DNA of 63,558 nt, taken from positions 1 through 63,558 of the IMG/VR virus record IMGVR_UViG_3300047550_001947. One strand, given 5' to 3'. The notes under the pieces were generated by a model. The model had not been told where the DNA came from. It did not search any database and worked only from the letters and a program-made list of their open reading frames with translations. Below, one piece after another: positions 1 to 63,558 of the stretch; position 1 is the stretch's first letter; every line of letters begins with the position of its first letter. A program made the translations under genes and the position numbers. The DNA is from a virus.

Positions 1-1
1 C

Positions 2-340
2 CCTGATTTAAGAATTTGGGCAGATCAAGGTGTACTACTACTTAACAGTGCTTTCACTACAGAGTTGAACAAACCCGGTACACATTATCATATATGGAAA
101 TCATTCTTAGTTTACCTTATAGATACTTTAAACTATAACAACCAAGATATTGTTTATATATTACTTGGTAAAGTAGCACAGCAACTTGAAGAGCTTATAG
201 ATGACAGCAAAAATCTAATCTTAAAAGCTCAACACCCTGCGGCTGCAAGTTATAACAAAACAAACTGGGATTGCAATGATGTATTTAATAAAGCAAATGC
301 ATATATTGCAAGTAAGAATAAAGAAATCATACAATGGTAA
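2..340 (+). CDS. ung: Uracil-DNA glycosylase, C-terminal part (gene cut by window edge)
   Basis: The frame is open from base 2 to the TAA at 338-340 with no stop, so the start lies outside the window; a TTG at base 65 is internal, not the start. The visible part carries the family-1 UDG signature GVLLLNSAFTTE-NKPG-HYHIW, and later HPAAAS, matching the conserved HPSPLS loop that inserts into the DNA minor groove, followed by a VFNKANAYI helix. The enzyme would excise uracil from DNA. crAss-like phages commonly carry UDG near their replication genes, which fits the arm starting at 1409. The catalytic Asp region (GQDPYH in the family) is upstream and cannot be checked. Family call fairly secure. 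Confidence 0.85.
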   Translation, partial: PDLRIWADQGVLLLNSAFTTELNKPGTHYHIWKSFLVYLIDTLNYNNQDIVYILLGKVAQQLEELIDDSKNLILKAQHPAAASYNKTNWDCNDVFNKANAYIASKNKEIIQW

Positions 341-534
341 GAGACATTTTAACTGATGTGGTTTGCTATTACATCCGTAAGAAACAAGGGGATAGAAATC
401 CCAAAGTTATTTGTAGATATCTAAAGATGAGGTATGGAATTACCTGCTCAGAATCAGTGGTTGCTAGAAGATGTGAATCAGAAGAATGCCTTCTTAATTC
501 TGAAAGCAGCATAAGCCAGGATGGCAATAATTAA
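334..534 (+). CDS. Small hypothetical protein (66 aa), possible HTH
   Basis: The ATG at 334 overlaps the end of the UDG frame by 7 bases, a typical translational coupling in this genome. The product begins MVRDILTDVVCYYIRKKQ and has a basic helical middle (KVICRYLKMRYGITCSESVVARR) that looks like a small helix-turn-helix, but I do not recognise the family. Its last 57 bases overlap the 3' end of the convergent spanin gene, so the C-terminal 18 residues may be constrained by that gene. The spacing supports a real gene; the function is unknown. Confidence 0.5.
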   Translation: MVRDILTDVVCYYIRKKQGDRNPKVICRYLKMRYGITCSESVVARRCESEECLLNSESSISQDGNN

Positions 535-1005
535 TGTAAAGTTGGTAAGCTTTAAAGAGCGCTTATCAACTTCCAAAGATTTAATTGTAAGTTCCTGAGC
601 TTTGATTGTGCTATCTTTAGATTGCATGTCCTTTTCAAGAACAGATTCATAAGACTTATCTCTAATTTGCTTAACAATTGTTTTAGTTTTATAGAGAGTC
701 TTAATCTTTTCAGGACAAGAAATGCTTATTGCGCCTTTATTTATTTTAAGTTTTACATCTCCAATGGTTGTATCAAATACAATATCTTTAAGTTTGAGAC
801 TAATAAACTTTACTGAATAAAAAGTATCAACAGATTTAACAGTATCAATACGAACAATGGTATCAACAACAGTATCAGCCACACAAAGTTTTCTCTTGAA
901 GAACTCTTGTTTGGTCTGTTCAATATACTTTTGTTTAAATGCACGTTGTACTGGGTTACATGCTACCAGAGTAATTAAAATCAATAATGATAATCGGACT
1001 TTCAT
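478..1005 (-). CDS. Putative unimolecular spanin (lipoprotein with C-terminal TM)
   Basis: The 175-residue product begins with a lipoprotein signal: a short basic end, a hydrophobic stretch, and the lipobox LVAC with the lipidated cysteine at residue 16. The middle is beta/coil-rich with a coiled-coil-like stretch (residues about 110-145). A transmembrane helix (NFTLIIAILAYAAF) lies near the C-terminus, followed by a basic tail. Outer-membrane lipid anchor plus inner-membrane C-terminal helix is the topology of u-spanins such as T1 gp11, which fuse the two membranes in the last step of Gram-negative lysis. It is co-oriented with the TM/coiled-coil gene upstream. The call rests on topology, since spanin sequences are poorly conserved. 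Confidence 0.7.
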   Translation of the reverse strand: MKVRLSLLILITLVACNPVQRAFKQKYIEQTKQEFFKRKLCVADTVVDTIVRIDTVKSVDTFYSVKFISLKLKDIVFDTTIGDVKLKINKGAISISCPEKIKTLYKTKTIVKQIRDKSYESVLEKDMQSKDSTIKAQELTIKSLEVDKRSLKLTNFTLIIAILAYAAFRIKKAFF

Positions 1006-1006
1006 A

Positions 1007-1333
1007 TTAAATTTCTGTAGTTGGTTTTATGGGAAGATATTTTGCAATATCAAATGTTTCCTCATGCTTGGCAAATGGAATCATATATGTAGGAGGAATA
1101 TCTTCTTTATGAGGAACAGGAACAGATGTTTGTCTTTTAAAATATGTAGACTTGATTAAGTTCATGTCTTCCTCTAAGGACTTGATTTTAGCTTCTTGTG
1201 AGCTTGACTCTTTTAGTAGAGATTTTATGTCAGATTTCATTTCTTGCATATCTGACCATATCATAGTCCCAAGTATAGTAATTACTGAGGGTGTAATCCA
1301 AATTTTTACTTGATCTATAACTGTATTTGCCAT
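1007..1333 (-). CDS. Single-TM coiled-coil protein, possible holin or lysis accessory
   Basis: The 108-residue product has one hydrophobic helix near the N-terminus (about residues 8-25, ITPSVITILGTMIW). A charged heptad-like coiled coil follows (about 27-62), then a proline-rich soluble tail. It ends one base before the spanin start, so the two are surely co-transcribed. Small TM plus coiled-coil proteins of this shape include BhlA/XhlA-type holin-like proteins, but a second, more typical holin candidate lies at 23366. The role may therefore be antiholin, holin partner or membrane anchor. Topology is seen; function is inferred from the neighbouring spanin. Confidence 0.5.
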   Translation of the reverse strand: MANTVIDQVKIWITPSVITILGTMIWSDMQEMKSDIKSLLKESSSQEAKIKSLEEDMNLIKSTYFKRQTSVPVPHKEDIPPTYMIPFAKHEETFDIAKYLPIKPTTEI

Positions 1334-1351
1334 TTGTTTTAATATAAAGTG

Positions 1352-1381
1352 TTGAAATCTTGTTAATTATGATTAAATTCG
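1352..1381 (+). promoter_or_regulatory. Candidate promoter for the replication arm
   Basis: TTG at 1352-1354, a 19-base spacer, then TAAATTCG at 1374-1381, one mismatch from the Bacteroidota -7 consensus TAnnTTTG. The first gene of the (+) arm starts at 1409. The region also has to contain the divergent (-) promoter for the 1333 gene; TATATTTA on the minus strand (1391-1398) is a weak candidate. Confidence 0.4.
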
Positions 1382-1408
1382 TACTCACTATAAATATACA
1401 AACCAGCA

Positions 1409-1897
1409 ATGAAAACAACAAGGAATTTAAAAAAAGCTAGAGAATTAGTTGAAAATTTTAAGAAGACATACCAAAAAGAAATAGGCCTACCTATTATAGT
1501 TTTTGCTTGCTACAATGAAGAAATGACCATGGAGATCTTGTCTTTAAATGATTTAAAGGAGATAGCCGATGAACTAGTTCAGGTTAAAAAATCAATATTA
1601 GATAAAACTAGAAAAAAGGAGGTAATGATATATAAACACATATTTTGTAAAGTAGCAAAAGAAATGGGGTACACATTCAGCTACATAGGAAACTATTTAA
1701 AGATTGACCACAGTACAGTTATACACTCTGTAAACAAAATTAATGACTTATTGGATGTAGAGTCAAAAGAGCATGTGATTGCTTATAGTACATTCATAGA
1801 AAAAGTAAAGGAGAAAATAGAAAATGGAAGAGCTGTTCAATACGCTTATAAGAAAAGGGATAACTCCCAACCAATTGTACATGCTGCATTGTCTTAA
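1409..1897 (+). CDS. DnaA domain-IV-like DNA-binding protein
   Basis: First gene of the replication arm, 162 aa. The C-terminal half contains IGNYLKIDHSTVIHSVNKI (about residues 99-117), which matches the DnaA domain IV signature (GGRDHSTVLHA) that reads DnaA boxes, preceded by the characteristic AKEMGYTFSYIG helix. There is no Walker A motif or AAA+ module, so this is only the DNA-binding domain on a helical N-terminal region. It probably binds the phage origin or a promoter. A second protein of the same type is encoded at 14853. The next ORF overlaps its 3' end by 74 bases. Confidence 0.7.
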   Translation: MKTTRNLKKARELVENFKKTYQKEIGLPIIVFACYNEEMTMEILSLNDLKEIADELVQVKKSILDKTRKKEVMIYKHIFCKVAKEMGYTFSYIGNYLKIDHSTVIHSVNKINDLLDVESKEHVIAYSTFIEKVKEKIENGRAVQYAYKKRDNSQPIVHAALS

Positions 1898-2411
1898 GAA
1901 TAAAGTACAAGCAGTAGGGATTAATCAATATCTAGAATTTAAAGGTCTCACAGATGCAGAATTTGTAAACAGTGATAAAACTTTCACTGAACTTGGTGCT
2001 CAGGTTTATAAAGAACTTGAAGAATTTTTCAGTAAAGAAAAAGCTGATGCATCTAAAAAAATTCTTACAGAAAACTATGCTGAGAACATAAAAAATTACT
2101 TAGATTTGTTCCCCCGCAAAAAATTACCATCAGGTAAACTAGCAAGATCAGACAAAAAAAACATAGAGAACAACTTCAAATGGTTCTTTAAAAATTTTGA
2201 TTATGATTGGGAAACAGTGTTAGAAGCAACTGCACATTATGTTGATGAATATGAGAAGAAAAACTATCTGTATATGCAGACTTCTCAATACTTCATATGC
2301 AAAACACAGGCAGATAAATCTAAACTTTCACAATTAGCAGATTATTGCGCTATGATTAAAGATGGTATTGAACCTGATGAAGACTCTCATTTTAAAGAAA
2401 AAGTAGTATGA
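1824..2411 (+). CDS. Conserved replication-arm protein of unknown function, possible helicase loader
   Basis: 195 aa, charged and mostly helical, with the stretch NNFKWFFKNFDYDWETVLEAT around residues 112-132. I do not recognise a catalytic motif. Its ATG lies inside the preceding gene and its TGA overlaps the helicase ATG at 2408, so it is translationally linked to both. Sitting between a DnaA-like protein and a DnaB-like helicase, a helicase loader or origin-melting accessory role is plausible, but this is inference from position only. An ATG further downstream could shorten the overlap with the previous gene. Confidence 0.6.
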   Translation: MEELFNTLIRKGITPNQLYMLHCLKNKVQAVGINQYLEFKGLTDAEFVNSDKTFTELGAQVYKELEEFFSKEKADASKKILTENYAENIKNYLDLFPRKKLPSGKLARSDKKNIENNFKWFFKNFDYDWETVLEATAHYVDEYEKKNYLYMQTSQYFICKTQADKSKLSQLADYCAMIKDGIEPDEDSHFKEKVV

Positions 2412-3367
2412 ACAACCTATGGATACCCCGTAAAGATGGTTTTAAGAAGGCATTAGAATACATGAAAGGTAGAGCTAATGGTTCTATTAAATCAGTGCAA
2501 ACCCCCTGGCCTAAATTTAATGATGCCACAACAAATGGATTAGAGTGGAATACTCTATCAGTAATAGGCGGGAGACCAGGTGCGGGTAAGACTCTGATTA
2601 AAGATCAGATTATACGGGATGCATTTGCATTAAATCCGGGTTCACAGTTTAGAGTATTAGAGTTTAGTTTTGAGATGATAATGCAGACCTCTTGCTTGCG
2701 TGACTTTAGTGCAGCATTAGGAAAGAGTTATAAGCATCTCTGTAGTGCAGCAAATAATGTTATTACACCTGAAGAACTGCAGTTTTGTTATGAACTAGCT
2801 AAACAGAAAGTACACCTTCCTATTGATACTGTAGAGCAACCCTGTACAGTTAATGAGATGCGAGATATAGTAGATCAGTATATTAATGAATATCAAATGC
2901 CTACTATAATAACCGTGGATCATAGTATTCTAGTTAAGAAATCACCATATCATAGAGACAAATATGAAATGTTATATGAGTTTGGTGAGATGTTAACAGA
3001 AATCAAAAGGAAGTACCCTATTATGATGATTATACTTAGTCAGCTTAATAGAAATGTAGAATCACCTGAAAGAAATGAAGATGGTAAGTATGGTAACTAT
3101 ATACTTGACTCTGATATCTTTGGTGGTGATGCATTACTACAACATGCAGACTTGGTTGTTGGCCTTAATAGACCTGCTAAACAAAAAATTAGATACTATG
3201 GTCCTGATAGATACATAATTGAAGATGATAAAACTTTGGTTATGCATTTTCTTAAAGCCAGAAATGGTGATAACAGGATGTCATTCTTTAAAGCAGAATT
3301 TGAAAAAATGTCTATCTCTGAGATGGACACACCACCCACACAAGAAAGAAGAATTAAAACTACATGA
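2408..3367 (+). CDS. DnaB-type replicative helicase (RecA-like core)
   Basis: 319 aa. Walker A is GRPGAGKT (residues 55-62) and the Walker B strand is TIITVDH. The downstream motif LSQLNRNVESPERN is the DnaB/gp4-type sensor region, and FLKARNGDNR near the C-terminus matches the DnaB-family arginine-finger segment. It is shorter than bacterial DnaB (about 450-470 aa) because the N-terminal primase-interacting domain is missing, so it is a core-only hexameric helicase. Co-transcribed with Sak4-like, SSB-like and primase genes. The family is secure; whether it loads alone or with the upstream gene product is unknown. Confidence 0.85.
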   Translation: MNNLWIPRKDGFKKALEYMKGRANGSIKSVQTPWPKFNDATTNGLEWNTLSVIGGRPGAGKTLIKDQIIRDAFALNPGSQFRVLEFSFEMIMQTSCLRDFSAALGKSYKHLCSAANNVITPEELQFCYELAKQKVHLPIDTVEQPCTVNEMRDIVDQYINEYQMPTIITVDHSILVKKSPYHRDKYEMLYEFGEMLTEIKRKYPIMMIILSQLNRNVESPERNEDGKYGNYILDSDIFGGDALLQHADLVVGLNRPAKQKIRYYGPDRYIIEDDKTLVMHFLKARNGDNRMSFFKAEFEKMSISEMDTPPTQERRIKTT

Positions 3368-3924
3368 TTAACACAATTATTTCTAAACCAAAACTTACTT
3401 CAGAAGAGAAGAAAAAGAAGATTCAGGAATTGTTTGAGTATCATATTCCGACACTCATGCAACAACCTGGACTTGTTGAACCTATCTTCATTCCAAAGAT
3501 GGCCTACAAACCCGCAGGTAAAGATGAAAAACATGTTACATTTTTTGCCAGTGAAATAGAAAAGGCTGAACATTTTGAGACTCCAAAGGATATATTCATT
3601 GAATTTATCAGTAATGAATATAACTCTGAAGATCCAAAGAGAACATTATACAAGTGGAGATTTAATCCTCACTGGAGAACAGAGTATGATACAATTCCTG
3701 CTACAGATACTATACAGGAAAGATATATGATACCTGTTGCTGAGTTGAGAATTATAAACAAAGTAGAGCAGAAACAAGAGGAGCCCAAGAAAATTTCTAT
3801 GGAGTTTGAACTTGTTGATGATGCACCATTTAATATGCTAACTATTAGAGATCTTGCAGCAATTATGCTTAAGAAACCGGTTAGTCAGAAACAATGGTTG
3901 AATGATTTAATAAAACAAAAATAA
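3364..3924 (+). CDS. Conserved hypothetical protein of the replication arm
   Basis: 186 aa, starting in a 4-base ATGA overlap with the helicase and ending just before the Sak4-like ATPase. Mixed alpha/beta composition. The central part (YNSEDPKRTLYKWRFNPHW) is rich in aromatic and basic residues, which is compatible with nucleic-acid or partner binding. The C-terminal helix (about 150-186) could be a docking tail. No catalytic motif is visible and I do not recognise the family. Its fixed place between helicase and recombinase-like ATPase suggests a replication accessory. Confidence 0.6.
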   Translation: MINTIISKPKLTSEEKKKKIQELFEYHIPTLMQQPGLVEPIFIPKMAYKPAGKDEKHVTFFASEIEKAEHFETPKDIFIEFISNEYNSEDPKRTLYKWRFNPHWRTEYDTIPATDTIQERYMIPVAELRIINKVEQKQEEPKKISMEFELVDDAPFNMLTIRDLAAIMLKKPVSQKQWLNDLIKQK

Positions 3925-3935
3925 AATATAATAAA

Positions 3936-4619
3936 GTGGCACAGTCAGTATTAGTAATTGCAGAGTCAGGTGCAGGTAAAAGCACTGCTATTGCAAACCT
4001 TACACCCGAAGAAACATTTATCATTAATGTTGCAAACAAACCTCTTCCTTTTAAAGGATGGAAAAAAATGTATCCTATTTGGTCTAAAGAAAACCAGGAA
4101 GGTAGAATGTACACTAGACCATCTGTAAAAGATATAGAAGCTTGTCTTAAATATGTTAATGAAAAGCGCCCAGAAATTAAAAATATCATCATAGATGATT
4201 TTCAGTACATGTCAGCTTTTGAATATTTTGATAGAGCTGATGAGAAAGGTTATGAGAAATTCACAAGCATTGGTAAGAATATGGCCCACATTGCAAGGAT
4301 GCCTATTTACATGCGTGATGATCTTACCATATTCTTTCTAACACATGCAGAAGAATCTCAAGATTTAGAAGGTAGAAGAAAGTTTAAAGCCAAAACTGTT
4401 GGTAAACTTGTAGATAACTCTTTAACTCTTGAAGGTTTATTTTCAATAGTACTTTTTGGTAAAGTAAAGAAAGACAAAGATGGAGCTATGAGATATGTAT
4501 TTGAGACCCAGAACAATGGTGAGAATACATGTAAATCTCCAGCAGGAATGTTTGAGTCATTTGAAATTGCTAATGACTTAAACTTAGTAAAACAAGCAAT
4601 TATTAACTACGAAAATTAA
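3936..4619 (+). CDS. Sak4-like RecA-fold ATPase (single-strand annealing/recombination)
   Basis: 227 aa, with a GTG start at 3936. Walker A is ESGAGKST at residues 10-17, very close to the N-terminus, and the Walker B strand is NIIIDDFQYM. This compact layout without an extra N-terminal domain is that of the phage Sak4/AAA_24 family, which works with a phage SSB in annealing-type recombination. The next gene encodes the probable SSB, as in other Sak4 modules. The LTHAEESQD segment fits the sensor region. Close relatives include short RecA/RadB-like ATPases; the exact subfamily is inferred. Confidence 0.75.
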   Translation: MAQSVLVIAESGAGKSTAIANLTPEETFIINVANKPLPFKGWKKMYPIWSKENQEGRMYTRPSVKDIEACLKYVNEKRPEIKNIIIDDFQYMSAFEYFDRADEKGYEKFTSIGKNMAHIARMPIYMRDDLTIFFLTHAEESQDLEGRRKFKAKTVGKLVDNSLTLEGLFSIVLFGKVKKDKDGAMRYVFETQNNGENTCKSPAGMFESFEIANDLNLVKQAIINYEN

Positions 4620-4623
4620 AATT

Positions 4624-5322
4624 ATGATTAGCACAAAAGACATTCAATCTAAAGGTGGCAGCACGGCTAAAACCTTAAACCCCGGTGAACACACAGTAAC
4701 TATTTACAATCTTGGACTTGAGAAAGTATCTTATAAAGAAGGTGCATACCATCTTGTTCTTAATGTAGAAGGCCCAGATATGGGTTCTGAATTTGAAGGT
4801 TTCTTTAAAGATAAAGATAGACCTGAACTTGGTAGATACAAAGGACAGATTGGTAGAGTAAAGTTTGGTTACTATCCTTTCTCTGACGGTGTAACTAAGA
4901 CAGGTGTAAAGATTAGCAGAGATATAAGTATTCTTAGAGCTATTCAACAAATCTGTATTGCTACAGATAACATGAAATGGTTTGAAGAGGCAGATGGTAA
5001 GTATGAAACCATTGAGGAATTTGTAAATGGTGCTAACAAAGCTATCACTGGTAATAATACACAGATTAGAATGTGCGCAGCCGGTAAAGAATATGAGAAA
5101 GATGGTTATACTAAGTATGACTTATTTCTTCCTAAGTCTTCCATGAATAGTTATGCTATTGAAAATGCTAGTATTGAAGCTAGTAAGTTAATGAAGTTTA
5201 ATCCTGCAGAGCATATCAAAAAGACTGAAGCTAAAACTGTAACACAGTTTGGTGGTAATGATGATAATAATCCTTTTATGGATAGTACACCTGCACCTCA
5301 ATCTACAGAGTTTGAGTTTTAA
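4624..5322 (+). CDS. Probable phage single-stranded DNA-binding protein
   Basis: 232 aa. The N-terminal half is beta-rich (NPGEHTVTIYNLGLEKVSY, AYHLVLNVEGP), compatible with an OB fold. The C-terminus is disordered, Asn/Asp-rich and ends in TEFEF, the acidic-aromatic tail that SSBs use to recruit partners. Directly downstream of the Sak4-like ATPase and upstream of the primase. It ends just before a strong terminator (5343-5372), so it closes the first replication operon. No direct sequence signature for SSB is decisive; the call rests on tail, fold appearance and neighbours. Confidence 0.6.
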   Translation: MISTKDIQSKGGSTAKTLNPGEHTVTIYNLGLEKVSYKEGAYHLVLNVEGPDMGSEFEGFFKDKDRPELGRYKGQIGRVKFGYYPFSDGVTKTGVKISRDISILRAIQQICIATDNMKWFEEADGKYETIEEFVNGANKAITGNNTQIRMCAAGKEYEKDGYTKYDLFLPKSSMNSYAIENASIEASKLMKFNPAEHIKKTEAKTVTQFGGNDDNNPFMDSTPAPQSTEFEF

Positions 5323-5342
5323 CTTTTAAAGTTTATTTGAGA

Positions 5343-5372
5343 AAAGGGGGAAGTTTATTCCCCCTTTCTTAT
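5343..5372 (+). terminator. Rho-independent terminator
   Basis: Perfect 8-bp stem AAAGGGGG / CCCCCTTT (5343-5350 and 5360-5367) with a 9-base loop, followed by a T-rich tail, 20 bases after the SSB-like gene. The primase ATG follows at 5383, so this probably only attenuates read-through. Confidence 0.85.
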
Positions 5373-5382
5373 TATTGTATGT

Positions 5383-6336
5383 ATGATTAGCACTAAAGGT
5401 TTATTTGATATTACTAATGTTCCAATAACCTGGGTGTTTGAACATTATTGTAAGTTAACAGAAAAGCTTAGTGGTCAAGATGTTAGAATGAAATCTTTGT
5501 TTAACAGCAATGATAAAACTCCAAGTATGTTTATTTATATAAACAAAGAGAAGGGGGTTTATAAATACAAAGACTTCTCAACTAACAGAGGCGGTGATCA
5601 TGTTGATTTAGTACAGCAGTTATTTGGTTTGCCTGATAGATTCTCAGCTATTGATAGAATAGTTAAAGATTATTCTCTCTACAAACCAGGTGATGCTTAT
5701 ACTATACAAACATTTAAACAGTCACCAAGATATAAAGTAGATACTTGCACACTCCGTAATTGGAATACAAATGATGCCAAATATTGGGGCCAATATAATA
5801 TTGGTAGTAAATTATTGGACTTCTATAATGTAAAACCAATACAGGAGTATGTAATGTTTAAAGAAGAGGATGGTCTGTATAAATCTATAAATGTAAGTTC
5901 TAGTATTCTTTATGGTTATTTTAATAAAGAAGATGAGCTCTGCAAGATATATCAACCCACTAATTCAAAGAAAAAGTTTTTAAAGATCAAAGATTATGTA
6001 CAGGGTAGTGATCAACTACAGGGTAAAGACAAGTTGTTTATTGCATCATCTATGAAAGATGGATTATGCTTAAGAACTATGTTTCCAGATTTTGATTTCA
6101 TTGCACCTGATTCAGAGAATAGTATGATTAAGAAAGAATTTATTTCTCAGCTTAATCATAAAGAAATGTATATAATTTTTGACAATGATGATGCAGGTAG
6201 AATCTCAACAGAGAAATATTGTAATATGTATCCAAATCTAAAACCATTATATTTGCAAGTGGAAAAAGATGTAGCGGATGCTGTTAAAGCACATGGTACA
6301 AAGAAGATACAAAATATAATAAATCATCTTTTATGA
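5383..6336 (+). CDS. DnaG-like primase (CHC2-like and TOPRIM domains)
   Basis: 317 aa. The N-terminal region (about 40-90) has the primase pattern SLFNSNDKTPSMFIY, then YKYKDFSTNRGGDHVDLVQQL, equivalent to the CHC2 zinc-binding domain, but the zinc cysteines are absent. The C-terminal TOPRIM domain contains FDNDDAGR (about 267-274), the DxDxxG metal-binding motif. The first TOPRIM motif, usually EGxxD, reads SSMKDG, so the usual glutamate is replaced by serine. It would lay RNA primers for the family B polymerase. It starts a new operon after the terminator; its TGA overlaps the RusA gene start. Confidence 0.8.
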   Translation: MISTKGLFDITNVPITWVFEHYCKLTEKLSGQDVRMKSLFNSNDKTPSMFIYINKEKGVYKYKDFSTNRGGDHVDLVQQLFGLPDRFSAIDRIVKDYSLYKPGDAYTIQTFKQSPRYKVDTCTLRNWNTNDAKYWGQYNIGSKLLDFYNVKPIQEYVMFKEEDGLYKSINVSSSILYGYFNKEDELCKIYQPTNSKKKFLKIKDYVQGSDQLQGKDKLFIASSMKDGLCLRTMFPDFDFIAPDSENSMIKKEFISQLNHKEMYIIFDNDDAGRISTEKYCNMYPNLKPLYLQVEKDVADAVKAHGTKKIQNIINHLL

Positions 6337-6698
6337 TATATACAATACATGGTAACACTCCTAGTTCAAAGAATAGTAGAGTATGGACCGGAAGATATAG
6401 TATAGCAAGCGCAGCTACAAGAAAATGGAAAGCTGCTACTGAGCAAGAATTTAAAGATCAAGCTAAAAAGTTTAGAAAAGACATAGCCGGTTTACCAAAA
6501 CCACTGAGAATAGAGTTTAAATTCTATAGAAAAAGTAAACATAAATTTGATTATATAAACATTGCCCAGGCTGTACAAGATGCCATGGTTAAATTTGGAT
6601 GGATAGATGATGACAATGCTGATGAGCTTATTCCTGTTTTTGCTGTTTACGAATACAGTAAAGAAGACCCGAAAGTTGAAATAAAAATATTAAAGTAA
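6333..6698 (+). CDS. rusA: RusA-family Holliday junction resolvase
   Basis: 121 aa, the usual RusA length. It shows the N-terminal GNTPSSKNSR pattern and the catalytic acidic cluster DYINIAQAVQDAM then GWIDDDNADEL (about residues 71-95), corresponding to the D-D-D motif of RusA dimers that cut four-way junctions. Residues 1-4 overlap the primase stop. In this phage it would resolve recombination and replication intermediates before packaging. Family assignment secure. Confidence 0.9.
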   Translation: MIYTIHGNTPSSKNSRVWTGRYSIASAATRKWKAATEQEFKDQAKKFRKDIAGLPKPLRIEFKFYRKSKHKFDYINIAQAVQDAMVKFGWIDDDNADELIPVFAVYEYSKEDPKVEIKILK

Positions 6699-6931
6699 TG
6701 GAAAAAAAGAAAACGTATAGAGTTGCTTATGCATTCTCTCAAAAAGCTGCTGTTTATGTAGATATAAATGGCTGGGATGCTTTGCTTTCTGACACCAATA
6801 CAGAGCTTGAAAAAGATTATGACTATGGTGTTATTGAGTTTGATACTAAAGCTGAAGCAGATGCCTATGTGAAAGGTGTGGAAGATTCAAATGGTTGGGC
6901 AGATCCTATAGCTATTAGACTTAATGGATAA
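6698..6931 (+). CDS. Small hypothetical protein (77 aa)
   Basis: Starts on the last base of the RusA stop codon (TAATG). It is short and acidic, with a beta-alpha appearance: KKKTYRVAYAFSQKAAVYVD at the N-terminus and an acidic helix EFDTKAEADAYVKGVED near the C-terminus. No catalytic motif and no membrane segment. Its tight coupling to both neighbours supports a real gene. Function not recognised. Confidence 0.55.
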   Translation: MEKKKTYRVAYAFSQKAAVYVDINGWDALLSDTNTELEKDYDYGVIEFDTKAEADAYVKGVEDSNGWADPIAIRLNG

Positions 6932-7175
6932 TGATAAATTAAGAGAAGTTAGAAAAGCATATATCTTAGCAAGGGCTCTCAACATTCAGTATGCTTTTAT
7001 TAGAGAGTACTTAAACAATGATCTTAGAAAAGCATGTAATGATGCTAAATCTAAAAATTCTTTCTTTATAAAAACAATAGATCAGGCCTTTAAAAGAAAG
7101 GTTGATGATGCATTTATAGATGCAGAAGAAGAAGAGGCATTCAAATATCTAGAAGAACTAGATAAATTAATTTAA
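6924..7175 (+). CDS. Small hypothetical helical protein (83 aa)
   Basis: Overlaps the previous ORF by 8 bases. Almost entirely helical and highly charged, with an acidic run DAEEEEAFKYLEELDKL at the C-terminus and a basic middle (LNNDLRKACNDAKSK). No recognised family. The position just before the VWA/MoxR pair may suggest an adaptor or regulator, but nothing in the sequence proves this. Confidence 0.5.
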   Translation: MDNDKLREVRKAYILARALNIQYAFIREYLNNDLRKACNDAKSKNSFFIKTIDQAFKRKVDDAFIDAEEEEAFKYLEELDKLI

Positions 7176-7179
7176 TTTT

Positions 7180-8343
7180 ATGAACAAGCATGAAGAGCTA
7201 GCAATCATCTCTAAAGAGTTGATGCTAGAACAACCATTTTATGGTCTTTTCCTTATTGGTTTGAATAAGGAATTTGGTAAAGCTGTACCTACAGCGGGTG
7301 TCAGTAGACAAAATATTAATTACAAGCTTGTAATTAACCCTGATTTCTGGAATGAATTGAGTAATGATCACAAGAAAGGTTTGCTATGGCATGAGATACT
7401 GCATATAGTTTTTGATCACATTAACTTAAGAAGTAGCTACGCTGATTTTAGACTATTCAACATAGCTGCAGATTGTGAGTTAAATCAATATATTCCTGAA
7501 CACTTACTTCCAGAAGGTGCAATTCTTCCTAGTACATTTCCTGAGCTAAATCTAAAGCTTAAAGCCGGCACTGATTATTATTACAATGAACTTCTTAAAG
7601 ATCAAGAAAATAATAATGGTAATGGTGATGGTAGTTTACAAGATTTACTTGATGCACTAGGTGATGAAGACATGCATGAAACATGGAAAGAATTTGATAA
7701 TATGTCTGAAGCTGAAAAAAGATTAATGACAGCACAGGCAGAATATCAAATACGTGAAGCTGCAGAAGAAGTAATTAAAGCAAGAGGGTATTTACCTGGA
7801 GAGATTTCTAATATATATCATAGGATTACAAATCCGGAGCCTCCAAAGTTTGATTGGCGTAAATATATTAGGAACTTTATAGGTAACAGTTATCAGGTAG
7901 AGACAAGAACATCTAGAAAGAAACTTAACAAGAGATTTCCGGATTTCCCGGCAATGAAATTTAAACCCAAGAAACATATCTTGGTTGCAATAGATACTTC
8001 AGGTTCAGTTAGTGATACTGAAGTTAAAGAATTTCTTAATGAAATATATCACCTGCATAGAGCAGGAACGGAATTAACTGTAGCACAGTGTGATACAAAA
8101 ATCCGAGACATCTCTAAATACAATCCTAGAAAGGATATAACAATTTATGGTAGAGGGGGTACAGAATTTGACCCCATACTAGAGTATTATAATGATAATA
8201 CTCACATCTACACATCCTTAGTTTATTTAACAGACGGTGAATGTACTGCAAGTATTAAACCAAGAGGCAAAATGTTGTGGGTTATTTCCACAAATGGTAC
8301 ACCTAATGAACAATTGCCCGGTCCACAAATCCAACTAAATTAA
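7180..8343 (+). CDS. VWA-like metallopeptidase-related protein (DUF2201 type)
   Basis: 387 aa with two recognisable parts. An N-terminal zincin-like domain has HEILHIVFDH at 71-80 (HExxH plus a further His). A C-terminal von Willebrand A domain has a MIDAS start at D272-TSGS and later GRGGTEFDP and YLTDGE. This matches the DUF2201 group, usually encoded beside a MoxR AAA+ ATPase, as here (8355). MoxR-VWA pairs act as metal-dependent chaperones that remodel or insert cofactors into partner proteins. The role in phage is not established; replication-complex or host-protein remodelling is inference. Confidence 0.8.
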   Translation: MNKHEELAIISKELMLEQPFYGLFLIGLNKEFGKAVPTAGVSRQNINYKLVINPDFWNELSNDHKKGLLWHEILHIVFDHINLRSSYADFRLFNIAADCELNQYIPEHLLPEGAILPSTFPELNLKLKAGTDYYYNELLKDQENNNGNGDGSLQDLLDALGDEDMHETWKEFDNMSEAEKRLMTAQAEYQIREAAEEVIKARGYLPGEISNIYHRITNPEPPKFDWRKYIRNFIGNSYQVETRTSRKKLNKRFPDFPAMKFKPKKHILVAIDTSGSVSDTEVKEFLNEIYHLHRAGTELTVAQCDTKIRDISKYNPRKDITIYGRGGTEFDPILEYYNDNTHIYTSLVYLTDGECTASIKPRGKMLWVISTNGTPNEQLPGPQIQLN

Positions 8344-8354
8344 AAATTAAAAAC

Positions 8355-9539
8355 ATGGCACAAGTAAAATTAAACACTAAAGAGTTAAAAGGTTTTGTTA
8401 AGCATTTTATTAACAATAATAGATTTATTCAGAACACTGGTAAAGTTCCCACTGCTTTGAATATTATGGGTAATGCAGGTCTTGGTAAGACCACAATGGT
8501 AGAGCAACTTGCAAAGGAAGAAGGTATGCACTTTGTAAAGTTGAATCTTGCAATGATAGAAGAGTTATCAGACTTGATTGGTTTTCCAATGAAAGAATTG
8601 GAATTGGCTAAGATAGAGAATGGTGCTATTACACAAAAGAAATGGGTTACTGAGATAGAAGCTGAGTTGGGTGTAAAAGCCGGCTTTAAGCTTACAGGTA
8701 AAAGAAGGACTACATATTGCCCACCAGAGTGGATTGCTGATAAAGGTGAGTCTGGTATCTTGTTACTAGATGACTACACTCGTGCAGATCAACGTATGAT
8801 CCAAGCATGTATGGATTTAATCAATACTCAAAAGTATATCTCTTGGCAGTTACCAAAAGACTGGACTATTATACTAACCACTAACCCTGATAACGGTGAG
8901 TATAATGTACAATCTATGGATACAGCACAAACAACCAGATTTGTATCTTGTGAATTGAAGTTTGATGTAAACTGCTGGGCTGAGTGGGCAGAAGAAGCTG
9001 GTATAGATGGTAGATGTATTAATTTTATTATTAAGCATCCTGAGATTGTAACAGAGAAAACTAACCCGCGTGCAATTACTACTTTCTTTAATAGTATTTC
9101 AAGCTTTGAAAGCTTTGAAGAAAACCTTGCTATGATTCAAATGCTTGGTGAGGGTAGTGTTGGCCCAGAAATGAGTCACTTGTTTACTATGTTTATCAAT
9201 AACAAACTTGATAAGTTGATTTCACCACATGATGTATTGTTTAACGAGAGTGAACAATATGTAATAGGTCAGTTGAATTCAAATATTGGTAAGGGTGATG
9301 CTTACAGAGCAGACATTGCTAGTATCTTTAGTACTAGGATTGTAAACTATGCTCTCAATTATTTCAAAACCAATCCTGTTAAAGATATACATATCAAGAG
9401 AATTGAGAAGTTAATTGTTGATGATCTATTTGCTGTTGACTTGAAATATATGATTGTAAGAAATCTTATTAATGGTAACAAGCAAAAGTTTCAGAAACTA
9501 TTGTTAAACGATAAAGTTGTAGAATACACAGTAAAATAA
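8355..9539 (+). CDS. MoxR-family AAA+ ATPase
   Basis: 394 aa. Walker A is GNAGLGKT (39-46), Walker B is GILLLDDYTRAD (about 132-143), and sensor 1 is TIILTTNPDNGEY. The order and spacing fit MoxR-type AAA+ proteins. The gene lies 11 bases after the VWA-metallopeptidase gene, the standard partner. Together they probably form an ATP-driven chaperone/maturation machine. The substrate is unknown. The C-terminal third lacks recognised motifs. Confidence 0.85.
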   Translation: MAQVKLNTKELKGFVKHFINNNRFIQNTGKVPTALNIMGNAGLGKTTMVEQLAKEEGMHFVKLNLAMIEELSDLIGFPMKELELAKIENGAITQKKWVTEIEAELGVKAGFKLTGKRRTTYCPPEWIADKGESGILLLDDYTRADQRMIQACMDLINTQKYISWQLPKDWTIILTTNPDNGEYNVQSMDTAQTTRFVSCELKFDVNCWAEWAEEAGIDGRCINFIIKHPEIVTEKTNPRAITTFFNSISSFESFEENLAMIQMLGEGSVGPEMSHLFTMFINNKLDKLISPHDVLFNESEQYVIGQLNSNIGKGDAYRADIASIFSTRIVNYALNYFKTNPVKDIHIKRIEKLIVDDLFAVDLKYMIVRNLINGNKQKFQKLLLNDKVVEYTVK

Positions 9540-9541
9540 TT

Positions 9542-10660
9542 ATGGAAAATGTTTTAGAATTAACCACCACGCAACATTATGCGTTAAATACTATAACTAA
9601 TACCTATACTTTTAAAACTCTTGAATATCAGGCATTACAGTTTATTTATGAATCTATTGATATTTCTTCACAAGTAATATTTGAAGATGGAGACTTGGAT
9701 AATCTAAATATTTCAAACAATGTACTAGGGAAGGGAGATAAAATCTACTTCCTTCCCGGTGTAACTATTCCAAGATTTAAAGTTAGAGAACTTGGTAAAA
9801 ACTTGGAATTTGATATTGTAAGAAATATGGATAAAGCAACCAAGATTATAATTAATATAGAAGCTTTTATTAATGAAATATCACAAAGTGTTACTTATTA
9901 TCATGAGACTATAAGCACTGATGGTTTAATTAAACTTTTAGATGCAATAGAAAATGATCCTAATTATTCAAACGTACCTGAAATAAAAACTTTTGTAGAT
10001 AATGTTAAAGCTAAGATTGTAGAAATTAATTGCACTAGAGTTCTACTTCCTTATAGAGTAAGAGACTTATTTAATAAATTTGTTGAACTCTATAGTATGC
10101 CTGATGATACCTTAGAAGTACAGCAATATGCCAATAAATTGAGAATTCTAAAATCTGATGTTTATAACAATCTTGTTCAAAACATTAAGAATACAGCTAT
10201 TCAGTTTATTGATGAGAAAACTCTTATCAAACAATGTAATGGTAGTAAAACTATTGATCATGAAGCTTATACAAGATTAGATCAAATGTTTAGTAATTAT
10301 CAAAATGCTGATGTAGCTTTGGAGTTACTATGTAATTATAACTTTGAAGAGTCTATGTTCTATATTCTTTTACTAGCATCTAGACATAGTTTTAGTGATA
10401 TCTCATCTAGCAAGCATGTTAGTTATAAGAATCTAAGAAACTATTGTAAGAAAGAATGGCATATAGATATCAGTTATTTTTATCGTAATAACATAATGCA
10501 TGTAATTAGACCATGTTTTAATAGAGGAACAATGACTAAAGAAATCTTAGGATTATTTAAGAATGAAATTTTAAACTTTATTAAAAACCATGGTGAAAAC
10601 GATATGTTCACTATTACAGCTATAAGTTTGAAAGATGAGTTAAAGGAAAAATTAGTATGA
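9542..10660 (+). CDS. Conserved hypothetical protein (372 aa)
   Basis: Begins two bases after the MoxR gene and overlaps the exonuclease gene by 4 bases (ATGA), so it belongs to this operon. The N-terminal 100 residues are beta-rich (VITFEDGD-like and KIYFLPGVTIP segments); the rest is helical with many Asn, Lys and Ile. No catalytic, metal-binding or membrane motif is visible. It could be a substrate or adaptor for the MoxR/VWA pair, by position only. Confidence 0.6.
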   Translation: MENVLELTTTQHYALNTITNTYTFKTLEYQALQFIYESIDISSQVIFEDGDLDNLNISNNVLGKGDKIYFLPGVTIPRFKVRELGKNLEFDIVRNMDKATKIIINIEAFINEISQSVTYYHETISTDGLIKLLDAIENDPNYSNVPEIKTFVDNVKAKIVEINCTRVLLPYRVRDLFNKFVELYSMPDDTLEVQQYANKLRILKSDVYNNLVQNIKNTAIQFIDEKTLIKQCNGSKTIDHEAYTRLDQMFSNYQNADVALELLCNYNFEESMFYILLLASRHSFSDISSSKHVSYKNLRNYCKKEWHIDISYFYRNNIMHVIRPCFNRGTMTKEILGLFKNEILNFIKNHGENDMFTITAISLKDELKEKLV

Positions 10661-11628
10661 CAGAACAAGAATTAATAGATCAGTATTATAGTAACAAGTT
10701 ATATCTTAGTTACTCAGCTCTTAGTAAAGCTATGTTTAGTCCTATGGCATATTATAACTATTATGTGCTTGGACAAAAAGAAGATAGGTTGGACAGTCAT
10801 TTAGTAGAGGGTAGTGTTATTCACTGCCTTCTACTAGAACCAAATGAGTTTAGTAATAAGTTTAGTATTAGCAGTGGAAAGTTTCCATCTGAAAACACTA
10901 AAAAGATAATAGATGAATTGTTTAGAGAGTATCCGGATATTGATTTATTAGAGAACTATCAGGATGATATCCTAAATAAACTAATCAGGTATAACCTACA
11001 CCAATCTCTTAAAACAGATAAGCAAAGATTGGAGAAAATTATAACTGATGATACTAATGAATATCTTAAAGGATTAATCTCTGCAAAAGGTAAAATTGTA
11101 ATAGAGCAATCTATGTATGATTCTGCTAATAAAACTGTGGAGTTAATGAAAAAGAATCCAAGTATTACTGAAAGTTTATTTATGGATAAGTCAGAGTTTG
11201 ATAATGTAGAAATCTTTTCTGAGCACCCATTAATGATTGATGTAAAAGACACACCGTTTGGTTTAAAAGGTATTATAGACAGACTTGTTATTGATCATGA
11301 TAAGAAGTTGTATTGCATACGTGATATTAAGACCACCGGTAAAACTATTACAGAGTTTCCAGAGACTATAGAATACTATAACTATTGGGCCCAAATGGCT
11401 ATCTATTGTATATTAGTTAGACAGGCTTTTGGATATGAGTATGGTTATGATTGTGAGTTTATAGTTGTAGATAAATATAAACAGATGTATGTGTTTTCTG
11501 TATCACCGCTGACCTTAGCAACATGGGCAATGAAAGTTAATGAAGAGTTAGAAAAGTTTGAATGGTACTATACTAATAGAAAGTTTGATTTACCATATCA
11601 GTTTGTTAAAAAGCGGATGATTCTATGA
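10657..11628 (+). CDS. PD-(D/E)XK exonuclease (RecE/YqaJ-like)
   Basis: 323 aa. The N-terminus has LSYSALSKAMFSPMAYYNYY and EGSVIHCLLLEP, the helical signature at the start of RecE/PDDEXK_1-type exonucleases. The nuclease core is GLKGIIDRLVID followed by YCIRDIKTTG (about 200-230), giving the D...(D)xK catalytic pattern. A Gln/Tyr helix follows (YYNYWAQMAIYCIL), as expected for motif IV. It would resect dsDNA ends to feed the Sak4/SSB annealing system. The subgroup within PDDEXK is uncertain. Confidence 0.8.
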   Translation: MTEQELIDQYYSNKLYLSYSALSKAMFSPMAYYNYYVLGQKEDRLDSHLVEGSVIHCLLLEPNEFSNKFSISSGKFPSENTKKIIDELFREYPDIDLLENYQDDILNKLIRYNLHQSLKTDKQRLEKIITDDTNEYLKGLISAKGKIVIEQSMYDSANKTVELMKKNPSITESLFMDKSEFDNVEIFSEHPLMIDVKDTPFGLKGIIDRLVIDHDKKLYCIRDIKTTGKTITEFPETIEYYNYWAQMAIYCILVRQAFGYEYGYDCEFIVVDKYKQMYVFSVSPLTLATWAMKVNEELEKFEWYYTNRKFDLPYQFVKKRMIL

Positions 11629-12185
11629 AGAAACTACATAAGGATTACATACAGAAATCTAGGATATTCTTGTATCCTAGTCTAGACATAAGAAGGGGTA
11701 CACTTGTAAAACCGGTGCAGACATATGTAGCATGGGAAGAGATAGTAACTCCAAAAGATAGAAAGCTTATCTGTGTTTATAACATGGAAGATTCAGAACA
11801 ATTTAAAACTTTTGAGCGTGTAAAGCTTCTTGGTAATAAGATGTTTTGTGACTTCAGACAAACAGATGATGGTAAAGGTATTTATATCTTTACATTTGAT
11901 GATAAGCCTCTAGATTTTGATAGAGTTGTAGCAGGTAAATACTCACAACTTAGTGAAACAACAAAGAAAGAAATTAAAAGTTATTATGGTACTAGTTCTA
12001 GCACACATGAATATGTGATGAGTTATTTGTATCCAGATGATTATTTTAATATCTATGCTGAATTACTAGGTGTAGAAGTAGATCTGTTAAAGCAAGTAGG
12101 TGAGTTATGTGCACCTTTGGACATTGATAAAGAAACATTAAAAATTCCAATAGAAAGTTTGGAAATGAAAGATTTGATTATTTGA
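11625..12185 (+). CDS. Conserved hypothetical protein (186 aa)
   Basis: Starts in an ATGA overlap with the exonuclease gene. The N-terminal segment SRIFLYPSLDIRRGTLVKPVQTY and the following YVAWEE resemble a family I associate with crAss-like phage replication arms, where it remains uncharacterised. The middle is beta-rich (IYIFTFDDKPLDFDRVV) and the C-terminus is helical. No catalytic motif is visible. It is co-transcribed with the nuclease and the next small gene. Confidence 0.6.
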   Translation: MKKLHKDYIQKSRIFLYPSLDIRRGTLVKPVQTYVAWEEIVTPKDRKLICVYNMEDSEQFKTFERVKLLGNKMFCDFRQTDDGKGIYIFTFDDKPLDFDRVVAGKYSQLSETTKKEIKSYYGTSSSTHEYVMSYLYPDDYFNIYAELLGVEVDLLKQVGELCAPLDIDKETLKIPIESLEMKDLII

Positions 12186-12193
12186 TTTGTAAG

Positions 12194-12571
12194 ATGAGTG
12201 AAAGATTAGAAAAATCTATGATATGTATTAACTCCGTATGGAATGGTAGAAATAGCTTCAGACTTATTCCAATTAACGAGAGTTGCCCCTATGTAGAAAT
12301 GATATATGACCCTGAAGTAAAAATGATGGTTATTATATCTAAATTAAGAAAGCAGGCTTATCACATGCTACCTGTATTGGATGCAAATGGTGATGTAACT
12401 CCTGCTAAAAATAGAAAGAACCCAGAGAAAACATACAAGGAAGAGAGAAGATTAGTTGATTCTTACCAAGAGTATTATATCACAACTGTAGATGAGATTA
12501 AATCCATTATTAATATGTTTAGTATTAATAGTGACAAGTTTGATTTGTCTATATTAGATGCAGCTCTTTAA
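12194..12571 (+). CDS. Conserved hypothetical protein (125 aa)
   Basis: The first ATG is at 12194; a TTG at 12182 would add four residues and overlap the previous stop, which is less likely. The product has a beta-rich first half (SVWNGRNSFRLIPINESCPY, VKMMVIISK) and a basic middle with PAKNRKNPEKTYKEERR, then a helical C-terminus. It ends the operon: a strong terminator follows at 12598. No recognised function; a DNA-binding accessory role would fit the basic patch but is speculative. Confidence 0.6.
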   Translation: MSERLEKSMICINSVWNGRNSFRLIPINESCPYVEMIYDPEVKMMVIISKLRKQAYHMLPVLDANGDVTPAKNRKNPEKTYKEERRLVDSYQEYYITTVDEIKSIINMFSINSDKFDLSILDAAL

Positions 12572-12587
12572 AGGATAAAAACCAACA
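12571..12587 (+). repeat. 17-base element shared with 62910-62926
   Basis: AAGGATAAAAACCAACA immediately follows the stop of the preceding gene and lies upstream of the terminator. The same element with one change (G at position 7) occurs on the plus strand at 62910-62926, next to the other intergenic terminator. Sixteen of 17 bases match; the role is unknown. Confidence 0.5.
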
Positions 12588-12597
12588 TATGTAAAAT

Positions 12598-12621
12598 GGG
12601 GGAGGAAACTCCCCCTTTTTT
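12598..12621 (+). terminator. Rho-independent terminator
   Basis: Perfect 7-bp stem GGGGGAG / CTCCCCC (12598-12604, 12609-12615) closed by a GAAA tetraloop and followed by six T residues. It separates the nuclease operon from the DNA polymerase gene (ATG at 12633). Confidence 0.9.
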
Positions 12622-12632
12622 ATCTAAAAAAT

Positions 12633-14615
12633 ATGCAAAACAATTGGGTAATGGACATAGAAGTAATGTCCGATTTTTTCTGTGCAGTATTTGAACATTA
12701 TAAAACTGATAATGTTGAAGTTTTTACTGTATCTTTTAAACAAAATGATTTTGATAAACTCATAGAGTTCTTAGAAGAGACTGTAAAAAAGAATGAATGG
12801 CATATTAGTTTTAATGGTCTTGATTTTGATGCTCAAATTATTCAATACTTAATAGATAAAAGAGATAGTCTTAAGTCTCTTAATTACAAAGAGTTTACAA
12901 AGAAGGTTTATATAACAGCACAAGATGTTATTAATAGAAAACAGAGTAACAGCTTTGCGCTATACAGACCTAAAGATATTCTTATTAGACAAATAGATTT
13001 ATTTAAACTTAACCACTGGGACAATCCAGCAAAAAGTTCTAGCCTTAAATGGTTGGAATATACTATGGATTGGTATAATGTGGAAGAAATGCCTATACAT
13101 CACACGGATATAATTGATACTGATGAGAAACAAGAGATGGTTATCAGTTATTGTAAGAATGATGTAAAGTTTACTAAGAAGATAATGGAGGCAAGTAAAG
13201 AACAGATTATACTCCGGGTTGGTCTTAGTAGTGAATATGGTATAGATCTATATAGCGCATCTGAACCAAGAATATCTAAAGAACTCTTTAAGTACTTCTT
13301 AGCAAAAAAGATTGGGATGAGTGCATATGAAATCAGCCAATTAAGAACTAAGAGAGACAAGATTAAGGTTAAGAATATTATTCTACCTTATGTTAAGTTT
13401 GAGACACCAGCATTAAAAGATTTACTGGCAAAGTTTAATGATTTAGAAATAGATGCCAACAATACAAAGGGTGCATTCAGTTATAGTGTAGACTATAAAG
13501 GAATGGAAACAGACTTTGGTTTGGGTGGTTTACATGGTGCAAGACAAGGTATTATTGAGGCCGAGAAAGGAATGAGGATAGTTACTGCAGATGTAGTAAG
13601 TTATTACCCTAACCTGGCTATCAAAAATAAATGGTCTCCTGCACATTTACCAAAAGAAGATTTCTGTGAACAGTATGAATGGTTCTTTACAGAAAGAAAG
13701 AAGATACCTAAGAAAGATCCCAAGAACTATGTATATAAGATTATATTAAATAGTACTTATGGTCTTAGCAATGATGCAAATAGTTTTCTATATGACCCGG
13801 AACTTACCATGAGAATTACTATCAATGGTCAGTTAAGTTTGATGATGCTATATGAAATGATTGCAGAAGGTATTCCAGGTAGCATTCCTATTATGCAGAA
13901 TACAGATGGTCTAGAGTTTCTAATACCTAATGAAACATATGATAAATATATAGAGATCTGTAAGCAGTGGGAGAAAATAACTCAGCTTGAATTGGAGTTT
14001 GATGAATATGAAAAAATGATTATTGGTGATGTAAACAACTATATAGCAGTGTTTAAAGAAAGAAAAGCCAAAGATCAACAAGCATATGAAGAACTTAAAA
14101 AAGATGAGCCCTACTATGTATACATGGAAGATTTATCTTTTAAACCTGTAAAGTGTAAGGGTAGATTTGAGTTTCATAAACTAGCCTTACATAAAAACAA
14201 ATCTTTCTTAATTATAAGAAAGGCTTTATATCATTACTTTGTTAATAGAATACCGGTAGAAAAAACTATAAAAGAATCCAAAAATATAATGGACTTTTGT
14301 GGTGGTGTAAAAGCAAAGAGCACGGCCAACTTTGTATCTATGTGTATGATAAACCAACAGCTTGTAGAGACTAAACTAAACAAAATAGTTAGATACTATA
14401 TAAGTAAGAAAGGTTGTAAGATTATAAAGAAATATAAGGATGGTAGACTTGAACAAGTAGAAGCAGGTAGATGGATGCAAACTTTGTTTAATAAAGTTCA
14501 TGATGTAGATTGGAATAATATTAATTATGATTACTATATTAGTAATGCAATTAAAGAGATTGTAAATATATCACCTGAAAGAGTAACCTATCAACAAACA
14601 AAACTAGAATTATGA
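12633..14615 (+). CDS. Family B DNA polymerase with 3'-5' exonuclease domain
   Basis: 660 aa. Exonuclease motifs: D8-I-E10 (Exo I), FNGLDFDAQII (Exo II), YCKNDVKFTKK (Exo III). Polymerase motif A is DVVSYYPN (D320), motif B is KIILNSTYG (K369 to G377), and motif C is NTDGLEF with D425. In motif C the first Asp of the usual DTD is Asn, a variant seen in some phage family B enzymes; the metal-binding Asp is retained. Short compared with cellular enzymes, like other compact phage PolB proteins. This is the phage replicase; crAss-like groups use either PolA or PolB. It begins a new transcription unit after the terminator. Confidence 0.92.
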   Translation: MQNNWVMDIEVMSDFFCAVFEHYKTDNVEVFTVSFKQNDFDKLIEFLEETVKKNEWHISFNGLDFDAQIIQYLIDKRDSLKSLNYKEFTKKVYITAQDVINRKQSNSFALYRPKDILIRQIDLFKLNHWDNPAKSSSLKWLEYTMDWYNVEEMPIHHTDIIDTDEKQEMVISYCKNDVKFTKKIMEASKEQIILRVGLSSEYGIDLYSASEPRISKELFKYFLAKKIGMSAYEISQLRTKRDKIKVKNIILPYVKFETPALKDLLAKFNDLEIDANNTKGAFSYSVDYKGMETDFGLGGLHGARQGIIEAEKGMRIVTADVVSYYPNLAIKNKWSPAHLPKEDFCEQYEWFFTERKKIPKKDPKNYVYKIILNSTYGLSNDANSFLYDPELTMRITINGQLSLMMLYEMIAEGIPGSIPIMQNTDGLEFLIPNETYDKYIEICKQWEKITQLELEFDEYEKMIIGDVNNYIAVFKERKAKDQQAYEELKKDEPYYVYMEDLSFKPVKCKGRFEFHKLALHKNKSFLIIRKALYHYFVNRIPVEKTIKESKNIMDFCGGVKAKSTANFVSMCMINQQLVETKLNKIVRYYISKKGCKIIKKYKDGRLEQVEAGRWMQTLFNKVHDVDWNNINYDYYISNAIKEIVNISPERVTYQQTKLEL

Positions 14616-14851
14616 TATCATTTAATAAGAATGACAAAAAGATAAAATCATCTATAGAAATAGGTGGTGTTTATACTGAAAAATTACAGTGGGAGGATGA
14701 GCTTGAATTAAAGGCTCATCCCTTCACTGCTTTTATTGAAGAAGTAAATGGTGTTGTTGAAAAAACTTCCATACAATGGGGAGATTTTGGACCACTGGAT
14801 AGAAAAGAAGCTGAGACTAAAATCAAGCGTTTACTTGAATTAAATAAGTGA
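14612..14851 (+). CDS. Small hypothetical protein (79 aa)
   Basis: Overlaps the polymerase stop by 4 bases (ATGA) and ends one base before the next gene, so it is part of the polymerase operon. N-terminal beta segment (IEIGGVYTEKLQWEDEL) and C-terminal charged helix (RKEAETKIKRLLELNK). Possibly a polymerase accessory, from position only. No recognised family. Confidence 0.55.
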   Translation: MISFNKNDKKIKSSIEIGGVYTEKLQWEDELELKAHPFTAFIEEVNGVVEKTSIQWGDFGPLDRKEAETKIKRLLELNK

Positions 14852-14852
14852 T

Positions 14853-15374
14853 ATGGGAAGTGCAGTAACACAGTACGAGACCAGATTACTAAGTGAGATT
14901 CGCTCTCTTAAAGAACAAAATAAGAGGCTTATAAAAAAATTACAGGATGTAGAAAGCTACTATATAGGTAGAATTGAAGAGATAAAGAAAGATTATGCTG
15001 ATACTATAGTTAGCTTAAATAAAAAAGTTACTATACTATCTAAACCTCTACTAGAAGAAGATTATATAGATAAACTATTTAATTCTATTTTATTAGTTAC
15101 AGGTTTTACAAAACAGCAGTTATGTTCAGTTCTTAGAAAAAGAGAGTTGGTAATAGCTAGACATATTGGATTCTATTGCCTTAAACAAAAAGGTTATCCT
15201 CTTAATAAAATAGGGGAACACTTTGGAGGAAGAGATCACGCAACAGTTATCAATGCTTTAAAAAAGATGAAAAACTGGGAAAAAGTACCTAAGTCATATA
15301 AAAATGAATTAGATTTGAAGAACAAAATAAAAGATGTATTAGATAATTATGACAACATTCAAATTACGGGGTAA
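14853..15374 (+). CDS. Second DnaA domain-IV-like protein with coiled coil
   Basis: 173 aa. Residues about 1-60 form a predicted coiled coil (RLLSEIRSLKEQNKRLIKKL). The C-terminal part contains IGEHFGGRDHATVINALKKM (about 124-143), an almost exact DnaA domain IV signature. No ATPase domain. A dimerising coiled coil fused to a DnaA-box reader could bind paired boxes at the origin, or compete with host DnaA. It marks the far end of the replication arm, mirroring the 1409 gene. The GroES-like gene overlaps its 3' end by 26 bases. Confidence 0.75.
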   Translation: MGSAVTQYETRLLSEIRSLKEQNKRLIKKLQDVESYYIGRIEEIKKDYADTIVSLNKKVTILSKPLLEEDYIDKLFNSILLVTGFTKQQLCSVLRKRELVIARHIGFYCLKQKGYPLNKIGEHFGGRDHATVINALKKMKNWEKVPKSYKNELDLKNKIKDVLDNYDNIQITG

Positions 15375-15636
15375 AAGAATTCTTATAAACAAACCTGAGA
15401 AAAAAAACACGGGTATAGAACTTACTCCAGAAGCAGAAGCAGAATTAGAAAAAGATTGGATGAAAAGCTGGAAAGAGCTAGAAGTCTATGCAATTGGTTC
15501 TGATGTAGTAGAAGTTAAAGTTGGTGATAAAGTTTATCTTCCAACATATGTTTTACAAAACGCTGAGATAATTGATATGCAAGAAGAAGGCATAAAGATG
15601 ATGATAGGCGAACAAGATATTGCCATTATTTGGTAA
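15349..15636 (+). CDS. GroES-like co-chaperonin
   Basis: 95 aa, the size of GroES. It has the Cpn10 arrangement: N-terminal KLRGKRILINKPEKKNTGIEL (strand plus a lysine-rich region and the start of the mobile loop), then VIGSDVVEVKVGDKVYLPTY, and a C-terminal IGEQDIAIIW matching the closing GroES strand (EDDILAIV-like). The mobile loop hydrophobic triplet is not obvious. By analogy with T4 gp31 it would partner host GroEL to fold phage proteins. The sequence is divergent; the family call is moderately confident. Confidence 0.7.
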   Translation: MTTFKLRGKRILINKPEKKNTGIELTPEAEAELEKDWMKSWKELEVYAIGSDVVEVKVGDKVYLPTYVLQNAEIIDMQEEGIKMMIGEQDIAIIW

Positions 15637-15637
15637 T

Positions 15638-15713
15638 ACTAGGTAACCACTAACCCACTGGTAATAGGCTTTGATGTATGATGGAAAGCTAAGTCATGTA
15701 AGTCCTGCCTAGT
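15638..15713 (+). ncRNA. Candidate structured RNA with closing stem and pseudoknot
   Basis: The 76 bases between the GroES-like gene and the next gene can fold as follows. A 7-bp closing helix ACTAGGT / GCCTAGT (15638-15644 with 15707-15713, one G-U). A small hairpin ACCA / TGGT (15646-15649 with 15659-15662). An H-type pseudoknot GGCTTT / AAAGCT (15667-15672 with 15685-15690) interleaved with TGTATGAT / GTCATGTA (15675-15682 with 15693-15700, some G-U). It is tRNA-sized but lacks T-arm and anticodon-arm features. It may be an independent RNA or a leader controlling the 15719 gene. Folding done by eye. Confidence 0.45.
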
Positions 15714-15718
15714 TTAAA

Positions 15719-16357
15719 ATGAGTGCACTAAATGCAAATATCCCATACATAAAGTGTTATATAAGGAATTCTTATATAGGACTTGATGATGGTCTTACTG
15801 AAGGATATTTGTTTGGTGTAAAATGTATTATAAATAAACCATTGTTATTTCACTTTCAGAGCAATTTTGGGGCTGTATTTTTTATGCAGCCTCTTAGTGC
15901 TTTTGTACACAAAGAAAATTTTGACCCACTCTCTGATAATGAACAGACTAGATTAAGTTTATTACAGACCTGGGATTGCCAGAGCAACTATATCTCCGTA
16001 ACTACATTTAGTTTCTTACAATACAAGAGAGTAGATATTCATTGTAGAGATGGCAAATGGAGATCAGGTAAATATTTATTTACCATTGATGACTATGATG
16101 GTGATCCCAATTCAATAAATGTAGGGTATGCTACACTTAATGATAGCAAGTGCTATCAATTCATACAACTAGAAGATGGAAATTTTTGTGCTCAACCTAA
16201 TAACTTACTTAGATGGCACAACCCGGATTTTATAATCCCATATGATAAGGATAATATTCCTAGATTAAAAGTTAATGCTGAAGACTTTACTTCAGAAGAT
16301 ATAGATAGATCATACGGTAACAGTCCGTATTATTTTTATAATGATCTTAATCCCTAA
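15719..16357 (+). CDS. Conserved phage protein of unknown function (212 aa)
   Basis: Starts six bases after the structured RNA. Beta-rich. Motifs such as SYIGLDDGLTEGYLFGVK, KRVDIHCRDGKWRSGKYLFTIDD and QLEDGNFCAQPNNLLRWHNP belong to a family I recall as common in Bacteroidota phages, without a known function. The repeating sheet-forming segments and conserved His/Cys suggest a globular enzyme or binding domain. Its last 11 bases overlap the convergent PhoH gene. No signal peptide or TM segment. Confidence 0.65.
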   Translation: MSALNANIPYIKCYIRNSYIGLDDGLTEGYLFGVKCIINKPLLFHFQSNFGAVFFMQPLSAFVHKENFDPLSDNEQTRLSLLQTWDCQSNYISVTTFSFLQYKRVDIHCRDGKWRSGKYLFTIDDYDGDPNSINVGYATLNDSKCYQFIQLEDGNFCAQPNNLLRWHNPDFIIPYDKDNIPRLKVNAEDFTSEDIDRSYGNSPYYFYNDLNP

Positions 16358-17033
16358 AGGTTCTGTAGACTTCCAATATAGGAGCTACAATTTCATGTCT
16401 ATGATTTTGTAATAGAGTAAACACTTTAAAACCTTTCACATGTTCCTCCACTCTTGATAGAAAACTAAAACCTGTAGTCTTCTTATCTTTAAGATCTATT
16501 TGGGCCATGTCTCCACAAACAACCATTTTACTATCTCTACCAAGTCTTCCTAGAATAGCTTCCATTTGTGTATGAGTTACATTCTGTGCTTCATCTACAA
16601 TAACAAAACTATTAACAAAAGTTCTACCTCTTACAAAAGCAAATGGTACAATCTCAATATTACCTTCTTGTATCTCCTTATCAATTTTTTCTTTGTTGTA
16701 AAGAGCATATAGGTTATGATATATAGGAGCTAACCAGGGGTCCATTTTTTCTTTTATATCACCTGGAAGAAATCCTATATCTTCTTTAGAAACTGTAGGT
16801 CGGGTTATAATAATTTTATCTGTTTCTTTTGTAAACAGAAGATTTAACCCAACTTGACAAGCTACAAGAGTTTTTCCTGAGCCGGCCATTCCTCTAAGAA
16901 CAGTTATAGGATTATCTAAGATTAAAGCCTTAGCTTTTTTCTGTTCTTCATTTAAGGTGATATTAAATGTTATTGGTCCTTTGGGTTTTCTCTTAGCTTT
17001 GAAAACCTCATCTTCATGTGAATTTGATGTCAT
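16347..17033 (-). CDS. phoH: PhoH-like ATPase/helicase
   Basis: 228 aa. Walker A is GMAGSGKT (48-55), followed by IIITRPTVSKEDIGFLPGD, a hallmark PhoH segment. Walker B is IVDEAQN, then TQMEAILGRLG, CGDMAQIDL and the C-terminal LLQNHRHEIVAPILEVY. All core PhoH motifs are present and the length fits. PhoH proteins are RNA/DNA-stimulated ATPases frequent in phages; the biological role is unsettled. It is the last gene of a small (-) operon with the zinc-finger and dCTP deaminase genes, overlapping the upstream gene by 4 bases. Confidence 0.92.
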   Translation of the reverse strand: MTSNSHEDEVFKAKRKPKGPITFNITLNEEQKKAKALILDNPITVLRGMAGSGKTLVACQVGLNLLFTKETDKIIITRPTVSKEDIGFLPGDIKEKMDPWLAPIYHNLYALYNKEKIDKEIQEGNIEIVPFAFVRGRTFVNSFVIVDEAQNVTHTQMEAILGRLGRDSKMVVCGDMAQIDLKDKKTTGFSFLSRVEEHVKGFKVFTLLQNHRHEIVAPILEVYRTFRD

Positions 17034-17215
17034 GCTTGTTCTCCGTTACAGCAAGGTATAGCATTTTGTTTACATACTGGACATTGATAGTGCCCATGTA
17101 CAAAAATATATTCTACCTTACTATTACAAAATACACAATAATCAGAAATTTTTGTGCATGAGGGATTCTTGGACTCCTGATTGTCCGTGGTATTTGCTTT
17201 CTGGTTTTTTGTCAT
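17030..17215 (-). CDS. Small zinc-finger protein
   Basis: I place the start at the ATG at 17215 (61 aa); a start at 17248 is also open. The C-terminal half contains YCVFCNS, then HGHYQCPVCKQNAIPCC: two CxxC pairs plus extra Cys/His, a zinc ribbon. The segment VEYIFVHGHYQCPVCK is strongly conserved in small proteins of Bacteroidota and their phages, as far as I recall. Its 5' part overlaps the end of the dCTP deaminase gene. Probably a nucleic-acid-binding or structural zinc module; exact function unknown. Confidence 0.65.
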   Translation of the reverse strand: MTKNQKANTTDNQESKNPSCTKISDYCVFCNSKVEYIFVHGHYQCPVCKQNAIPCCNGEQA

Positions 17216-17675
17216 AACTAGCAAGAATTTTACCGGCCACTCTTTCAAATTTAATTTGACAGATCTTCATATTAGGATAGATTCTTAATGGCTTTACAAC
17301 TCTCATTTCAAGTACAAGAGATCCTACAAAACCTGAATCAATAAATCCTGCACAGATATGGATATCTAAACCTAGTCTTCCTAAGCTAGACTTACCTAAT
17401 ACTGTTGCACAAACATCACCTCTGCATCCCACTGTTTCATTACAAGAGTATAGATACAGCTCACCTGGTTGTAAAACAAAACCTTCTTCAGGAATCTCAA
17501 ATTCTTCTGCAGGGTTTGGCTTTTTACAATCTAAAACATCAGCAACATAAATTTTACACTTAGGATTTAAAGTTAAATCCACAGAGTTTGGATTAAGATA
17601 TTTCTGATCAAATGGTTCAATAACAACCATACCTCTTTCTAACTCTAATAATATTTCTGAATCTGCAAGTACCAT
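17142..17675 (-). CDS. dcd: dCTP deaminase / dUTPase-family enzyme
   Basis: 177 aa. It shows the Dcd core: VDLTLNPKCKIY near residue 32, LQPGELYLYSC, the catalytic stretch LGKSSLGRLGLDIHICAGFIDSGF, and VLEMRV. The C-terminal KPESKYHGQSG matches the Dcd tail that closes over the nucleotide. The enzyme converts dCTP to dUTP (or on to dUMP in bifunctional forms) for dTTP synthesis. It fits the AT-rich genome and the UDG at the left edge. A TATATTTG promoter box sits only four bases upstream of its ATG. First gene of the (-) dcd-ZnF-phoH operon. Confidence 0.9.
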   Translation of the reverse strand: MVLADSEILLELERGMVVIEPFDQKYLNPNSVDLTLNPKCKIYVADVLDCKKPNPAEEFEIPEEGFVLQPGELYLYSCNETVGCRGDVCATVLGKSSLGRLGLDIHICAGFIDSGFVGSLVLEMRVVKPLRIYPNMKICQIKFERVAGKILASYDKKPESKYHGQSGVQESLMHKNF

Positions 17676-17679
17676 GTCA

Positions 17680-17687
17680 CAAATATA
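17680..17687 (-). promoter_or_regulatory. Bacteroidota -7 box, (-) promoter of the dcd operon
   Basis: TATATTTG on the minus strand, an exact match to TAnnTTTG. Four bases separate it from the dcd ATG, implying a leaderless or nearly leaderless mRNA. No clear TTG -33 element at the expected distance. Confidence 0.55.
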
Positions 17688-17690
17688 TGT

Positions 17691-17698
17691 TAAATTTG
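17691..17698 (+). promoter_or_regulatory. Bacteroidota -7 box, (+) promoter of the glycosyltransferase operon
   Basis: TAAATTTG on the plus strand, an exact TAnnTTTG match, ending four bases before the ATG at 17703. With the (-) box at 17680 it forms a compact divergent promoter pair in a 27-base gap. No clear -33 TTG. Confidence 0.55.
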
Positions 17699-17702
17699 CT
17701 AT

Positions 17703-18329
17703 ATGTCAGATGTAAAATGTGTAATTGGTATACCAACTATCAATAGGGCAGACTTACTAGAAGAAGCACTAGATGTGTATAGTAAAAACTGGAAGAGAGA
17801 TATATTTATTATAGACAATGGTAATCAAAAAATTTCTCTTAGACCTAATGTAAAAGTAATGAAGCAAACTAGCAATCTTGGTGTTGCCGGTTCATGGAAT
17901 CTTTTATGTAAAACATTATTTAATTTTGGATACACACATGTATGTTTGTTAAATGATGACGTAATTTGGAACAAAACTCAGGAAGAAGTGGATCAGTTTA
18001 TAAAAGATAATCCCACTGATTTCTATGTTGGCACCGGTACATGGTGTAATATAATCTTACCAAAAACTACCTGGAATAAAGTTGGTGAGTTTGATACTAT
18101 GTTTTATCCCGCATACTTTGAAGACAATGATTATTGTTATAGAATGCGATTACAAGGATTAAAAAGAATAAACTCTGAGTTCTTTAATCCGGAAGTATAT
18201 AGAAACTCTCAGACAATAGCCAGGGACAAATCTTTAAACCAAAACTTTGATGCTAATAAAGAATTATTTAAAGAGAAGTGGGGCGGATACCCATTAGAAG
18301 AAACATATAAAATTCCATACAATATATGA
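17703..18329 (+). CDS. Family 2 (GT-A) glycosyltransferase
   Basis: 208 aa. The N-terminus CVIGIPTINRADLLEEAL and then IFIIDNGN, TSNLGVAGSWN and CLLNDDVIW form the classical GT2 path, with NDD as the metal/nucleotide-sugar-binding DxD-type motif. FDTMFYPAYFEDNDYCYRM is the acceptor-loop ED motif (ED catalytic pair). It would transfer a sugar from a nucleotide donor to phage DNA, virion protein or host glycan. It heads a four-gene (+) cluster with a methyltransferase, a second glycosyltransferase and a secreted protein; ATGA overlap with the next gene. Confidence 0.85.
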   Translation: MSDVKCVIGIPTINRADLLEEALDVYSKNWKRDIFIIDNGNQKISLRPNVKVMKQTSNLGVAGSWNLLCKTLFNFGYTHVCLLNDDVIWNKTQEEVDQFIKDNPTDFYVGTGTWCNIILPKTTWNKVGEFDTMFYPAYFEDNDYCYRMRLQGLKRINSEFFNPEVYRNSQTIARDKSLNQNFDANKELFKEKWGGYPLEETYKIPYNI

Positions 18330-18874
18330 ATAAAGAACTTTACCCAATGAGGGGTCAAGAATTCCTTGTAAATGGATTAATAGACCTCTGTAATTTTGTA
18401 TCTCAAGCACTTGGAAGACCAACTTATGAATTAACTATCTGTGAGATAGGAAGTTATAGTGGAGAAAGCACGGCAATATTTGCTACAAGATTTAAAACTG
18501 TAACTGCAATTGATCCATGGATAGATGACTATGATCCAAATGATGCAACATGTCATCATGCTCCTTTATCAGAGGTTGAAAAAGTATTTGATAAAAGGAT
18601 TAGTTTTTATCCTAATGTAAAAAAGATAAAAGCTACTAGTGATGATGCCGTTGGTTTATTTACAGAGAAGTTTGATGTAGTTTATATAGATGGTCTTCAT
18701 ACATATGAACAAGTGAAGATAGATATTCAAAACTATCTACCTCTTACAAACTTTATAATCTCAGGTCATGATTATAATAAAGATAACTGGGAAGGTGTAT
18801 ACAGAGCAATAAATGAATCTTTAGCACAACCTATATATACATTTCAAGACACTTCATGGGCTAAAATATTATGA
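18326..18874 (+). CDS. Class I SAM-dependent methyltransferase (Methyltransf_24 type)
   Basis: 182 aa. The SAM-binding motif I is ICEIGSYSGEST, the acidic ribose-binding position is AIDPW, and motif IV-like is FDVVYIDGLHTYEQVKIDI. The segment YIDGLHTYE is typical of Methyltransf_24 enzymes, which often methylate sugars in O-antigen or glycan clusters. Located between two glycosyltransferases and overlapping both by 4 bases, it most likely modifies the same glycan. The substrate is inferred. Confidence 0.8.
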   Translation: MNKELYPMRGQEFLVNGLIDLCNFVSQALGRPTYELTICEIGSYSGESTAIFATRFKTVTAIDPWIDDYDPNDATCHHAPLSEVEKVFDKRISFYPNVKKIKATSDDAVGLFTEKFDVVYIDGLHTYEQVKIDIQNYLPLTNFIISGHDYNKDNWEGVYRAINESLAQPIYTFQDTSWAKIL

Positions 18875-20679
18875 AATTAAATATAATCACTCCTTTTACA
18901 AGAACTAAATCTAATCTTGTAGAGATATATGAAAGCATTCAGAAAATAACCAAAGCGGAGGTTACATGGATTATTGTCTATAGAGAAGACAAAGAGGATG
19001 AGTTATTTAAACCTGAAGGTGTAGTCACTATAAATGGTGGTGAAAATTGTGTAGCTGGTCATAAATACCGAAATATTGGTATGGACTATTTAGAATCTGA
19101 TGAAAGTTATACTTACTTCTTAGATGATGATAATATTATACACCCAAACTTTGATTTGTTACTAGAAAATGTACAAAAAGATGTAGTATTCTTTGGACAA
19201 ATATTTCCTAATCAAACAGTAAGATTACTTCCTACAGAAATAAAAGTGGGAGGTGTAGACACTGCTATGTTCTTAACCAAAACTAAAGTAATTAAAAACT
19301 ACAGATGGGAAGAAGAACACTACACTGCAGACGGAATACTTGCTGAACAACTTGCAAAATTAGATTGTCAGTACATCTATACTCCATATTGTTTTTACAA
19401 CTATCTTCAGGAAACTATCTTCAATGAAAATCTAGTTCCTAGAAAGAAGATATTAGCATATATGGACTTTGATTCTCCTACAGGATTTGCAACTGTGGCG
19501 CATAATGTTTTGGATAGAATAACACCATGGTGTATAGAAAACAAAATCCGGATAGATGTTGCAGCACTTAACTATGGAATTAAACCACACAAAAGATATA
19601 ACCAGGTAATCACTATTCTAAATCCAATTGCATTTGCTGTTAATGAAGATGACTTCTATTGGAGAGATGGCATTCTAAAACTTCTTACAATTGGGAACTA
19701 TGATTTATTCTGGGCTATGAATGATGTTCCTGTTATAGGACCAATGGCAGACTTTATAAAAAAGCTGCAGATAAAGAAAGAATTTGAAAGAAAGAAGAAC
19801 TTTAAAACTTTATTCTACACTCCTATAGATAGTCTTCCATTTCATAGATACTTTGCTAACTTAAATTTCTTTGATGAGATTGTTACCTATACAGAGTATG
19901 GTAAAGTGGAAGCAGAGAAAGCTTTCTATAGAGCCAATAAAAATCCACTAACTAAACCTAAGTTTGATATCATTGCTCATGGTGTAGATAAGAAATCTTT
20001 CTATAAAATAGATAACAAACAAAAGCTTAGAGAGAAATATGATCTTCCTAAAGACAAGATTATATTTGGTAATTTTAATACCAACACTCCAAGAAAAGAT
20101 TTTGGCACCACTCTTATAGCATTCTGGTATCTAAAGAATTCAGAGTATGGTAAAGACTGTGTTCTATATCTTCACACTGATCCTACAGATAAGAAAGGAA
20201 TAAATATTTATATAGCTGCAGAGAGAATGGGTTTGAAACCCGGTGTAGATATATTCTTACCACTGGAAGAAAAGTTTAAAGAAAAAAATTATAAAGTATC
20301 TGAGCTTAATGAACTATATAATTGTTTGGATTGCTTTGTTACAACTACTACTGCAGAAGGTTGGGGTTTAACTGTAACAGAAGCTATGGCCTGTGAGCTC
20401 CCAATTATATGTGGAATGCATACAAGTTTAAATGAAATCACTAATAATGGTAAGCTGGTATATCCGGTAACAGAATTGTATGATCATATACAATTAGATG
20501 ATGCTGATAATATTAGAGCTGTATTAAGTCCAAGAGCTGTGTACTATGAGATGATAAAAGTTATAACTGATATACATAGTAACAAAACTAAAAAAGAATA
20601 TAAATCCAAGATGGAAGAATATGATTGGGATCTAATAGCTCAACAATGGCTTATAAAACTTGAAAATATATTGAAGTAA
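18871..20679 (+). CDS. Two-domain glycosyltransferase (GT-A-like plus GT4)
   Basis: 602 aa. Residues 1-200 resemble a GT-A domain (NIITPFTRTKSNL, YFLDDDNIIHPNFD with the DDD motif). After a linker, about 210-600 form a GT-B/GT4 domain: FDSPTGFATVAHNVL, RKDFGTTLIAFW (nucleotide-sugar site) and the GT4 signature TAEGWGLTVTEAMACELPII with the E-x7-E motif. One chain therefore carries two transferase activities. It would extend a glycan started by the 17703 enzyme. The target (capsid, tail, DNA base or host surface) is not visible. Confidence 0.8.
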   Translation: MKLNIITPFTRTKSNLVEIYESIQKITKAEVTWIIVYREDKEDELFKPEGVVTINGGENCVAGHKYRNIGMDYLESDESYTYFLDDDNIIHPNFDLLLENVQKDVVFFGQIFPNQTVRLLPTEIKVGGVDTAMFLTKTKVIKNYRWEEEHYTADGILAEQLAKLDCQYIYTPYCFYNYLQETIFNENLVPRKKILAYMDFDSPTGFATVAHNVLDRITPWCIENKIRIDVAALNYGIKPHKRYNQVITILNPIAFAVNEDDFYWRDGILKLLTIGNYDLFWAMNDVPVIGPMADFIKKLQIKKEFERKKNFKTLFYTPIDSLPFHRYFANLNFFDEIVTYTEYGKVEAEKAFYRANKNPLTKPKFDIIAHGVDKKSFYKIDNKQKLREKYDLPKDKIIFGNFNTNTPRKDFGTTLIAFWYLKNSEYGKDCVLYLHTDPTDKKGINIYIAAERMGLKPGVDIFLPLEEKFKEKNYKVSELNELYNCLDCFVTTTTAEGWGLTVTEAMACELPIICGMHTSLNEITNNGKLVYPVTELYDHIQLDDADNIRAVLSPRAVYYEMIKVITDIHSNKTKKEYKSKMEEYDWDLIAQQWLIKLENILK

Positions 20680-20685
20680 TTTGGC

Positions 20686-20709
20686 ATGCTATTTGGATAA
20701 AAATAGCAT
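20686..20709 (+). promoter_or_regulatory. Perfect 9-bp hairpin directly before the secreted-protein ATG
   Basis: ATGCTATTT / AAATAGCAT (20686-20694, 20701-20709) with a 6-base loop GGATAA ends one base before the ATG at 20711. It would sequester the translation start of the secreted protein in read-through mRNA, or act as an operator. No T-run, so probably not a terminator. Confidence 0.45.
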
Positions 20710-20710
20710 T

Positions 20711-21154
20711 ATGAAAAAATTTACTTTACTTGCTGTTGTACTTTTCGCTGCAAAAGTTGTATCAGCTCAAATGGTTGTTGACCCTGAAATGTTCAAAGCT
20801 AATCCTACTCAGTTTATGGGTAAGGTTGTAGTTATTAAGAATCCTGTATTCAAAGGAAGCTCAATGACTCCAGGATCTCCTCAAGGTGGTGTAGTTAGCT
20901 CGCCTTCAGGATCAGCTGGCACACCAGTAGGTATTGCAGGTCCATCAGTAGGTCCAGCTAAAGCAGCTCATTGTAATCCAATTCCTAACTCTACTTTAAC
21001 TAAGTGGACTTTAGGACCTAACAATGATATCTGTGTACAAGTTGATGCTAAATTAAAACCAATGGTAGATCAGTGTCAAGTTGGTTCTATAGTTAAATCT
21101 ATTAGCTTTAGAGTTACACCTAGTACCTATGTTGCAACTCGTATAGAGAAATAA
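20711..21154 (+). CDS. Secreted/periplasmic protein with signal peptide
   Basis: I take the ATG at 20711 (147 aa); the open frame back to a TTG at 20681 would bury the signal. The N-terminus MKKFTLLAVVLFAAKVVSAQ is a classic Sec signal with an A-x-A-like cleavage site (VSA before Gln). The mature protein starts with VVDPEMFKANPTQFMGKVVVIK, similar to OB-fold segments of periplasmic proteins. A Gly/Ser/Pro-rich linker follows, then a domain with two cysteines (HCNPI, DICVQV) that might form a disulfide, plus DQCQV. Last gene of the glycosyltransferase cluster. Receptor masking or superinfection exclusion is possible; not proven. Confidence 0.7.
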   Translation: MKKFTLLAVVLFAAKVVSAQMVVDPEMFKANPTQFMGKVVVIKNPVFKGSSMTPGSPQGGVVSSPSGSAGTPVGIAGPSVGPAKAAHCNPIPNSTLTKWTLGPNNDICVQVDAKLKPMVDQCQVGSIVKSISFRVTPSTYVATRIEK

Positions 21155-21982
21155 TTAAAATATTCTGTATAAATTAAACATGTCTGTATAGATGGAATTC
21201 AGTGGATCTGCTGAATTCCACTGTACAGTTACATCCAATGTATTACTAATAGTAGTATTAAAAGTAGTGTTGTTTAGATTATAAAATCCAACACTTTCTG
21301 GAGAGTTATTTGAATCTTTATTATAAGAGAATCTTCCTGATGTTGCAATAGCAGCTACTCCTGCAGCACCTATAGATCTAATTGTAAAGTTTATATACAA
21401 TTCCCAGTTTTTATTTGTAGCGGCAGCTAATGTTATAAGACCTGTATCAGCTAAAACTATACTACCTGCTTTAGCTCTTATCTCAAGTTCTTCATTATTT
21501 ACACAAGATATTTTTCCTGAGAAATAAGCAATAAAAGAATCACCCACTTGAAATCCATTAGCCGGTATAGATAGTGTACCTACACCACCATCAATTAATG
21601 TAGTTTCAACTATTGTATTTGTTACAGGAATACTATCAGCTGTCTGTGAATATAAACCAGGACTTAATCCTGATGCAGGCCCATAAGTTAAAAGACCTGT
21701 ACCGGTATTATAATAAACAACATTTGGAGTTATGCCAAAAGAAAGAGTGGTAGTTATACTACCAACAGTTATATCATTGATTGTAACATTACCTGCAGTT
21801 GTTACTTCATCTAATGTAGGTATATAAGGATATACATCATAGAATCTATAGAAGTAAGCTGATAATAAATATAAATGCTCTGCATCAAGAGCATATTCTG
21901 GATCACCGGTTTGTGCATTTCTAGATTCTAATTCCCGTGCCCAGACTGTTAATGCAGCTGCTATATTTAATATTTCTGACAT
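21155..21982 (-). CDS. Probable virion fiber/decoration protein
   Basis: 275 aa, beta-rich, high in Thr, Asn, Ser and Gly, low in charge. The N-terminal 50 residues are helical (LTVWARELESRNAQ), then a repetitive TINDITVGSITTTLSFG region. The C-terminal domain has IPANGFQVGDSFIAYFSGKI, LEIRAKAGSI and INFTIRSIGAAG, a pattern common to jelly-roll-like C-terminal domains of phage fibers. It could be a head fiber or receptor-binding protein. Its stop codon abuts the convergent secreted-protein stop with no bases between. The function is inferred from composition. Confidence 0.55.
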   Translation of the reverse strand: MSEILNIAAALTVWARELESRNAQTGDPEYALDAEHLYLLSAYFYRFYDVYPYIPTLDEVTTAGNVTINDITVGSITTTLSFGITPNVVYYNTGTGLLTYGPASGLSPGLYSQTADSIPVTNTIVETTLIDGGVGTLSIPANGFQVGDSFIAYFSGKISCVNNEELEIRAKAGSIVLADTGLITLAAATNKNWELYINFTIRSIGAAGVAAIATSGRFSYNKDSNNSPESVGFYNLNNTTFNTTISNTLDVTVQWNSADPLNSIYTDMFNLYRIF

Positions 21983-21987
21983 TCAGA

Positions 21988-22125
21988 TTATCTTCCTTGA
22001 CCTCTATACTTAGATTGAGGAGCTACTTTAGGACCCACAGATTTGTGAGCTTTACCTTTCTTCTTATGCTTTTTTGGAGCTAAAGAAGCAACAGTACCCA
22101 TAGATTTTTTCTTTACAGTTGCCAT
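21988..22125 (-). CDS. Very basic 45-residue protein
   Basis: Too short for usual ORF cut-offs. It starts at 22125 in a 1-base overlap with the preceding gene's stop (TAATG) and ends with TAA at 21988-21990, six bases before the next start. The product is MATVKKKSMGTVASLAPKKH, followed by KKKGKAH and a Gly/Arg-rich end (SKYRGQGR), with about a third Lys/Arg/His. It resembles small virion or nucleic-acid condensing peptides. Tight coupling at both ends supports it as real. Confidence 0.6.
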   Translation of the reverse strand: MATVKKKSMGTVASLAPKKHKKKGKAHKSVGPKVAPQSKYRGQGR

Positions 22126-22487
22126 TATTTTTTTATTTCAGATTGAATTACTGGTAAAGAAACATTAAGTTTCATAGCAAGACCACCTTCCCATCTATCA
22201 GTTTCTATACCATTCTTATAAATAATAATAGTTGGAATGCTTATAATTTTTTGACTAGTCTTGTACTGAGGATTCTTCTCTAGATCACATAGAAAATAAG
22301 CGCAACCCTCAAGCTTTTCAAGACCTGAGTAAGTTGTTACTCCAGGCCATGGTGCAGTATATTGTACAACAACTACAGGTGCTGCTTTAAAATTAATTTT
22401 ACTAGGTGGTTGACTAATCTCTTCTCTTACAAAAAAATAAACTGTTGTAAAAAAAAGTATTGAAAAGATTGTAAAAATGGTTTTCAT
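22125..22487 (-). CDS. Membrane-anchored thioredoxin-fold protein lacking the CxxC
   Basis: 120 aa. The N-terminus is a signal-anchor (TIFTIFSILFFTTVYFF). The rest follows thioredoxin: VVVVQYTAPWPGV, acidic helix region, IISIPTIIIYKNGIETDRWEGG, with the cis-proline IPT and KNG turn. The WCGPC site is replaced by WPGVTTY, so there is no redox cysteine pair. The two cysteines (GCAYFLCD) are elsewhere. A non-redox scaffold or periplasmic binding role is likely. Part of the (-) lysis block. Confidence 0.65.
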   Translation of the reverse strand: MKTIFTIFSILFFTTVYFFVREEISQPPSKINFKAAPVVVVQYTAPWPGVTTYSGLEKLEGCAYFLCDLEKNPQYKTSQKIISIPTIIIYKNGIETDRWEGGLAMKLNVSLPVIQSEIKK

Positions 22488-22488
22488 A

Positions 22489-22782
22489 TTATTTATTGTT
22501 TATTAATTCTTTTAATTGCATAATCTCTTGTCTAGTAAGTTCATCTTTCATTTGATACTCTTGTCTAGATGGAGGATAAGTTTCTTTAGCTGCAGGATCA
22601 GCAGGATCTACAACATAAACACCATTACCTATTTTAGGTAAAGATTTAGCTTCTTCTAGTTGTCCTAGAATCCAATAGTGGTATCCAATTACTGCAGATA
22701 CAATAGCTACAATACCAGCTAATACTTTAGGAGTTATAGAAAACTCCATATCTTCTCCAAGTTTAACTTTACGTGGTGCCAT
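22489..22782 (-). CDS. Small single-TM membrane protein (97 aa)
   Basis: Charged N-terminus (MAPRKVKLGEDMEF), then a TM helix (VLAGIVAIVSAVIGYHYWIL, about 20-39), then a soluble tail with a Pro-rich centre and a helical C-terminus. It overlaps the endolysin-like gene start by one base and is followed closely by the thioredoxin-fold gene. Probably a lysis or membrane accessory (antiholin-like or anchor), from location only. Confidence 0.55.
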   Translation of the reverse strand: MAPRKVKLGEDMEFSITPKVLAGIVAIVSAVIGYHYWILGQLEEAKSLPKIGNGVYVVDPADPAAKETYPPSRQEYQMKDELTRQEIMQLKELINNK

Positions 22783-23369
22783 TATTTGATATCTTTAGAT
22801 TCAATTAAAGTGTAAGTAAAAGAGTTGCCGTGAATTTTAGCAGCTTTTTTACAGATTTTCATAAATACATCAAAATCTTTTACACGCTTAAATACTTGAC
22901 AACCTTCAGACCATCTCTCAACCCATGTAGAGTCTTGACCGGCTTTGTGGATATTAATACCATAAACACCTTCTGTTACAGTGTCTGTATCATACTCAGT
23001 ATCACGGTCATTATCTCTATATACTTTGATGTTAGCTTTCTGTCCTAGAGCTTCATACTTACCTTGGTGTAATCTAACCATATGAGAACCGGGATATTGT
23101 CCTGGAACTACTCTTGCTATACCACCAATTGTATTACCAGTAACCATAGGAGCTTTTCCGGGATCAGTGGTGGCATTCCAAATATAGAATTGCCATACAC
23201 CTCCCTCTTTATAAGAGAGAGTTAACCAATCATCAAATAGGTTGGTAACTTTATTACCAGGTGCAGAGTTACGGATACCTATAACATTAACATTATAGTC
23301 TCCGTTCTCAAAGTATTTATAACCTTTAGCTTTTACAGCTGATTCTACTTGCTCTCTTGTAAAACTCAT
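22782..23369 (-). CDS. Putative endolysin with L,D-transpeptidase-like active site
   Basis: 195 aa. The C-terminal half shows YGINIHKAG then RWSEGCQVF: a His followed by S-x-G-C, the YkuD catalytic arrangement (HxxxSxGC). The N-terminal half has IGIRNSAPGNKVTNLFDDWL and beta segments. Located just downstream of the holin-like gene with a 4-base overlap, the classical position of an endolysin. As I recall, related proteins are widespread in Bacteroidota phages. It could be a peptidoglycan hydrolase rather than a transpeptidase; the exact bond cut is unknown. No signal peptide, consistent with holin-dependent release. Confidence 0.65.
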   Translation of the reverse strand: MSFTREQVESAVKAKGYKYFENGDYNVNVIGIRNSAPGNKVTNLFDDWLTLSYKEGGVWQFYIWNATTDPGKAPMVTGNTIGGIARVVPGQYPGSHMVRLHQGKYEALGQKANIKVYRDNDRDTEYDTDTVTEGVYGINIHKAGQDSTWVERWSEGCQVFKRVKDFDVFMKICKKAAKIHGNSFTYTLIESKDIK

Positions 23370-23644
23370 GGCATAACCTCCTCATCTTTTTTTGGTTTAG
23401 TACCAAATGCTTTAATAGCTCTGTCTATATTAGTGAAGCCGGCTAAAAAAAGAATGACTGTAACCACCGCATCAGTGAGGTGCTCAGATGGTTGTATGTC
23501 CTTGTGAGTGACAGCACTAGCGATAAAACCAAATCCAAGACAAGCAACAAGAAAGAGCATGCTTAATCTTTTAGATGAAGCCTCCCCATCAGCATCAGCC
23601 AAGAATTGCTTGACCCACTCAAATATTGACTTAAAAAATTTCAT
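23366..23644 (-). CDS. Putative holin
   Basis: I prefer the ATG at 23644 (MKFFKSIFEW, 92 aa); an in-frame ATG at 23662 would add six residues. An amphipathic N-terminal helix, a short basic/polar stretch, then two hydrophobic segments: LSMLFLVACLGFGFIAS and LTDAVVTVILFLAGF, and a positively charged C-terminus. Small protein with two TM helices directly before an endolysin-like gene: a typical class II holin. It starts the (-) lysis block. The promoter is probably within the divergent gap to 23701. Confidence 0.7.
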   Translation of the reverse strand: MKFFKSIFEWVKQFLADADGEASSKRLSMLFLVACLGFGFIASAVTHKDIQPSEHLTDAVVTVILFLAGFTNIDRAIKAFGTKPKKDEEVMP

Positions 23645-23684
23645 AGTTATGTAGTTATACATATATAATATACCTAAAATTTAG

Positions 23685-23692
23685 TAAATTTG
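23685..23692 (+). promoter_or_regulatory. Bacteroidota -7 box inside a palindrome
   Basis: TAAATTTG, an exact TAnnTTTG match, eight bases before an ATG at 23701. It lies in AAATTTAGTAAATTT (23677-23691), a perfect inverted repeat around G, so the minus strand also shows TAAATTTT (23676-23683), a near-match that may serve the lysis operon. The downstream bases GATAAAC resemble the late promoter at 62836. Confidence 0.5.
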
Positions 23693-23700
23693 ATAAACAT

Positions 23701-23856
23701 ATGATAGGAATTGATTTTCTTCCCAAACAAGAAATCCTTATGGGTTTAAATGTAGATGCTCTATCCTTCTCATTAGAAGGTGTTGAGAGACAAGCAACAA
23801 GAATTAGTGTAGGAATAATTTTTCTAAAACTAAATATTGTAATTATGCACAAATAA
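23701..23856 (+). CDS. Possible 51-residue ORF of a tiny (+) transcription unit
   Basis: ATG at 23701 to TAA at 23854-23856. The product begins MIGIDFLPKQEILMGLNVDA and ends in a hydrophobic stretch (ISVGIIFLKLNIVIM). It is the only (+) feature between two long (-) operons, framed by its own promoter box (23685) and a terminator (23861). No family recognised. The same unit could instead produce a non-coding RNA of about 190 bases. The promoter-terminator frame is clearer than the coding evidence. Confidence 0.35.
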   Translation: MIGIDFLPKQEILMGLNVDALSFSLEGVERQATRISVGIIFLKLNIVIMHK

Positions 23857-23860
23857 TATT

Positions 23861-23886
23861 AGGGGAGATAACACTCCCCTTTTTTA
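23861..23886 (+). terminator. Rho-independent terminator at the end of the late operon
   Basis: Perfect 7-bp stem AGGGGAG / CTCCCCT (23861-23867, 23874-23880) with loop ATAACA, followed on the plus strand by a T-run. On the minus strand the tail (TAATATTATTTG) is also T-rich, so it may act in both directions, ending the (-) virion operon right after the stop at 23884. Confidence 0.85.
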
Positions 23887-26800
23887 TTTTACATAAAAGT
23901 CAGTTACATTATCATATGATCTCCATCTGTTTATTGTATATAAAACAGGGACCGCATCAGACCATTGTTTATTAAGTTTTAGTTCACCTTTTCTACTACC
24001 TCTTTTATAATACAAGCTTTCTTCATCAAATACATAGTTATATGGGAAAGCAAATGTATCACTTACAGCTTCTCCTAATTCACCTAACAGTTTAGAAGAT
24101 GCTATAGGGCTCTTCATTAACATGTATGCATTTGCAGGACTGATAAAAGTTGTTAATTCTGAAGTTTGTCTATCAGCCTGATAAGCTAATGCATTCATTA
24201 ATCTTTTCAATTGCTTATCTTCTTCATCATCCAAATCCATTCCGGCAACTAAACTTGCAATAATTTGTGCAAGTGCAAATGAAGATAGAATTAAAGTAAG
24301 TTCTGTATAAACTCTATTTAAATTCTTTAATTGGTCCTCTCTTAAACTTTGTTTAGCATCTCTGATTTTAGTAAAGATATCACCTCTTGCTGTATAGATA
24401 TGACTCATAAAACTAGCAAAGGTTCTATATCTTCCTTCAATCCATCCTAAATTCTCATCATAGTACTCTCTTTTAAATCTTGCTTTATACGCAGGATACA
24501 CCCATTTATGGAATTGAAAAACTAACTTACCTATACTATAATCCTGTAAAGCAGCACGGTCTTCTGCAGAATAGTTACCATGTATTTGTTTGTTAACTTC
24601 TCTGATAGTATTTCTTAAATCATATCTATCATTATCAGTGATTTCAAATCCGGGTTTTAAAGTTAACTTACCAGTGTTAGGATCAAAATCATAAGCATCA
24701 TAAACAGATAAGCTTTCACCTTTATCATTAACTATCTGTTTAGACATTAATACTGCTATACCAACTTTACTTTGTACATTGGTTTCCGCAGCATCTTGAA
24801 GTACATAACCCCATTCTAGTAAGCCACCTTTATCTTGAACCTCTCTTTGTGCTACACTGTCCACCATTCTGTAATAATAAAGCAATGCTTCATATTTAGA
24901 TTTAGGATCTTTCTCTCCATAGTAACCTTTGCTTGAAGCCAAACCTTTAAATACTCCGGGTAAATACTCAGTGTTATAAACATTAGTGGCTCTAAGCATA
25001 GCTTTTTTATCATAGAATAAACCACCACCTGTTTCTATACCATTGTTTATTCTACCCATTAAATAGTTATTTATATTACCAAAGATGTTAAATCCTACAT
25101 ATGATAAAGATGTTGCATTAAGTATTTTATTAATTACATTATCTGCAGTAGTTTTATCAAATTCTGGTTCTTGATAGTAAACCATCTTTAACCATTTCTT
25201 TAATCTTATTGCAGTTCTACTTTCTGCTCCAGGAATAGTTTTAGCTTTAGTTCCTGTTGCAGTACGCACAAGTACATTTTGTGATTGTATATACTCTCTA
25301 TTCTCAACTACACGCTTTAATGTAAAGATTGTATCTTCTACACTTGTTAAGTGTTGATAGTTAGAGGCCATAGCTCTAAACTTAATTAAGCTATCTACAA
25401 GATCTGTATTGAGTTCATCTTTGCTAAGTAAAGCTTCATTTCTTTTAAGTTGATTATTCAACTCTTTCATCTGCTGTCTATACTTAGTAGTAGATATCTT
25501 ACCATCTTTAAACTGATCTTGTAAACTCTGTATATCAGTTTTGATTTTATCTATCACATACTGACTCTTAATCTTACCTGTAAAGAAAATAGGTGGGGTT
25601 TCAATAACATTACCCTCTTCATCTGTAAGAACTACTTTCTGATAGCCGGCATCTGTAAAGCTTTTAAACCATGTGCTCACTGATTTTGTTAACAAACTTG
25701 TAGCACTGGCTGGATTCTCTTTTAATTTATTTAAGAAATTTTGTTTCTGTCTTGGAAGCTTACCAGTCATCTCTTTTTTAACAGAAGGAGGAAGCATCTT
25801 AAGAGCGCCATTCTCAAATTCTTGTAACCAAAATTCATAGAATTCTTTTTGTGCTCTTCCTAACTCTGTAGTAGGGTTCATAATCTTTACATACTTCTCA
25901 TCAAGCATGCTCATACCATTTTCAGATACCTCTCTTACCTCTTTAAATTCTGGTTTTACAAACCAGCTTTTTCTAACTGTAGTTGCTCCTAAATAACTAC
26001 CATCCTTCTCTTTTTGTGCAGTTACATACTCAGAGTAATTATAGTATTTATTTCTATACACCGCATACTCAGCGTCTGATACACCACGCTTTTTTCTCCA
26101 GCCATAATTTTTATACTCTTCATATTTTTCTCTCTGTTTTTTAAACTCATCAGTGTATTTATGAAACTCACCATCCAGGATTTTACCATTTACCACTTTT
26201 TCAGCGGCAGTAAAATCACTGTATGCTTTTCTATTCTTGTATAGTTCTTGGTTAAATCTTATATCTTCAACCTTAGCATCATCTAAATTAGGTATGTTTA
26301 TATATTCTAACCAGTTACCATTATTATCTACAAGATTATTTCTTAAGTCATAAAACATCTTATAGTACTGATAACCAATCTTTTGTACATATCTACCTGT
26401 AAATTTATTATCTTTATCATAAACCAACATGAAATCATAGTTAGGTTTACCATTTGATAAACTTGCTAATCTATTACCAATAGCAATAGCTCTTTCACTA
26501 AATTGCTGTACATCGTCTTCTATCTTTTGTTTCTCCCTTTTATATACTTTATCAATAAGGGCCAAGATAGTATCTGTACTTGTTGCTAAGTCACCAAGTT
26601 GAGCATCAGCTATAGAGATATCATTAGTCTCAGTAATTATAGCTTTTATATCTTCTTCTGTAAAGTTTCTTGTAGAGTTTGTTTTAATAAAGTTTATAGT
26701 AAAGTTTTCTATTGCTTGATCAATTGTTTCATCAGCAATATTCAAAAGATCTGTTACAGCAATTGCTATATCTCTCTGACCTGGATTAATTACATTACTT

Positions 26801-29181
26801 AAACTAAGATTACGGATACCTCTATAGGTTTCCATAAACTTACTAAACATTAATACTCTAGAAATATAATCCGGACTATTTACATACTTAGGATTAGAAG
26901 CATATTTAATAAATGCTTCCAACTCTTCTTTAGAACTATTTAAGAATCTTCCTAAAGCTATATCTGCTTTACCGGAATTTATCTCTGTACTAAGTACAGC
27001 AATTAAACTATTAATCTTATCTATAGTTTCCTTTTTTGGTTTTACTTGTTTAGATGAATCAATAATACTTTGTAAAGCATCTGTACGTTTTACAAGTTGT
27101 GATACAACATCTTTCATAAACATAGAGATGTTTGTATATTGCTCATTAGTTAAACCTGGTTCCGGTTTTTCTTCTTCAGGAGGTAAGAAATTAGGATCAT
27201 TTGTTACATTAAAACCATTCTTTAACTTAAGATCATTAAGTGTATTTTTAAATGGTGCTGTTGGAATTATTCTATCAACATATAAAAGATTCTCAGTTTC
27301 ATTATGCTGTACCACTCCTTCTACTCTAAAACCTTTTACTTTTTGATCTTTACCCTCACCTTCTATGTCTAAGTTATAATGATAAGTAGATACACCGGAT
27401 ACAGGGAATCCATTTATATTAGCTAACTTAGCATAACCCATTACCTGGATACTTTGCTGTTGTTTAGTTGTTAATCTTTGACCTTGTAATAAAGAACCTT
27501 CATTTGTAGGATAGGTTCTTTCATAGTAGTTAGAATCCTTTATACTAGTTTTAGATACTTTTAAATCTACAATATATAGAGACCCATCTGGTTTAATAAT
27601 AAGGAGATCTAAAGAGCCGGCAATCTTAGACTGGTTATCAGCAAGTATTACTTGTGGTAATATTACAGAGCCATCTAATGTAAGAGTAGCTACATAAGCA
27701 CTAAGTGAATCATATGCATCCTCTGCTAAAGAAGGTTCTAATACAGTTACATTTTGTATAGCTTCATCAAATGTTTTACCATCTATAATATCTTGTAGAA
27801 TTCTATCAAAATCTTTACCAAATAATCTATTCAATTCATATAGATTATCTGGATCATTAAGACCACCTTTAATAGCGGAGGTCATAGATTTATATTCTTC
27901 TCCTGTATCTAGATTAACATATGTGTGAGTTGCATCATCCAAAAACATTGGTGTATCATAAAGAACATCAATGATATCTTTTTGCAAATTATTAACAGCT
28001 CTATCTTTAGCTGCTTTTTTACTATACTCTTTCTTTAAATATTCAGGATCTGTCTTACTAATACTGTATTTAGGTAATGATCTTACACTACCTGTAATAG
28101 CTCCTGTTGTAAATCTTAATTCTTCAGTATTTAAAAGCTTTGCTATGTCAGTTAAAGTAACATCGTCCTTTAAATTTTCAGTATTAATATTTAAACTATT
28201 ACCGGTAATTGCTCTGTAAATATCATTTATAAGTTCAGCAAACCACTCTATTAAATCTTTAATAGCACTATCAAAAGATTTACCTGGTTTGTTTTCATAC
28301 TCTTTTTTAAAGTGTCTAGTTAAAGCTTGTGTTACAAGTTCTATATTTCTATAACTTTCAAAAAAGCCTCTTTCATTATTGTAGCTATCTTTAATCTGTT
28401 GAGTTAAAACCGGGAATGTTTTTTGTGCTTCAAATAATAACTTACCAAATATATCAGGTCTGCTAACAAATAAAGCATCTACAACTGGGTGCAGCATTTC
28501 TTCAATTGCGGTCTCTGTTGTAACTCTATTTTTAATTATGTAAGCTGTGTTATTATAGTAAAAACTTTTAATAGCACTAAAGGTAACTTTTTCTTTACCT
28601 ATTTTTGGTAACTGATTATAGATTTTTTCAGCTTCTTCTACAGAAACTAATTTGTAACTAACATCTGGTAATACAGTACTTAAATAATCTAATACATCTA
28701 ATGCATTTGTTCTATTCTTTGACAGAGGAATAATGTCTTGAGGAGTAAACATATTCTCTTTAACAACAAACTCTATACTATTTGTAGTTGGTATAAAGGT
28801 ATATGTCTCTTGAGGTATGTTATTAAAAGTTAGATAGTTAATTATTTTTTGTCTATTACTTCTTAATATTCTTGGATCTGTTTCAGTCATTCCTTCTACA
28901 GTTCCAGTAACATAATATTTTAATTCACCATCTACCCTTGATCCGGATATTAATTTCTCTCTTCTTAAATTTTGCAAAACTGATTCTGCAAATTCCCTCT
29001 TCTTAAGATTAAAGCTTGCTTTTTTAGACTTTACAATTTCTTCAGCTTCTGCAATACTTGGAAATGCTTCTGTATCTTCATTAGATTGGTATTGATCAAT
29101 AATGCTGTCTACAACAATATTATTGTTATAGACATTCATTAAAGCTTTATATTCGGGTAGGTTTCTATTATAACAAGCCAT
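23884..29181 (-). CDS. Giant virion protein with PD-(D/E)XK nuclease and degenerate protease motif
   Basis: 1765 aa, last gene of the late operon and directly downstream of the RNA polymerase gene (3-base gap). Residues about 500-560 form a PD-(D/E)XK nuclease core: KIAGSLDLLII (D525), then LYIVDLKVS (D539-L-K541). At 227-231 EEMLH stands where a zincin HExxH would be, followed by NIELVTQAL, so an inactivated metalloprotease domain is likely. The region near 1530-1560 has LVFQFHKWVYPAYKARFKREY, and a hydrophobic helix occurs near 1620-1645 (LILSSFALAQIIASLVAG). Probably a capsid-internal, co-ejected protein. Domain order is seen; the role is inferred. Confidence 0.7.
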   Translation of the reverse strand: MACYNRNLPEYKALMNVYNNNIVVDSIIDQYQSNEDTEAFPSIAEAEEIVKSKKASFNLKKREFAESVLQNLRREKLISGSRVDGELKYYVTGTVEGMTETDPRILRSNRQKIINYLTFNNIPQETYTFIPTTNSIEFVVKENMFTPQDIIPLSKNRTNALDVLDYLSTVLPDVSYKLVSVEEAEKIYNQLPKIGKEKVTFSAIKSFYYNNTAYIIKNRVTTETAIEEMLHPVVDALFVSRPDIFGKLLFEAQKTFPVLTQQIKDSYNNERGFFESYRNIELVTQALTRHFKKEYENKPGKSFDSAIKDLIEWFAELINDIYRAITGNSLNINTENLKDDVTLTDIAKLLNTEELRFTTGAITGSVRSLPKYSISKTDPEYLKKEYSKKAAKDRAVNNLQKDIIDVLYDTPMFLDDATHTYVNLDTGEEYKSMTSAIKGGLNDPDNLYELNRLFGKDFDRILQDIIDGKTFDEAIQNVTVLEPSLAEDAYDSLSAYVATLTLDGSVILPQVILADNQSKIAGSLDLLIIKPDGSLYIVDLKVSKTSIKDSNYYERTYPTNEGSLLQGQRLTTKQQQSIQVMGYAKLANINGFPVSGVSTYHYNLDIEGEGKDQKVKGFRVEGVVQHNETENLLYVDRIIPTAPFKNTLNDLKLKNGFNVTNDPNFLPPEEEKPEPGLTNEQYTNISMFMKDVVSQLVKRTDALQSIIDSSKQVKPKKETIDKINSLIAVLSTEINSGKADIALGRFLNSSKEELEAFIKYASNPKYVNSPDYISRVLMFSKFMETYRGIRNLSLSNVINPGQRDIAIAVTDLLNIADETIDQAIENFTINFIKTNSTRNFTEEDIKAIITETNDISIADAQLGDLATSTDTILALIDKVYKREKQKIEDDVQQFSERAIAIGNRLASLSNGKPNYDFMLVYDKDNKFTGRYVQKIGYQYYKMFYDLRNNLVDNNGNWLEYINIPNLDDAKVEDIRFNQELYKNRKAYSDFTAAEKVVNGKILDGEFHKYTDEFKKQREKYEEYKNYGWRKKRGVSDAEYAVYRNKYYNYSEYVTAQKEKDGSYLGATTVRKSWFVKPEFKEVREVSENGMSMLDEKYVKIMNPTTELGRAQKEFYEFWLQEFENGALKMLPPSVKKEMTGKLPRQKQNFLNKLKENPASATSLLTKSVSTWFKSFTDAGYQKVVLTDEEGNVIETPPIFFTGKIKSQYVIDKIKTDIQSLQDQFKDGKISTTKYRQQMKELNNQLKRNEALLSKDELNTDLVDSLIKFRAMASNYQHLTSVEDTIFTLKRVVENREYIQSQNVLVRTATGTKAKTIPGAESRTAIRLKKWLKMVYYQEPEFDKTTADNVINKILNATSLSYVGFNIFGNINNYLMGRINNGIETGGGLFYDKKAMLRATNVYNTEYLPGVFKGLASSKGYYGEKDPKSKYEALLYYYRMVDSVAQREVQDKGGLLEWGYVLQDAAETNVQSKVGIAVLMSKQIVNDKGESLSVYDAYDFDPNTGKLTLKPGFEITDNDRYDLRNTIREVNKQIHGNYSAEDRAALQDYSIGKLVFQFHKWVYPAYKARFKREYYDENLGWIEGRYRTFASFMSHIYTARGDIFTKIRDAKQSLREDQLKNLNRVYTELTLILSSFALAQIIASLVAGMDLDDEEDKQLKRLMNALAYQADRQTSELTTFISPANAYMLMKSPIASSKLLGELGEAVSDTFAFPYNYVFDEESLYYKRGSRKGELKLNKQWSDAVPVLYTINRWRSYDNVTDFYVK

Positions 29182-29184
29182 CTC

Positions 29185-32100
29185 TTATAAGTAACATTTT
29201 TTTATTTGTTCTACAAAACTATTTTGATCACCACCAATGGTATTTACAAATTCTTTGTACTGTTGTACAAAATTAACAAATGTTTTAATACCCATTCCCT
29301 CTCTTATTTTATTTCTTTCCTCATCACTAAGCTGTTCGGTATAGAAATTATTAAGAACAGGATACTCTGCCTGAGCTTTAATATTTGCTCCTATACTAGG
29401 ATCAAAAGCCATAGGAGGAGCTGCTGTTACTAATTGATCAATATTATCAAGAGTTTCTTCTGTAGTTTTAGGTGTTAAACTTTTAGCTAATTCTTCAGGT
29501 GATTTTGCAGTAGTTTCAAATGGTTTACCATCTTTCTCATATACAATTTTCTTACCTTCTGTTTTAAAACTAATATTATTAGAAGCTAAAGTATTTGATA
29601 TATTAGCTGGAGCACTACTAAAATCTACATTAGATAATTGTTTTTCTATACCCTGATCAAAATCTATGTTGTTAAGATCAGGTATACCGTTAGGATTACT
29701 TGTAACATCCTTATTTTTTCTGTCTTTAAAAATATCTGTACGACTAGGTACATTTCCAGGTATTACAAAGCCTGCAGCAAATTGTTTTTTAGAACCAATA
29801 GGTGTAAACTTTTCATACTCTGCAGATACACCAAATGCATACATATCACCCGGTTGAATAAGATCAGCTAAGTTTTCTTTTTCTTCTGTTCTATCTCTTT
29901 TTATAGATGTAAGTTTATAATAAACTGTATTTCTATTACCCATTACATACTGCACTGATTTAATCACTAAAGGAAAACCTATTTGAGTTTTATCATTTTT
30001 AGTTTGTAATACAAAACCAGAAGCTCTTAGATATTTTAAATTATATCTATACATTTTTTTACCTTCCTCTGTTAATTTAGAAGGCCCTGGTAAAGAAAGC
30101 ATAGGTTGAACTACTTGGTATTGTCCATTTTCATCAACAATAAACTCATCACCTTTATAGTTAGATACATCTCCAAGAGGTATCATCTCTCTTTCAAAGC
30201 TTGTATTTTTAAATACATTAATTAAAATTTTATCATCAGATTTTACTATAGGAGATGAAACATTTCCCTTTATACCTAGTTCTTGTTTAAACTCTTTTAT
30301 CTCATTATTTTTAGAAATATCTTTTACAGTTTTTGTAAAGAAAGTTGTATTAGTGTTTTGTAAGTAACCTCTAACAAACTCATTATAAAGCTGATTAAGA
30401 TTAGCTCCAAAAGTTTTCTTTACAATAGTATCATTAGCTTTTCCTTTTAAAGCCATTACAGCAGAACTAGATGATTTAAGAATAAGATCAAACATAAAGT
30501 TTGGCATTATTCTAATAAAAGAACCAGATTTAAACTGACCACCATCTTTAACAAGAAGGTAATGAAATAAATCAATAGCATATGGTCTGGTTATTTCATT
30601 ATTGTATAGTTCCATAAAGCTGTACTGAATCTTATTAAGTTGTAACCTACTTAATTTAGTCCAGTTATTAAACTCTACTTTGTTTATACCATCTTTATTA
30701 GATCTATTGGCAGCTGTAATAGCAAATAAGAATTTATTTACAAAGTAATTCTTAGGCGCTAGCTTTCTTAAGTTAAGAACTACATCTGTTACATTCTCCA
30801 TATTATCTGGTAATGTACTTGCAGTTTGATCATAAACCATCCCGTTATTTAAAGATGCCAAAGCTCTTTTGTAACCACCGGTTTTTAATAAATTAACATA
30901 AGCTTTGATAGCAAAGAATGATAACAAGTTCTGATCTAAACTCTTATTAAAGTTTTTACGGTCTTTAGAATTAACTTCTGTATTGGCAATAATAATTTCT
31001 CGCATTCTGTTAACTACAGGTGTACGATTAAGCATTACAGAACCTATTAGAGATTTAATTTCTCTATAAACTGTGAAGTTAAATCCAAAAGTGTTGTTAG
31101 AAGAATTTAAAAGTCTGCGAATATCAAAAGGTATATTACTATTTTCAAATTCTTTATCATTCATTTCTATACCTAGATCTACAGCTTTGTTATAAATTTC
31201 ATCAAATTCTGTAAGATCTTTAGGTAAACCTTTATTTACTTTTAATATAGTTGAAACATTCATAAATGCTTCAGATTGTGCTATTAAAGTTTTGAAATTA
31301 TTTAAAACAGCAGCTTGTATATTAGCATTATTAGTTCTAATACCTTGTTCAAGATCTTCAGTTGAAATGTCAGAAGGTACATCTTCTATAGAATATTCTT
31401 CTAATAACTCTCCAATAATTTTAGCTTGCCCCTTCATTCTATCTTTTTCTTCTGCATAAGAAGATTTATTCTTCTGTAAACGCTTATAGAATTCACGGAT
31501 AGCCGGTTGATTTATAAATAATAAACTATCTTCTAATGATACACCTTGAGCTATCATATTAGCTACAATACCTAGTGAGTTTATATTTAAGTTTAACTTA
31601 GCAGCAAGACGCTCTTTAGCGTTATCTGTCATTGCAGATGTTAAAGCAGATAGTATATAAAATATTCTTTCCCCATCATACTTTCCAGTTTCTGGATTAT
31701 AAGCTTTAGTTTCAGCATAGCTATCAAACTCTTTACCATTAAGTTTAAATCTTAAATTACCTAATTCTATTTCATCACCATTTTCATCAATAAAGAATCT
31801 TGCTTTTCTTATAGTTATATTATTAGTATTTAATAAACTATAAACTAGTAACGCATTTACAGCGGGACCAATGTTTCTAGCACCTTCTTTATTATTTCTA
31901 AAAGCATAGTACTTACCAAGTAGAGTATCTACATTATACTTACCTTCTTCTAACTGATCTTTAAGTTCAGGAAATCTTTCAGTAAAGCTTTTAACAATAT
32001 TAATAAGAGGTTGTACAGTAGCTACCTGGAATGCTTTTGGAATCTCTCCTTCTTTAGCAGTTACCATAGCTGAATTGTTTAATAAAGCAATACGATCATT

Positions 32101-35100
32101 TACAATAATATTATTAAGAGCTCCTTGATAAGGCTCATAACCTAATTTTTGAACTTTATTATTATATTCATCTGCAGTAGATGGTAATCCAAGAGACTGC
32201 AATGCAGCTTTAACAACCTCTTTTTTATCTATATAAGTATCAAATAAATCAGAATCAGATACATCTATATCAAGATCTTGTAAAGCTTCTATTTCATCAG
32301 CTCTCTCTTTTTTAAGAGCATTGTAAAACTCAGAATAAGATTTTCTAAATTCTTTATTTTTACTAAACTGGTACTTTACAAACTGATTAAATCTTTCTGT
32401 CTTACTAGTTCCTGTACCATAAGCTTTAAATTTACCATTCTCTACTAACCATTCTTGAATGACTATGTAAAGTTTATCAATATCAAAGTCAGCTCCAGAT
32501 ATCTCAATAAGTTCTTGTGGGAATATTGCGGATGATCCATAGTACACTGGCATAAAATCTACAAGTTTAAGAGCTACTGCAGAGTGTTTATCCTGTGAAG
32601 GAATACGTGCACCAAACATTTTAGCTACTACATCTGGTATTTTATCACCGGGTTTAATAAAGCTTAATAACTCTTTAAAGTGAGCAGGCATAATAAACTC
32701 AGTAAAGTATCCGGTAATATTACCATCTTTATCATACTCAGGTACATTATGTCTTAAATCATCTATATAATAATCATCTACTTTTAATCCAGTAAAGGTT
32801 CTATTTTCAGGGTCAGAGTATTCTTTAGGAGTACCATACTTAGAAGGATTAAGTTTAAACTCTTCAACTCTTACAATCTCCCATCTCTTTGGTTGACCAT
32901 TCTCATCTAACTCTAGTACTTTTTTAAGTTGCTTTACACCATAGTCAGATACCAATGCTACAGCATGTCCTGGAACTTTTTCAGATAAGACACCTTTAGA
33001 GAAATATGATAAGAACAACTCAACAAACTTATCTATAGTAATAGGTGAGTTAAGATCATACTTAGGTTCTCCTTGCTCATCTAATTCAAAGAACTCAATC
33101 ATTTGAGCATCACCAGCTGAAGATCTTAAAGTTTCAATAGCATATTTCTGGAATGCTGCAAGCTTAGGAGTAACAGATCCAGCAGCTATAGATCTTTTAA
33201 CTTCTTCTAATCCTGAATCTAATGTAAAGATTGCATTTCTCTTTCCAAGATAATTAACTTTAACTCTATTGATAGATGCATCTTGATAAATCTTTTTAAG
33301 ATCACCAACAGTAATATCTTTACCCATAAAGTTTACTATTGTTTCATCATCTTGCTCTGCTGTAAGAATCTGTTTAGGCTGCGTTGGATCAGTAATTACA
33401 ACTTTGTTAGAGGGATTCTCTAATTGTAATCTCCAGTACTTAGTCTTAGTTTCAATAAAATTACTATCAGTGATACTATTTATATCACTAGCTACATTTA
33501 TTTTTTTACCTTTAGATGCAGATGCAGGAACTGCTAAACTTACAGTTTCTTTATCTGCTTCATAAACTTCAAGAGTCTGACGTAGTTTATGCAACTCTTC
33601 TTTACCCGGTAGAGCTTTATCAAAGTTTTTACCATAAGAAGTAAATTCTTTAGTTAATACAAAACCTGAAGTCTTAACATAAGTTTGACCATCAAAGTAA
33701 ACTAACTTAATTGAATTAGTGGCTGCATTAAAAGATACAGCACCTTTAGTTTTCTTATCACCAAAGAAGAAATCACCTGTTACCTCTTCACCATTTTCAA
33801 TTTTATTTAATAACTCAGCTTGTATAGGAGATAACTTACCTAGACCAAATAGTGTATAACGTAAAGCTTTTACAGTCATCCACATTTGAGCATCAGCTTT
33901 ATCTTTCTTACCACCGGCAAACTTAGCTGTAAATTTAGGATCAGAAATAGTAACTATATGAGCAGTTTTAAACTCATGTTTAATACCTAATCTTTCATCA
34001 GTAATAACAGATTCAATATTAGCACCAGTAGCATTTGATCCTTTTGCACGTTTAATTTCATCTACAGGATCTTTGAAAGATATAGCATGGTCACCATGCA
34101 TTAACTGGTTAATAGCAGTGGTATTAATAAAATCATTTACATATATCTGTAAAAGATTATATGCATAATCATTCTTTTTTAAATTATAAACACTATTCTT
34201 AAGAGTATCTTCTACTTTAATTAACTTATTAGATTTTTTAGTAGTTTCTTCTTTATCATCTTTTTTAGAAGGTTTATTAATTTCAAAACCTTTAGTTACA
34301 AAAGCTGCTAAAGCAGATTCCTTTACTTTACCATCTTTTACTTTTAGAATATTATCTTGATCTAATAACTCTAGTAAAAAATTTACATCATCCAACATAG
34401 ATTTAGTAACTTCGTTCTTAATCTGTGTTTTTTGATTTTCTGTTAAAGGTAAGTTTTCTTGAGCTTGTGCTTCTAATTCATTTTTAAAATCTTCACTTAA
34501 TAATTTACCGGTCTTAAATAAAGTAAGACCACGCATCTTACCAGTGTTAAAATCATAAATTTCATCTGTAAATTCACCATTAGCTACTCTTTGAATACGA
34601 TTATACTCTTGTTCTACAAAACCTAATATGGCATTCTTTGCTTCATCAGATAATGTATTTTTACCAGATACTTTAGCAGCAGCTTTGATAACAGGTAGAT
34701 TAACTACATTACCTGTACTTGATGCTTCTAGTACACGGATAAGATGAGTGGATGTACCAAATTCTAAACCGCCTCTTTTTTGTACACCACCTTCAGAATA
34801 TAAATCAATTAAACTAGTGATAAATTCTTCTGGAGAAAAACTACCATAAGTAGTTCCTTCACGTCTGTTAACTTCAAGTTCTTTATTTTCAATTGCCTCT
34901 CCTTCTCCAGTTTCTGTAAGACTACTTACTTTTTGACCATCAATTCTTTTAACTGTAATTAAATCAAGAGATGCTAAGAATTTTGGATTTTTTAATAAGT
35001 AGTTATTTTCCAGGAAAGGATCTTTTAATAACTCTTCAATACCACCAGTTTTCTTAATTTCATTTATTTTAACTAAGTGATAAGATGGTAATTGATGTAC

Positions 35101-38100
35101 ATATACTAACTGACCTTCTGCATTTTTCCAGCTAGTAGCATACACAGACTCATCAAATATAGCATTAACTTTTGCAATATTATATAAACGAGTTGTTGCT
35201 CCACCTTCTAGTATTTCTGTTTCTTCAACAACTTCACCAGTTTCAGGATTTATAGTTGTTTCATATTGCAAATTAATAAATGGATTTTCTCCACTATCAA
35301 TAAGGCCTGATAATATATCTATATCCTCTATTGTTATTGGAGATGCTCCTGAATATAAAGTTATCAGTTTTAACTGATGAGGTGTAAGATTACTTGTATT
35401 TAAATTATTTGATATAGAATAAGCTAAATACATTGGGCTAAGTGAAATACCAAGATTCTCCATTAAAGCTGTAGAAAGCTTATTTGTCTGTACAATAAGC
35501 TCATCATCTGTATATTTCTTAGTAGGAGACATGGCACTTTTAATACCTGTCAATACTAACTTGGCTTTACCTTTTAATTCAGGAGTAACTTTACTTTCAT
35601 AAACACTTGCATATGCCTGTGACCACTGATCAAACTGTACCTTACCTGCATCTTTTCTATTAGCAGAAATAATTAATGCAATTTGTTTCTTAAGGTCTTT
35701 GTTAATAAATAGATAATCAACTGCGTACTGACCAAAACCTTTTATAAAGCTTTGGAATAAATAACTATTTTTAACATTAGATAGATCAGCATTACCTTCA
35801 TCATCAAAAGTTATTCCTGTTTCATTAAAGAACTCTTGAATAACTTTACCAGATTCAAAGTTCTTTTCTTTAAATAAGTTAAGCTTTTCTATAATTTCAT
35901 AAATATCTTCTGACCCGGCAATTGCTTTAAGAATACCATTATAAACTGTAGATCCATCTACTGATTGAATGTAAGGAGTACCATCTAAAAACTGAGTATT
36001 ACCAAAATCATCAGTGGCTTGATATGTAACTGTAGATATAAAAGATCTTAAGAACTTAGATAAACTACCAAAACCACCTACACTGGCAGCACCCTCTGTA
36101 TAGTTTTGCTTACCTCTTTCTCCTAATTCATCTGTAGCATCATCTGAAACATCTTGCTCATTATTTTCTTTAATACTTAGAATAGCTAAATGCTCACGTA
36201 CAGCTTCTTTAAGAATTTCTCTATTCTCAGTTTTGCTAAATATGGCTTTATATTCTTTTAATTTGTTAAGAACTGGAGTATCTAAATCAGCATACTGTTC
36301 TAGATCTGGATCATAAAGTTCTTCATAACTATCCAATACAGAATCTAATAACTCATCAGTATTAGTTTGTTTATCTGCATCTTTAAGTTTGTTATTATAG
36401 ATAGCAGCTACACTTGCAGCTAATCTAGTACCCTCTTGTTCAGGTAAATACTTATCTACTTTAATAAGATTAGATTCACCTTCAGCAGCAAACGTAGAAT
36501 CTTCAATAACTTCTGTACCAATCTTAATAGCTTTAAGTACTGGCTCACTTATATCAAAAGGAGAGTCTGTAAATCTATTTGTAACTACTTTGCTGTTTCT
36601 ATATTTACCAGCATCAATACTTTCAAATAATGATTGTAACTCATTCTTAGTAAATCTGCTAAATAGTTTCTTAATTAACTCAACAATCTTAGCAAATAAA
36701 CTTTTGTTTACATGACTAGTTTCTGTCTTGTTATTCTTTTTCCAGGCTTCAAACTTGTCAGCAAGATATTCTTCATACATTCTCTCCTCTAATTGAGATT
36801 CACTCATACCTGCATAGAGAGGATGTAATAAGCGCATCTCTTCTTTAGCTAAAGAAAATGATTTACCTTCTTTACGCAACTGATCCCTTAACTCTTTTTT
36901 AGCAATTGCTAAGTATCTAGATATTTGTTTATCATTTAATAATAAACGGAATACTGCGTGAAAAGCTTCATGGTATTTAAATGGAGAGCTAGCTGATGTA
37001 TAGATAATACCATTAACTTCTACATTACCAGCAACATTAGATAATGAAGATATAAATGCACCTACAGTTTTACCTTCTTTATATAAGTTATTTTTAAAAG
37101 TTTTTAAATCTTCTACACTTATAAAGTCTGGAAGATTATTTTCTACCCAATTTAAGAACTCTGTAAGATTGGTGATGTCAGATTCTGTATAACCGGCATC
37201 CACCACTTTTAATCCTATAGATTTTTCTAAAACTTCTATCTGACCTTTAATTGCTAATACCTCTGGCGAATTTTCAGCTTGTGTTCTAATTTCTCTTTTA
37301 TCAGCTACAGTTAATTCACCTTTCTCAGCAAGTCTTTGAGCTAACAATACTTTTCTTACTTCATCAGTTTTACTATCAGCTTGAGCTTGTAACTGTTTGA
37401 TTTGCTGAGGAATAGATTTTTGAGCATTAATTAATTTATTTAATGTCTCTGCAGAATTTACTTGAGTAGGTTCTTTAGTTTTTTCTAAAGGTGTTTCTAC
37501 AACAGGTTCAGTTACAGCAGGAGTAGCAGGATTAACCGGTGCAATACCTCTTAACAATTCTGGATTTGCATTTGCAGTAACAGGAGCAGAGCTAAAATCA
37601 ATATTAGAAATATCTACATCTAATACTGCATCTGGAATTTTTGGTAATAAGGGTTGTGCTTGAACATCAGAAGCTTGCTCAAGCATATCTACATATACAG
37701 ATATATCTTTAACTACATTAACTCCTACACTAGATTCCATTTCTAAAACCTGTGTAGTATCAATGCTCTTAGGTAAGGTTGCTTTAAAGGATTTACCAGT
37801 AAGTGCAATATCCATTTTGTTAATTGGATTTTTGGCCTGGTTATCATGTTCTTTAATAGCATTATTTATTAAACTTAATAATCCTGGAAAATCATTAAAG
37901 TCAGGATTATCAATTATTTTTTTACGTTGAATTGGTGAGGTTCTAGAATTTTTATTTACAAAGTCTAAAACTAAAGATCCATTGGGACTAACATAAATAT
38001 CTAAAAACTTACCACGGTCTTTTAAAGGTAAAGCAATAAATAACTTATCACCAATATTCTCTTCATTCCAAATATCATTGTATTCTTGAGCTTTTGGTGT

Positions 38101-41100
38101 ACCATCTTCATTTAAGTTTTCTTTTTTAGTTAGTTCTATTCTTTCTTTAATAGAATTAGCTAGACTATTAAGTTCTTCATTAGAAAGACTTGAAGTAGTT
38201 AATTCAACAAATCTAATCTTACCATTTGGAAGTTTAACAGCAGCTACATATCTACCGTATTTAAGTAATGCATCAGCACCTTTCTTATTGTATCTGGCAT
38301 CATTAACTTCTTTTATGGTAGACTCTAAGGAATCAATATCTATATCTGTAATTGGAGAACCTTCTTCTGTAGTTACAGAACCATTCTTATATTTAATTTT
38401 TCTATCAATTACATATATACCACCATTAATAGTATTATAATTAACCTGAGAAAATTTAGGTCTTTCTTCATCACGAGATAAAAACTCATAAGATCCTAAA
38501 CCAATATTAATATTAGCAACTTTTTTAAGATCTGAATAAGGAATTTCTACAGATGTATCTTTGCCAAGTTTAGATTTTAAATAGTTTAATAAAGCAATTT
38601 TATTTTTATAACTGCTTTTTATATCTGCAACAGCTTGATTATAAGCACCACTTTTTAAATAAAAAACTTGCTTTACTCTATCAGCATTTATTGTATCATA
38701 AGGAATAGGATTTCCTTGACTATCTAAAAATGCAGTGCTAGTAGGATTAGGTAAATAACCAATCTCTTCACCATTATATACTAAAGCAATAGTATAAGGA
38801 TCAGTGAAGAAGCCAAAACTAAAGTTTTCTTTTTCCTCTCCTAGTTTTAAGTAAGCATATCTTTCAGGAGATTTATTATTATTTGAAAATCTTATAGAAA
38901 GATTATTTAAAAGATCTTCAGCTGGAGTATCTCTTAAGAAATTGCTTAATCTAATATTAGCAGCTTCTTGAGATTCATTTGCTTCTTTGTTTCTTTTACC
39001 CCAAGCTTTATCAATAATAGATGTTGAATTAAATCTTGATGTATAAGCTTTCTTTTCTATAGGAGCTCTCTCTAATTTAAATCCTTGAAAACTTTTAACA
39101 GGAGGTAAAATAGCTCCGGTTTTAACATTTTTAAGTTTAAGATTAGAACCCGCAGCAATTTCAGAAGGATAAGAAAGAACTATGTATTCATTATTTTTTG
39201 TATCTGATATAATCTGCCCATTAACTAATGGAACATTATCAAATATAAATTGCTTTTTATTGTTAGCTAAATAATCACCAATTGCTTTCTGAGCTTTCTC
39301 AGCTTTTGTTAAATCCTCATAAAAATCAAAATCAAAATTTAAAAGCTCATTAGGTTTACCAGCAGCATCAATAGCTAAAGTCCCGTCATTTACTTTTACA
39401 AAGTAAATATCAACACCCTCACTTCCTTCAACAGCTGTTGCTGTAACCTTAGTTATAAAAACTCCATTATATCCTTGAGATATAACACTTTCACCTTCTT
39501 CTAAAGATGTTGTAATGTATTGATTCTCATCTCTTTTTTGTATTGATATATCAGAGAAAGTAAGATTATTTTTATCTAATACATCAAATACTATAGGAGT
39601 TCTAGCATTTATTCTAAGCCACTCTTCAAATGGTGGTTTAGTACTATCAACTATATTATCATATGCACTCTCTAATTGTGATACAGCACTCATTACAGAA
39701 TTTGCTTTTTTACTAGAAACAAATTCTTCAAATGATACAGGAATATCAGCTTCCTTTAATGATTTTAAATAATCATCATATAATCTTCTAAGTATATTAT
39801 TAGCAAAGTCACTTGCATATTCTATGTCTTCAGTTCCCTCTTCTATGTCATCAGTACTTTGAGTTCCATAACTATTAGCTGGACCCGCTTCTGTAGCAGT
39901 AGGTTTAACTTCACTATCTGGTTTTACACTATTTTCAAATTTATCAACAAAACTTTTGATAGTATTATATCTAACATCATCTACCCCAAAAAGCTTATTA
40001 CTATTTAGATCTCTAAACTTTATGTCCGGATCATTTAGTATAGCATTTTTTAAACCGTTGAAATTATTTTCATCTAGTTCTTTAAGATATTTAAGATCTA
40101 TAACAAAACCAGTTTTAGCAAGATCTTTTAAAAATAAACCTACCTTACTAGTTTCAGAATATTTTTTAAATGCTTTTGTAAAGTAATCTTTAAAATTTTT
40201 ACTTCTTGCAGCAACTAATAAACTTTCTCTCTGTACAAGATTTGCAAAGTTTTCAGGGTCATACAAACTAGATAAAAGATTTGTAAAGTCTGCTTTATCT
40301 TTATTAAGAGCATAGTAATCTGTAAAGATTCTATATGCTTCATTAATATCTTTAGGAGTTAAGAATGTACCCTTCTCTTCTGTTAACACAGTCATATAAT
40401 CTGTGAAAGCTTTCTTAAGATAAGTTGTTTTTCTTACCTCTGTAGGATCTGTTACATCTTTAACTCTTTCTAAGTTTTTCTTTAAAGACTCAAGGGCTTT
40501 TAACTTCTTCTTTTTATTATTTATAGTTTTTGTTAAAGCAGGATCTGTAGTGTCTTTAGACATCTCTATCTCTGCATTTAACAAATTAATTTCATTATCA
40601 ATAGAATCCATACTAAGAGTGGCAGCAACATCTGAATAGTTTAATTCGGCCACTGATGCTATATTAGCATAACTCTTAGTTAAATCTGTCATCCTTTTTT
40701 TAGCTTGCTCTAAACCATGCAAACTAAATACTGCAGTCTTCTTGGCTTCCTCAAATCCTTTAAAGTTTATAAGCTCTTGAATTTTTTGAGTGATGCCTTC
40801 TGGAGTGTTAGGAAAATATTTATTTGGATTAAATGGATTTTTATATCCACTAAATTGCTCATACTGCTCTTTAACTTGATAAGCTCTATCAATAGTTACA
40901 TCCAAAACTTTTCTAGCTTCTTCATCAGTTACACTATCTGCTAAACCAAAAGCTTGTTTTAATTCAGCTCCGGTCATTTGTTTCATGTCTTCTATCTTCT
41001 TAATAACAAAATCAAACTTGTTAGTCTGAAGAGCAGTGTAGACACTATTAAATCTGGACATGTCTTTAAGATCATGGAAAACCTTTTCATCAAAAGATTT

Positions 41101-42924
41101 TCTGGCCTTAACCATATCCTCACCAAGTTTTACTTGTACAAGTAAGTTCTCTAAATCAGGTTCAGAAAAAATCTTGTTACCATTTTGAATAGCATCATTT
41201 AATTCTGAAGCTATTTTATTTATTCTTTCATCTTCTTCCTGTACAGCTTTCTTATATTCTTCAGGATTTCTTGCTGAAAGATAATTTCTCTTTAATGTAT
41301 TAAAGCCACCTCTGGCTGCACCAGTTGTTATACCAGCTAAACCCCCCATTAAGAAACCAGAAAGAAACACTTCTGCACCTTGTGCTGAAGCTTGATTCTT
41401 TAAATTCTCATAAGCATCTGCTAGATAAGTTACTATACCACCTGCTTCAGGTGTATCATATATTCTATCATAATAATCCTCAGAAGCACCGGCTACAATT
41501 TCCTGACTAAGTTCCTGTAAACCTTCTGTAAGATTTTTAGAGAAATAAGATTTTGCAAAAGAAGCATATGTTTTAGGACTCTTTAAACCACGGATACTTT
41601 CTACAAAAGCATCTTTAGCAGTCATGGTTTCAAACTTACCTGTACGCTCTACAAATCTTGTAACCTTACCAGATAGTTTGGCCTCCTCTAATATAGCAGC
41701 ATCACTACCAGTAATAAGATTCTTTTTACCACCCTTGAATAAATTATCAAAAGTAACAGCATTAGTAAGAAGAATTAAAGGAGCATTTATTAAACCAGTG
41801 GTTGTACCAGCATCAGAAGCAAGTTGATAAATTCTATCCAACTCAGTCTGATCAGGATACTTACCATTGTTTTCTATATATTCATTAATGTGACGATCAA
41901 TAAAATCATTCTTTACTTGACCACCCTCTAAAGCAGATTCACTTGTAGCATATGAAATTTGCTTCATATCTAAAACAAAATCACCAACACCTCTTACAGT
42001 ATTTGCTAATCCAATTACTGGACTCTCTGCAGTTAATATACCTTTAATGTTTACTAAGGTTTTTGGAATAAGTGCTTCCGCTGCAGACTTAGTAAGATTT
42101 AAAGCTCCTTGTGCAACCTTTGCGGCATCAATTGCTTTAATTGTATTGTATGCTTGTCTTGCAGTGTTAGCATCAAACAATGCTGAAATAGACCTCACTG
42201 TTTGTGCAGTTTTAGCTGTACCCGCTGCAACAGCTGCAGGTAATGCAGCACCTTCAGATAAAGCTACAGCTCCTGCTAATAATGCTTCAGTTGCTAAATA
42301 ATCAGCAGCAATACCAGCAATAAATCCAGATTGTAAAATTAAATTAGAAGCAAAACCAGATACACCACCTCTAGTACTACCACTTTCAGCCATGATTTGA
42401 GAAAACTCTCTAGCACCAGTTTCATCTGTCATAGAGAAGTCTCCACTTAACATATCACCTAAACTTCTATAACTAGACTTAACTACAGAAATACCTAATG
42501 CAGGTACTGCAGCAGCAGATCTAAATACATCTTCATACCAAGATCTATTCTGATTATAGATTTGTTCATTATTAATATTTGGATCAAAACCTAACTTATA
42601 AAAGTTATCTTCATCATCATAGTATCTTTCAAAATTACTTTTTTCAAAACCCGGTTGGAAGAACTTACCTTTAGATCTTTGAAAAGCTATATCTCCTTCT
42701 GTAATAGGAGAAGCCTTTACCTGTTTAGCTACATCAAAAGGATTGTTTGGATCATATTGTATCTCAACACCTCCGGGTATACCAGGAGTAGTTAATGTTG
42801 GATCATACGGTACTATTTGATTAAAACCCGGTTGTAAAGAACCGCTTATTGAAGAACCTTCAAAATTAGAAGGTACACCTGGCTCAATTCCTGGAGTAGG
42901 AATAGTATTCTCTAATTCTTCCAT
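29185..42924 (-). CDS. Giant virion RNA polymerase polyprotein (crAss-like)
   Basis: 4579 aa. At D3479 the sequence GADFDIDKLYIV gives the DFDID metal-binding motif of the single-chain crAss-like virion RNA polymerase (phi14:2 gp66 type, two double-psi barrels in one chain). At 1985-1989 HEAFH, followed by EERMYEEYLADKF, marks a zinc metalloprotease. The first 600 residues contain long Ala/Gly-rich hydrophobic segments (about 195-240 and 520-545), as in ejected pore-forming proteins. The motif SN[I/V]DFSSAP occurs twice (D1776 and D4434), flanking the protease-polymerase part. Phi14:2 gp66 is about 2180 aa, so this protein is roughly twice as long. It would be packaged, ejected and transcribe early genes. 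Polyprotein processing is inferred. Confidence 0.88.
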   Translation of the reverse strand: MEELENTIPTPGIEPGVPSNFEGSSISGSLQPGFNQIVPYDPTLTTPGIPGGVEIQYDPNNPFDVAKQVKASPITEGDIAFQRSKGKFFQPGFEKSNFERYYDDEDNFYKLGFDPNINNEQIYNQNRSWYEDVFRSAAAVPALGISVVKSSYRSLGDMLSGDFSMTDETGAREFSQIMAESGSTRGGVSGFASNLILQSGFIAGIAADYLATEALLAGAVALSEGAALPAAVAAGTAKTAQTVRSISALFDANTARQAYNTIKAIDAAKVAQGALNLTKSAAEALIPKTLVNIKGILTAESPVIGLANTVRGVGDFVLDMKQISYATSESALEGGQVKNDFIDRHINEYIENNGKYPDQTELDRIYQLASDAGTTTGLINAPLILLTNAVTFDNLFKGGKKNLITGSDAAILEEAKLSGKVTRFVERTGKFETMTAKDAFVESIRGLKSPKTYASFAKSYFSKNLTEGLQELSQEIVAGASEDYYDRIYDTPEAGGIVTYLADAYENLKNQASAQGAEVFLSGFLMGGLAGITTGAARGGFNTLKRNYLSARNPEEYKKAVQEEDERINKIASELNDAIQNGNKIFSEPDLENLLVQVKLGEDMVKARKSFDEKVFHDLKDMSRFNSVYTALQTNKFDFVIKKIEDMKQMTGAELKQAFGLADSVTDEEARKVLDVTIDRAYQVKEQYEQFSGYKNPFNPNKYFPNTPEGITQKIQELINFKGFEEAKKTAVFSLHGLEQAKKRMTDLTKSYANIASVAELNYSDVAATLSMDSIDNEINLLNAEIEMSKDTTDPALTKTINNKKKKLKALESLKKNLERVKDVTDPTEVRKTTYLKKAFTDYMTVLTEEKGTFLTPKDINEAYRIFTDYYALNKDKADFTNLLSSLYDPENFANLVQRESLLVAARSKNFKDYFTKAFKKYSETSKVGLFLKDLAKTGFVIDLKYLKELDENNFNGLKNAILNDPDIKFRDLNSNKLFGVDDVRYNTIKSFVDKFENSVKPDSEVKPTATEAGPANSYGTQSTDDIEEGTEDIEYASDFANNILRRLYDDYLKSLKEADIPVSFEEFVSSKKANSVMSAVSQLESAYDNIVDSTKPPFEEWLRINARTPIVFDVLDKNNLTFSDISIQKRDENQYITTSLEEGESVISQGYNGVFITKVTATAVEGSEGVDIYFVKVNDGTLAIDAAGKPNELLNFDFDFYEDLTKAEKAQKAIGDYLANNKKQFIFDNVPLVNGQIISDTKNNEYIVLSYPSEIAAGSNLKLKNVKTGAILPPVKSFQGFKLERAPIEKKAYTSRFNSTSIIDKAWGKRNKEANESQEAANIRLSNFLRDTPAEDLLNNLSIRFSNNNKSPERYAYLKLGEEKENFSFGFFTDPYTIALVYNGEEIGYLPNPTSTAFLDSQGNPIPYDTINADRVKQVFYLKSGAYNQAVADIKSSYKNKIALLNYLKSKLGKDTSVEIPYSDLKKVANINIGLGSYEFLSRDEERPKFSQVNYNTINGGIYVIDRKIKYKNGSVTTEEGSPITDIDIDSLESTIKEVNDARYNKKGADALLKYGRYVAAVKLPNGKIRFVELTTSSLSNEELNSLANSIKERIELTKKENLNEDGTPKAQEYNDIWNEENIGDKLFIALPLKDRGKFLDIYVSPNGSLVLDFVNKNSRTSPIQRKKIIDNPDFNDFPGLLSLINNAIKEHDNQAKNPINKMDIALTGKSFKATLPKSIDTTQVLEMESSVGVNVVKDISVYVDMLEQASDVQAQPLLPKIPDAVLDVDISNIDFSSAPVTANANPELLRGIAPVNPATPAVTEPVVETPLEKTKEPTQVNSAETLNKLINAQKSIPQQIKQLQAQADSKTDEVRKVLLAQRLAEKGELTVADKREIRTQAENSPEVLAIKGQIEVLEKSIGLKVVDAGYTESDITNLTEFLNWVENNLPDFISVEDLKTFKNNLYKEGKTVGAFISSLSNVAGNVEVNGIIYTSASSPFKYHEAFHAVFRLLLNDKQISRYLAIAKKELRDQLRKEGKSFSLAKEEMRLLHPLYAGMSESQLEERMYEEYLADKFEAWKKNNKTETSHVNKSLFAKIVELIKKLFSRFTKNELQSLFESIDAGKYRNSKVVTNRFTDSPFDISEPVLKAIKIGTEVIEDSTFAAEGESNLIKVDKYLPEQEGTRLAASVAAIYNNKLKDADKQTNTDELLDSVLDSYEELYDPDLEQYADLDTPVLNKLKEYKAIFSKTENREILKEAVREHLAILSIKENNEQDVSDDATDELGERGKQNYTEGAASVGGFGSLSKFLRSFISTVTYQATDDFGNTQFLDGTPYIQSVDGSTVYNGILKAIAGSEDIYEIIEKLNLFKEKNFESGKVIQEFFNETGITFDDEGNADLSNVKNSYLFQSFIKGFGQYAVDYLFINKDLKKQIALIISANRKDAGKVQFDQWSQAYASVYESKVTPELKGKAKLVLTGIKSAMSPTKKYTDDELIVQTNKLSTALMENLGISLSPMYLAYSISNNLNTSNLTPHQLKLITLYSGASPITIEDIDILSGLIDSGENPFINLQYETTINPETGEVVEETEILEGGATTRLYNIAKVNAIFDESVYATSWKNAEGQLVYVHQLPSYHLVKINEIKKTGGIEELLKDPFLENNYLLKNPKFLASLDLITVKRIDGQKVSSLTETGEGEAIENKELEVNRREGTTYGSFSPEEFITSLIDLYSEGGVQKRGGLEFGTSTHLIRVLEASSTGNVVNLPVIKAAAKVSGKNTLSDEAKNAILGFVEQEYNRIQRVANGEFTDEIYDFNTGKMRGLTLFKTGKLLSEDFKNELEAQAQENLPLTENQKTQIKNEVTKSMLDDVNFLLELLDQDNILKVKDGKVKESALAAFVTKGFEINKPSKKDDKEETTKKSNKLIKVEDTLKNSVYNLKKNDYAYNLLQIYVNDFINTTAINQLMHGDHAISFKDPVDEIKRAKGSNATGANIESVITDERLGIKHEFKTAHIVTISDPKFTAKFAGGKKDKADAQMWMTVKALRYTLFGLGKLSPIQAELLNKIENGEEVTGDFFFGDKKTKGAVSFNAATNSIKLVYFDGQTYVKTSGFVLTKEFTSYGKNFDKALPGKEELHKLRQTLEVYEADKETVSLAVPASASKGKKINVASDINSITDSNFIETKTKYWRLQLENPSNKVVITDPTQPKQILTAEQDDETIVNFMGKDITVGDLKKIYQDASINRVKVNYLGKRNAIFTLDSGLEEVKRSIAAGSVTPKLAAFQKYAIETLRSSAGDAQMIEFFELDEQGEPKYDLNSPITIDKFVELFLSYFSKGVLSEKVPGHAVALVSDYGVKQLKKVLELDENGQPKRWEIVRVEEFKLNPSKYGTPKEYSDPENRTFTGLKVDDYYIDDLRHNVPEYDKDGNITGYFTEFIMPAHFKELLSFIKPGDKIPDVVAKMFGARIPSQDKHSAVALKLVDFMPVYYGSSAIFPQELIEISGADFDIDKLYIVIQEWLVENGKFKAYGTGTSKTERFNQFVKYQFSKNKEFRKSYSEFYNALKKERADEIEALQDLDIDVSDSDLFDTYIDKKEVVKAALQSLGLPSTADEYNNKVQKLGYEPYQGALNNIIVNDRIALLNNSAMVTAKEGEIPKAFQVATVQPLINIVKSFTERFPELKDQLEEGKYNVDTLLGKYYAFRNNKEGARNIGPAVNALLVYSLLNTNNITIRKARFFIDENGDEIELGNLRFKLNGKEFDSYAETKAYNPETGKYDGERIFYILSALTSAMTDNAKERLAAKLNLNINSLGIVANMIAQGVSLEDSLLFINQPAIREFYKRLQKNKSSYAEEKDRMKGQAKIIGELLEEYSIEDVPSDISTEDLEQGIRTNNANIQAAVLNNFKTLIAQSEAFMNVSTILKVNKGLPKDLTEFDEIYNKAVDLGIEMNDKEFENSNIPFDIRRLLNSSNNTFGFNFTVYREIKSLIGSVMLNRTPVVNRMREIIIANTEVNSKDRKNFNKSLDQNLLSFFAIKAYVNLLKTGGYKRALASLNNGMVYDQTASTLPDNMENVTDVVLNLRKLAPKNYFVNKFLFAITAANRSNKDGINKVEFNNWTKLSRLQLNKIQYSFMELYNNEITRPYAIDLFHYLLVKDGGQFKSGSFIRIMPNFMFDLILKSSSSAVMALKGKANDTIVKKTFGANLNQLYNEFVRGYLQNTNTTFFTKTVKDISKNNEIKEFKQELGIKGNVSSPIVKSDDKILINVFKNTSFEREMIPLGDVSNYKGDEFIVDENGQYQVVQPMLSLPGPSKLTEEGKKMYRYNLKYLRASGFVLQTKNDKTQIGFPLVIKSVQYVMGNRNTVYYKLTSIKRDRTEEKENLADLIQPGDMYAFGVSAEYEKFTPIGSKKQFAAGFVIPGNVPSRTDIFKDRKNKDVTSNPNGIPDLNNIDFDQGIEKQLSNVDFSSAPANISNTLASNNISFKTEGKKIVYEKDGKPFETTAKSPEELAKSLTPKTTEETLDNIDQLVTAAPPMAFDPSIGANIKAQAEYPVLNNFYTEQLSDEERNKIREGMGIKTFVNFVQQYKEFVNTIGGDQNSFVEQIKKCYL

Positions 42925-42943
42925 TTACACGAATTTAGTTATC

Positions 42944-45508
42944 TTATTGAATATTGTCAAAGTTACTTAGGAGAGTGTTAAAATTATATATATTCAGATT
43001 AGGATCTGTATATACCTCAATCATATTTGTACGGGGATTAAATGCTGTTCCAGAAGCATAAATACTCTGATCAGGTTTTTTAGTAAATGTAACATCAATT
43101 CCAGCATTTGGATTCATATATCTATATGACCCAGAAGTATTTAATATCACTTCTCTATCACTAGTGTTTATTCTTTGAGAAATATAATTTGTAGCACCAC
43201 TTGTAGGTATAATAGCTGTAATACCTTTTGCAATAACTTGATTATATAAATCTTCATTGCTTTCTTTTAGATTCTTCATTATCTGACTAGATGCTGAAGG
43301 TCTAATTATTAATGCTTGATAATCACTACTACCAAGTGCACGTCCCTGATAACTGTATGAAATAGTTGACTTAGAAGCTCTTGCATCACTAGCTAAAGTA
43401 TTTAATAAAGCCCTCATTTCTGAGTTATCTTCTATCGAATTAAAATCTCTACCACTTGCTTGAGCAATATCTGCAGGAGTTCCAATACCAATTCTAGAAT
43501 CACTATTTAAAGCATCATCTAATGCACCTTTAAATCCAGATGTAACCTTAGACATAGGTTTAGAAAAATCTGCAACACCGCTTACACTATTAGAAATATA
43601 CTCACCGGCAGCACTTCTTCCAACAGGTTTATATCCAGTTTTATTTTTTGATAAATCAGTGTACATATCTTGATAGTCATCCATAAAGTCTTCATAATCA
43701 TCCATAAAGTCTTCTTTATCAATGACTATATTTTTTGCTCTAGCTGCTTCACTAGCAACTTTATATGCACCATTAGCATCTCTTAAACTACCATCTTTTG
43801 CAAAGACATAATCTAAAAACTCAGGAACATATGCCTTAGAAGCTCTCAGATTAGCAGCAATTATTTTATTATTGCTTGAAATAGCAGATATATTACTATA
43901 TGCTAACTGTCTACTATCATTTACTCTACTAATAATTCCAGATAAACTTTTTAATAAACCAGGATCAGCTTTTGTAACATCTAATACTTGATTAAATATA
44001 TTATTTAATGTTGTAAGACCTACTTTGTTTGATTGAATATCTTGAATAGTAAATCCAGAACTTTTTAATATTTTTTCTGTAGCTGCTCTAATACCTGTAT
44101 CATTAGTGTTAAGAAGAGTATTCATTAACTCATAAGTGTTAGCAGAAAGATTAGCCCAGCTATTATTAAATTCAGCTCTATCTCCAACTGTAGCATCATC
44201 CATTGAAGCTTCTGTCTTTACAGTGCTTGATGAAAAATCATCAAATCCTCCAAGTTCCATCATCTTCATCTCTCTTTCAAAGTCCTGTTCAATTTTTTCT
44301 TTCTTTAACCAATAAGAAAAATCCAGGGCTTTTTCAAAACTTATTTGTTTAAATGGATCAGCCTTTACAGATACTTGATAATCTTTATAAGCTTGTACCT
44401 GTGTTGCTTTAGATATTTCATTAGAAATAATACTTGAAGCCATAGAAGATCTGCTAACTCTTGATAGCATATCTATATCTTCATTACTGATAGCATCAGA
44501 GATTTGATTTAATCTTTGTTCAACACCAGTTATAGCATTCTCATATAAATTTTTTCTTGCTACTATTTGACTATATTCAGTCTGTTCTTTTTGATTAAGT
44601 CTACCACCTCTATTTATTTTAGATTCATAGATATTAACTTTAGCATCTAATAGATCATATTCAGATTTTAAATCTTGTAGTTTATTTTCATCATTAGCTA
44701 CAAACTTATCTGCACTACCTAAATAGTATTCTGTTTTTGCTTGATTAATATCACCATCATATTTAGATGAAGCAATCTGCATTATATCATCCATTGATTG
44801 TACATATGCTAGTTCACTTGCATAATCTTTAACCATTGGATCTCTACCTAATGTTTCTCCTAAAAATTGAGATATAACATTTACAGATTTTGGACCACCA
44901 GTAGTAGTAACTAAATAATTACCTCTCTGCTCTTCTATTTTTATATCTTTAAAATCATCTCCAACAAGCTCTTTAGCTTTTGCCATTATATTTACATAAG
45001 GTACATACTTTGGCAAATTCATTTTATAAGCTGAATCTGGAGAAGCTCCTTTAAATTCTAATAATCTATAATCAATACCTCTAACACCTTCAGCCCAGTA
45101 TTTACCTGCTATTTCTGCATTAACAGAGTTTCTAAAACTTTCAGCTCTTTGTTTACCATCTTTACCAGCTTTTGTAAACATTACATCATACTGCATTTTT
45201 TTATCTTGTACAAAAGGTTCAAACACCTGTTGTGCAAGCTCAACATTTTTTGGATCAGAAAGATCCATAGATGTTATTTGCTGTATATTTTTTTGAGCAT
45301 TATTTAGAAAGTTTTTTCTGCTTTCAATATTCTCATCTCTTGTAAGATCTGCATTAATGATACTTCCATATACACCGCTTAATTGATCTATAGCACTATT
45401 ATATCTTGCCTGTTTAGTGGCAAGTACACTATTGAGAAAATCAAAATTAGGTTTATAAGGCTCTGCCTTTGGAATATAATCAGTTAAACCTTGTATAAAA
45501 GTAGCCAT
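42944..45508 (-). CDS. Large virion protein, probable capsid cargo (854 aa)
   Basis: Highly charged and mostly helical with long coiled-coil-like stretches (about 265-345). The first residues IQGLTDYIPKAEPYKPNFDF and Gln-rich helices resemble internal or ejection proteins. DFSSS occurs at D424, the same short motif as in the polymerase and the 1369-residue protein. No enzymatic motif is visible. Directly upstream of the polymerase gene in the late operon with its own promoter-like TATATTTG box. Co-ejected cargo or scaffold is the best guess. Confidence 0.6.
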   Translation of the reverse strand: MATFIQGLTDYIPKAEPYKPNFDFLNSVLATKQARYNSAIDQLSGVYGSIINADLTRDENIESRKNFLNNAQKNIQQITSMDLSDPKNVELAQQVFEPFVQDKKMQYDVMFTKAGKDGKQRAESFRNSVNAEIAGKYWAEGVRGIDYRLLEFKGASPDSAYKMNLPKYVPYVNIMAKAKELVGDDFKDIKIEEQRGNYLVTTTGGPKSVNVISQFLGETLGRDPMVKDYASELAYVQSMDDIMQIASSKYDGDINQAKTEYYLGSADKFVANDENKLQDLKSEYDLLDAKVNIYESKINRGGRLNQKEQTEYSQIVARKNLYENAITGVEQRLNQISDAISNEDIDMLSRVSRSSMASSIISNEISKATQVQAYKDYQVSVKADPFKQISFEKALDFSYWLKKEKIEQDFEREMKMMELGGFDDFSSSTVKTEASMDDATVGDRAEFNNSWANLSANTYELMNTLLNTNDTGIRAATEKILKSSGFTIQDIQSNKVGLTTLNNIFNQVLDVTKADPGLLKSLSGIISRVNDSRQLAYSNISAISSNNKIIAANLRASKAYVPEFLDYVFAKDGSLRDANGAYKVASEAARAKNIVIDKEDFMDDYEDFMDDYQDMYTDLSKNKTGYKPVGRSAAGEYISNSVSGVADFSKPMSKVTSGFKGALDDALNSDSRIGIGTPADIAQASGRDFNSIEDNSEMRALLNTLASDARASKSTISYSYQGRALGSSDYQALIIRPSASSQIMKNLKESNEDLYNQVIAKGITAIIPTSGATNYISQRINTSDREVILNTSGSYRYMNPNAGIDVTFTKKPDQSIYASGTAFNPRTNMIEVYTDPNLNIYNFNTLLSNFDNIQ

Positions 45509-45526
45509 AACCTATAATAAATATAA

Positions 45527-45534
45527 CAAATATA
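45527..45534 (-). promoter_or_regulatory. Candidate internal late promoter
   Basis: TATATTTG on the minus strand (exact TAnnTTTG), 18 bases before the 854-residue protein start, in the largest gap (52 bases) inside this part of the operon. No TTG at -33. Could raise expression of the cargo and polymerase genes. Confidence 0.35.
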
Positions 45535-45560
45535 AATTTAATAACTTAAACCTTTAAGAT

Positions 45561-48500
45561 TTACTTCTTCTTAGATCTAGCAGCTGCTGTAGCAAATGCA
45601 TCCTTATTATCACTAGTATCTCCAGTAAATGCTTTAAGCATAGCAATTCTTAAAGGATTCTTATCTTGTTCTTCAAGATCAGTGTAACCTGGAAACATAC
45701 TTTCAAGTCTAGCATCTAAGTTACCAGTCTGAGTTTTTGGTCTAAGTTTAAGTGCAGCTTCAGGATCATACTGTACAGATAATGAAGATGGACTAATATA
45801 ATACTGTGGATATAATTCATTTAATAATCTAGTGTTAAATAAATTATCCATAGCTCCAACTATATTCTGTTGTACAGCTTCTCTACCTTGTGTTCTAGCA
45901 TTATCATATTGTTGATTAGCTATAGCTGTCTTAGTATAGAAATCATCAGCAAATAGAGCATTCTTAAAGTTAGCTTCATTTGCTAATTGCTTATTAGCCA
46001 TTTCAAATTGATTAGCTACACCAACATTAAGATTATTATACCTACCCATAATATTAGCAGCATTAGCTAAACCCTTACCCTGTACATCAGAGTATCTTGC
46101 ATTAAATGCTTGTGGTCCGGTAAACTGTGCTAAATTTTGTGCAGCAATATTTGCCATCTCTGCATTAGCGGCTATCTCTCTTGTAGGATCATAATACGTA
46201 GGTTCAATATACTCAGGAGTAAACTGCACCTGTCTTGGTAAATATTTATTTATACCATACAAGTTTTGCATAGCTCCCACTGTATTTACTATATCCTGTG
46301 GGTATAATCCAATTGGTCTAGATCTATCTGGTCTTTTAGCAGAAAGATCTACATTTTGATTCATCTCTCTAATATCAGAACCCGCTTGTTCTTTTTTACG
46401 TTTTGGTGGTACATCAAACAATACTCTTGTTTCTGTGTACTTACCAGCTTTTGAATCTAATGCATTTGGACCTTTTTCAATACCTTTATCAAATCCAATC
46501 ATATTAACATATCTTGATGCTTCTTCAGGTGTATAACCAGCATTTTTAAATCTGTTATACATTTCTTTATTATATTTTTCTTGAGCAGCACCAACTTCAG
46601 TTGGATTATTCCAATTTATTTTTTTACCATACCATCCCCAGTTTTTATCAGCACTAGCTTTATCAAATCTACCAAATGTTCCAGTGGTACCTTTTTTCTG
46701 TAAAGATTCTACATAGTCTTCAGGTAAAATAAGATTTGGAGCCATAGATTTTAAAACTTTCTTCTCCTCATCTGTATAAGTTTGAATAGCTGGTTTATCA
46801 TTATCTTCTGCTGTTCTAACTCTTCTACTTCCTGGTATTTCAGCACCTGTTTCATCTAAAAGATATTTTTCATTACCATCATAATATAGATATGCTTTTT
46901 TTCCTGTTTTTTTACTAGTTCTTTCTTCAATAAAAACTTTAGAATTTGGATTACCTTGAGTTGTTTGTTGATTTTCTTGATCTGTATTCCACATATTAAT
47001 GCGGCCTGACCAAGTAGCATCAAAAGCAGGATTAGGATTTTCTAGAGTTCCGCCTTTAGTTGTTTTGTAAACATCTGCTTTTTTAGCATCTATAGTTTGT
47101 AAAAAAGAAGGATCTGTCATCATCTTTTCTATTTCAGGTTTAAACTCATTCCATTCACTTGTAAAGTTCTTTGGACTATTTAATTGTGATAAAGTAATTT
47201 TTCCTGCTGCATATAATAAAAAATCTTCTGGGCTACGACCTGTATTATATATATAATCAGCCATGCGTTCTTTTACACCTGCTGGGTATTGTTGAACTTT
47301 AGGAAGAAAGTCTTGTTTAAAAAAAGCTATAGCTTCTTCTATTGATTTTGGGTCACGAGAGTTGTACCCCCAGTTTGATAAACCATATGCATTTTTTTTA
47401 TTTGGGTCATAACCTCCTTTAGTTGCTTCATACTCAAGAATCTTTCTAATCCACGCATCATCGCTTTCAGGAGTTGAATTATTTAATCCATTTTGAGCCA
47501 TAGGTATACCACCATATTTTTTAGAATATTCATCATATATATCAGTAACAGGTTTTTCTTTTATTTTAGTACCTGAAGTTGTAGATTTTCTAGGAACATT
47601 TATATCTACTTGTGGCATCTTATTATAAACATCAGAAATAGCTGGATTAGTTTCAGCTGCTTTTTGTAAAGCACTTGATGAAAAATCAACACCTGTATCT
47701 ATTGCCTGTTGTGTATCTCTTGGTGTAAATCTATTTAATAAATCTACTTGTTCTTCTTCAGTTAAAGATCCAGGATTACTTGCAAAATAAGTTATTGCTG
47801 CTGCAGGAGTAAGACTTTTAACAGCATCCACAATACCTGGATTACCACTTATAAAATTAGAAAGTTTATTAGAAGTATTATATAATTGAGTTTTTCCCAT
47901 ATTTAACATTTCAGGTAAACTAGCTTCTCCTATAAGAGATTTTATAGGAGTAGACAAAGATGTTCCTAAATTTCTTAAACCACGAGCAACTGGACTTGCA
48001 AATGCTAATGAAACTGGATCAGTTCCATATCTTAGCATAGTAGTCATAGGACCTTCTCCATAATTTCTAGCATAACTAGTAGCCATTGGTTCATACTGAC
48101 CAGTTAATTGATAATTAATTATATTATTCCATTTAAGTGGGTTTATAAAATCATAGTTTCCTATCTTACTACTATTATATTGCTCACGAGCTTTTATAAA
48201 CTCATCTATAGAAGGTAAAGAAATATTAGGATTAACTGATTTCTTATAATTAGCATATGATTTATAATCATTAAAAATATCATCAGGATTCAAACCTTTA
48301 GAAGTTACATCACCTAGAACACTCATACCTATTTGAGCCATAGGTAAGTTACCATAGTTGTCCATCATATTCTGCTGGGATTGATCCGGCATAAAGCTCA
48401 TAGGATCTAATCCTATTTTCTCCATATATGGATTTGCAATATCTGGAATACCTTGAGGAAATCCTTTTTTAGATTCTTGTACTAAAGCAAGCTTACCAAG

Positions 48501-49670
48501 ATTAGAAATATATTTATCTGCATTCATAATTGCAGTTTTCTTTCTTAGTATATCTTGATTATCATACAAACCCTCTCTTAAGTTTTTATCATTAAGATTA
48601 AACTTCTTAGAAATTTCAGCGGGAGTATAACCACCCTTCTTAGCTTTTAAACCAAAGCTTGCTAAAAGTTCTGGATCTTTAATCTTCATAGCTTTTGTAT
48701 CTGAATAAATAAAACTATTTGGTGTAGCTTTATCTGGTCCTAATGGTGTACCACCTTCATAGTGTCTTTTACCACCAATTTTATAAAATTCAGGAATAGT
48801 AGAGTTCTCACCTGTCTTTACAAGTGTCTCTCCTTTTTCTGCTTCAATTACTGACAAACTTCTAGGATCAGCTTGAAGAGTTTCATTATACTCTTGCATT
48901 GGTTCCTGTTCTTGTCTCTGAGAGAACATGTTCATCATGTAAGCAGAGTTACCATATAACTGGTTAACCGCATCCTTATTTTGAGTACCACCATAAGCAG
49001 CCTGTGGTAATCCTGTAATTTTAACTTTTCTTTTCATTTCTCCACCCATCTGGGCAATTTTATTAAACTTACCATAAACATATTCATCTGGTCTAAACAT
49101 ACCAGTGTTTATATCATAGTCTCCTCTATTTCCAGAAATAGATTCTGGTCTAGAAAGATACATATTATCTGATAAAAATTGATCTTTAAATTTTCTTTCA
49201 GCACCTCTTTGATCAATTTTACTAATAGCAGAATTAACAAAAGCTAACTCACCCATTAACATTGGACCAAGCATTGAAAAAGGATTATTAGAAATATTTG
49301 GAATAGACTTATTAAAGTCTGAAGGCATTGGAGTTCCAGGAGCATATGCTGCATTAGCATCAAATCTTGTACCTGCAGGAGCAGCCGTATTTTGTTCAGC
49401 TAAATTTGCATAATAATCATCAGCAGTAATAGGACCCATTCCTGAAGGACTAAGTGACTTAGTAGGATTTGGATTCTTAGTACCACTAGTAATAAATCCA
49501 GGTTGCTTAACACTAAATGGATTATTAAATGCAGTTGGTCCAGCCGGAGGTGTACCAAACATATTCTGGTTCTTATACCATTGTTGCTGCTGTTGTGGTG
49601 TTAATACAACAGAAGGAACATTTCCAGCCTGAGCTTTTGGTAAGCCTTTGATTTTAATTTTCTTTTTCAT
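45561..49670 (-). CDS. Giant virion protein with lysozyme-like domain and repeated AQxG motifs
   Basis: 1369 aa. Residues about 285-430 contain SVIEAEKGETLV, IPEFYKIGGKRHYEGGTPL and LGKLALVQESKKGFPQGIPD, a domain I recall from virion proteins of Bacteroidota phages. Residues about 735-890 look like a phage muramidase: ILEYEATKGGYDPNKKNAYGL with a candidate catalytic Glu, and MADYIYNTGRSPEDF. A short motif recurs: LPKAQAG (10-16), LPQAAYGG (221-228), LPMAQIG (442-448), IPMAQNG (722-728). DFSSS occurs at D662. Likely an ejected or tail protein that opens the cell wall during entry. Gene ends overlap by one base with the 564-residue gene. Confidence 0.65.
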   Translation of the reverse strand: MKKKIKIKGLPKAQAGNVPSVVLTPQQQQQWYKNQNMFGTPPAGPTAFNNPFSVKQPGFITSGTKNPNPTKSLSPSGMGPITADDYYANLAEQNTAAPAGTRFDANAAYAPGTPMPSDFNKSIPNISNNPFSMLGPMLMGELAFVNSAISKIDQRGAERKFKDQFLSDNMYLSRPESISGNRGDYDINTGMFRPDEYVYGKFNKIAQMGGEMKRKVKITGLPQAAYGGTQNKDAVNQLYGNSAYMMNMFSQRQEQEPMQEYNETLQADPRSLSVIEAEKGETLVKTGENSTIPEFYKIGGKRHYEGGTPLGPDKATPNSFIYSDTKAMKIKDPELLASFGLKAKKGGYTPAEISKKFNLNDKNLREGLYDNQDILRKKTAIMNADKYISNLGKLALVQESKKGFPQGIPDIANPYMEKIGLDPMSFMPDQSQQNMMDNYGNLPMAQIGMSVLGDVTSKGLNPDDIFNDYKSYANYKKSVNPNISLPSIDEFIKAREQYNSSKIGNYDFINPLKWNNIINYQLTGQYEPMATSYARNYGEGPMTTMLRYGTDPVSLAFASPVARGLRNLGTSLSTPIKSLIGEASLPEMLNMGKTQLYNTSNKLSNFISGNPGIVDAVKSLTPAAAITYFASNPGSLTEEEQVDLLNRFTPRDTQQAIDTGVDFSSSALQKAAETNPAISDVYNKMPQVDINVPRKSTTSGTKIKEKPVTDIYDEYSKKYGGIPMAQNGLNNSTPESDDAWIRKILEYEATKGGYDPNKKNAYGLSNWGYNSRDPKSIEEAIAFFKQDFLPKVQQYPAGVKERMADYIYNTGRSPEDFLLYAAGKITLSQLNSPKNFTSEWNEFKPEIEKMMTDPSFLQTIDAKKADVYKTTKGGTLENPNPAFDATWSGRINMWNTDQENQQTTQGNPNSKVFIEERTSKKTGKKAYLYYDGNEKYLLDETGAEIPGSRRVRTAEDNDKPAIQTYTDEEKKVLKSMAPNLILPEDYVESLQKKGTTGTFGRFDKASADKNWGWYGKKINWNNPTEVGAAQEKYNKEMYNRFKNAGYTPEEASRYVNMIGFDKGIEKGPNALDSKAGKYTETRVLFDVPPKRKKEQAGSDIREMNQNVDLSAKRPDRSRPIGLYPQDIVNTVGAMQNLYGINKYLPRQVQFTPEYIEPTYYDPTREIAANAEMANIAAQNLAQFTGPQAFNARYSDVQGKGLANAANIMGRYNNLNVGVANQFEMANKQLANEANFKNALFADDFYTKTAIANQQYDNARTQGREAVQQNIVGAMDNLFNTRLLNELYPQYYISPSSLSVQYDPEAALKLRPKTQTGNLDARLESMFPGYTDLEEQDKNPLRIAMLKAFTGDTSDNKDAFATAAARSKKK

Positions 49671-51364
49671 TAATCTAAGTATTCAACTGTGTAACCCATA
49701 TCTATAAGCTTCTGGATTTCATCATCATGTAGTTCTAAAGTGTCACCCATGTTAACACCAGCACCACCCATTTGCTTCTTCCAGCCTGCAGAATTTCTAG
49801 CAAAGTTAGCACGTCTAACTTGTTTTGCACTATAATCTTCTTTATTTGCAAGTACATGTTTAGCAAATTCTTGTACTCCCATACCAGCTCTATTAGCAGA
49901 CTCGGTAAACTTACCTTTGTTTGCAGGATTAATATAGATACCACCTTTTTCATATTTTTGACCACCGCACATATAGCAAGGCATTCCACCTTTCATCATC
50001 TCATATACATTAGTTAGATCCATTTCACCACCATACATATCTCCACCATAAGCCATATTAGCCATGATTTTATTTTGTACATAATCAGGTAAAGCTTGGA
50101 ATCCAGCATTCTGTGGTTCACCACCTTTTTCCCAAGTACCTAATCTTTTATGCCAGTATAATGGAGAGAAAGGATCTGTTGCTTTTGCTGAATCTTTACC
50201 ACCCATTCTGTTCCAGAAATTCTTCTTACGTTTTTCAGAACCATGTTGACTAAAGTCTTTCATACCAGTATAACCGCCATGAACTACTTTATACTTATCA
50301 CCCTTCTTAGCAAGTACCATCCATTTCTTACCTGGTCTGGTTGATTTCTTCTTTACACCAACTTTGTTAAAGCCCATGTTTTTATAACGCTGAGGAATAC
50401 CACCATTTTTCATTTCCTCCATTTCACCCATAGTGTATTCATCTTCTTCTTCCTCTTCTTCCTCACCTTCTAAGTCAGGATCATATTCTTGACCATACAT
50501 CATATAATCACTTACAGCATCTATATAATCATCTGCCATAGTAATCTTACTATTAACCCATGGTTCTAAATCTGATTCTACATTTATAAATTCTTTAAGC
50601 TTGTTAGCTTTTTCCATTATAGACATTAACTGCCCTAAAGCCATACCACCATCAGGCTCTCCACCTTTTTGCATAATTAATGGAATAGTAATATCTCCAC
50701 CGGCAGCCATTTGTGGCACCATAGGATTCATATATGATAAGCTTGGATCACCACCATAAGCATATCCATACTGATCCATCATATCTTGTTTACCAGCAGC
50801 TTTAAATCTAGCTTCAGCTAACCATTGGGGCATCTTACCACCATCTTTAAATCCAGAAAGTAATTTAGCAATACCTGCAATAGCTTGAGGATCCATTCCA
50901 GAACTTTCACCACTAGCACCTTTATCTTGTGGTTGCATAGCTTGGCTAACTTTCATAGCATCAGTGAAAGATCTTGTAGCATTTCCAAATGCATTCTCTT
51001 TAGCATTGTCTACAGCATCTTGATAAAATGCTTGCATATTTCCCATAGCCTGAGTATCATATTGCGGATAAGCAAACATTTGCTCCATTTGCATTCCATT
51101 CTGAGCTTTTCTATATCCTCCACCTCTGCGCTTGTATTCTTTTACAAGCCATGCAGAACCATAAGCTGAAGGCCACCTATCAAATTTAGATTTAGCTTCA
51201 GATTTAACACGGGAATATAGTGAAGGATTAGTGGGTACATTACCACCTTTCTTCATTTCTCTAGCTTGAGGATAGGCTTGAAAGAATGCTTCTTCTGTAG
51301 GAAACATCTTATAGAATTCCTGTTCATTCTTTACACCAGCCATTTTTAAAAATTTATCTTTCAT
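49670..51364 (-). CDS. Virion protein rich in KxGG motifs (564 aa)
   Basis: Contains at least fifteen double-glycine motifs preceded by Lys, Tyr or Met (for example KKGG at 38-41, RRGGG at 79-83, MKNGG, EKGG, AYGG, MKGG), spaced through the chain, and GYRKAQNG at 83-90. Residues about 50-85 (YSRVKSEAKSKFDRWPSAYG) and a central region (QRYKNMGFNKVGVKKKSTRP, then FWNRMGGKDSAK) are small basic modules recurrent in phage proteins. An acidic run (EGEEEEEEEDE) lies mid-protein. No enzyme motif seen. Acting as a linker, processing substrate or DNA-associated cargo is possible. Confidence 0.6.
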   Translation of the reverse strand: MKDKFLKMAGVKNEQEFYKMFPTEEAFFQAYPQAREMKKGGNVPTNPSLYSRVKSEAKSKFDRWPSAYGSAWLVKEYKRRGGGYRKAQNGMQMEQMFAYPQYDTQAMGNMQAFYQDAVDNAKENAFGNATRSFTDAMKVSQAMQPQDKGASGESSGMDPQAIAGIAKLLSGFKDGGKMPQWLAEARFKAAGKQDMMDQYGYAYGGDPSLSYMNPMVPQMAAGGDITIPLIMQKGGEPDGGMALGQLMSIMEKANKLKEFINVESDLEPWVNSKITMADDYIDAVSDYMMYGQEYDPDLEGEEEEEEEDEYTMGEMEEMKNGGIPQRYKNMGFNKVGVKKKSTRPGKKWMVLAKKGDKYKVVHGGYTGMKDFSQHGSEKRKKNFWNRMGGKDSAKATDPFSPLYWHKRLGTWEKGGEPQNAGFQALPDYVQNKIMANMAYGGDMYGGEMDLTNVYEMMKGGMPCYMCGGQKYEKGGIYINPANKGKFTESANRAGMGVQEFAKHVLANKEDYSAKQVRRANFARNSAGWKKQMGGAGVNMGDTLELHDDEIQKLIDMGYTVEYLD

Positions 51365-51369
51365 CTTTA

Positions 51370-54300
51370 TTATTTATATTGATCTAACCATCCACCATAT
51401 TTTTTATTTTCAGGATAGTACTCTGTAGTATATCCTTTTCCTTGAGTTATTTTTGCTTTAGTTACATCTAAATTATTTAAAGCTTTCCATTCATCATACT
51501 CTTTTTTAGTATTAAATAGCTTACGAGTTCCATCTTCTAAAACAACTCCATATCTATAATCTGAAGCCATTCCTACACCAGTTGGATACATATCCATATC
51601 TATATTAGTTGCTACTAAAGAAGGTTTAGTTGGTTCTACTACTGGAGCTGGTAAAATAGTTTCAACAATAGGAGTAGAAGTAACAACAGAAGTAGGAGTT
51701 TTTACTACTTTAGAAATTGGTTCTAATTTTTTATATACTTTTGGTACTGCTGGTTTTCTATAGATTACAGGTTGAACAGGTCTTGCATAAATAGGATTAA
51801 CTGGTATGTTATCAATTAAAACAGAATGTGTTGGTTTTATTTCTGGATATCTTGATACAAGCCTATTTCCACTATTATCAATATATTTTGTTTTATTTTT
51901 ATAGGGAACTATATTACTTCCAACAAAAATATTAGGATATTCTCTTACAGGTTTTGTTTGTGCATAAAGAAAAGCACTATCATTATAAGCTCTTAATCTA
52001 GGATCATTTAGATTAGATGTATATATAGGAGCTCTTACACCACCTATCTGATACTCCTCTAGCCAACCACCATTTTTTTGCTCTGGTAATTGTGCAATAC
52101 CTGCTGCACCAATTCCTATAGGTGCAGTTGCCCAAAGTCTATTAAACAAAGATGCTAATTTTTTAGGATCACTTTCTATAACATCAAGAAATTTAGGATC
52201 TATAAATTTTGCATTCTCTGGTTTTTGTATAATCCTTATTATATCTGCAGCTTTTTCAGGAGTAACCATTACAGATTGTTCTGGTGTCATTCCCAGAAGC
52301 TGTCTTAATTCCATAACTCTGGCATGTACTTCAGTTGGATCTGCCAAATAACCTAAATTAGCATTTTCTGTACCCATTACTGTAGAAGGATTTATACCTT
52401 GATCTCTTAAACTTTGCCAGTTTTTATTAATCTCTTTAATTTTATCTGGATATAACTTTTTTATATCATCAAGCTGACCAGACTCTCTTAATAAAAAATC
52501 AGAAGTCCAATCATGAGTTCCTTCATGAATAGTAGTAGATCTTCTCATTGGTTTAGACATACTGAGATTTCTACTAATCCAACTACTGTTTAATTTAGGA
52601 TTACTAAACATTTCTCCTATTGATCTAGAATATGGATCTCTACGGTGTAAATAACTTACACCACTATTACCAGAATGTATATGGGGCTGGTTACGAACAA
52701 AAAGATCTTTAAACTGTTCTGAAAAAGGATATTCTTTTGAAAGAGGTGTAAATGATTTAGCTTGTTCATAACCTAAACTAAATTGATCTTTTAATATATT
52801 ATTTCTTTCAGGAATCCAACCTAAATCAGTATCAATTTTAGCTTGAGTTATAGGATCATCTATCCAATTTTTTAACCATGCATTTCCTTCAGCAATTGCT
52901 TGTCTATTTTTATTACCACTAAGTGCTTCTCCTAAAAGCTCACGACTTAAATAACGAATATCAGTTTTATTTAAATTAGATAAACTTGCTGAAGGTTGTA
53001 TATCAGGAACTTGACTAAATACTATAGATGGATTATTTGCAAATTGTTGAACAGCTCTATACTGAGCAGGAGTAGCTCTTAAAAATTTAGATAAAGGTTT
53101 GATTGCCCCCTTCATAGTTGAAACTCCTGGATATAAAGTTAATGCATTTATACTAGCATCTAATAAATCAGAACCGGCTTCTTGAAAGTTTCCTTGTGCT
53201 AAATTCTTTATAGCAGAAAGTTGATTACCAGTTAAATCAGTTGCAGCAAATGCATACGTTGCAGGATTAACTACATCTAATACATAAGACATAGGACTAG
53301 CAGAACCTGTACGCTCTTTTTCTTGTTCTACAAATGATGCTGCCTTTTTAGCTTTTTCATAATTACTTTCAGGAGTTCCTGCATATATAACTCCAGATCT
53401 TTTTGCCGCAGCTTCTCTAGCTCTTTGATCAGCTATCATAGCTCTTGTAGCATCAGAAACATTTGTGTTAGGGGTTACTACTCGTGTATTATCTGATGTA
53501 CTCCTTACAGGTTCTTGGTAAGAAGTTGTAAATGCTCTACGTGATGGAGGTGTATAACTAAATCTACCACTTTGATATTGATCTAACCACCCTCCGTATT
53601 TTTTTTTAGTTTTAGATACTTCATCTTCAGCTGTATCAAAAGCATTTAATATTTTCTGCCAAGGAATTGCTTTGTAAGCAGTTTTTATTGAGTTAGGATC
53701 TAAGTATTTAAGTTTAACAAATTTACCTAAAGCAGGAACAGCACCAAACATATCTAATGCTTGACTCATAGATGGTAAAACTGAATTAGATTTTTTCCAT
53801 TCATTGTATGCTCTGTTTGCATCATCCCAAGAAGTATATCCTGTGGGATCAAAAAACTCAGCAATATTTTCCATAGTAGAATCTTCTTGACCACCAAGTT
53901 GTCTACGCTTATGGTTATAATCTATTCTTTTACCAGATGTCTTCTCTCTTTTGAATTTAGCTTTCTCTGCAGATGACATCTCTGATGTAGTTTTAGGGGT
54001 GGTTTCATTTACCCGCTTTTTAGGTCTGCATGCAGGATAAGGTCTTGAACCTTTTTCTTTACCTGATCTTCCACAAGGTTTACCAGTCTTTACATCTGTC
54101 CACTCTTCAGCAAACCATTGTGTAAGACCACCCTTACCAAACTCTTCTAATACACCAGTTCCTTTTTTATAGTTCTTAGCAAATCTTCTAGCTTGTCTAT
54201 CATTAGAAAACTCAATATACTCACCAGTTTGATTTGCATAATTATAAGCATTATCTCCTAAGTATTGTAAACTACCATCAGGCATCTGCACAACTGTAGG

Positions 54301-54669
54301 ATATACACGACCATCAGCACTTTCCATAAAGTGTGTAGCAGGATGAGGCTGACCAGGTATTATTATACTTGGTGTATTAGATTGATACATTCTTTGAACA
54401 AAGTTTAAATCTTTATTCTGATTAAGAATTTTATCAATTTTTCTTTTAGACATTCCACCAAATTGCATTTGTGGATACTCAGTTACATAGTTACCAGGAA
54501 ATGTATAATCTGCTCCTGGCATCATCATCTGACTATTACCTAAGTTATCTACTCCAAGGACTGGATACCCCACCCCTTTCATTGTAATAGAATTAGAGGG
54601 TATAATAGTAACCTCACCAGGGTATGCCCACTGGCCAAGAGAGGATACTATAGGTTTCTTTTTACCCAT
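51370..54669 (-). CDS. Giant virion protein with HExxH protease and GGWLDQY repeats
   Basis: 1099 aa. HEGTHDW at 715-719 with the later DPTEVHARVMELR (possible third ligand) marks a gluzincin-like zinc protease. A basic module (about 185-250) has TDVKTGKPCGRSGKEKGSRP, as in other phage proteins. A repeat [Y/N]GGWL[D/E]xY[Q/K] occurs three times: 358-366, 866-874 and 1091-1099, the last at the extreme C-terminus. Pro/Val-rich linker near 990-1040. Probably a maturation protease or an ejected protein; whether it cuts the giant polyproteins is untested. Confidence 0.65.
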   Translation of the reverse strand: MGKKKPIVSSLGQWAYPGEVTIIPSNSITMKGVGYPVLGVDNLGNSQMMMPGADYTFPGNYVTEYPQMQFGGMSKRKIDKILNQNKDLNFVQRMYQSNTPSIIIPGQPHPATHFMESADGRVYPTVVQMPDGSLQYLGDNAYNYANQTGEYIEFSNDRQARRFAKNYKKGTGVLEEFGKGGLTQWFAEEWTDVKTGKPCGRSGKEKGSRPYPACRPKKRVNETTPKTTSEMSSAEKAKFKREKTSGKRIDYNHKRRQLGGQEDSTMENIAEFFDPTGYTSWDDANRAYNEWKKSNSVLPSMSQALDMFGAVPALGKFVKLKYLDPNSIKTAYKAIPWQKILNAFDTAEDEVSKTKKKYGGWLDQYQSGRFSYTPPSRRAFTTSYQEPVRSTSDNTRVVTPNTNVSDATRAMIADQRAREAAAKRSGVIYAGTPESNYEKAKKAASFVEQEKERTGSASPMSYVLDVVNPATYAFAATDLTGNQLSAIKNLAQGNFQEAGSDLLDASINALTLYPGVSTMKGAIKPLSKFLRATPAQYRAVQQFANNPSIVFSQVPDIQPSASLSNLNKTDIRYLSRELLGEALSGNKNRQAIAEGNAWLKNWIDDPITQAKIDTDLGWIPERNNILKDQFSLGYEQAKSFTPLSKEYPFSEQFKDLFVRNQPHIHSGNSGVSYLHRRDPYSRSIGEMFSNPKLNSSWISRNLSMSKPMRRSTTIHEGTHDWTSDFLLRESGQLDDIKKLYPDKIKEINKNWQSLRDQGINPSTVMGTENANLGYLADPTEVHARVMELRQLLGMTPEQSVMVTPEKAADIIRIIQKPENAKFIDPKFLDVIESDPKKLASLFNRLWATAPIGIGAAGIAQLPEQKNGGWLEEYQIGGVRAPIYTSNLNDPRLRAYNDSAFLYAQTKPVREYPNIFVGSNIVPYKNKTKYIDNSGNRLVSRYPEIKPTHSVLIDNIPVNPIYARPVQPVIYRKPAVPKVYKKLEPISKVVKTPTSVVTSTPIVETILPAPVVEPTKPSLVATNIDMDMYPTGVGMASDYRYGVVLEDGTRKLFNTKKEYDEWKALNNLDVTKAKITQGKGYTTEYYPENKKYGGWLDQYK

Positions 54670-57600
54670 TATCTAAATGATGCTAATAATTTATTGTTGG
54701 CTAATTTAAGGAGAAATTTAGAAGAACCGGAAACCATCTTCTTTAATATCACTCTATTCAAGTAATGTCTAAATTTCTTTCTTTGAGTAGCCCCCTTATT
54801 ATAATTTACATAAGTTGGGTTAATATTCCTAATATAACCGTTAGGTTGAGTGTTCCACATAATGGTTCTTACACCACTAAATTCACCTCTGTCTGCGGTG
54901 ATATCCCAGAATTGATTAAACCTATATTTCTGTTCTTCTTTAGAGAATAGAATATCTATGTTATTAGCATTGATAATAGGATAGTTGTTAGATATATAAG
55001 GATTATTTTTAGGATATAGATTTAACACTAAGTCCCCAGATATCTGTTCTGTATTATAAATAACAGCCTGGTCAAAGTTCTCATCAAGTATATGATGATA
55101 ATCTGTGCAGTTATCTGCATATCTATAACACTCTAATAAATACTCTATGGATCTGGTTGTTGTTACAGTCTGTCCTTGGTTCTGTACATACTCCACTTCA
55201 AATGGATAGTTTACACCATAATAATTACAGAAACTGTCACAGCGCAAGTTATGTTTCCATATACCATTACCTTTAACTGTCATAAAGTATTTCTTACTAG
55301 ACATAGTTAAATTAGGATGCCAGTCATGGAATGATACAAATGCTTTAGACTTAGGATCATAACTTACTGTCCAAGAAGCATCTTCAAAATATACAGGATC
55401 TCCAAGTATAATAGAAAATCCAGGGAATGTTTTAGATGGGAATTGATTAGGAACAGCACCCACTTCAAACTGTCCACGGTACTCTGGTTTTAATCTAAAG
55501 TCACGCTTACAGAAATATATGATTTCATTAATGTTATCATACACTGTCTGACAACCAATACCTATAATAGTGTTATCTAAAATTAAAGGATCTAAGTTTG
55601 GAAAATCTATAAGTAATTTGTAAGGTAAAAATTCTGAGAACCACCACTTCATACCTGATCTAGATATATCCTGTATACCCTGACCAAATGAAAATACTTT
55701 ACCTTGGTTCTGACTCATATAATACAAACCAGCTGGAGTATTTAAAACAGAGAGTCTATTCTGACAACTTCCATATTCAAATTCTCTATCACTATTTACA
55801 AGATTCTGTAAAGGCTGTGCATTAAATAACTGACCGTCCCCAATTGAAAGTTTGGTACCACCATTAAGATCTAATGTTTCAACACCCTGGAATAATATAG
55901 GAGAGTTTCCACTAAGCATTATAATAGCCCCTGTCTTACCAACAGAACGCATACAAACTACCTCAGATTCAAAATCATAATAGTTATTAGCTAAGAACTG
56001 TCTCCAGTTATCTTTTCTTAATTCAAACTGTTGCTGTAAAGAATATATAACCCTTATATCATATGTTGTAAAACATGGTAGATTATTAGGATCATATATT
56101 CTAGGTTGTAAGTTACCCCAAGAAATAAAATTAGTGAAATGCTTACTAATACTTAATGAGTAGTCATACTTGTAATAGTTTACATTCTTAATGTAATCTT
56201 CCCGGAACATCTCATCATAAGCAGTGTAGGTATAAAAGTCATAGTGTCTAGTCCCAGGATTATCATCATGATCTCTAAATGCTAAGTTTATTTCTGACTC
56301 TACATAGAAATCTCTTATCCCTGAGTTAAACAAATACATGTACGCTCTTCTAATACCTAATATTCCAGATGCAAACTTTCTATCAAAATGATGAAAGTCA
56401 TTTGGTAATGCTTGATCATCTCCAAAAACTCCAGATAAAAGATCATAAGATTTATACTTAGTTGTATCCATCCAATATCTTGGATAAGGTAACATGTTGT
56501 ACAATCTATAATCCCATTCTGTATCATCCGGTAGATTACGCATCCACTGTGTAAAGTAGAAGAATGTAGATTTCTCAGTATAACGGTTTACATATACATC
56601 ACCACCAAATGTAGTAGTGGATGTATATCTTATAAGAGGATTAACTGGAGGAAAAATAAGATTAATACAACCAATAGGAATCTGTTGAATATTATCTAAC
56701 TGACCATACAAGTTATCTATATTTAACTTTAATGCAGCATAGTGCGCTGAAGTAATAGAGTTCTGTGTAGTAGTTGGTTCTTTCCAAATATCTGTATCTT
56801 GAGTTCTACCATTCTGACCTCTAGCTATGTGACCTATAGTAAACAAAGTATTGTCTACAACAGATGGATCATTAATAGCATTAGAAGTGTTTAATACAAC
56901 TGTGTTAGCCCGGTATAAATTATTTATTCTAAATACAGATCCACCAATTGTAAAATCTTGAATAGTAGGATCTAAGTAAATAGAATTATTTATATATCTT
57001 CTTCTCTCTCCTACAGGAGATGGAATAAAGTTCTTATAGAATCCATGAGAGATATACTGATAAGCAAACTGTCTTCTTTTTAATGTGGATTCAAGAGCAC
57101 TAATTACTAGCTGTGTACTTTCTAAGTAATAATAAGAGAATAATGTAACATATCCTACAGCAGCAGCAAGAGCTCCAGTTATTGCTCCAACAAAAGGACC
57201 ACCACTACCTGTACCTACAGCTCCACCTAAACTAGAAAATAAACCAAGAGTTGGAAGAACTTTAGCTGCAACTTCAGCAGCATTACCACCAAGAATTGTA
57301 GATGCAGAACCAGCAAATCCAATTGCAATACCACTCATGTTTGCAAGAATCATTGCGGTATCTGTAATAAATCTATCTTTAGGATGATTATCTACAGGTC
57401 TAAAGTTTCCAACAACAGCACCATTAATTTCTCCATAAATTTTTAATTCTGGAGCAGCTAAGAAAGGATTGCGGAAAGTTGTTTCAGGTGAGTGAAAAGA
57501 AAATGTATCCCTTCTTACTCCATCAAACAATTGTACATCTACAGCACTTAAGCCGGTAGAATCATACTTATCTTTATCTCTGTATGCTCCTCCTTTAGTC

Positions 57601-59363
57601 TGTCTAATCTTTGGTAGTGATGCTTTATCTCTTCCCAAGAATGGATCATGATCTAAAAAGTTGTAAGGATAGTTTACATACAATCCTGTAGCACTTGAGA
57701 TGTCATCAGGAATATCATATTCCCGCATATTATTAAGAAGACCTTTGGCAACAATTGTTCTGTTACCTTCTCTTGATCCTCTTAATATTTCATACCCAAT
57801 TATATTAGTGATGTAATTTCCATTACTATCAACAGGAAACTCTATATCTGAAAACTCTACGCCTAAGATTATAATCTTATTATTTGTAGGATTATAGTTT
57901 GGAATAATAATATCATCAGGCATCTTATGATGTCTAATGTTCTTACCACAAAGATCTGCCCATTGATCTGGTTTATTATCAGGATACTTTTCTGTAGACT
58001 GCCAATAGGCCATGTTACCTCTTGCAACAATCACACCTCCGTCATCTGTAATACCACCAGCAGGAACAATAGTAGCAGTATTAGTTGTTTGCCACACTTG
58101 TTCTGGACCAAGTTGTGCTAAATGATCAGGTCCTGAGTCATTTAAAAGTTCTGAAGGTAAAGCTTGTCTACCGGGTATATGATAACTAGCAGATTTTACA
58201 CCAGTGTTATACACCCATCTAATAAAGAATGTATAAACCTCATCTCTTAAAAATGATGGTTTATTACCACCCTTATAGTAATATTCTGCTGGATACTCTA
58301 CACCAATCCAGTTAGCTTTTATTTTATTAGCTAACGGTTGGTAGTTAAAGTCTTCATAAGTACTTGGTTTTACTCTAATTAAATACTCATTAACATTATA
58401 CATACCACCTGATTTCTCATATGCAGGAGTACGTAAAGGTATTTGTTCTAATGGAACAGATGGTAAACTATTAAGAATAGCATCTATTCCTATGCTTGTT
58501 GTAGATGTAGAATAGTTTCCAATTTTTCTAGCTACTGCTTGCTGATTAACATAAGCAATTATAACTAATTCAAATTCATCATAATCAGCATCTAGATTCT
58601 CAAGTATAACATCAAGAGTGCCATTAGCATTCTCGTGTGTCCACAAAGGTTGTATGTTAGATATTGCAATATAATCTGTAACCCTTATTCCATTTACAGA
58701 GTATGCAATAACTGCTTGATATGATCCGTTGTAAAGAGTACCAAGACCCACACCCTTCTGTAATTTTATACAAGGTGTTTGTATTAGCTGTGCAAGTCTT
58801 AATTTATCACAATCAATAGTGCTAAGATTTTTTCTGGTTTTACAACCATCAATATAATACTCTATATATTCATAAGGAACACCCTCCCATTCTCCAACAG
58901 GATATGGCCAGTTTTCTTCCTTACCAATATTCATTGTTCTGGAAGGATTGTTTCCATCATCCCAGTACAACTGCCAAGTACAGTCAGAGTTATATTTTGC
59001 TACCCCTATAACCGGGTATGATTTTAAAAACTTAAGACAAGTGCGGCCTACTTCATTATAGATTGTATAATACTGGCAAGTTTCTTCATCAAATAAACCT
59101 ATCTCAGAATTTATATCATCTGTAGAATAAATGGCCCATTTACCATTAGATAAATAAACAGTTCCTATAATATCATAGGGAGCTGCAGAACAAAATAAAG
59201 TTGATGGTTCATTACCTAACACACCTATATCACCGGCAGGAGAATTATTAACAGCATTTCTAGCATGTGTCCAGTTTCCTTCTGGCACATAGGTATCATT
59301 GACATCCTTTAGAAGTCCTTTGTTAAATATCTCGGTGTGAATTAAACTTGTCTTATTATCCAT
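54669..59363 (-). CDS. Tail stabilization protein (P22 gp10-like, crAss type)
   Basis: 1564 aa. The N-terminus TEIFNKGLLKDVNDTYVPEG then NWTHARNAVNNSPAG is the hallmark start of the crAss-like stabilization proteins related to P22 gp10. Mostly beta-rich with many aromatic residues. A hydrophobic Gly/Ala stretch lies around 670-730 (AAAVGYVTLFSYYYLES). It follows the tail adaptor genes in the order seen in other crAss-like phages. It would plug or stabilise the tail tube below the portal. The homology is recalled, not searched. Confidence 0.75.
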   Translation of the reverse strand: MDNKTSLIHTEIFNKGLLKDVNDTYVPEGNWTHARNAVNNSPAGDIGVLGNEPSTLFCSAAPYDIIGTVYLSNGKWAIYSTDDINSEIGLFDEETCQYYTIYNEVGRTCLKFLKSYPVIGVAKYNSDCTWQLYWDDGNNPSRTMNIGKEENWPYPVGEWEGVPYEYIEYYIDGCKTRKNLSTIDCDKLRLAQLIQTPCIKLQKGVGLGTLYNGSYQAVIAYSVNGIRVTDYIAISNIQPLWTHENANGTLDVILENLDADYDEFELVIIAYVNQQAVARKIGNYSTSTTSIGIDAILNSLPSVPLEQIPLRTPAYEKSGGMYNVNEYLIRVKPSTYEDFNYQPLANKIKANWIGVEYPAEYYYKGGNKPSFLRDEVYTFFIRWVYNTGVKSASYHIPGRQALPSELLNDSGPDHLAQLGPEQVWQTTNTATIVPAGGITDDGGVIVARGNMAYWQSTEKYPDNKPDQWADLCGKNIRHHKMPDDIIIPNYNPTNNKIIILGVEFSDIEFPVDSNGNYITNIIGYEILRGSREGNRTIVAKGLLNNMREYDIPDDISSATGLYVNYPYNFLDHDPFLGRDKASLPKIRQTKGGAYRDKDKYDSTGLSAVDVQLFDGVRRDTFSFHSPETTFRNPFLAAPELKIYGEINGAVVGNFRPVDNHPKDRFITDTAMILANMSGIAIGFAGSASTILGGNAAEVAAKVLPTLGLFSSLGGAVGTGSGGPFVGAITGALAAAVGYVTLFSYYYLESTQLVISALESTLKRRQFAYQYISHGFYKNFIPSPVGERRRYINNSIYLDPTIQDFTIGGSVFRINNLYRANTVVLNTSNAINDPSVVDNTLFTIGHIARGQNGRTQDTDIWKEPTTTQNSITSAHYAALKLNIDNLYGQLDNIQQIPIGCINLIFPPVNPLIRYTSTTTFGGDVYVNRYTEKSTFFYFTQWMRNLPDDTEWDYRLYNMLPYPRYWMDTTKYKSYDLLSGVFGDDQALPNDFHHFDRKFASGILGIRRAYMYLFNSGIRDFYVESEINLAFRDHDDNPGTRHYDFYTYTAYDEMFREDYIKNVNYYKYDYSLSISKHFTNFISWGNLQPRIYDPNNLPCFTTYDIRVIYSLQQQFELRKDNWRQFLANNYYDFESEVVCMRSVGKTGAIIMLSGNSPILFQGVETLDLNGGTKLSIGDGQLFNAQPLQNLVNSDREFEYGSCQNRLSVLNTPAGLYYMSQNQGKVFSFGQGIQDISRSGMKWWFSEFLPYKLLIDFPNLDPLILDNTIIGIGCQTVYDNINEIIYFCKRDFRLKPEYRGQFEVGAVPNQFPSKTFPGFSIILGDPVYFEDASWTVSYDPKSKAFVSFHDWHPNLTMSSKKYFMTVKGNGIWKHNLRCDSFCNYYGVNYPFEVEYVQNQGQTVTTTRSIEYLLECYRYADNCTDYHHILDENFDQAVIYNTEQISGDLVLNLYPKNNPYISNNYPIINANNIDILFSKEEQKYRFNQFWDITADRGEFSGVRTIMWNTQPNGYIRNINPTYVNYNKGATQRKKFRHYLNRVILKKMVSGSSKFLLKLANNKLLASFR

Positions 59364-60325
59364 TATCTCCAGCTATTATAATTGTAACTGCGAAACATAT
59401 CATAATAAAGCCCGTACATAGCTTTACGGTTCATAGCATGCATCTTCTGCATCTCTAAGAAGTCAGGAGTGTTTACAAGAGATAAAGCATTGTTTCTAGC
59501 AGCTCTATATCTCTGCTCAATAAGATTTAATTTTTGAACTACATCTTCTCCATTCATGTATAAATTTTCAAGAATACGCTGCTTTAAAGCATACTCATAG
59601 TATTCATTCACTGTAGGATTATCCAACACTAATAAATTACCTTCTTCATCTTCTAAAGCTCCTTGATAGTTTACATACACTTTTCCAGAATCTAGATTCA
59701 TCATTAAGAATCCATTCTTTAAAGTTGCAAGAAAAGGTGACTCCCATCTTGTATTAGGACAGTCACAGGATATAGTTTTAGAATTTGAATTTAATTTAAT
59801 TGGGGCCCTTACTTCATAGTTCCTTGTTTCATACATAGTCTTCTGGATAATCTGATACGTAGTACCACATTGTGTAAGACATGTATTACAAGTTGAAGGA
59901 ATAGTTGGAGTGGGTACAACATTAGTTACGCAGCTAGGACATGTTCCTGGAATAACTGTAGTTGTAGAAGTACCACAGTTATTATTACCACAGCTACAAG
60001 GGTCATTACACTCTTGTGATGGAATAACAACTTGATCTTCTCTATGAGTTCCAGATATAGCCGGTTGAGTAATGCTATACTCACCACAAAGCAATGCATA
60101 GTTTAATACATAGAAATCATCAGGAAGTCTAACTTTTCTATGGCTAATATCTAGCACTACTTGCTTGGTCATAAATATTCTCAAGCCTAAATCATAGTTT
60201 ACTCTCTGTACAACTTTGATTAATTGCTGAGGCTCTATCATGTTCTCTAATGCATACATAGAGAAATCTACAGAGACATCCTCCAATAATTCATTAAAGG
60301 TCCTATATTTTAATTCTGTAAGCAT
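59363..60325 (-). CDS. Tail tubular/adaptor protein (P22 gp4-like)
   Basis: 320 aa. N-terminal RTFNELLEDVSVDFSMYALE and VQRVNYDLGLRIF, then VRLPDDFYVLNYAL, fit the adaptor/tail-tubular proteins of podoviruses. A central Cys-rich region (residues about 105-150, many CxxC and CGxxxC) is unusual and may bind metal or form disulfides. The C-terminal helices (YRAARNNALSLVNTPDFLEMQ) would contact the portal or neighbouring ring. Located between another ring protein and the gp10-like gene. Function by gene order and fold pattern. Confidence 0.65.
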   Translation of the reverse strand: MLTELKYRTFNELLEDVSVDFSMYALENMIEPQQLIKVVQRVNYDLGLRIFMTKQVVLDISHRKVRLPDDFYVLNYALLCGEYSITQPAISGTHREDQVVIPSQECNDPCSCGNNNCGTSTTTVIPGTCPSCVTNVVPTPTIPSTCNTCLTQCGTTYQIIQKTMYETRNYEVRAPIKLNSNSKTISCDCPNTRWESPFLATLKNGFLMMNLDSGKVYVNYQGALEDEEGNLLVLDNPTVNEYYEYALKQRILENLYMNGEDVVQKLNLIEQRYRAARNNALSLVNTPDFLEMQKMHAMNRKAMYGLYYDMFRSYNYNSWR

Positions 60326-60987
60326 TATCTATTTGGATTAATGTTGTCATCACTTAGATCTGTAGGAATTGACAACCTAGCTCCTAGATCTTTAATAACC
60401 ATGGCTTCGGCTTCAGCTAATAAAAATTCAGGAACACCAATAAGGTTATCCTGCCTTCTTATACATTCATTAACTTCACCATCTGCAACTTTCTCAGTAA
60501 AGATACCTTCAATCTTTATAGCATCCCATTCTAAATTAGGCATGTATAGATATCCATTTAAATACCAAAAGTATTTAAACTTGTTATACTTAAAGCCTTT
60601 AGTTTTAGTCATGCTAGTGTACTGACCGGGAGTTGTAATGTACAACTCTTCAGAACCATCAATAGATGATACAGTTCTGATAAGAGGTCCCCAGTAACCT
60701 TCCATAAAAGTGGGAAGCTTCTCTTTTGTTCTTCTAATAGTACATCCTGACTTTATACCAGCGCAGCATGCTTCTATCTTATCCACTTCAATAAGTTCTA
60801 GACAGTCCATTGTCTGCCATATAGAACTAAACTTCATCAACTTATTCTGAGAATCTTGTCTCCTCATTAATAGCTGAGAGTACTTGATTAATACACTATA
60901 TACGTATCTGTCAGTTAAAAAGGCATCTTGTCTTACTGCCTTTAACTGATTTTTTATACGTGAGATAGTTGTTCCAATTGTTACCAT
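60325..60987 (-). CDS. Ring/head-tail connector protein
   Basis: 220 aa. N-terminal helices (ISRIKNQLKAVRQDAFLTDR, VYSVLIKYSQLLMRRQ) and a beta-rich middle (FKYFWYLNGYLYMPNLEW) with a helical end (PEFLLAEAEAMVIKDLG). This helix-sheet-helix layout is typical of podovirus adaptor proteins. It lies immediately upstream of the tail tubular gene, overlapping its start by one base. The specific ring identity cannot be told from sequence. Confidence 0.6.
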   Translation of the reverse strand: MVTIGTTISRIKNQLKAVRQDAFLTDRYVYSVLIKYSQLLMRRQDSQNKLMKFSSIWQTMDCLELIEVDKIEACCAGIKSGCTIRRTKEKLPTFMEGYWGPLIRTVSSIDGSEELYITTPGQYTSMTKTKGFKYNKFKYFWYLNGYLYMPNLEWDAIKIEGIFTEKVADGEVNECIRRQDNLIGVPEFLLAEAEAMVIKDLGARLSIPTDLSDDNINPNR

Positions 60988-60989
60988 TT

Positions 60990-61574
60990 TTAATTAAATT
61001 CAAATTCATCATATAGTTCAAGTATATTCTTTTGCATCTTCTTAGCTGATAGTTTCCGCATCTCTTTTCCAAACATTTCAGAAACTTTCTTATAAGAGTC
61101 AACTGCAATATACTTCTGCCAAACCTTTGGATATTCAGCAGCCACTGATCTCTTGAATTGTCTTATTGCCTGAAAACCCCAGAGTTCTCTATTGGCAAAC
61201 TTATATTTTGTCTGGTAATTTGTATAGAAGATTTTTGCTAACTTAGAATCAGATTCAAGGTTTCTATTTTTAATCTCCTGGCTATGCTTTACAGATAAGC
61301 CATAGTTTACATTAGTATCCTTGTTAAAGTCACATGTTCCTATGAACACGTAACCTAGATTCTCTGGTAGCTCTACACCATCCCTATTCTCAATTACCTG
61401 TTTCCATATATTCTCATTAAATGTATAGACTATCTTTTTAATAGTGCTATCATCTAATGATGACAATTCTGGATGCTTCTCTCTAAAATCCTTAAAGAAT
61501 TCCTTTGATAAAATTCTTTTAACAGGTTTTCTTAGTCTAGAAGCATTCAAGTCAGGAGCCTTATATCCTTTCAT
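60990..61574 (-). CDS. IHF/HU-fold-like conserved crAss protein
   Basis: 194 aa. FNENIWKQVIENRDGVELPE then LGYVFIGTCDFN resembles the HU/IHF helix-helix-strand start (GDKVQLIGFGTF), and later FANRELWGFQAIRQFKRSV resembles the C-terminal HU helix. crAss-like phages are reported to encode IHF-like proteins next to their tail genes; this is my basis. It could bend DNA for packaging or act in late transcription. Low to moderate confidence in the fold, better for the conserved position. Confidence 0.5.
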   Translation of the reverse strand: MKGYKAPDLNASRLRKPVKRILSKEFFKDFREKHPELSSLDDSTIKKIVYTFNENIWKQVIENRDGVELPENLGYVFIGTCDFNKDTNVNYGLSVKHSQEIKNRNLESDSKLAKIFYTNYQTKYKFANRELWGFQAIRQFKRSVAAEYPKVWQKYIAVDSYKKVSEMFGKEMRKLSAKKMQKNILELYDEFEFN

Positions 61575-61613
61575 AGCTTGACTACATTAATAAGATACAA
61601 AAAAATAACCAGA

Positions 61614-62819
61614 TTAGTTACAGTTATAAACAAACTCTGCAATCTTACCATCTACAAAATTATGAATATCAATGATTGCTGATCTTTTGTTACCTGTAAA
61701 CTTATTATGATAATGATAGTAATCTATTTTAGATAAACTTGGAAGAATCTTTGTAGTAAAGCCATGTACCTCATTATCAGTGATATACTCAGTAGTTTTC
61801 TTTTTATGATAGTGACCGGTATATAAAGTTCTGTAAGATGTAAAACCCCATTCTTCTGGAAACTCTGTAGCATATACTACTGGTGAATTCTTTGTACTTA
61901 CATCACCGTGTTCAAATGCAAATAAATTTTTACCATACATCACCACTTTTCTTTCAGAGTATTCTACATCCCATATAATATTCTCCTCCTGAATTGCTTT
62001 AGATAAAGCATGTGCTAAGTGATAACTACTTATTCTATCATGGTTGCCTGGAATATAAACTATATGTAGTTCTTTACAGATAGTTTTTAAAAAACGAATG
62101 CCCCGGTATAGGGCATCAAAAGCTTGTTTGTATGTATCTGCAGCAGTCATTCCATTCTCTATAACAGTTCCGGAAGTTGTGGTGCCAGAGAATGTATCCA
62201 TGTTTAATATATCACCACCTAGTACATATATAAGTTTATCTAATTTATATATACAGTTTGTTTGAGAACAAAGATGTATTAGAGCTTTAAAGTAATCATT
62301 ATCTACATCTTCATTACCTAACTTACCAAAGTGTATATCTTGTAATGATAACACGCCACATACCGGAGTATTATTACTCTCATATTTTACATTAATTGGT
62401 TTATAGTTAGGTTTAAAGTTCTTAATAACATCTTTAATATAATCCTCTTCTTTTGGTGCTATCCTTGTAACTAATGCAGATATTAACCACTTATCATTTT
62501 TTTCTTTATTCCAGTATTGAGATAGTTTCCATTGGTTTGTATCTATTCCTAGTATCTCTATAATTTCCTCTGCTGTTTTAGGATTAACAGATACTAATTT
62601 CTCTATTTTTCCGGTACCTTTATCTAAATCATATGATTCAGAATTTAATTTTTCAGTATTATCAGGAGTGTATTTTAATTTTTTAGATTTAAAACCTAAT
62701 TGTTTTTTTATCTTTAAATATTCATCCAAAGTAATACCAATCCTTCGTGCACACTCAGCATTAGATAGCTTCCAGCTTCTACTTTTTGCTACCCTATCTT
62801 TTAATTCTTGTGAGTACAT
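61614..62819 (-). CDS. Calcineurin-like metallophosphoesterase with N-terminal HTH
   Basis: 401 aa. The metal-binding motifs are in order: DIHFGKLG, GGDILN, PGNHDR, FEHGD and GHYHKK. The N-terminal 40 residues (LSNAECARRIGITLDEYLKI) look like a helix-turn-helix. It is the first gene of the late operon, with a good Bacteroidota promoter 16 bases upstream of its ATG. Substrates of such phage phosphoesterases include nucleic acids and nucleotides; which one applies here is unknown. Confidence 0.85.
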   Translation of the reverse strand: MYSQELKDRVAKSRSWKLSNAECARRIGITLDEYLKIKKQLGFKSKKLKYTPDNTEKLNSESYDLDKGTGKIEKLVSVNPKTAEEIIEILGIDTNQWKLSQYWNKEKNDKWLISALVTRIAPKEEDYIKDVIKNFKPNYKPINVKYESNNTPVCGVLSLQDIHFGKLGNEDVDNDYFKALIHLCSQTNCIYKLDKLIYVLGGDILNMDTFSGTTTSGTVIENGMTAADTYKQAFDALYRGIRFLKTICKELHIVYIPGNHDRISSYHLAHALSKAIQEENIIWDVEYSERKVVMYGKNLFAFEHGDVSTKNSPVVYATEFPEEWGFTSYRTLYTGHYHKKKTTEYITDNEVHGFTTKILPSLSKIDYYHYHNKFTGNKRSAIIDIHNFVDGKIAEFVYNCN

Positions 62820-62835
62820 GTAGTAATTGTTTAAT

Positions 62836-62865
62836 CAAATTTAGTAAAAATACTTTATAATCAAA
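62836..62865 (-). promoter_or_regulatory. Late promoter (Bacteroidota type) of the virion operon
   Basis: On the minus strand TTTG (62865-62862), an 18-base spacer, then TAAATTTG (62843-62836), the full -33/-7 pattern of Bacteroidota housekeeping promoters. The ATG of the metallophosphoesterase follows after 16 bases. Best promoter in the window. Confidence 0.75.
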
Positions 62866-62869
62866 TTAT

Positions 62870-62903
62870 TATAAAATAAACCCCAGCTTTTTACACTGGG
62901 GTT
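62870..62903 (-). terminator. Rho-independent terminator of the nucleotidyltransferase operon
   Basis: On the minus strand, CCCCAG/CTGGGG (62901-62896 with 62886-62881), extendable to 8 bp with flanking A-T pairs, followed by a T-rich tail (TTTATTTTATAAT). It separates the upstream pair of genes from the late promoter. Confidence 0.8.
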
Positions 62904-62970
62904 CACTTGAAGGATGAAAACCAACAAATCCTTCTGTACTTGTACAGTAATAATATAATACAGTTGGTTT
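62881..62970 (-). ncRNA. Candidate structured 3' RNA with pseudoknot
   Basis: Minus-strand reading: AAACCAAC (62970-62963), hairpin CTGTAC-AA-GTACAG (62947-62934), hairpin AAGGAT / ATCCTT (62933-62928 with 62915-62910), whose 12-base loop contains GTTGGTTT (62925-62918), exactly complementary to AAACCAAC. The terminator hairpin follows. This would be a compact pseudoknot ending in a terminator, downstream of the DUF2061 gene. Could be a stable 3'-derived small RNA. By-eye folding. Confidence 0.45.
62910..62926 (+). repeat. 17-base element shared with 12571-12587
   Basis: AAGGATGAAAACCAACA on the plus strand, one base different from the 12571 element. Here it forms one arm and the loop of the candidate pseudoknot; at 12571 it sits before a terminator without the partner arm. 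Confidence 0.5.
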
Positions 62971-62981
62971 AATAAAGCAAG

Positions 62982-63191
62982 TTATTTTCTTCCTAGTTGG
63001 ATGTACTTATACCAAAATCTTTCATGGAAATAGTAAAGAATCATTTTTGTAAATAACTCTGCACCTCCTATAGTCATACCAATTTTAAGATCCCCGGTAA
63101 GTAACCAACTTAAAAGTATGGTATCCATAGTACCTAGAAGTCTCCAGGTTATTGTTTTTAGGATGTGTCTCTGTTTATCTGGAGCTATCAT
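62982..63191 (-). CDS. DUF2061 small membrane protein
   Basis: 69 aa. It matches the DUF2061 pattern throughout: KTITWRLLGTMDTILLSWLL, TGDLKIGMTIGGAELFTKM and YYFHERFWYK. Two TM segments. In bacteria this domain is found beside or fused to sulfur-assimilation kinases; here it overlaps the nucleotidyltransferase gene by 4 bases. Role unknown, probably membrane partner of that enzyme. Confidence 0.85.
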   Translation of the reverse strand: MIAPDKQRHILKTITWRLLGTMDTILLSWLLTGDLKIGMTIGGAELFTKMILYYFHERFWYKYIQLGRK

Positions 63192-63535
63192 AATCCCATC
63201 TCCTTCCTTATTTTAGTGGCTGAAATAGCTTGGATATCAGCAGGAGCTTGAATCTGTTCTACTTTGTATCCAACATCTCTACCATAATATACACCCTCTA
63301 TATCTGGAATAATCATAACTTTAACTTTACCTTCATTAATGTATTCTTGTAATTCTTTTTCAATCATACTTTTTACTTGTTCAGCAGTAAAAGGATTTTT
63401 TTCATCTTGATCAACATCACGAATAGCAATTAAAACAGGAAGTTTTTTTTCTTCTAATAGTGTATCAACGAGATATTTATGACCACCATGAAATACTTGG
63501 TATCTACCAATCATTAAACTATATTTTGTTTTCAT
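63188..63535 (-). CDS. Cytidylyltransferase-like nucleotidyltransferase (NadM-type)
   Basis: 115 aa. IGRYQVFHGGHKYL has the HxGH nucleotide-binding motif (H16, H19), and near the C-terminus ISATKIRKEM is the ISxTxxR adenylyl/cytidylyl transferase motif. Shorter than NMN adenylyltransferase (about 160-170 aa) but with both catalytic motifs, so probably active on a small substrate, perhaps NMN or a sulfate/phosphate ester. First of two genes before the terminator. Complete within the window. Confidence 0.85.
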   Translation of the reverse strand: MKTKYSLMIGRYQVFHGGHKYLVDTLLEEKKLPVLIAIRDVDQDEKNPFTAEQVKSMIEKELQEYINEGKVKVMIIPDIEGVYYGRDVGYKVEQIQAPADIQAISATKIRKEMGL

Positions 63536-63558
63536 AATTATATTTATAAATTTTTGAA

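Follow-up and report, generated by a model that had tools for sequence, protein, structure and literature searches.

Wherever the gene block of the crAss-like virion RNA polymerase is split between its proteins A (gp47-like), B (the gp50/gp66-like polymerase) and C (gp49/gp65-like), the two chain ends that face the break carry a cysteine, and wherever two of these proteins are fused the cysteines are gone. Among 134 sequence clusters, a terminal cysteine was found at 302 of 310 break-facing ends versus 0 of 211 ends without a facing break, and facing cysteines are absent at fused junctions, a pattern that would be expected of a disulfide-linked head-to-tail chain. By their sequences, A, B and C can be read as one virtual polypeptide that is cut genetically at zero, one, two or, rarely, three places. 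The best explanation is probably a disulfide-linked A-B-C thread in the virion, which would be reduced after entry and in which a peptide bond would substitute for the disulfide upon gene fusion.

In the window (the whole analysed stretch of viral DNA, 63,558 bases), A and B form a single uninterrupted frame, which the initial annotation had described as a protein of 4579 residues and which runs on the minus strand from an ATG at 42924 to 29185 (Table 1). The ORF is considered real because 4580 open codons do not arise by chance and because it is kept in relatives: the same ORF, with YHEAFH and DFDID conserved, is present in nine IMG/VR relatives. Judged by homology, its product is a crAss-like virion RNA polymerase (B) fused to the neighbour protein A. 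The polymerase identity had been proposed from the sequence, and a profile search agrees: a B profile from 10 relatives (1193 columns) has 6vr4, i.e., phi14:2 gp66, as its sole PDB match (E = 1.1e-17), in three collinear stretches with DFDID among them. Residues 3000–4579 matched 102 phage records by tblastn, nearly all of them crAss-like. Both annotated motifs are where they had been placed, and neither type recurs elsewhere in the 4579 residues: HEAFH (1985–1989) is the sole HExxH, and DFDID (starting at D3479) the sole DFDxD. Pfam, PHROGs and phmmer-PDB searches with the single 4579-aa chain gave nothing useful and profiles alone worked. An AlphaFold model of residues 2760–3959 (alignment of 10 relatives), where two double-psi barrels would be expected, had a mean pLDDT of 55. 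An N4-like virion RNA polymerase was ruled out, since the chain has no Pfam or PHROG match to a T7-type single-subunit polymerase domain and shows DFDID and 6vr4 homology instead.

The composition of the chain is apparent from profile-profile comparison (hhalign). Residues 304–664 of the A half match gp47 residues 251–639 (97.9%, E = 4e-13), the zincin region matches the gp47 family as well (98.6%, E = 8e-16), and the C-terminal half matches the gp50 family in three blocks (96.7–98.6%). In these comparisons, the N-terminal half has no match in gp50 and the C-terminal half none in gp47; the chain is therefore A fused to B, and the two parts meet somewhere between residues ~2115 and ~2260. The annotation had noted that the phi14:2 polymerase gp66 is about 2180 aa long, which is correct (2180 aa), and that the window protein carries over 2000 extra residues. 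These residues are present, but they correspond to the homologue of protein A in an ordinary gene fusion. Such A+B fusions are not new and already occur in public Suoliviridae genomes as ORFs of 4491–4946 aa; according to a review, crAss-like RNA polymerase genes reach about 6000 aa (PMC10136315). The position in the genome is that of the A-B-C transcription block, with the C homologue of 1765 aa next and, upstream on the same strand, neighbours that PHROGs classify as virion structural proteins. As for the N-terminal hydrophobic, pore-like region of the initial annotation, some hydrophobic segments do exist, but the signal is weak: Kyte-Doolittle maxima reach 1.3–1.65 near residues 188–237 and 519–537, and weak segments of a comparable kind are found in crAss001 gp47 and phi14:2 gp67. 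Near relatives of this phage lie on contigs of up to 97–131 kb, so that the window probably covers only a portion of a genome. With the cr55_1 polymerase as query, IMG/VR yielded no relatives.

Table 1. Features of the A-B-C block in the window; a slash marks a gene break.
Feature	Position	Strand	Basis
A+B fused protein, 4579 aa (gp47-like + gp50/gp66-like virion RNA polymerase)	29185..42924	-	profile-profile comparison
A module, residues ~1–2115, crAss001 gp47 homologue	36580..42924	-	hhalign
HEAFH zincin motif, residues 1985–1989	36958..36972	-	invariant YHEAFH in the window clade and across crass families
EEYLAD, residues 2051–2056, with a Glu as probable third zinc ligand and an ExxxD	36757..36774	-	conservation
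B module, residues ~2260–4579, RNA polymerase catalytic protein (gp50/gp66 homologue)	29185..36147	-	hhalign, 6vr4
DFDID catalytic motif, residues 3479–3483	32476..32490	-	motif search, profile match to 6vr4
Cys4577, sole cysteine of the 4579-aa chain, third from the C-terminal end, facing the B/C break	29194..29196	-	
C protein, 1765 aa, homologue of crAss001 gp49 / phi14:2 gp65	23884..29181	-	
Cys3 of the C protein (MACYN...), its sole cysteine, facing the B/C break	29173..29175	-	
Upstream protein, 854 aa, no cysteine, outside the cysteine-marked chain	42944..45508	-	cysteine count

The cysteine rule was derived from 194 loci (designated by L numbers) taken from annotated phage records and IMG/VR; clustering by a core of 300 aa, with 80% identity as the threshold, left the 134 clusters. 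Gene layouts were typed by positions and a C-domain HMM, and a terminal cysteine was scored within the first 10 or the last 12 residues. The break-facing ends that carry one comprise 100/101 C-terminal ends of B or AB, 99/101 N-terminal ends of C, 51/54 N-terminal ends of B or BC and 52/54 C-terminal ends of A. Among the ends that face no break, none of the N-terminal ends does so (A, 0/38; AB or ABC, 0/50; together 0/88), and neither do the C-terminal ends of C (0/100) or of BC and ABC (0/23). In three-gene phages, the sole cysteine of A lies close to its very end, within a few residues; B carries two, at residue 3–5 and within the last nine, and C has one at 3–5; in phi14:2, for example, these are gp67 C1797, gp66 C3 and C2179, and gp65 C3. 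With A and B fused, the A-B cysteine pair is absent, and chains with B and C fused retain the N-terminal cysteine and have a C-terminal end without one. The median number of cysteines per block is four for A/B/C (n=31), two for AB/C (n=44) and zero for ABC (n=4 complete chains of 5220–5639 aa, all of them cysteine-free, as are further partial or near-duplicate ABC chains). The gut A/BC clade breaks this median pattern, with one break and a median of 16 cysteines; it provides weaker evidence for the rule because its chains contain many internal cysteines (2.3 per 1000 residues).

Outside that clade, internal cysteines are scarce, with 0.57 per 1000 residues in A/B/C, 0.08 in AB/C and 0.00 in ABC layouts, compared to 9.8 per 1000 in the other ORFs of the same loci, of which 14/265 have a cysteine in the same N-terminal and 41/265 in the same C-terminal window. 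Because the block is so poor in cysteine, the chance of finding one in a 12-aa end is below 1%. In three loci (L077, L088 and L114), the A/B break precedes the zincin domain rather than following it, and a cysteine is present at each of the two new ends; since the pair flanks the relocated break, it is tied to the break and not to a particular domain. It is common for genes in the block to abut or to overlap by a few bases, so that the cysteines could in principle be an artefact of gene boundaries (start/stop overlap or ribosome-binding sequence) or of start-codon choice. However, the A gene of crAss001, cr128_1 and DAC15 lies on the opposite strand and its product still ends in a cysteine, which makes the rule independent of gene overlap and refutes the artefact for A. 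Moreover, in the window clade a stop codon stands no more than a few codons before the start of C, and equally tight N-terminal ends of A and C-terminal ends of C have no cysteine. An origin in gene boundaries is therefore highly improbable.

All eight misses were read singly, and each has an individual explanation. Two are frameshifts (L190, whose true end is HIKKCYLK, and L171, whose sister L172 is whole), two entries belong to L175, a short AB chain with a mistyped layout, and two (L006 and L080) start at an upstream ATG, while their likely starts carry a cysteine. In L088, the cysteine of A is 18 residues from the end. The last miss, L132, has an additional 390-aa protein between AB and C (L132:15130-16299), whose two ends each carry a cysteine (MKCPN...NNTCA), and C of this locus appears to begin at a GTG (xTCQLHRK); the extra protein may be seen as one more chain link that still obeys the rule.

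How often the layout changed was estimated from a FastTree phylogeny of 129 polymerase cores, which has at least seven changes of the A-B state and at least four of the B-C state, with the reservation that nine layouts counted as A/B/C lack a neighbouring A upstream within the available sequence; in four of them, a likely A lies on the opposite strand. In independent pairs, cysteine follows the state in a mean of 4.8/6 (A-B) and 3.4/4 (B-C) cases, and the reverse never occurs. With 6 and 4 pairs only, phylogenetic sign tests are not significant alone, and as FastTree joins long branches readily, no formal significance is claimed from the tree.

Facing cysteines vanish once the proteins become one chain, as would be expected of a disulfide standing in for the peptide bond. 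According to the model that we consider probable, the facing terminal cysteines at each break would pair as a disulfide in the virion, the disulfides would join A, B and C into a continuous head-to-tail thread, and this thread would pass in order through portal and tail tube, before the reducing host cytoplasm opens the disulfides and frees the polymerase subunits. In fused genes, the peptide bond would do the linking and the cysteine pair would be lost, as for A and B of the window phage, whose sole remaining link would join Cys4577 of AB to Cys3 of C. For phi14:2, the rule predicts the pairs gp67 C1797–gp66 C3 and gp66 C2179–gp65 C3, and for crAss001 the pairs gp47 C2339–gp50 C5 and gp50 C2404–gp49 C5.

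Two other readings would leave the cysteines without a covalent partner. They could be independent tags, such as a packaging signal or a lipid or envelope anchor; every split protein has at least one terminal cysteine, and the positions vary by a few residues, as they might in a tag. However, ABC chains also need packaging and yet have no cysteine at all, and the cysteines occur at break-facing ends only, never at the N-terminal end of A or the C-terminal end of C, so that tags appear unlikely. Slightly more doubtful still is a non-covalent encounter, e.g., around a metal (Zn or Fe-S) that is shared where two subunits meet. This likewise predicts paired cysteines at breaks and their loss upon fusion, but each end provides a single cysteine with no other conserved cysteine or obvious conserved histidine beside it, and two thiols alone make a poor site.

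The disulfide thread itself faces some difficulties. Many hosts are anaerobic and phage assembly is cytoplasmic, which makes the timing of oxidation problematic. Furthermore, cysteine avoidance persists in fully fused ABC chains and in the N4 virion RNA polymerase (no cysteine in 3500 aa), which implies that the avoidance as such has another cause; for N4-like polymerases, it was suggested that they are cysteine-free perhaps for passing tail and periplasm (PMC3715699). In favour of the model, disulfides were described in the crAss001 virion (portal-vertex dimer, tail hubs, rings and gp57), and its cargo proteins were suggested to leave by way of portal and tail in a partly unfolded state; for every RNA polymerase protein, six copies were deemed possible (PMC10172136).

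Near the C gene, the window also encodes a thioredoxin-like protein of 120 aa (22125–22487, minus strand), which has a hydrophobic helix at its N-terminal end. Its match to Pfam Thioredoxin (E = 3.8e-4) is just below the curated cut-off, and WPGVT stands at the usual WCGPC site, i.e., the redox pair is lost.

The zincin of the window AB chain is, by homology, the C-terminal domain of A. In separate A proteins, YHEAFH lies close to the end as well (residue 2157 of 2341 in crAss001 gp47, 2169 of 2322 in cr112_1 and 2327 of 2474 in Dulem 41), and YHEAFH together with a downstream E-E is invariant across eight sequences from the window clade, Steigviridae, Suoliviridae and Dulem 41. Within the window clade, the downstream EEY..D is conserved, so that the AB chain combines HExxH with a conserved downstream Glu, the putative ligand of a gluzincin-type site. 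The best PDB profile match of the region, the Pro-Pro endopeptidase 6fpc, is weak (E = 0.018) and extends over the motif; a Pfam search of the region gave no zincin match, and an AlphaFold (AF2) model from 10 relatives had a pLDDT of 55.

A protease in the same chain as the polymerase had led the initial annotation to suggest self-processing after assembly or ejection; on this reading, the zincin would cut the 4579-aa chain and thereby part A from the polymerase. The motif is indeed intact at the junction of A and B in 53 of 54 AB/C clusters, and zincin metallopeptidases fused to N4-type virion RNA polymerases were proposed to process them, although the N4 polymerase is packaged unprocessed (PMC5512222). 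Elsewhere in the sample, the zincin is on a separate A protein in crAss001, cr112, cr128 and Dulem 41 and on the B side of the A/B break in L077, L088 and L114, whereas A of most phi14:2-type phages has no zincin motif and their C often has an HExxH instead. For a self-cleaving polyprotein with a protease in cis, the fully fused ABC clade is the telling case: it should need processing most, and yet all ABC fusions of the L098–L118 clade have only YWEAFR or YWESFR, decayed forms of the motif. Because the zincin is separate, on the B side, missing or dead elsewhere, cutting the fused chain is not its conserved job; as a release protease tied to fusion it fails on the ABC chains, and self-processing of the window protein seems improbable. 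In the ABC chain L121, the zincin motif was not found in the corresponding region.

A second zincin may once have been present in C. Intact HExxH motifs occur near the N-terminal ends of phi14:2 gp65 and the C protein of cr55_1, and C of L012 has FHEYLHPF where the window C protein, around residue 230, reads EEMLHPVVDALF (EEMLH); the second zincin of the window C protein is probably decayed. Farther along the same protein, near residues 520–545, a stretch resembles PD-(D/E)xK by eye. In the AB chain, the motif N-[IV]-D-F-S-S-A-P occurs twice (residues ~1774–1781 and ~4432–4439), in both cases in a fast-diverging linker, one before the zincin and one before the C-terminal tail, and variants of both copies are retained in L008–L010. 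The repeat is possibly a site of docking, packaging or cleavage; cleavage was set aside, as the motif is conserved in the closest relatives only.

Several observations concern the wider sample and the rest of the window. The ABC clade (L098, L099, L101, L104, L109 and L115–L119) has a single cysteine-free ORF of ~5500 aa with YWEAFR or YWESFR. In L017 (cr4_1), the polymerase ORF contains 38 and C 18 in-frame stops in the standard code, which indicates a recoded stop codon; recoded stop codons are known for some delta phages. The polymerase ORFs of L079 and L093 are interrupted about 119 codons past DFDxD, L081 was also noted near DFDxD, and split polymerase genes likewise occur in the public records PQ006092 and cr116_1; the breaks near DFDxD are probably introns. 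In the replication block of the window, a metallopeptidase/VWA protein (DUF2201; 7180–8343, plus strand) stands before a protein that by eye resembles a MoxR-type AAA ATPase (8355–9539, plus strand), a pair with a possible chaperone-like role.

Crassviruses, which rank with the most abundant viruses in the human gut, have to bring several proteins of 150–300 kDa through a narrow tail in the right order. If the chain model is true, it would fix a 1:1:1 stoichiometry and the order of the cargo, and it would constitute a rare, repeated evolutionary exchange of disulfide and peptide bond. The evidence tips towards the more general proposition that Crassvirales inject a single reversible covalent thread in which gene fusion and disulfide are interchangeable in evolution. 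To our knowledge, no phage system has been described as a disulfide-concatenated protein thread that is released by reduction. The cysteine rule also provides a simple means to recognise the genes for A, B and C where genomes are divergent or interrupted by introns. The literature searched does not mention cysteines, terminal or paired, for crAss-like polymerases; outside of it lie the phi14:2 structure paper and Yutin 2018; while the A+B fusion is known, the rule appears to be new, but an earlier mention cannot be fully excluded.

Among the known systems, gp65-gp66-gp67 of phi14:2 (Steigviridae) have the homologous DFDID polymerase and the same A, B and C neighbours, but in three separate genes, whereas A and B form one chain in the window phage; moreover, gp67 has no HExxH, and gp65 carries HEIMH. 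Closer in layout are the Suoliviridae (delta) phages cr4_1 (4491 aa), cr55_1 (4551 aa) and cr118_1 (4946 aa), which share the A+B fusion, YHEAFH with DFDxD, and a cysteine near the C-terminal end, fourth from the last, but are only distantly similar in sequence and have one to six internal cysteines; the database entries of these ORFs name a hypothetical protein or a DNA helicase. CrAssphage ZA (Intestiviridae, MK238400) has the same A, B and C content, annotated as "RNAP associated protein fused to zincin protease" and "RNAP catalytic subunit fused to unknown RNAP subunit", but with B and C fused, A separate and more internal cysteines. Outside the crassviruses, the N4-like (Schitoviridae) virion RNA polymerase gp50 is likewise giant, packaged in the virion, injected, free of cysteine and equipped with a zincin (PMC5512222), yet it is an unrelated T7-type polymerase in a single chain, and N4 gp51 and gp52, unlike A, B and C, have no terminal cysteine pairs. 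Finally, gp96 of Thermus phage P23-45 (5002 aa) also combines a two-barrel virion RNA polymerase with membrane segments and a metallopeptidase in one giant chain, but this chain belongs to a long-tailed phage and includes its tape-measure protein (PMC10770324).
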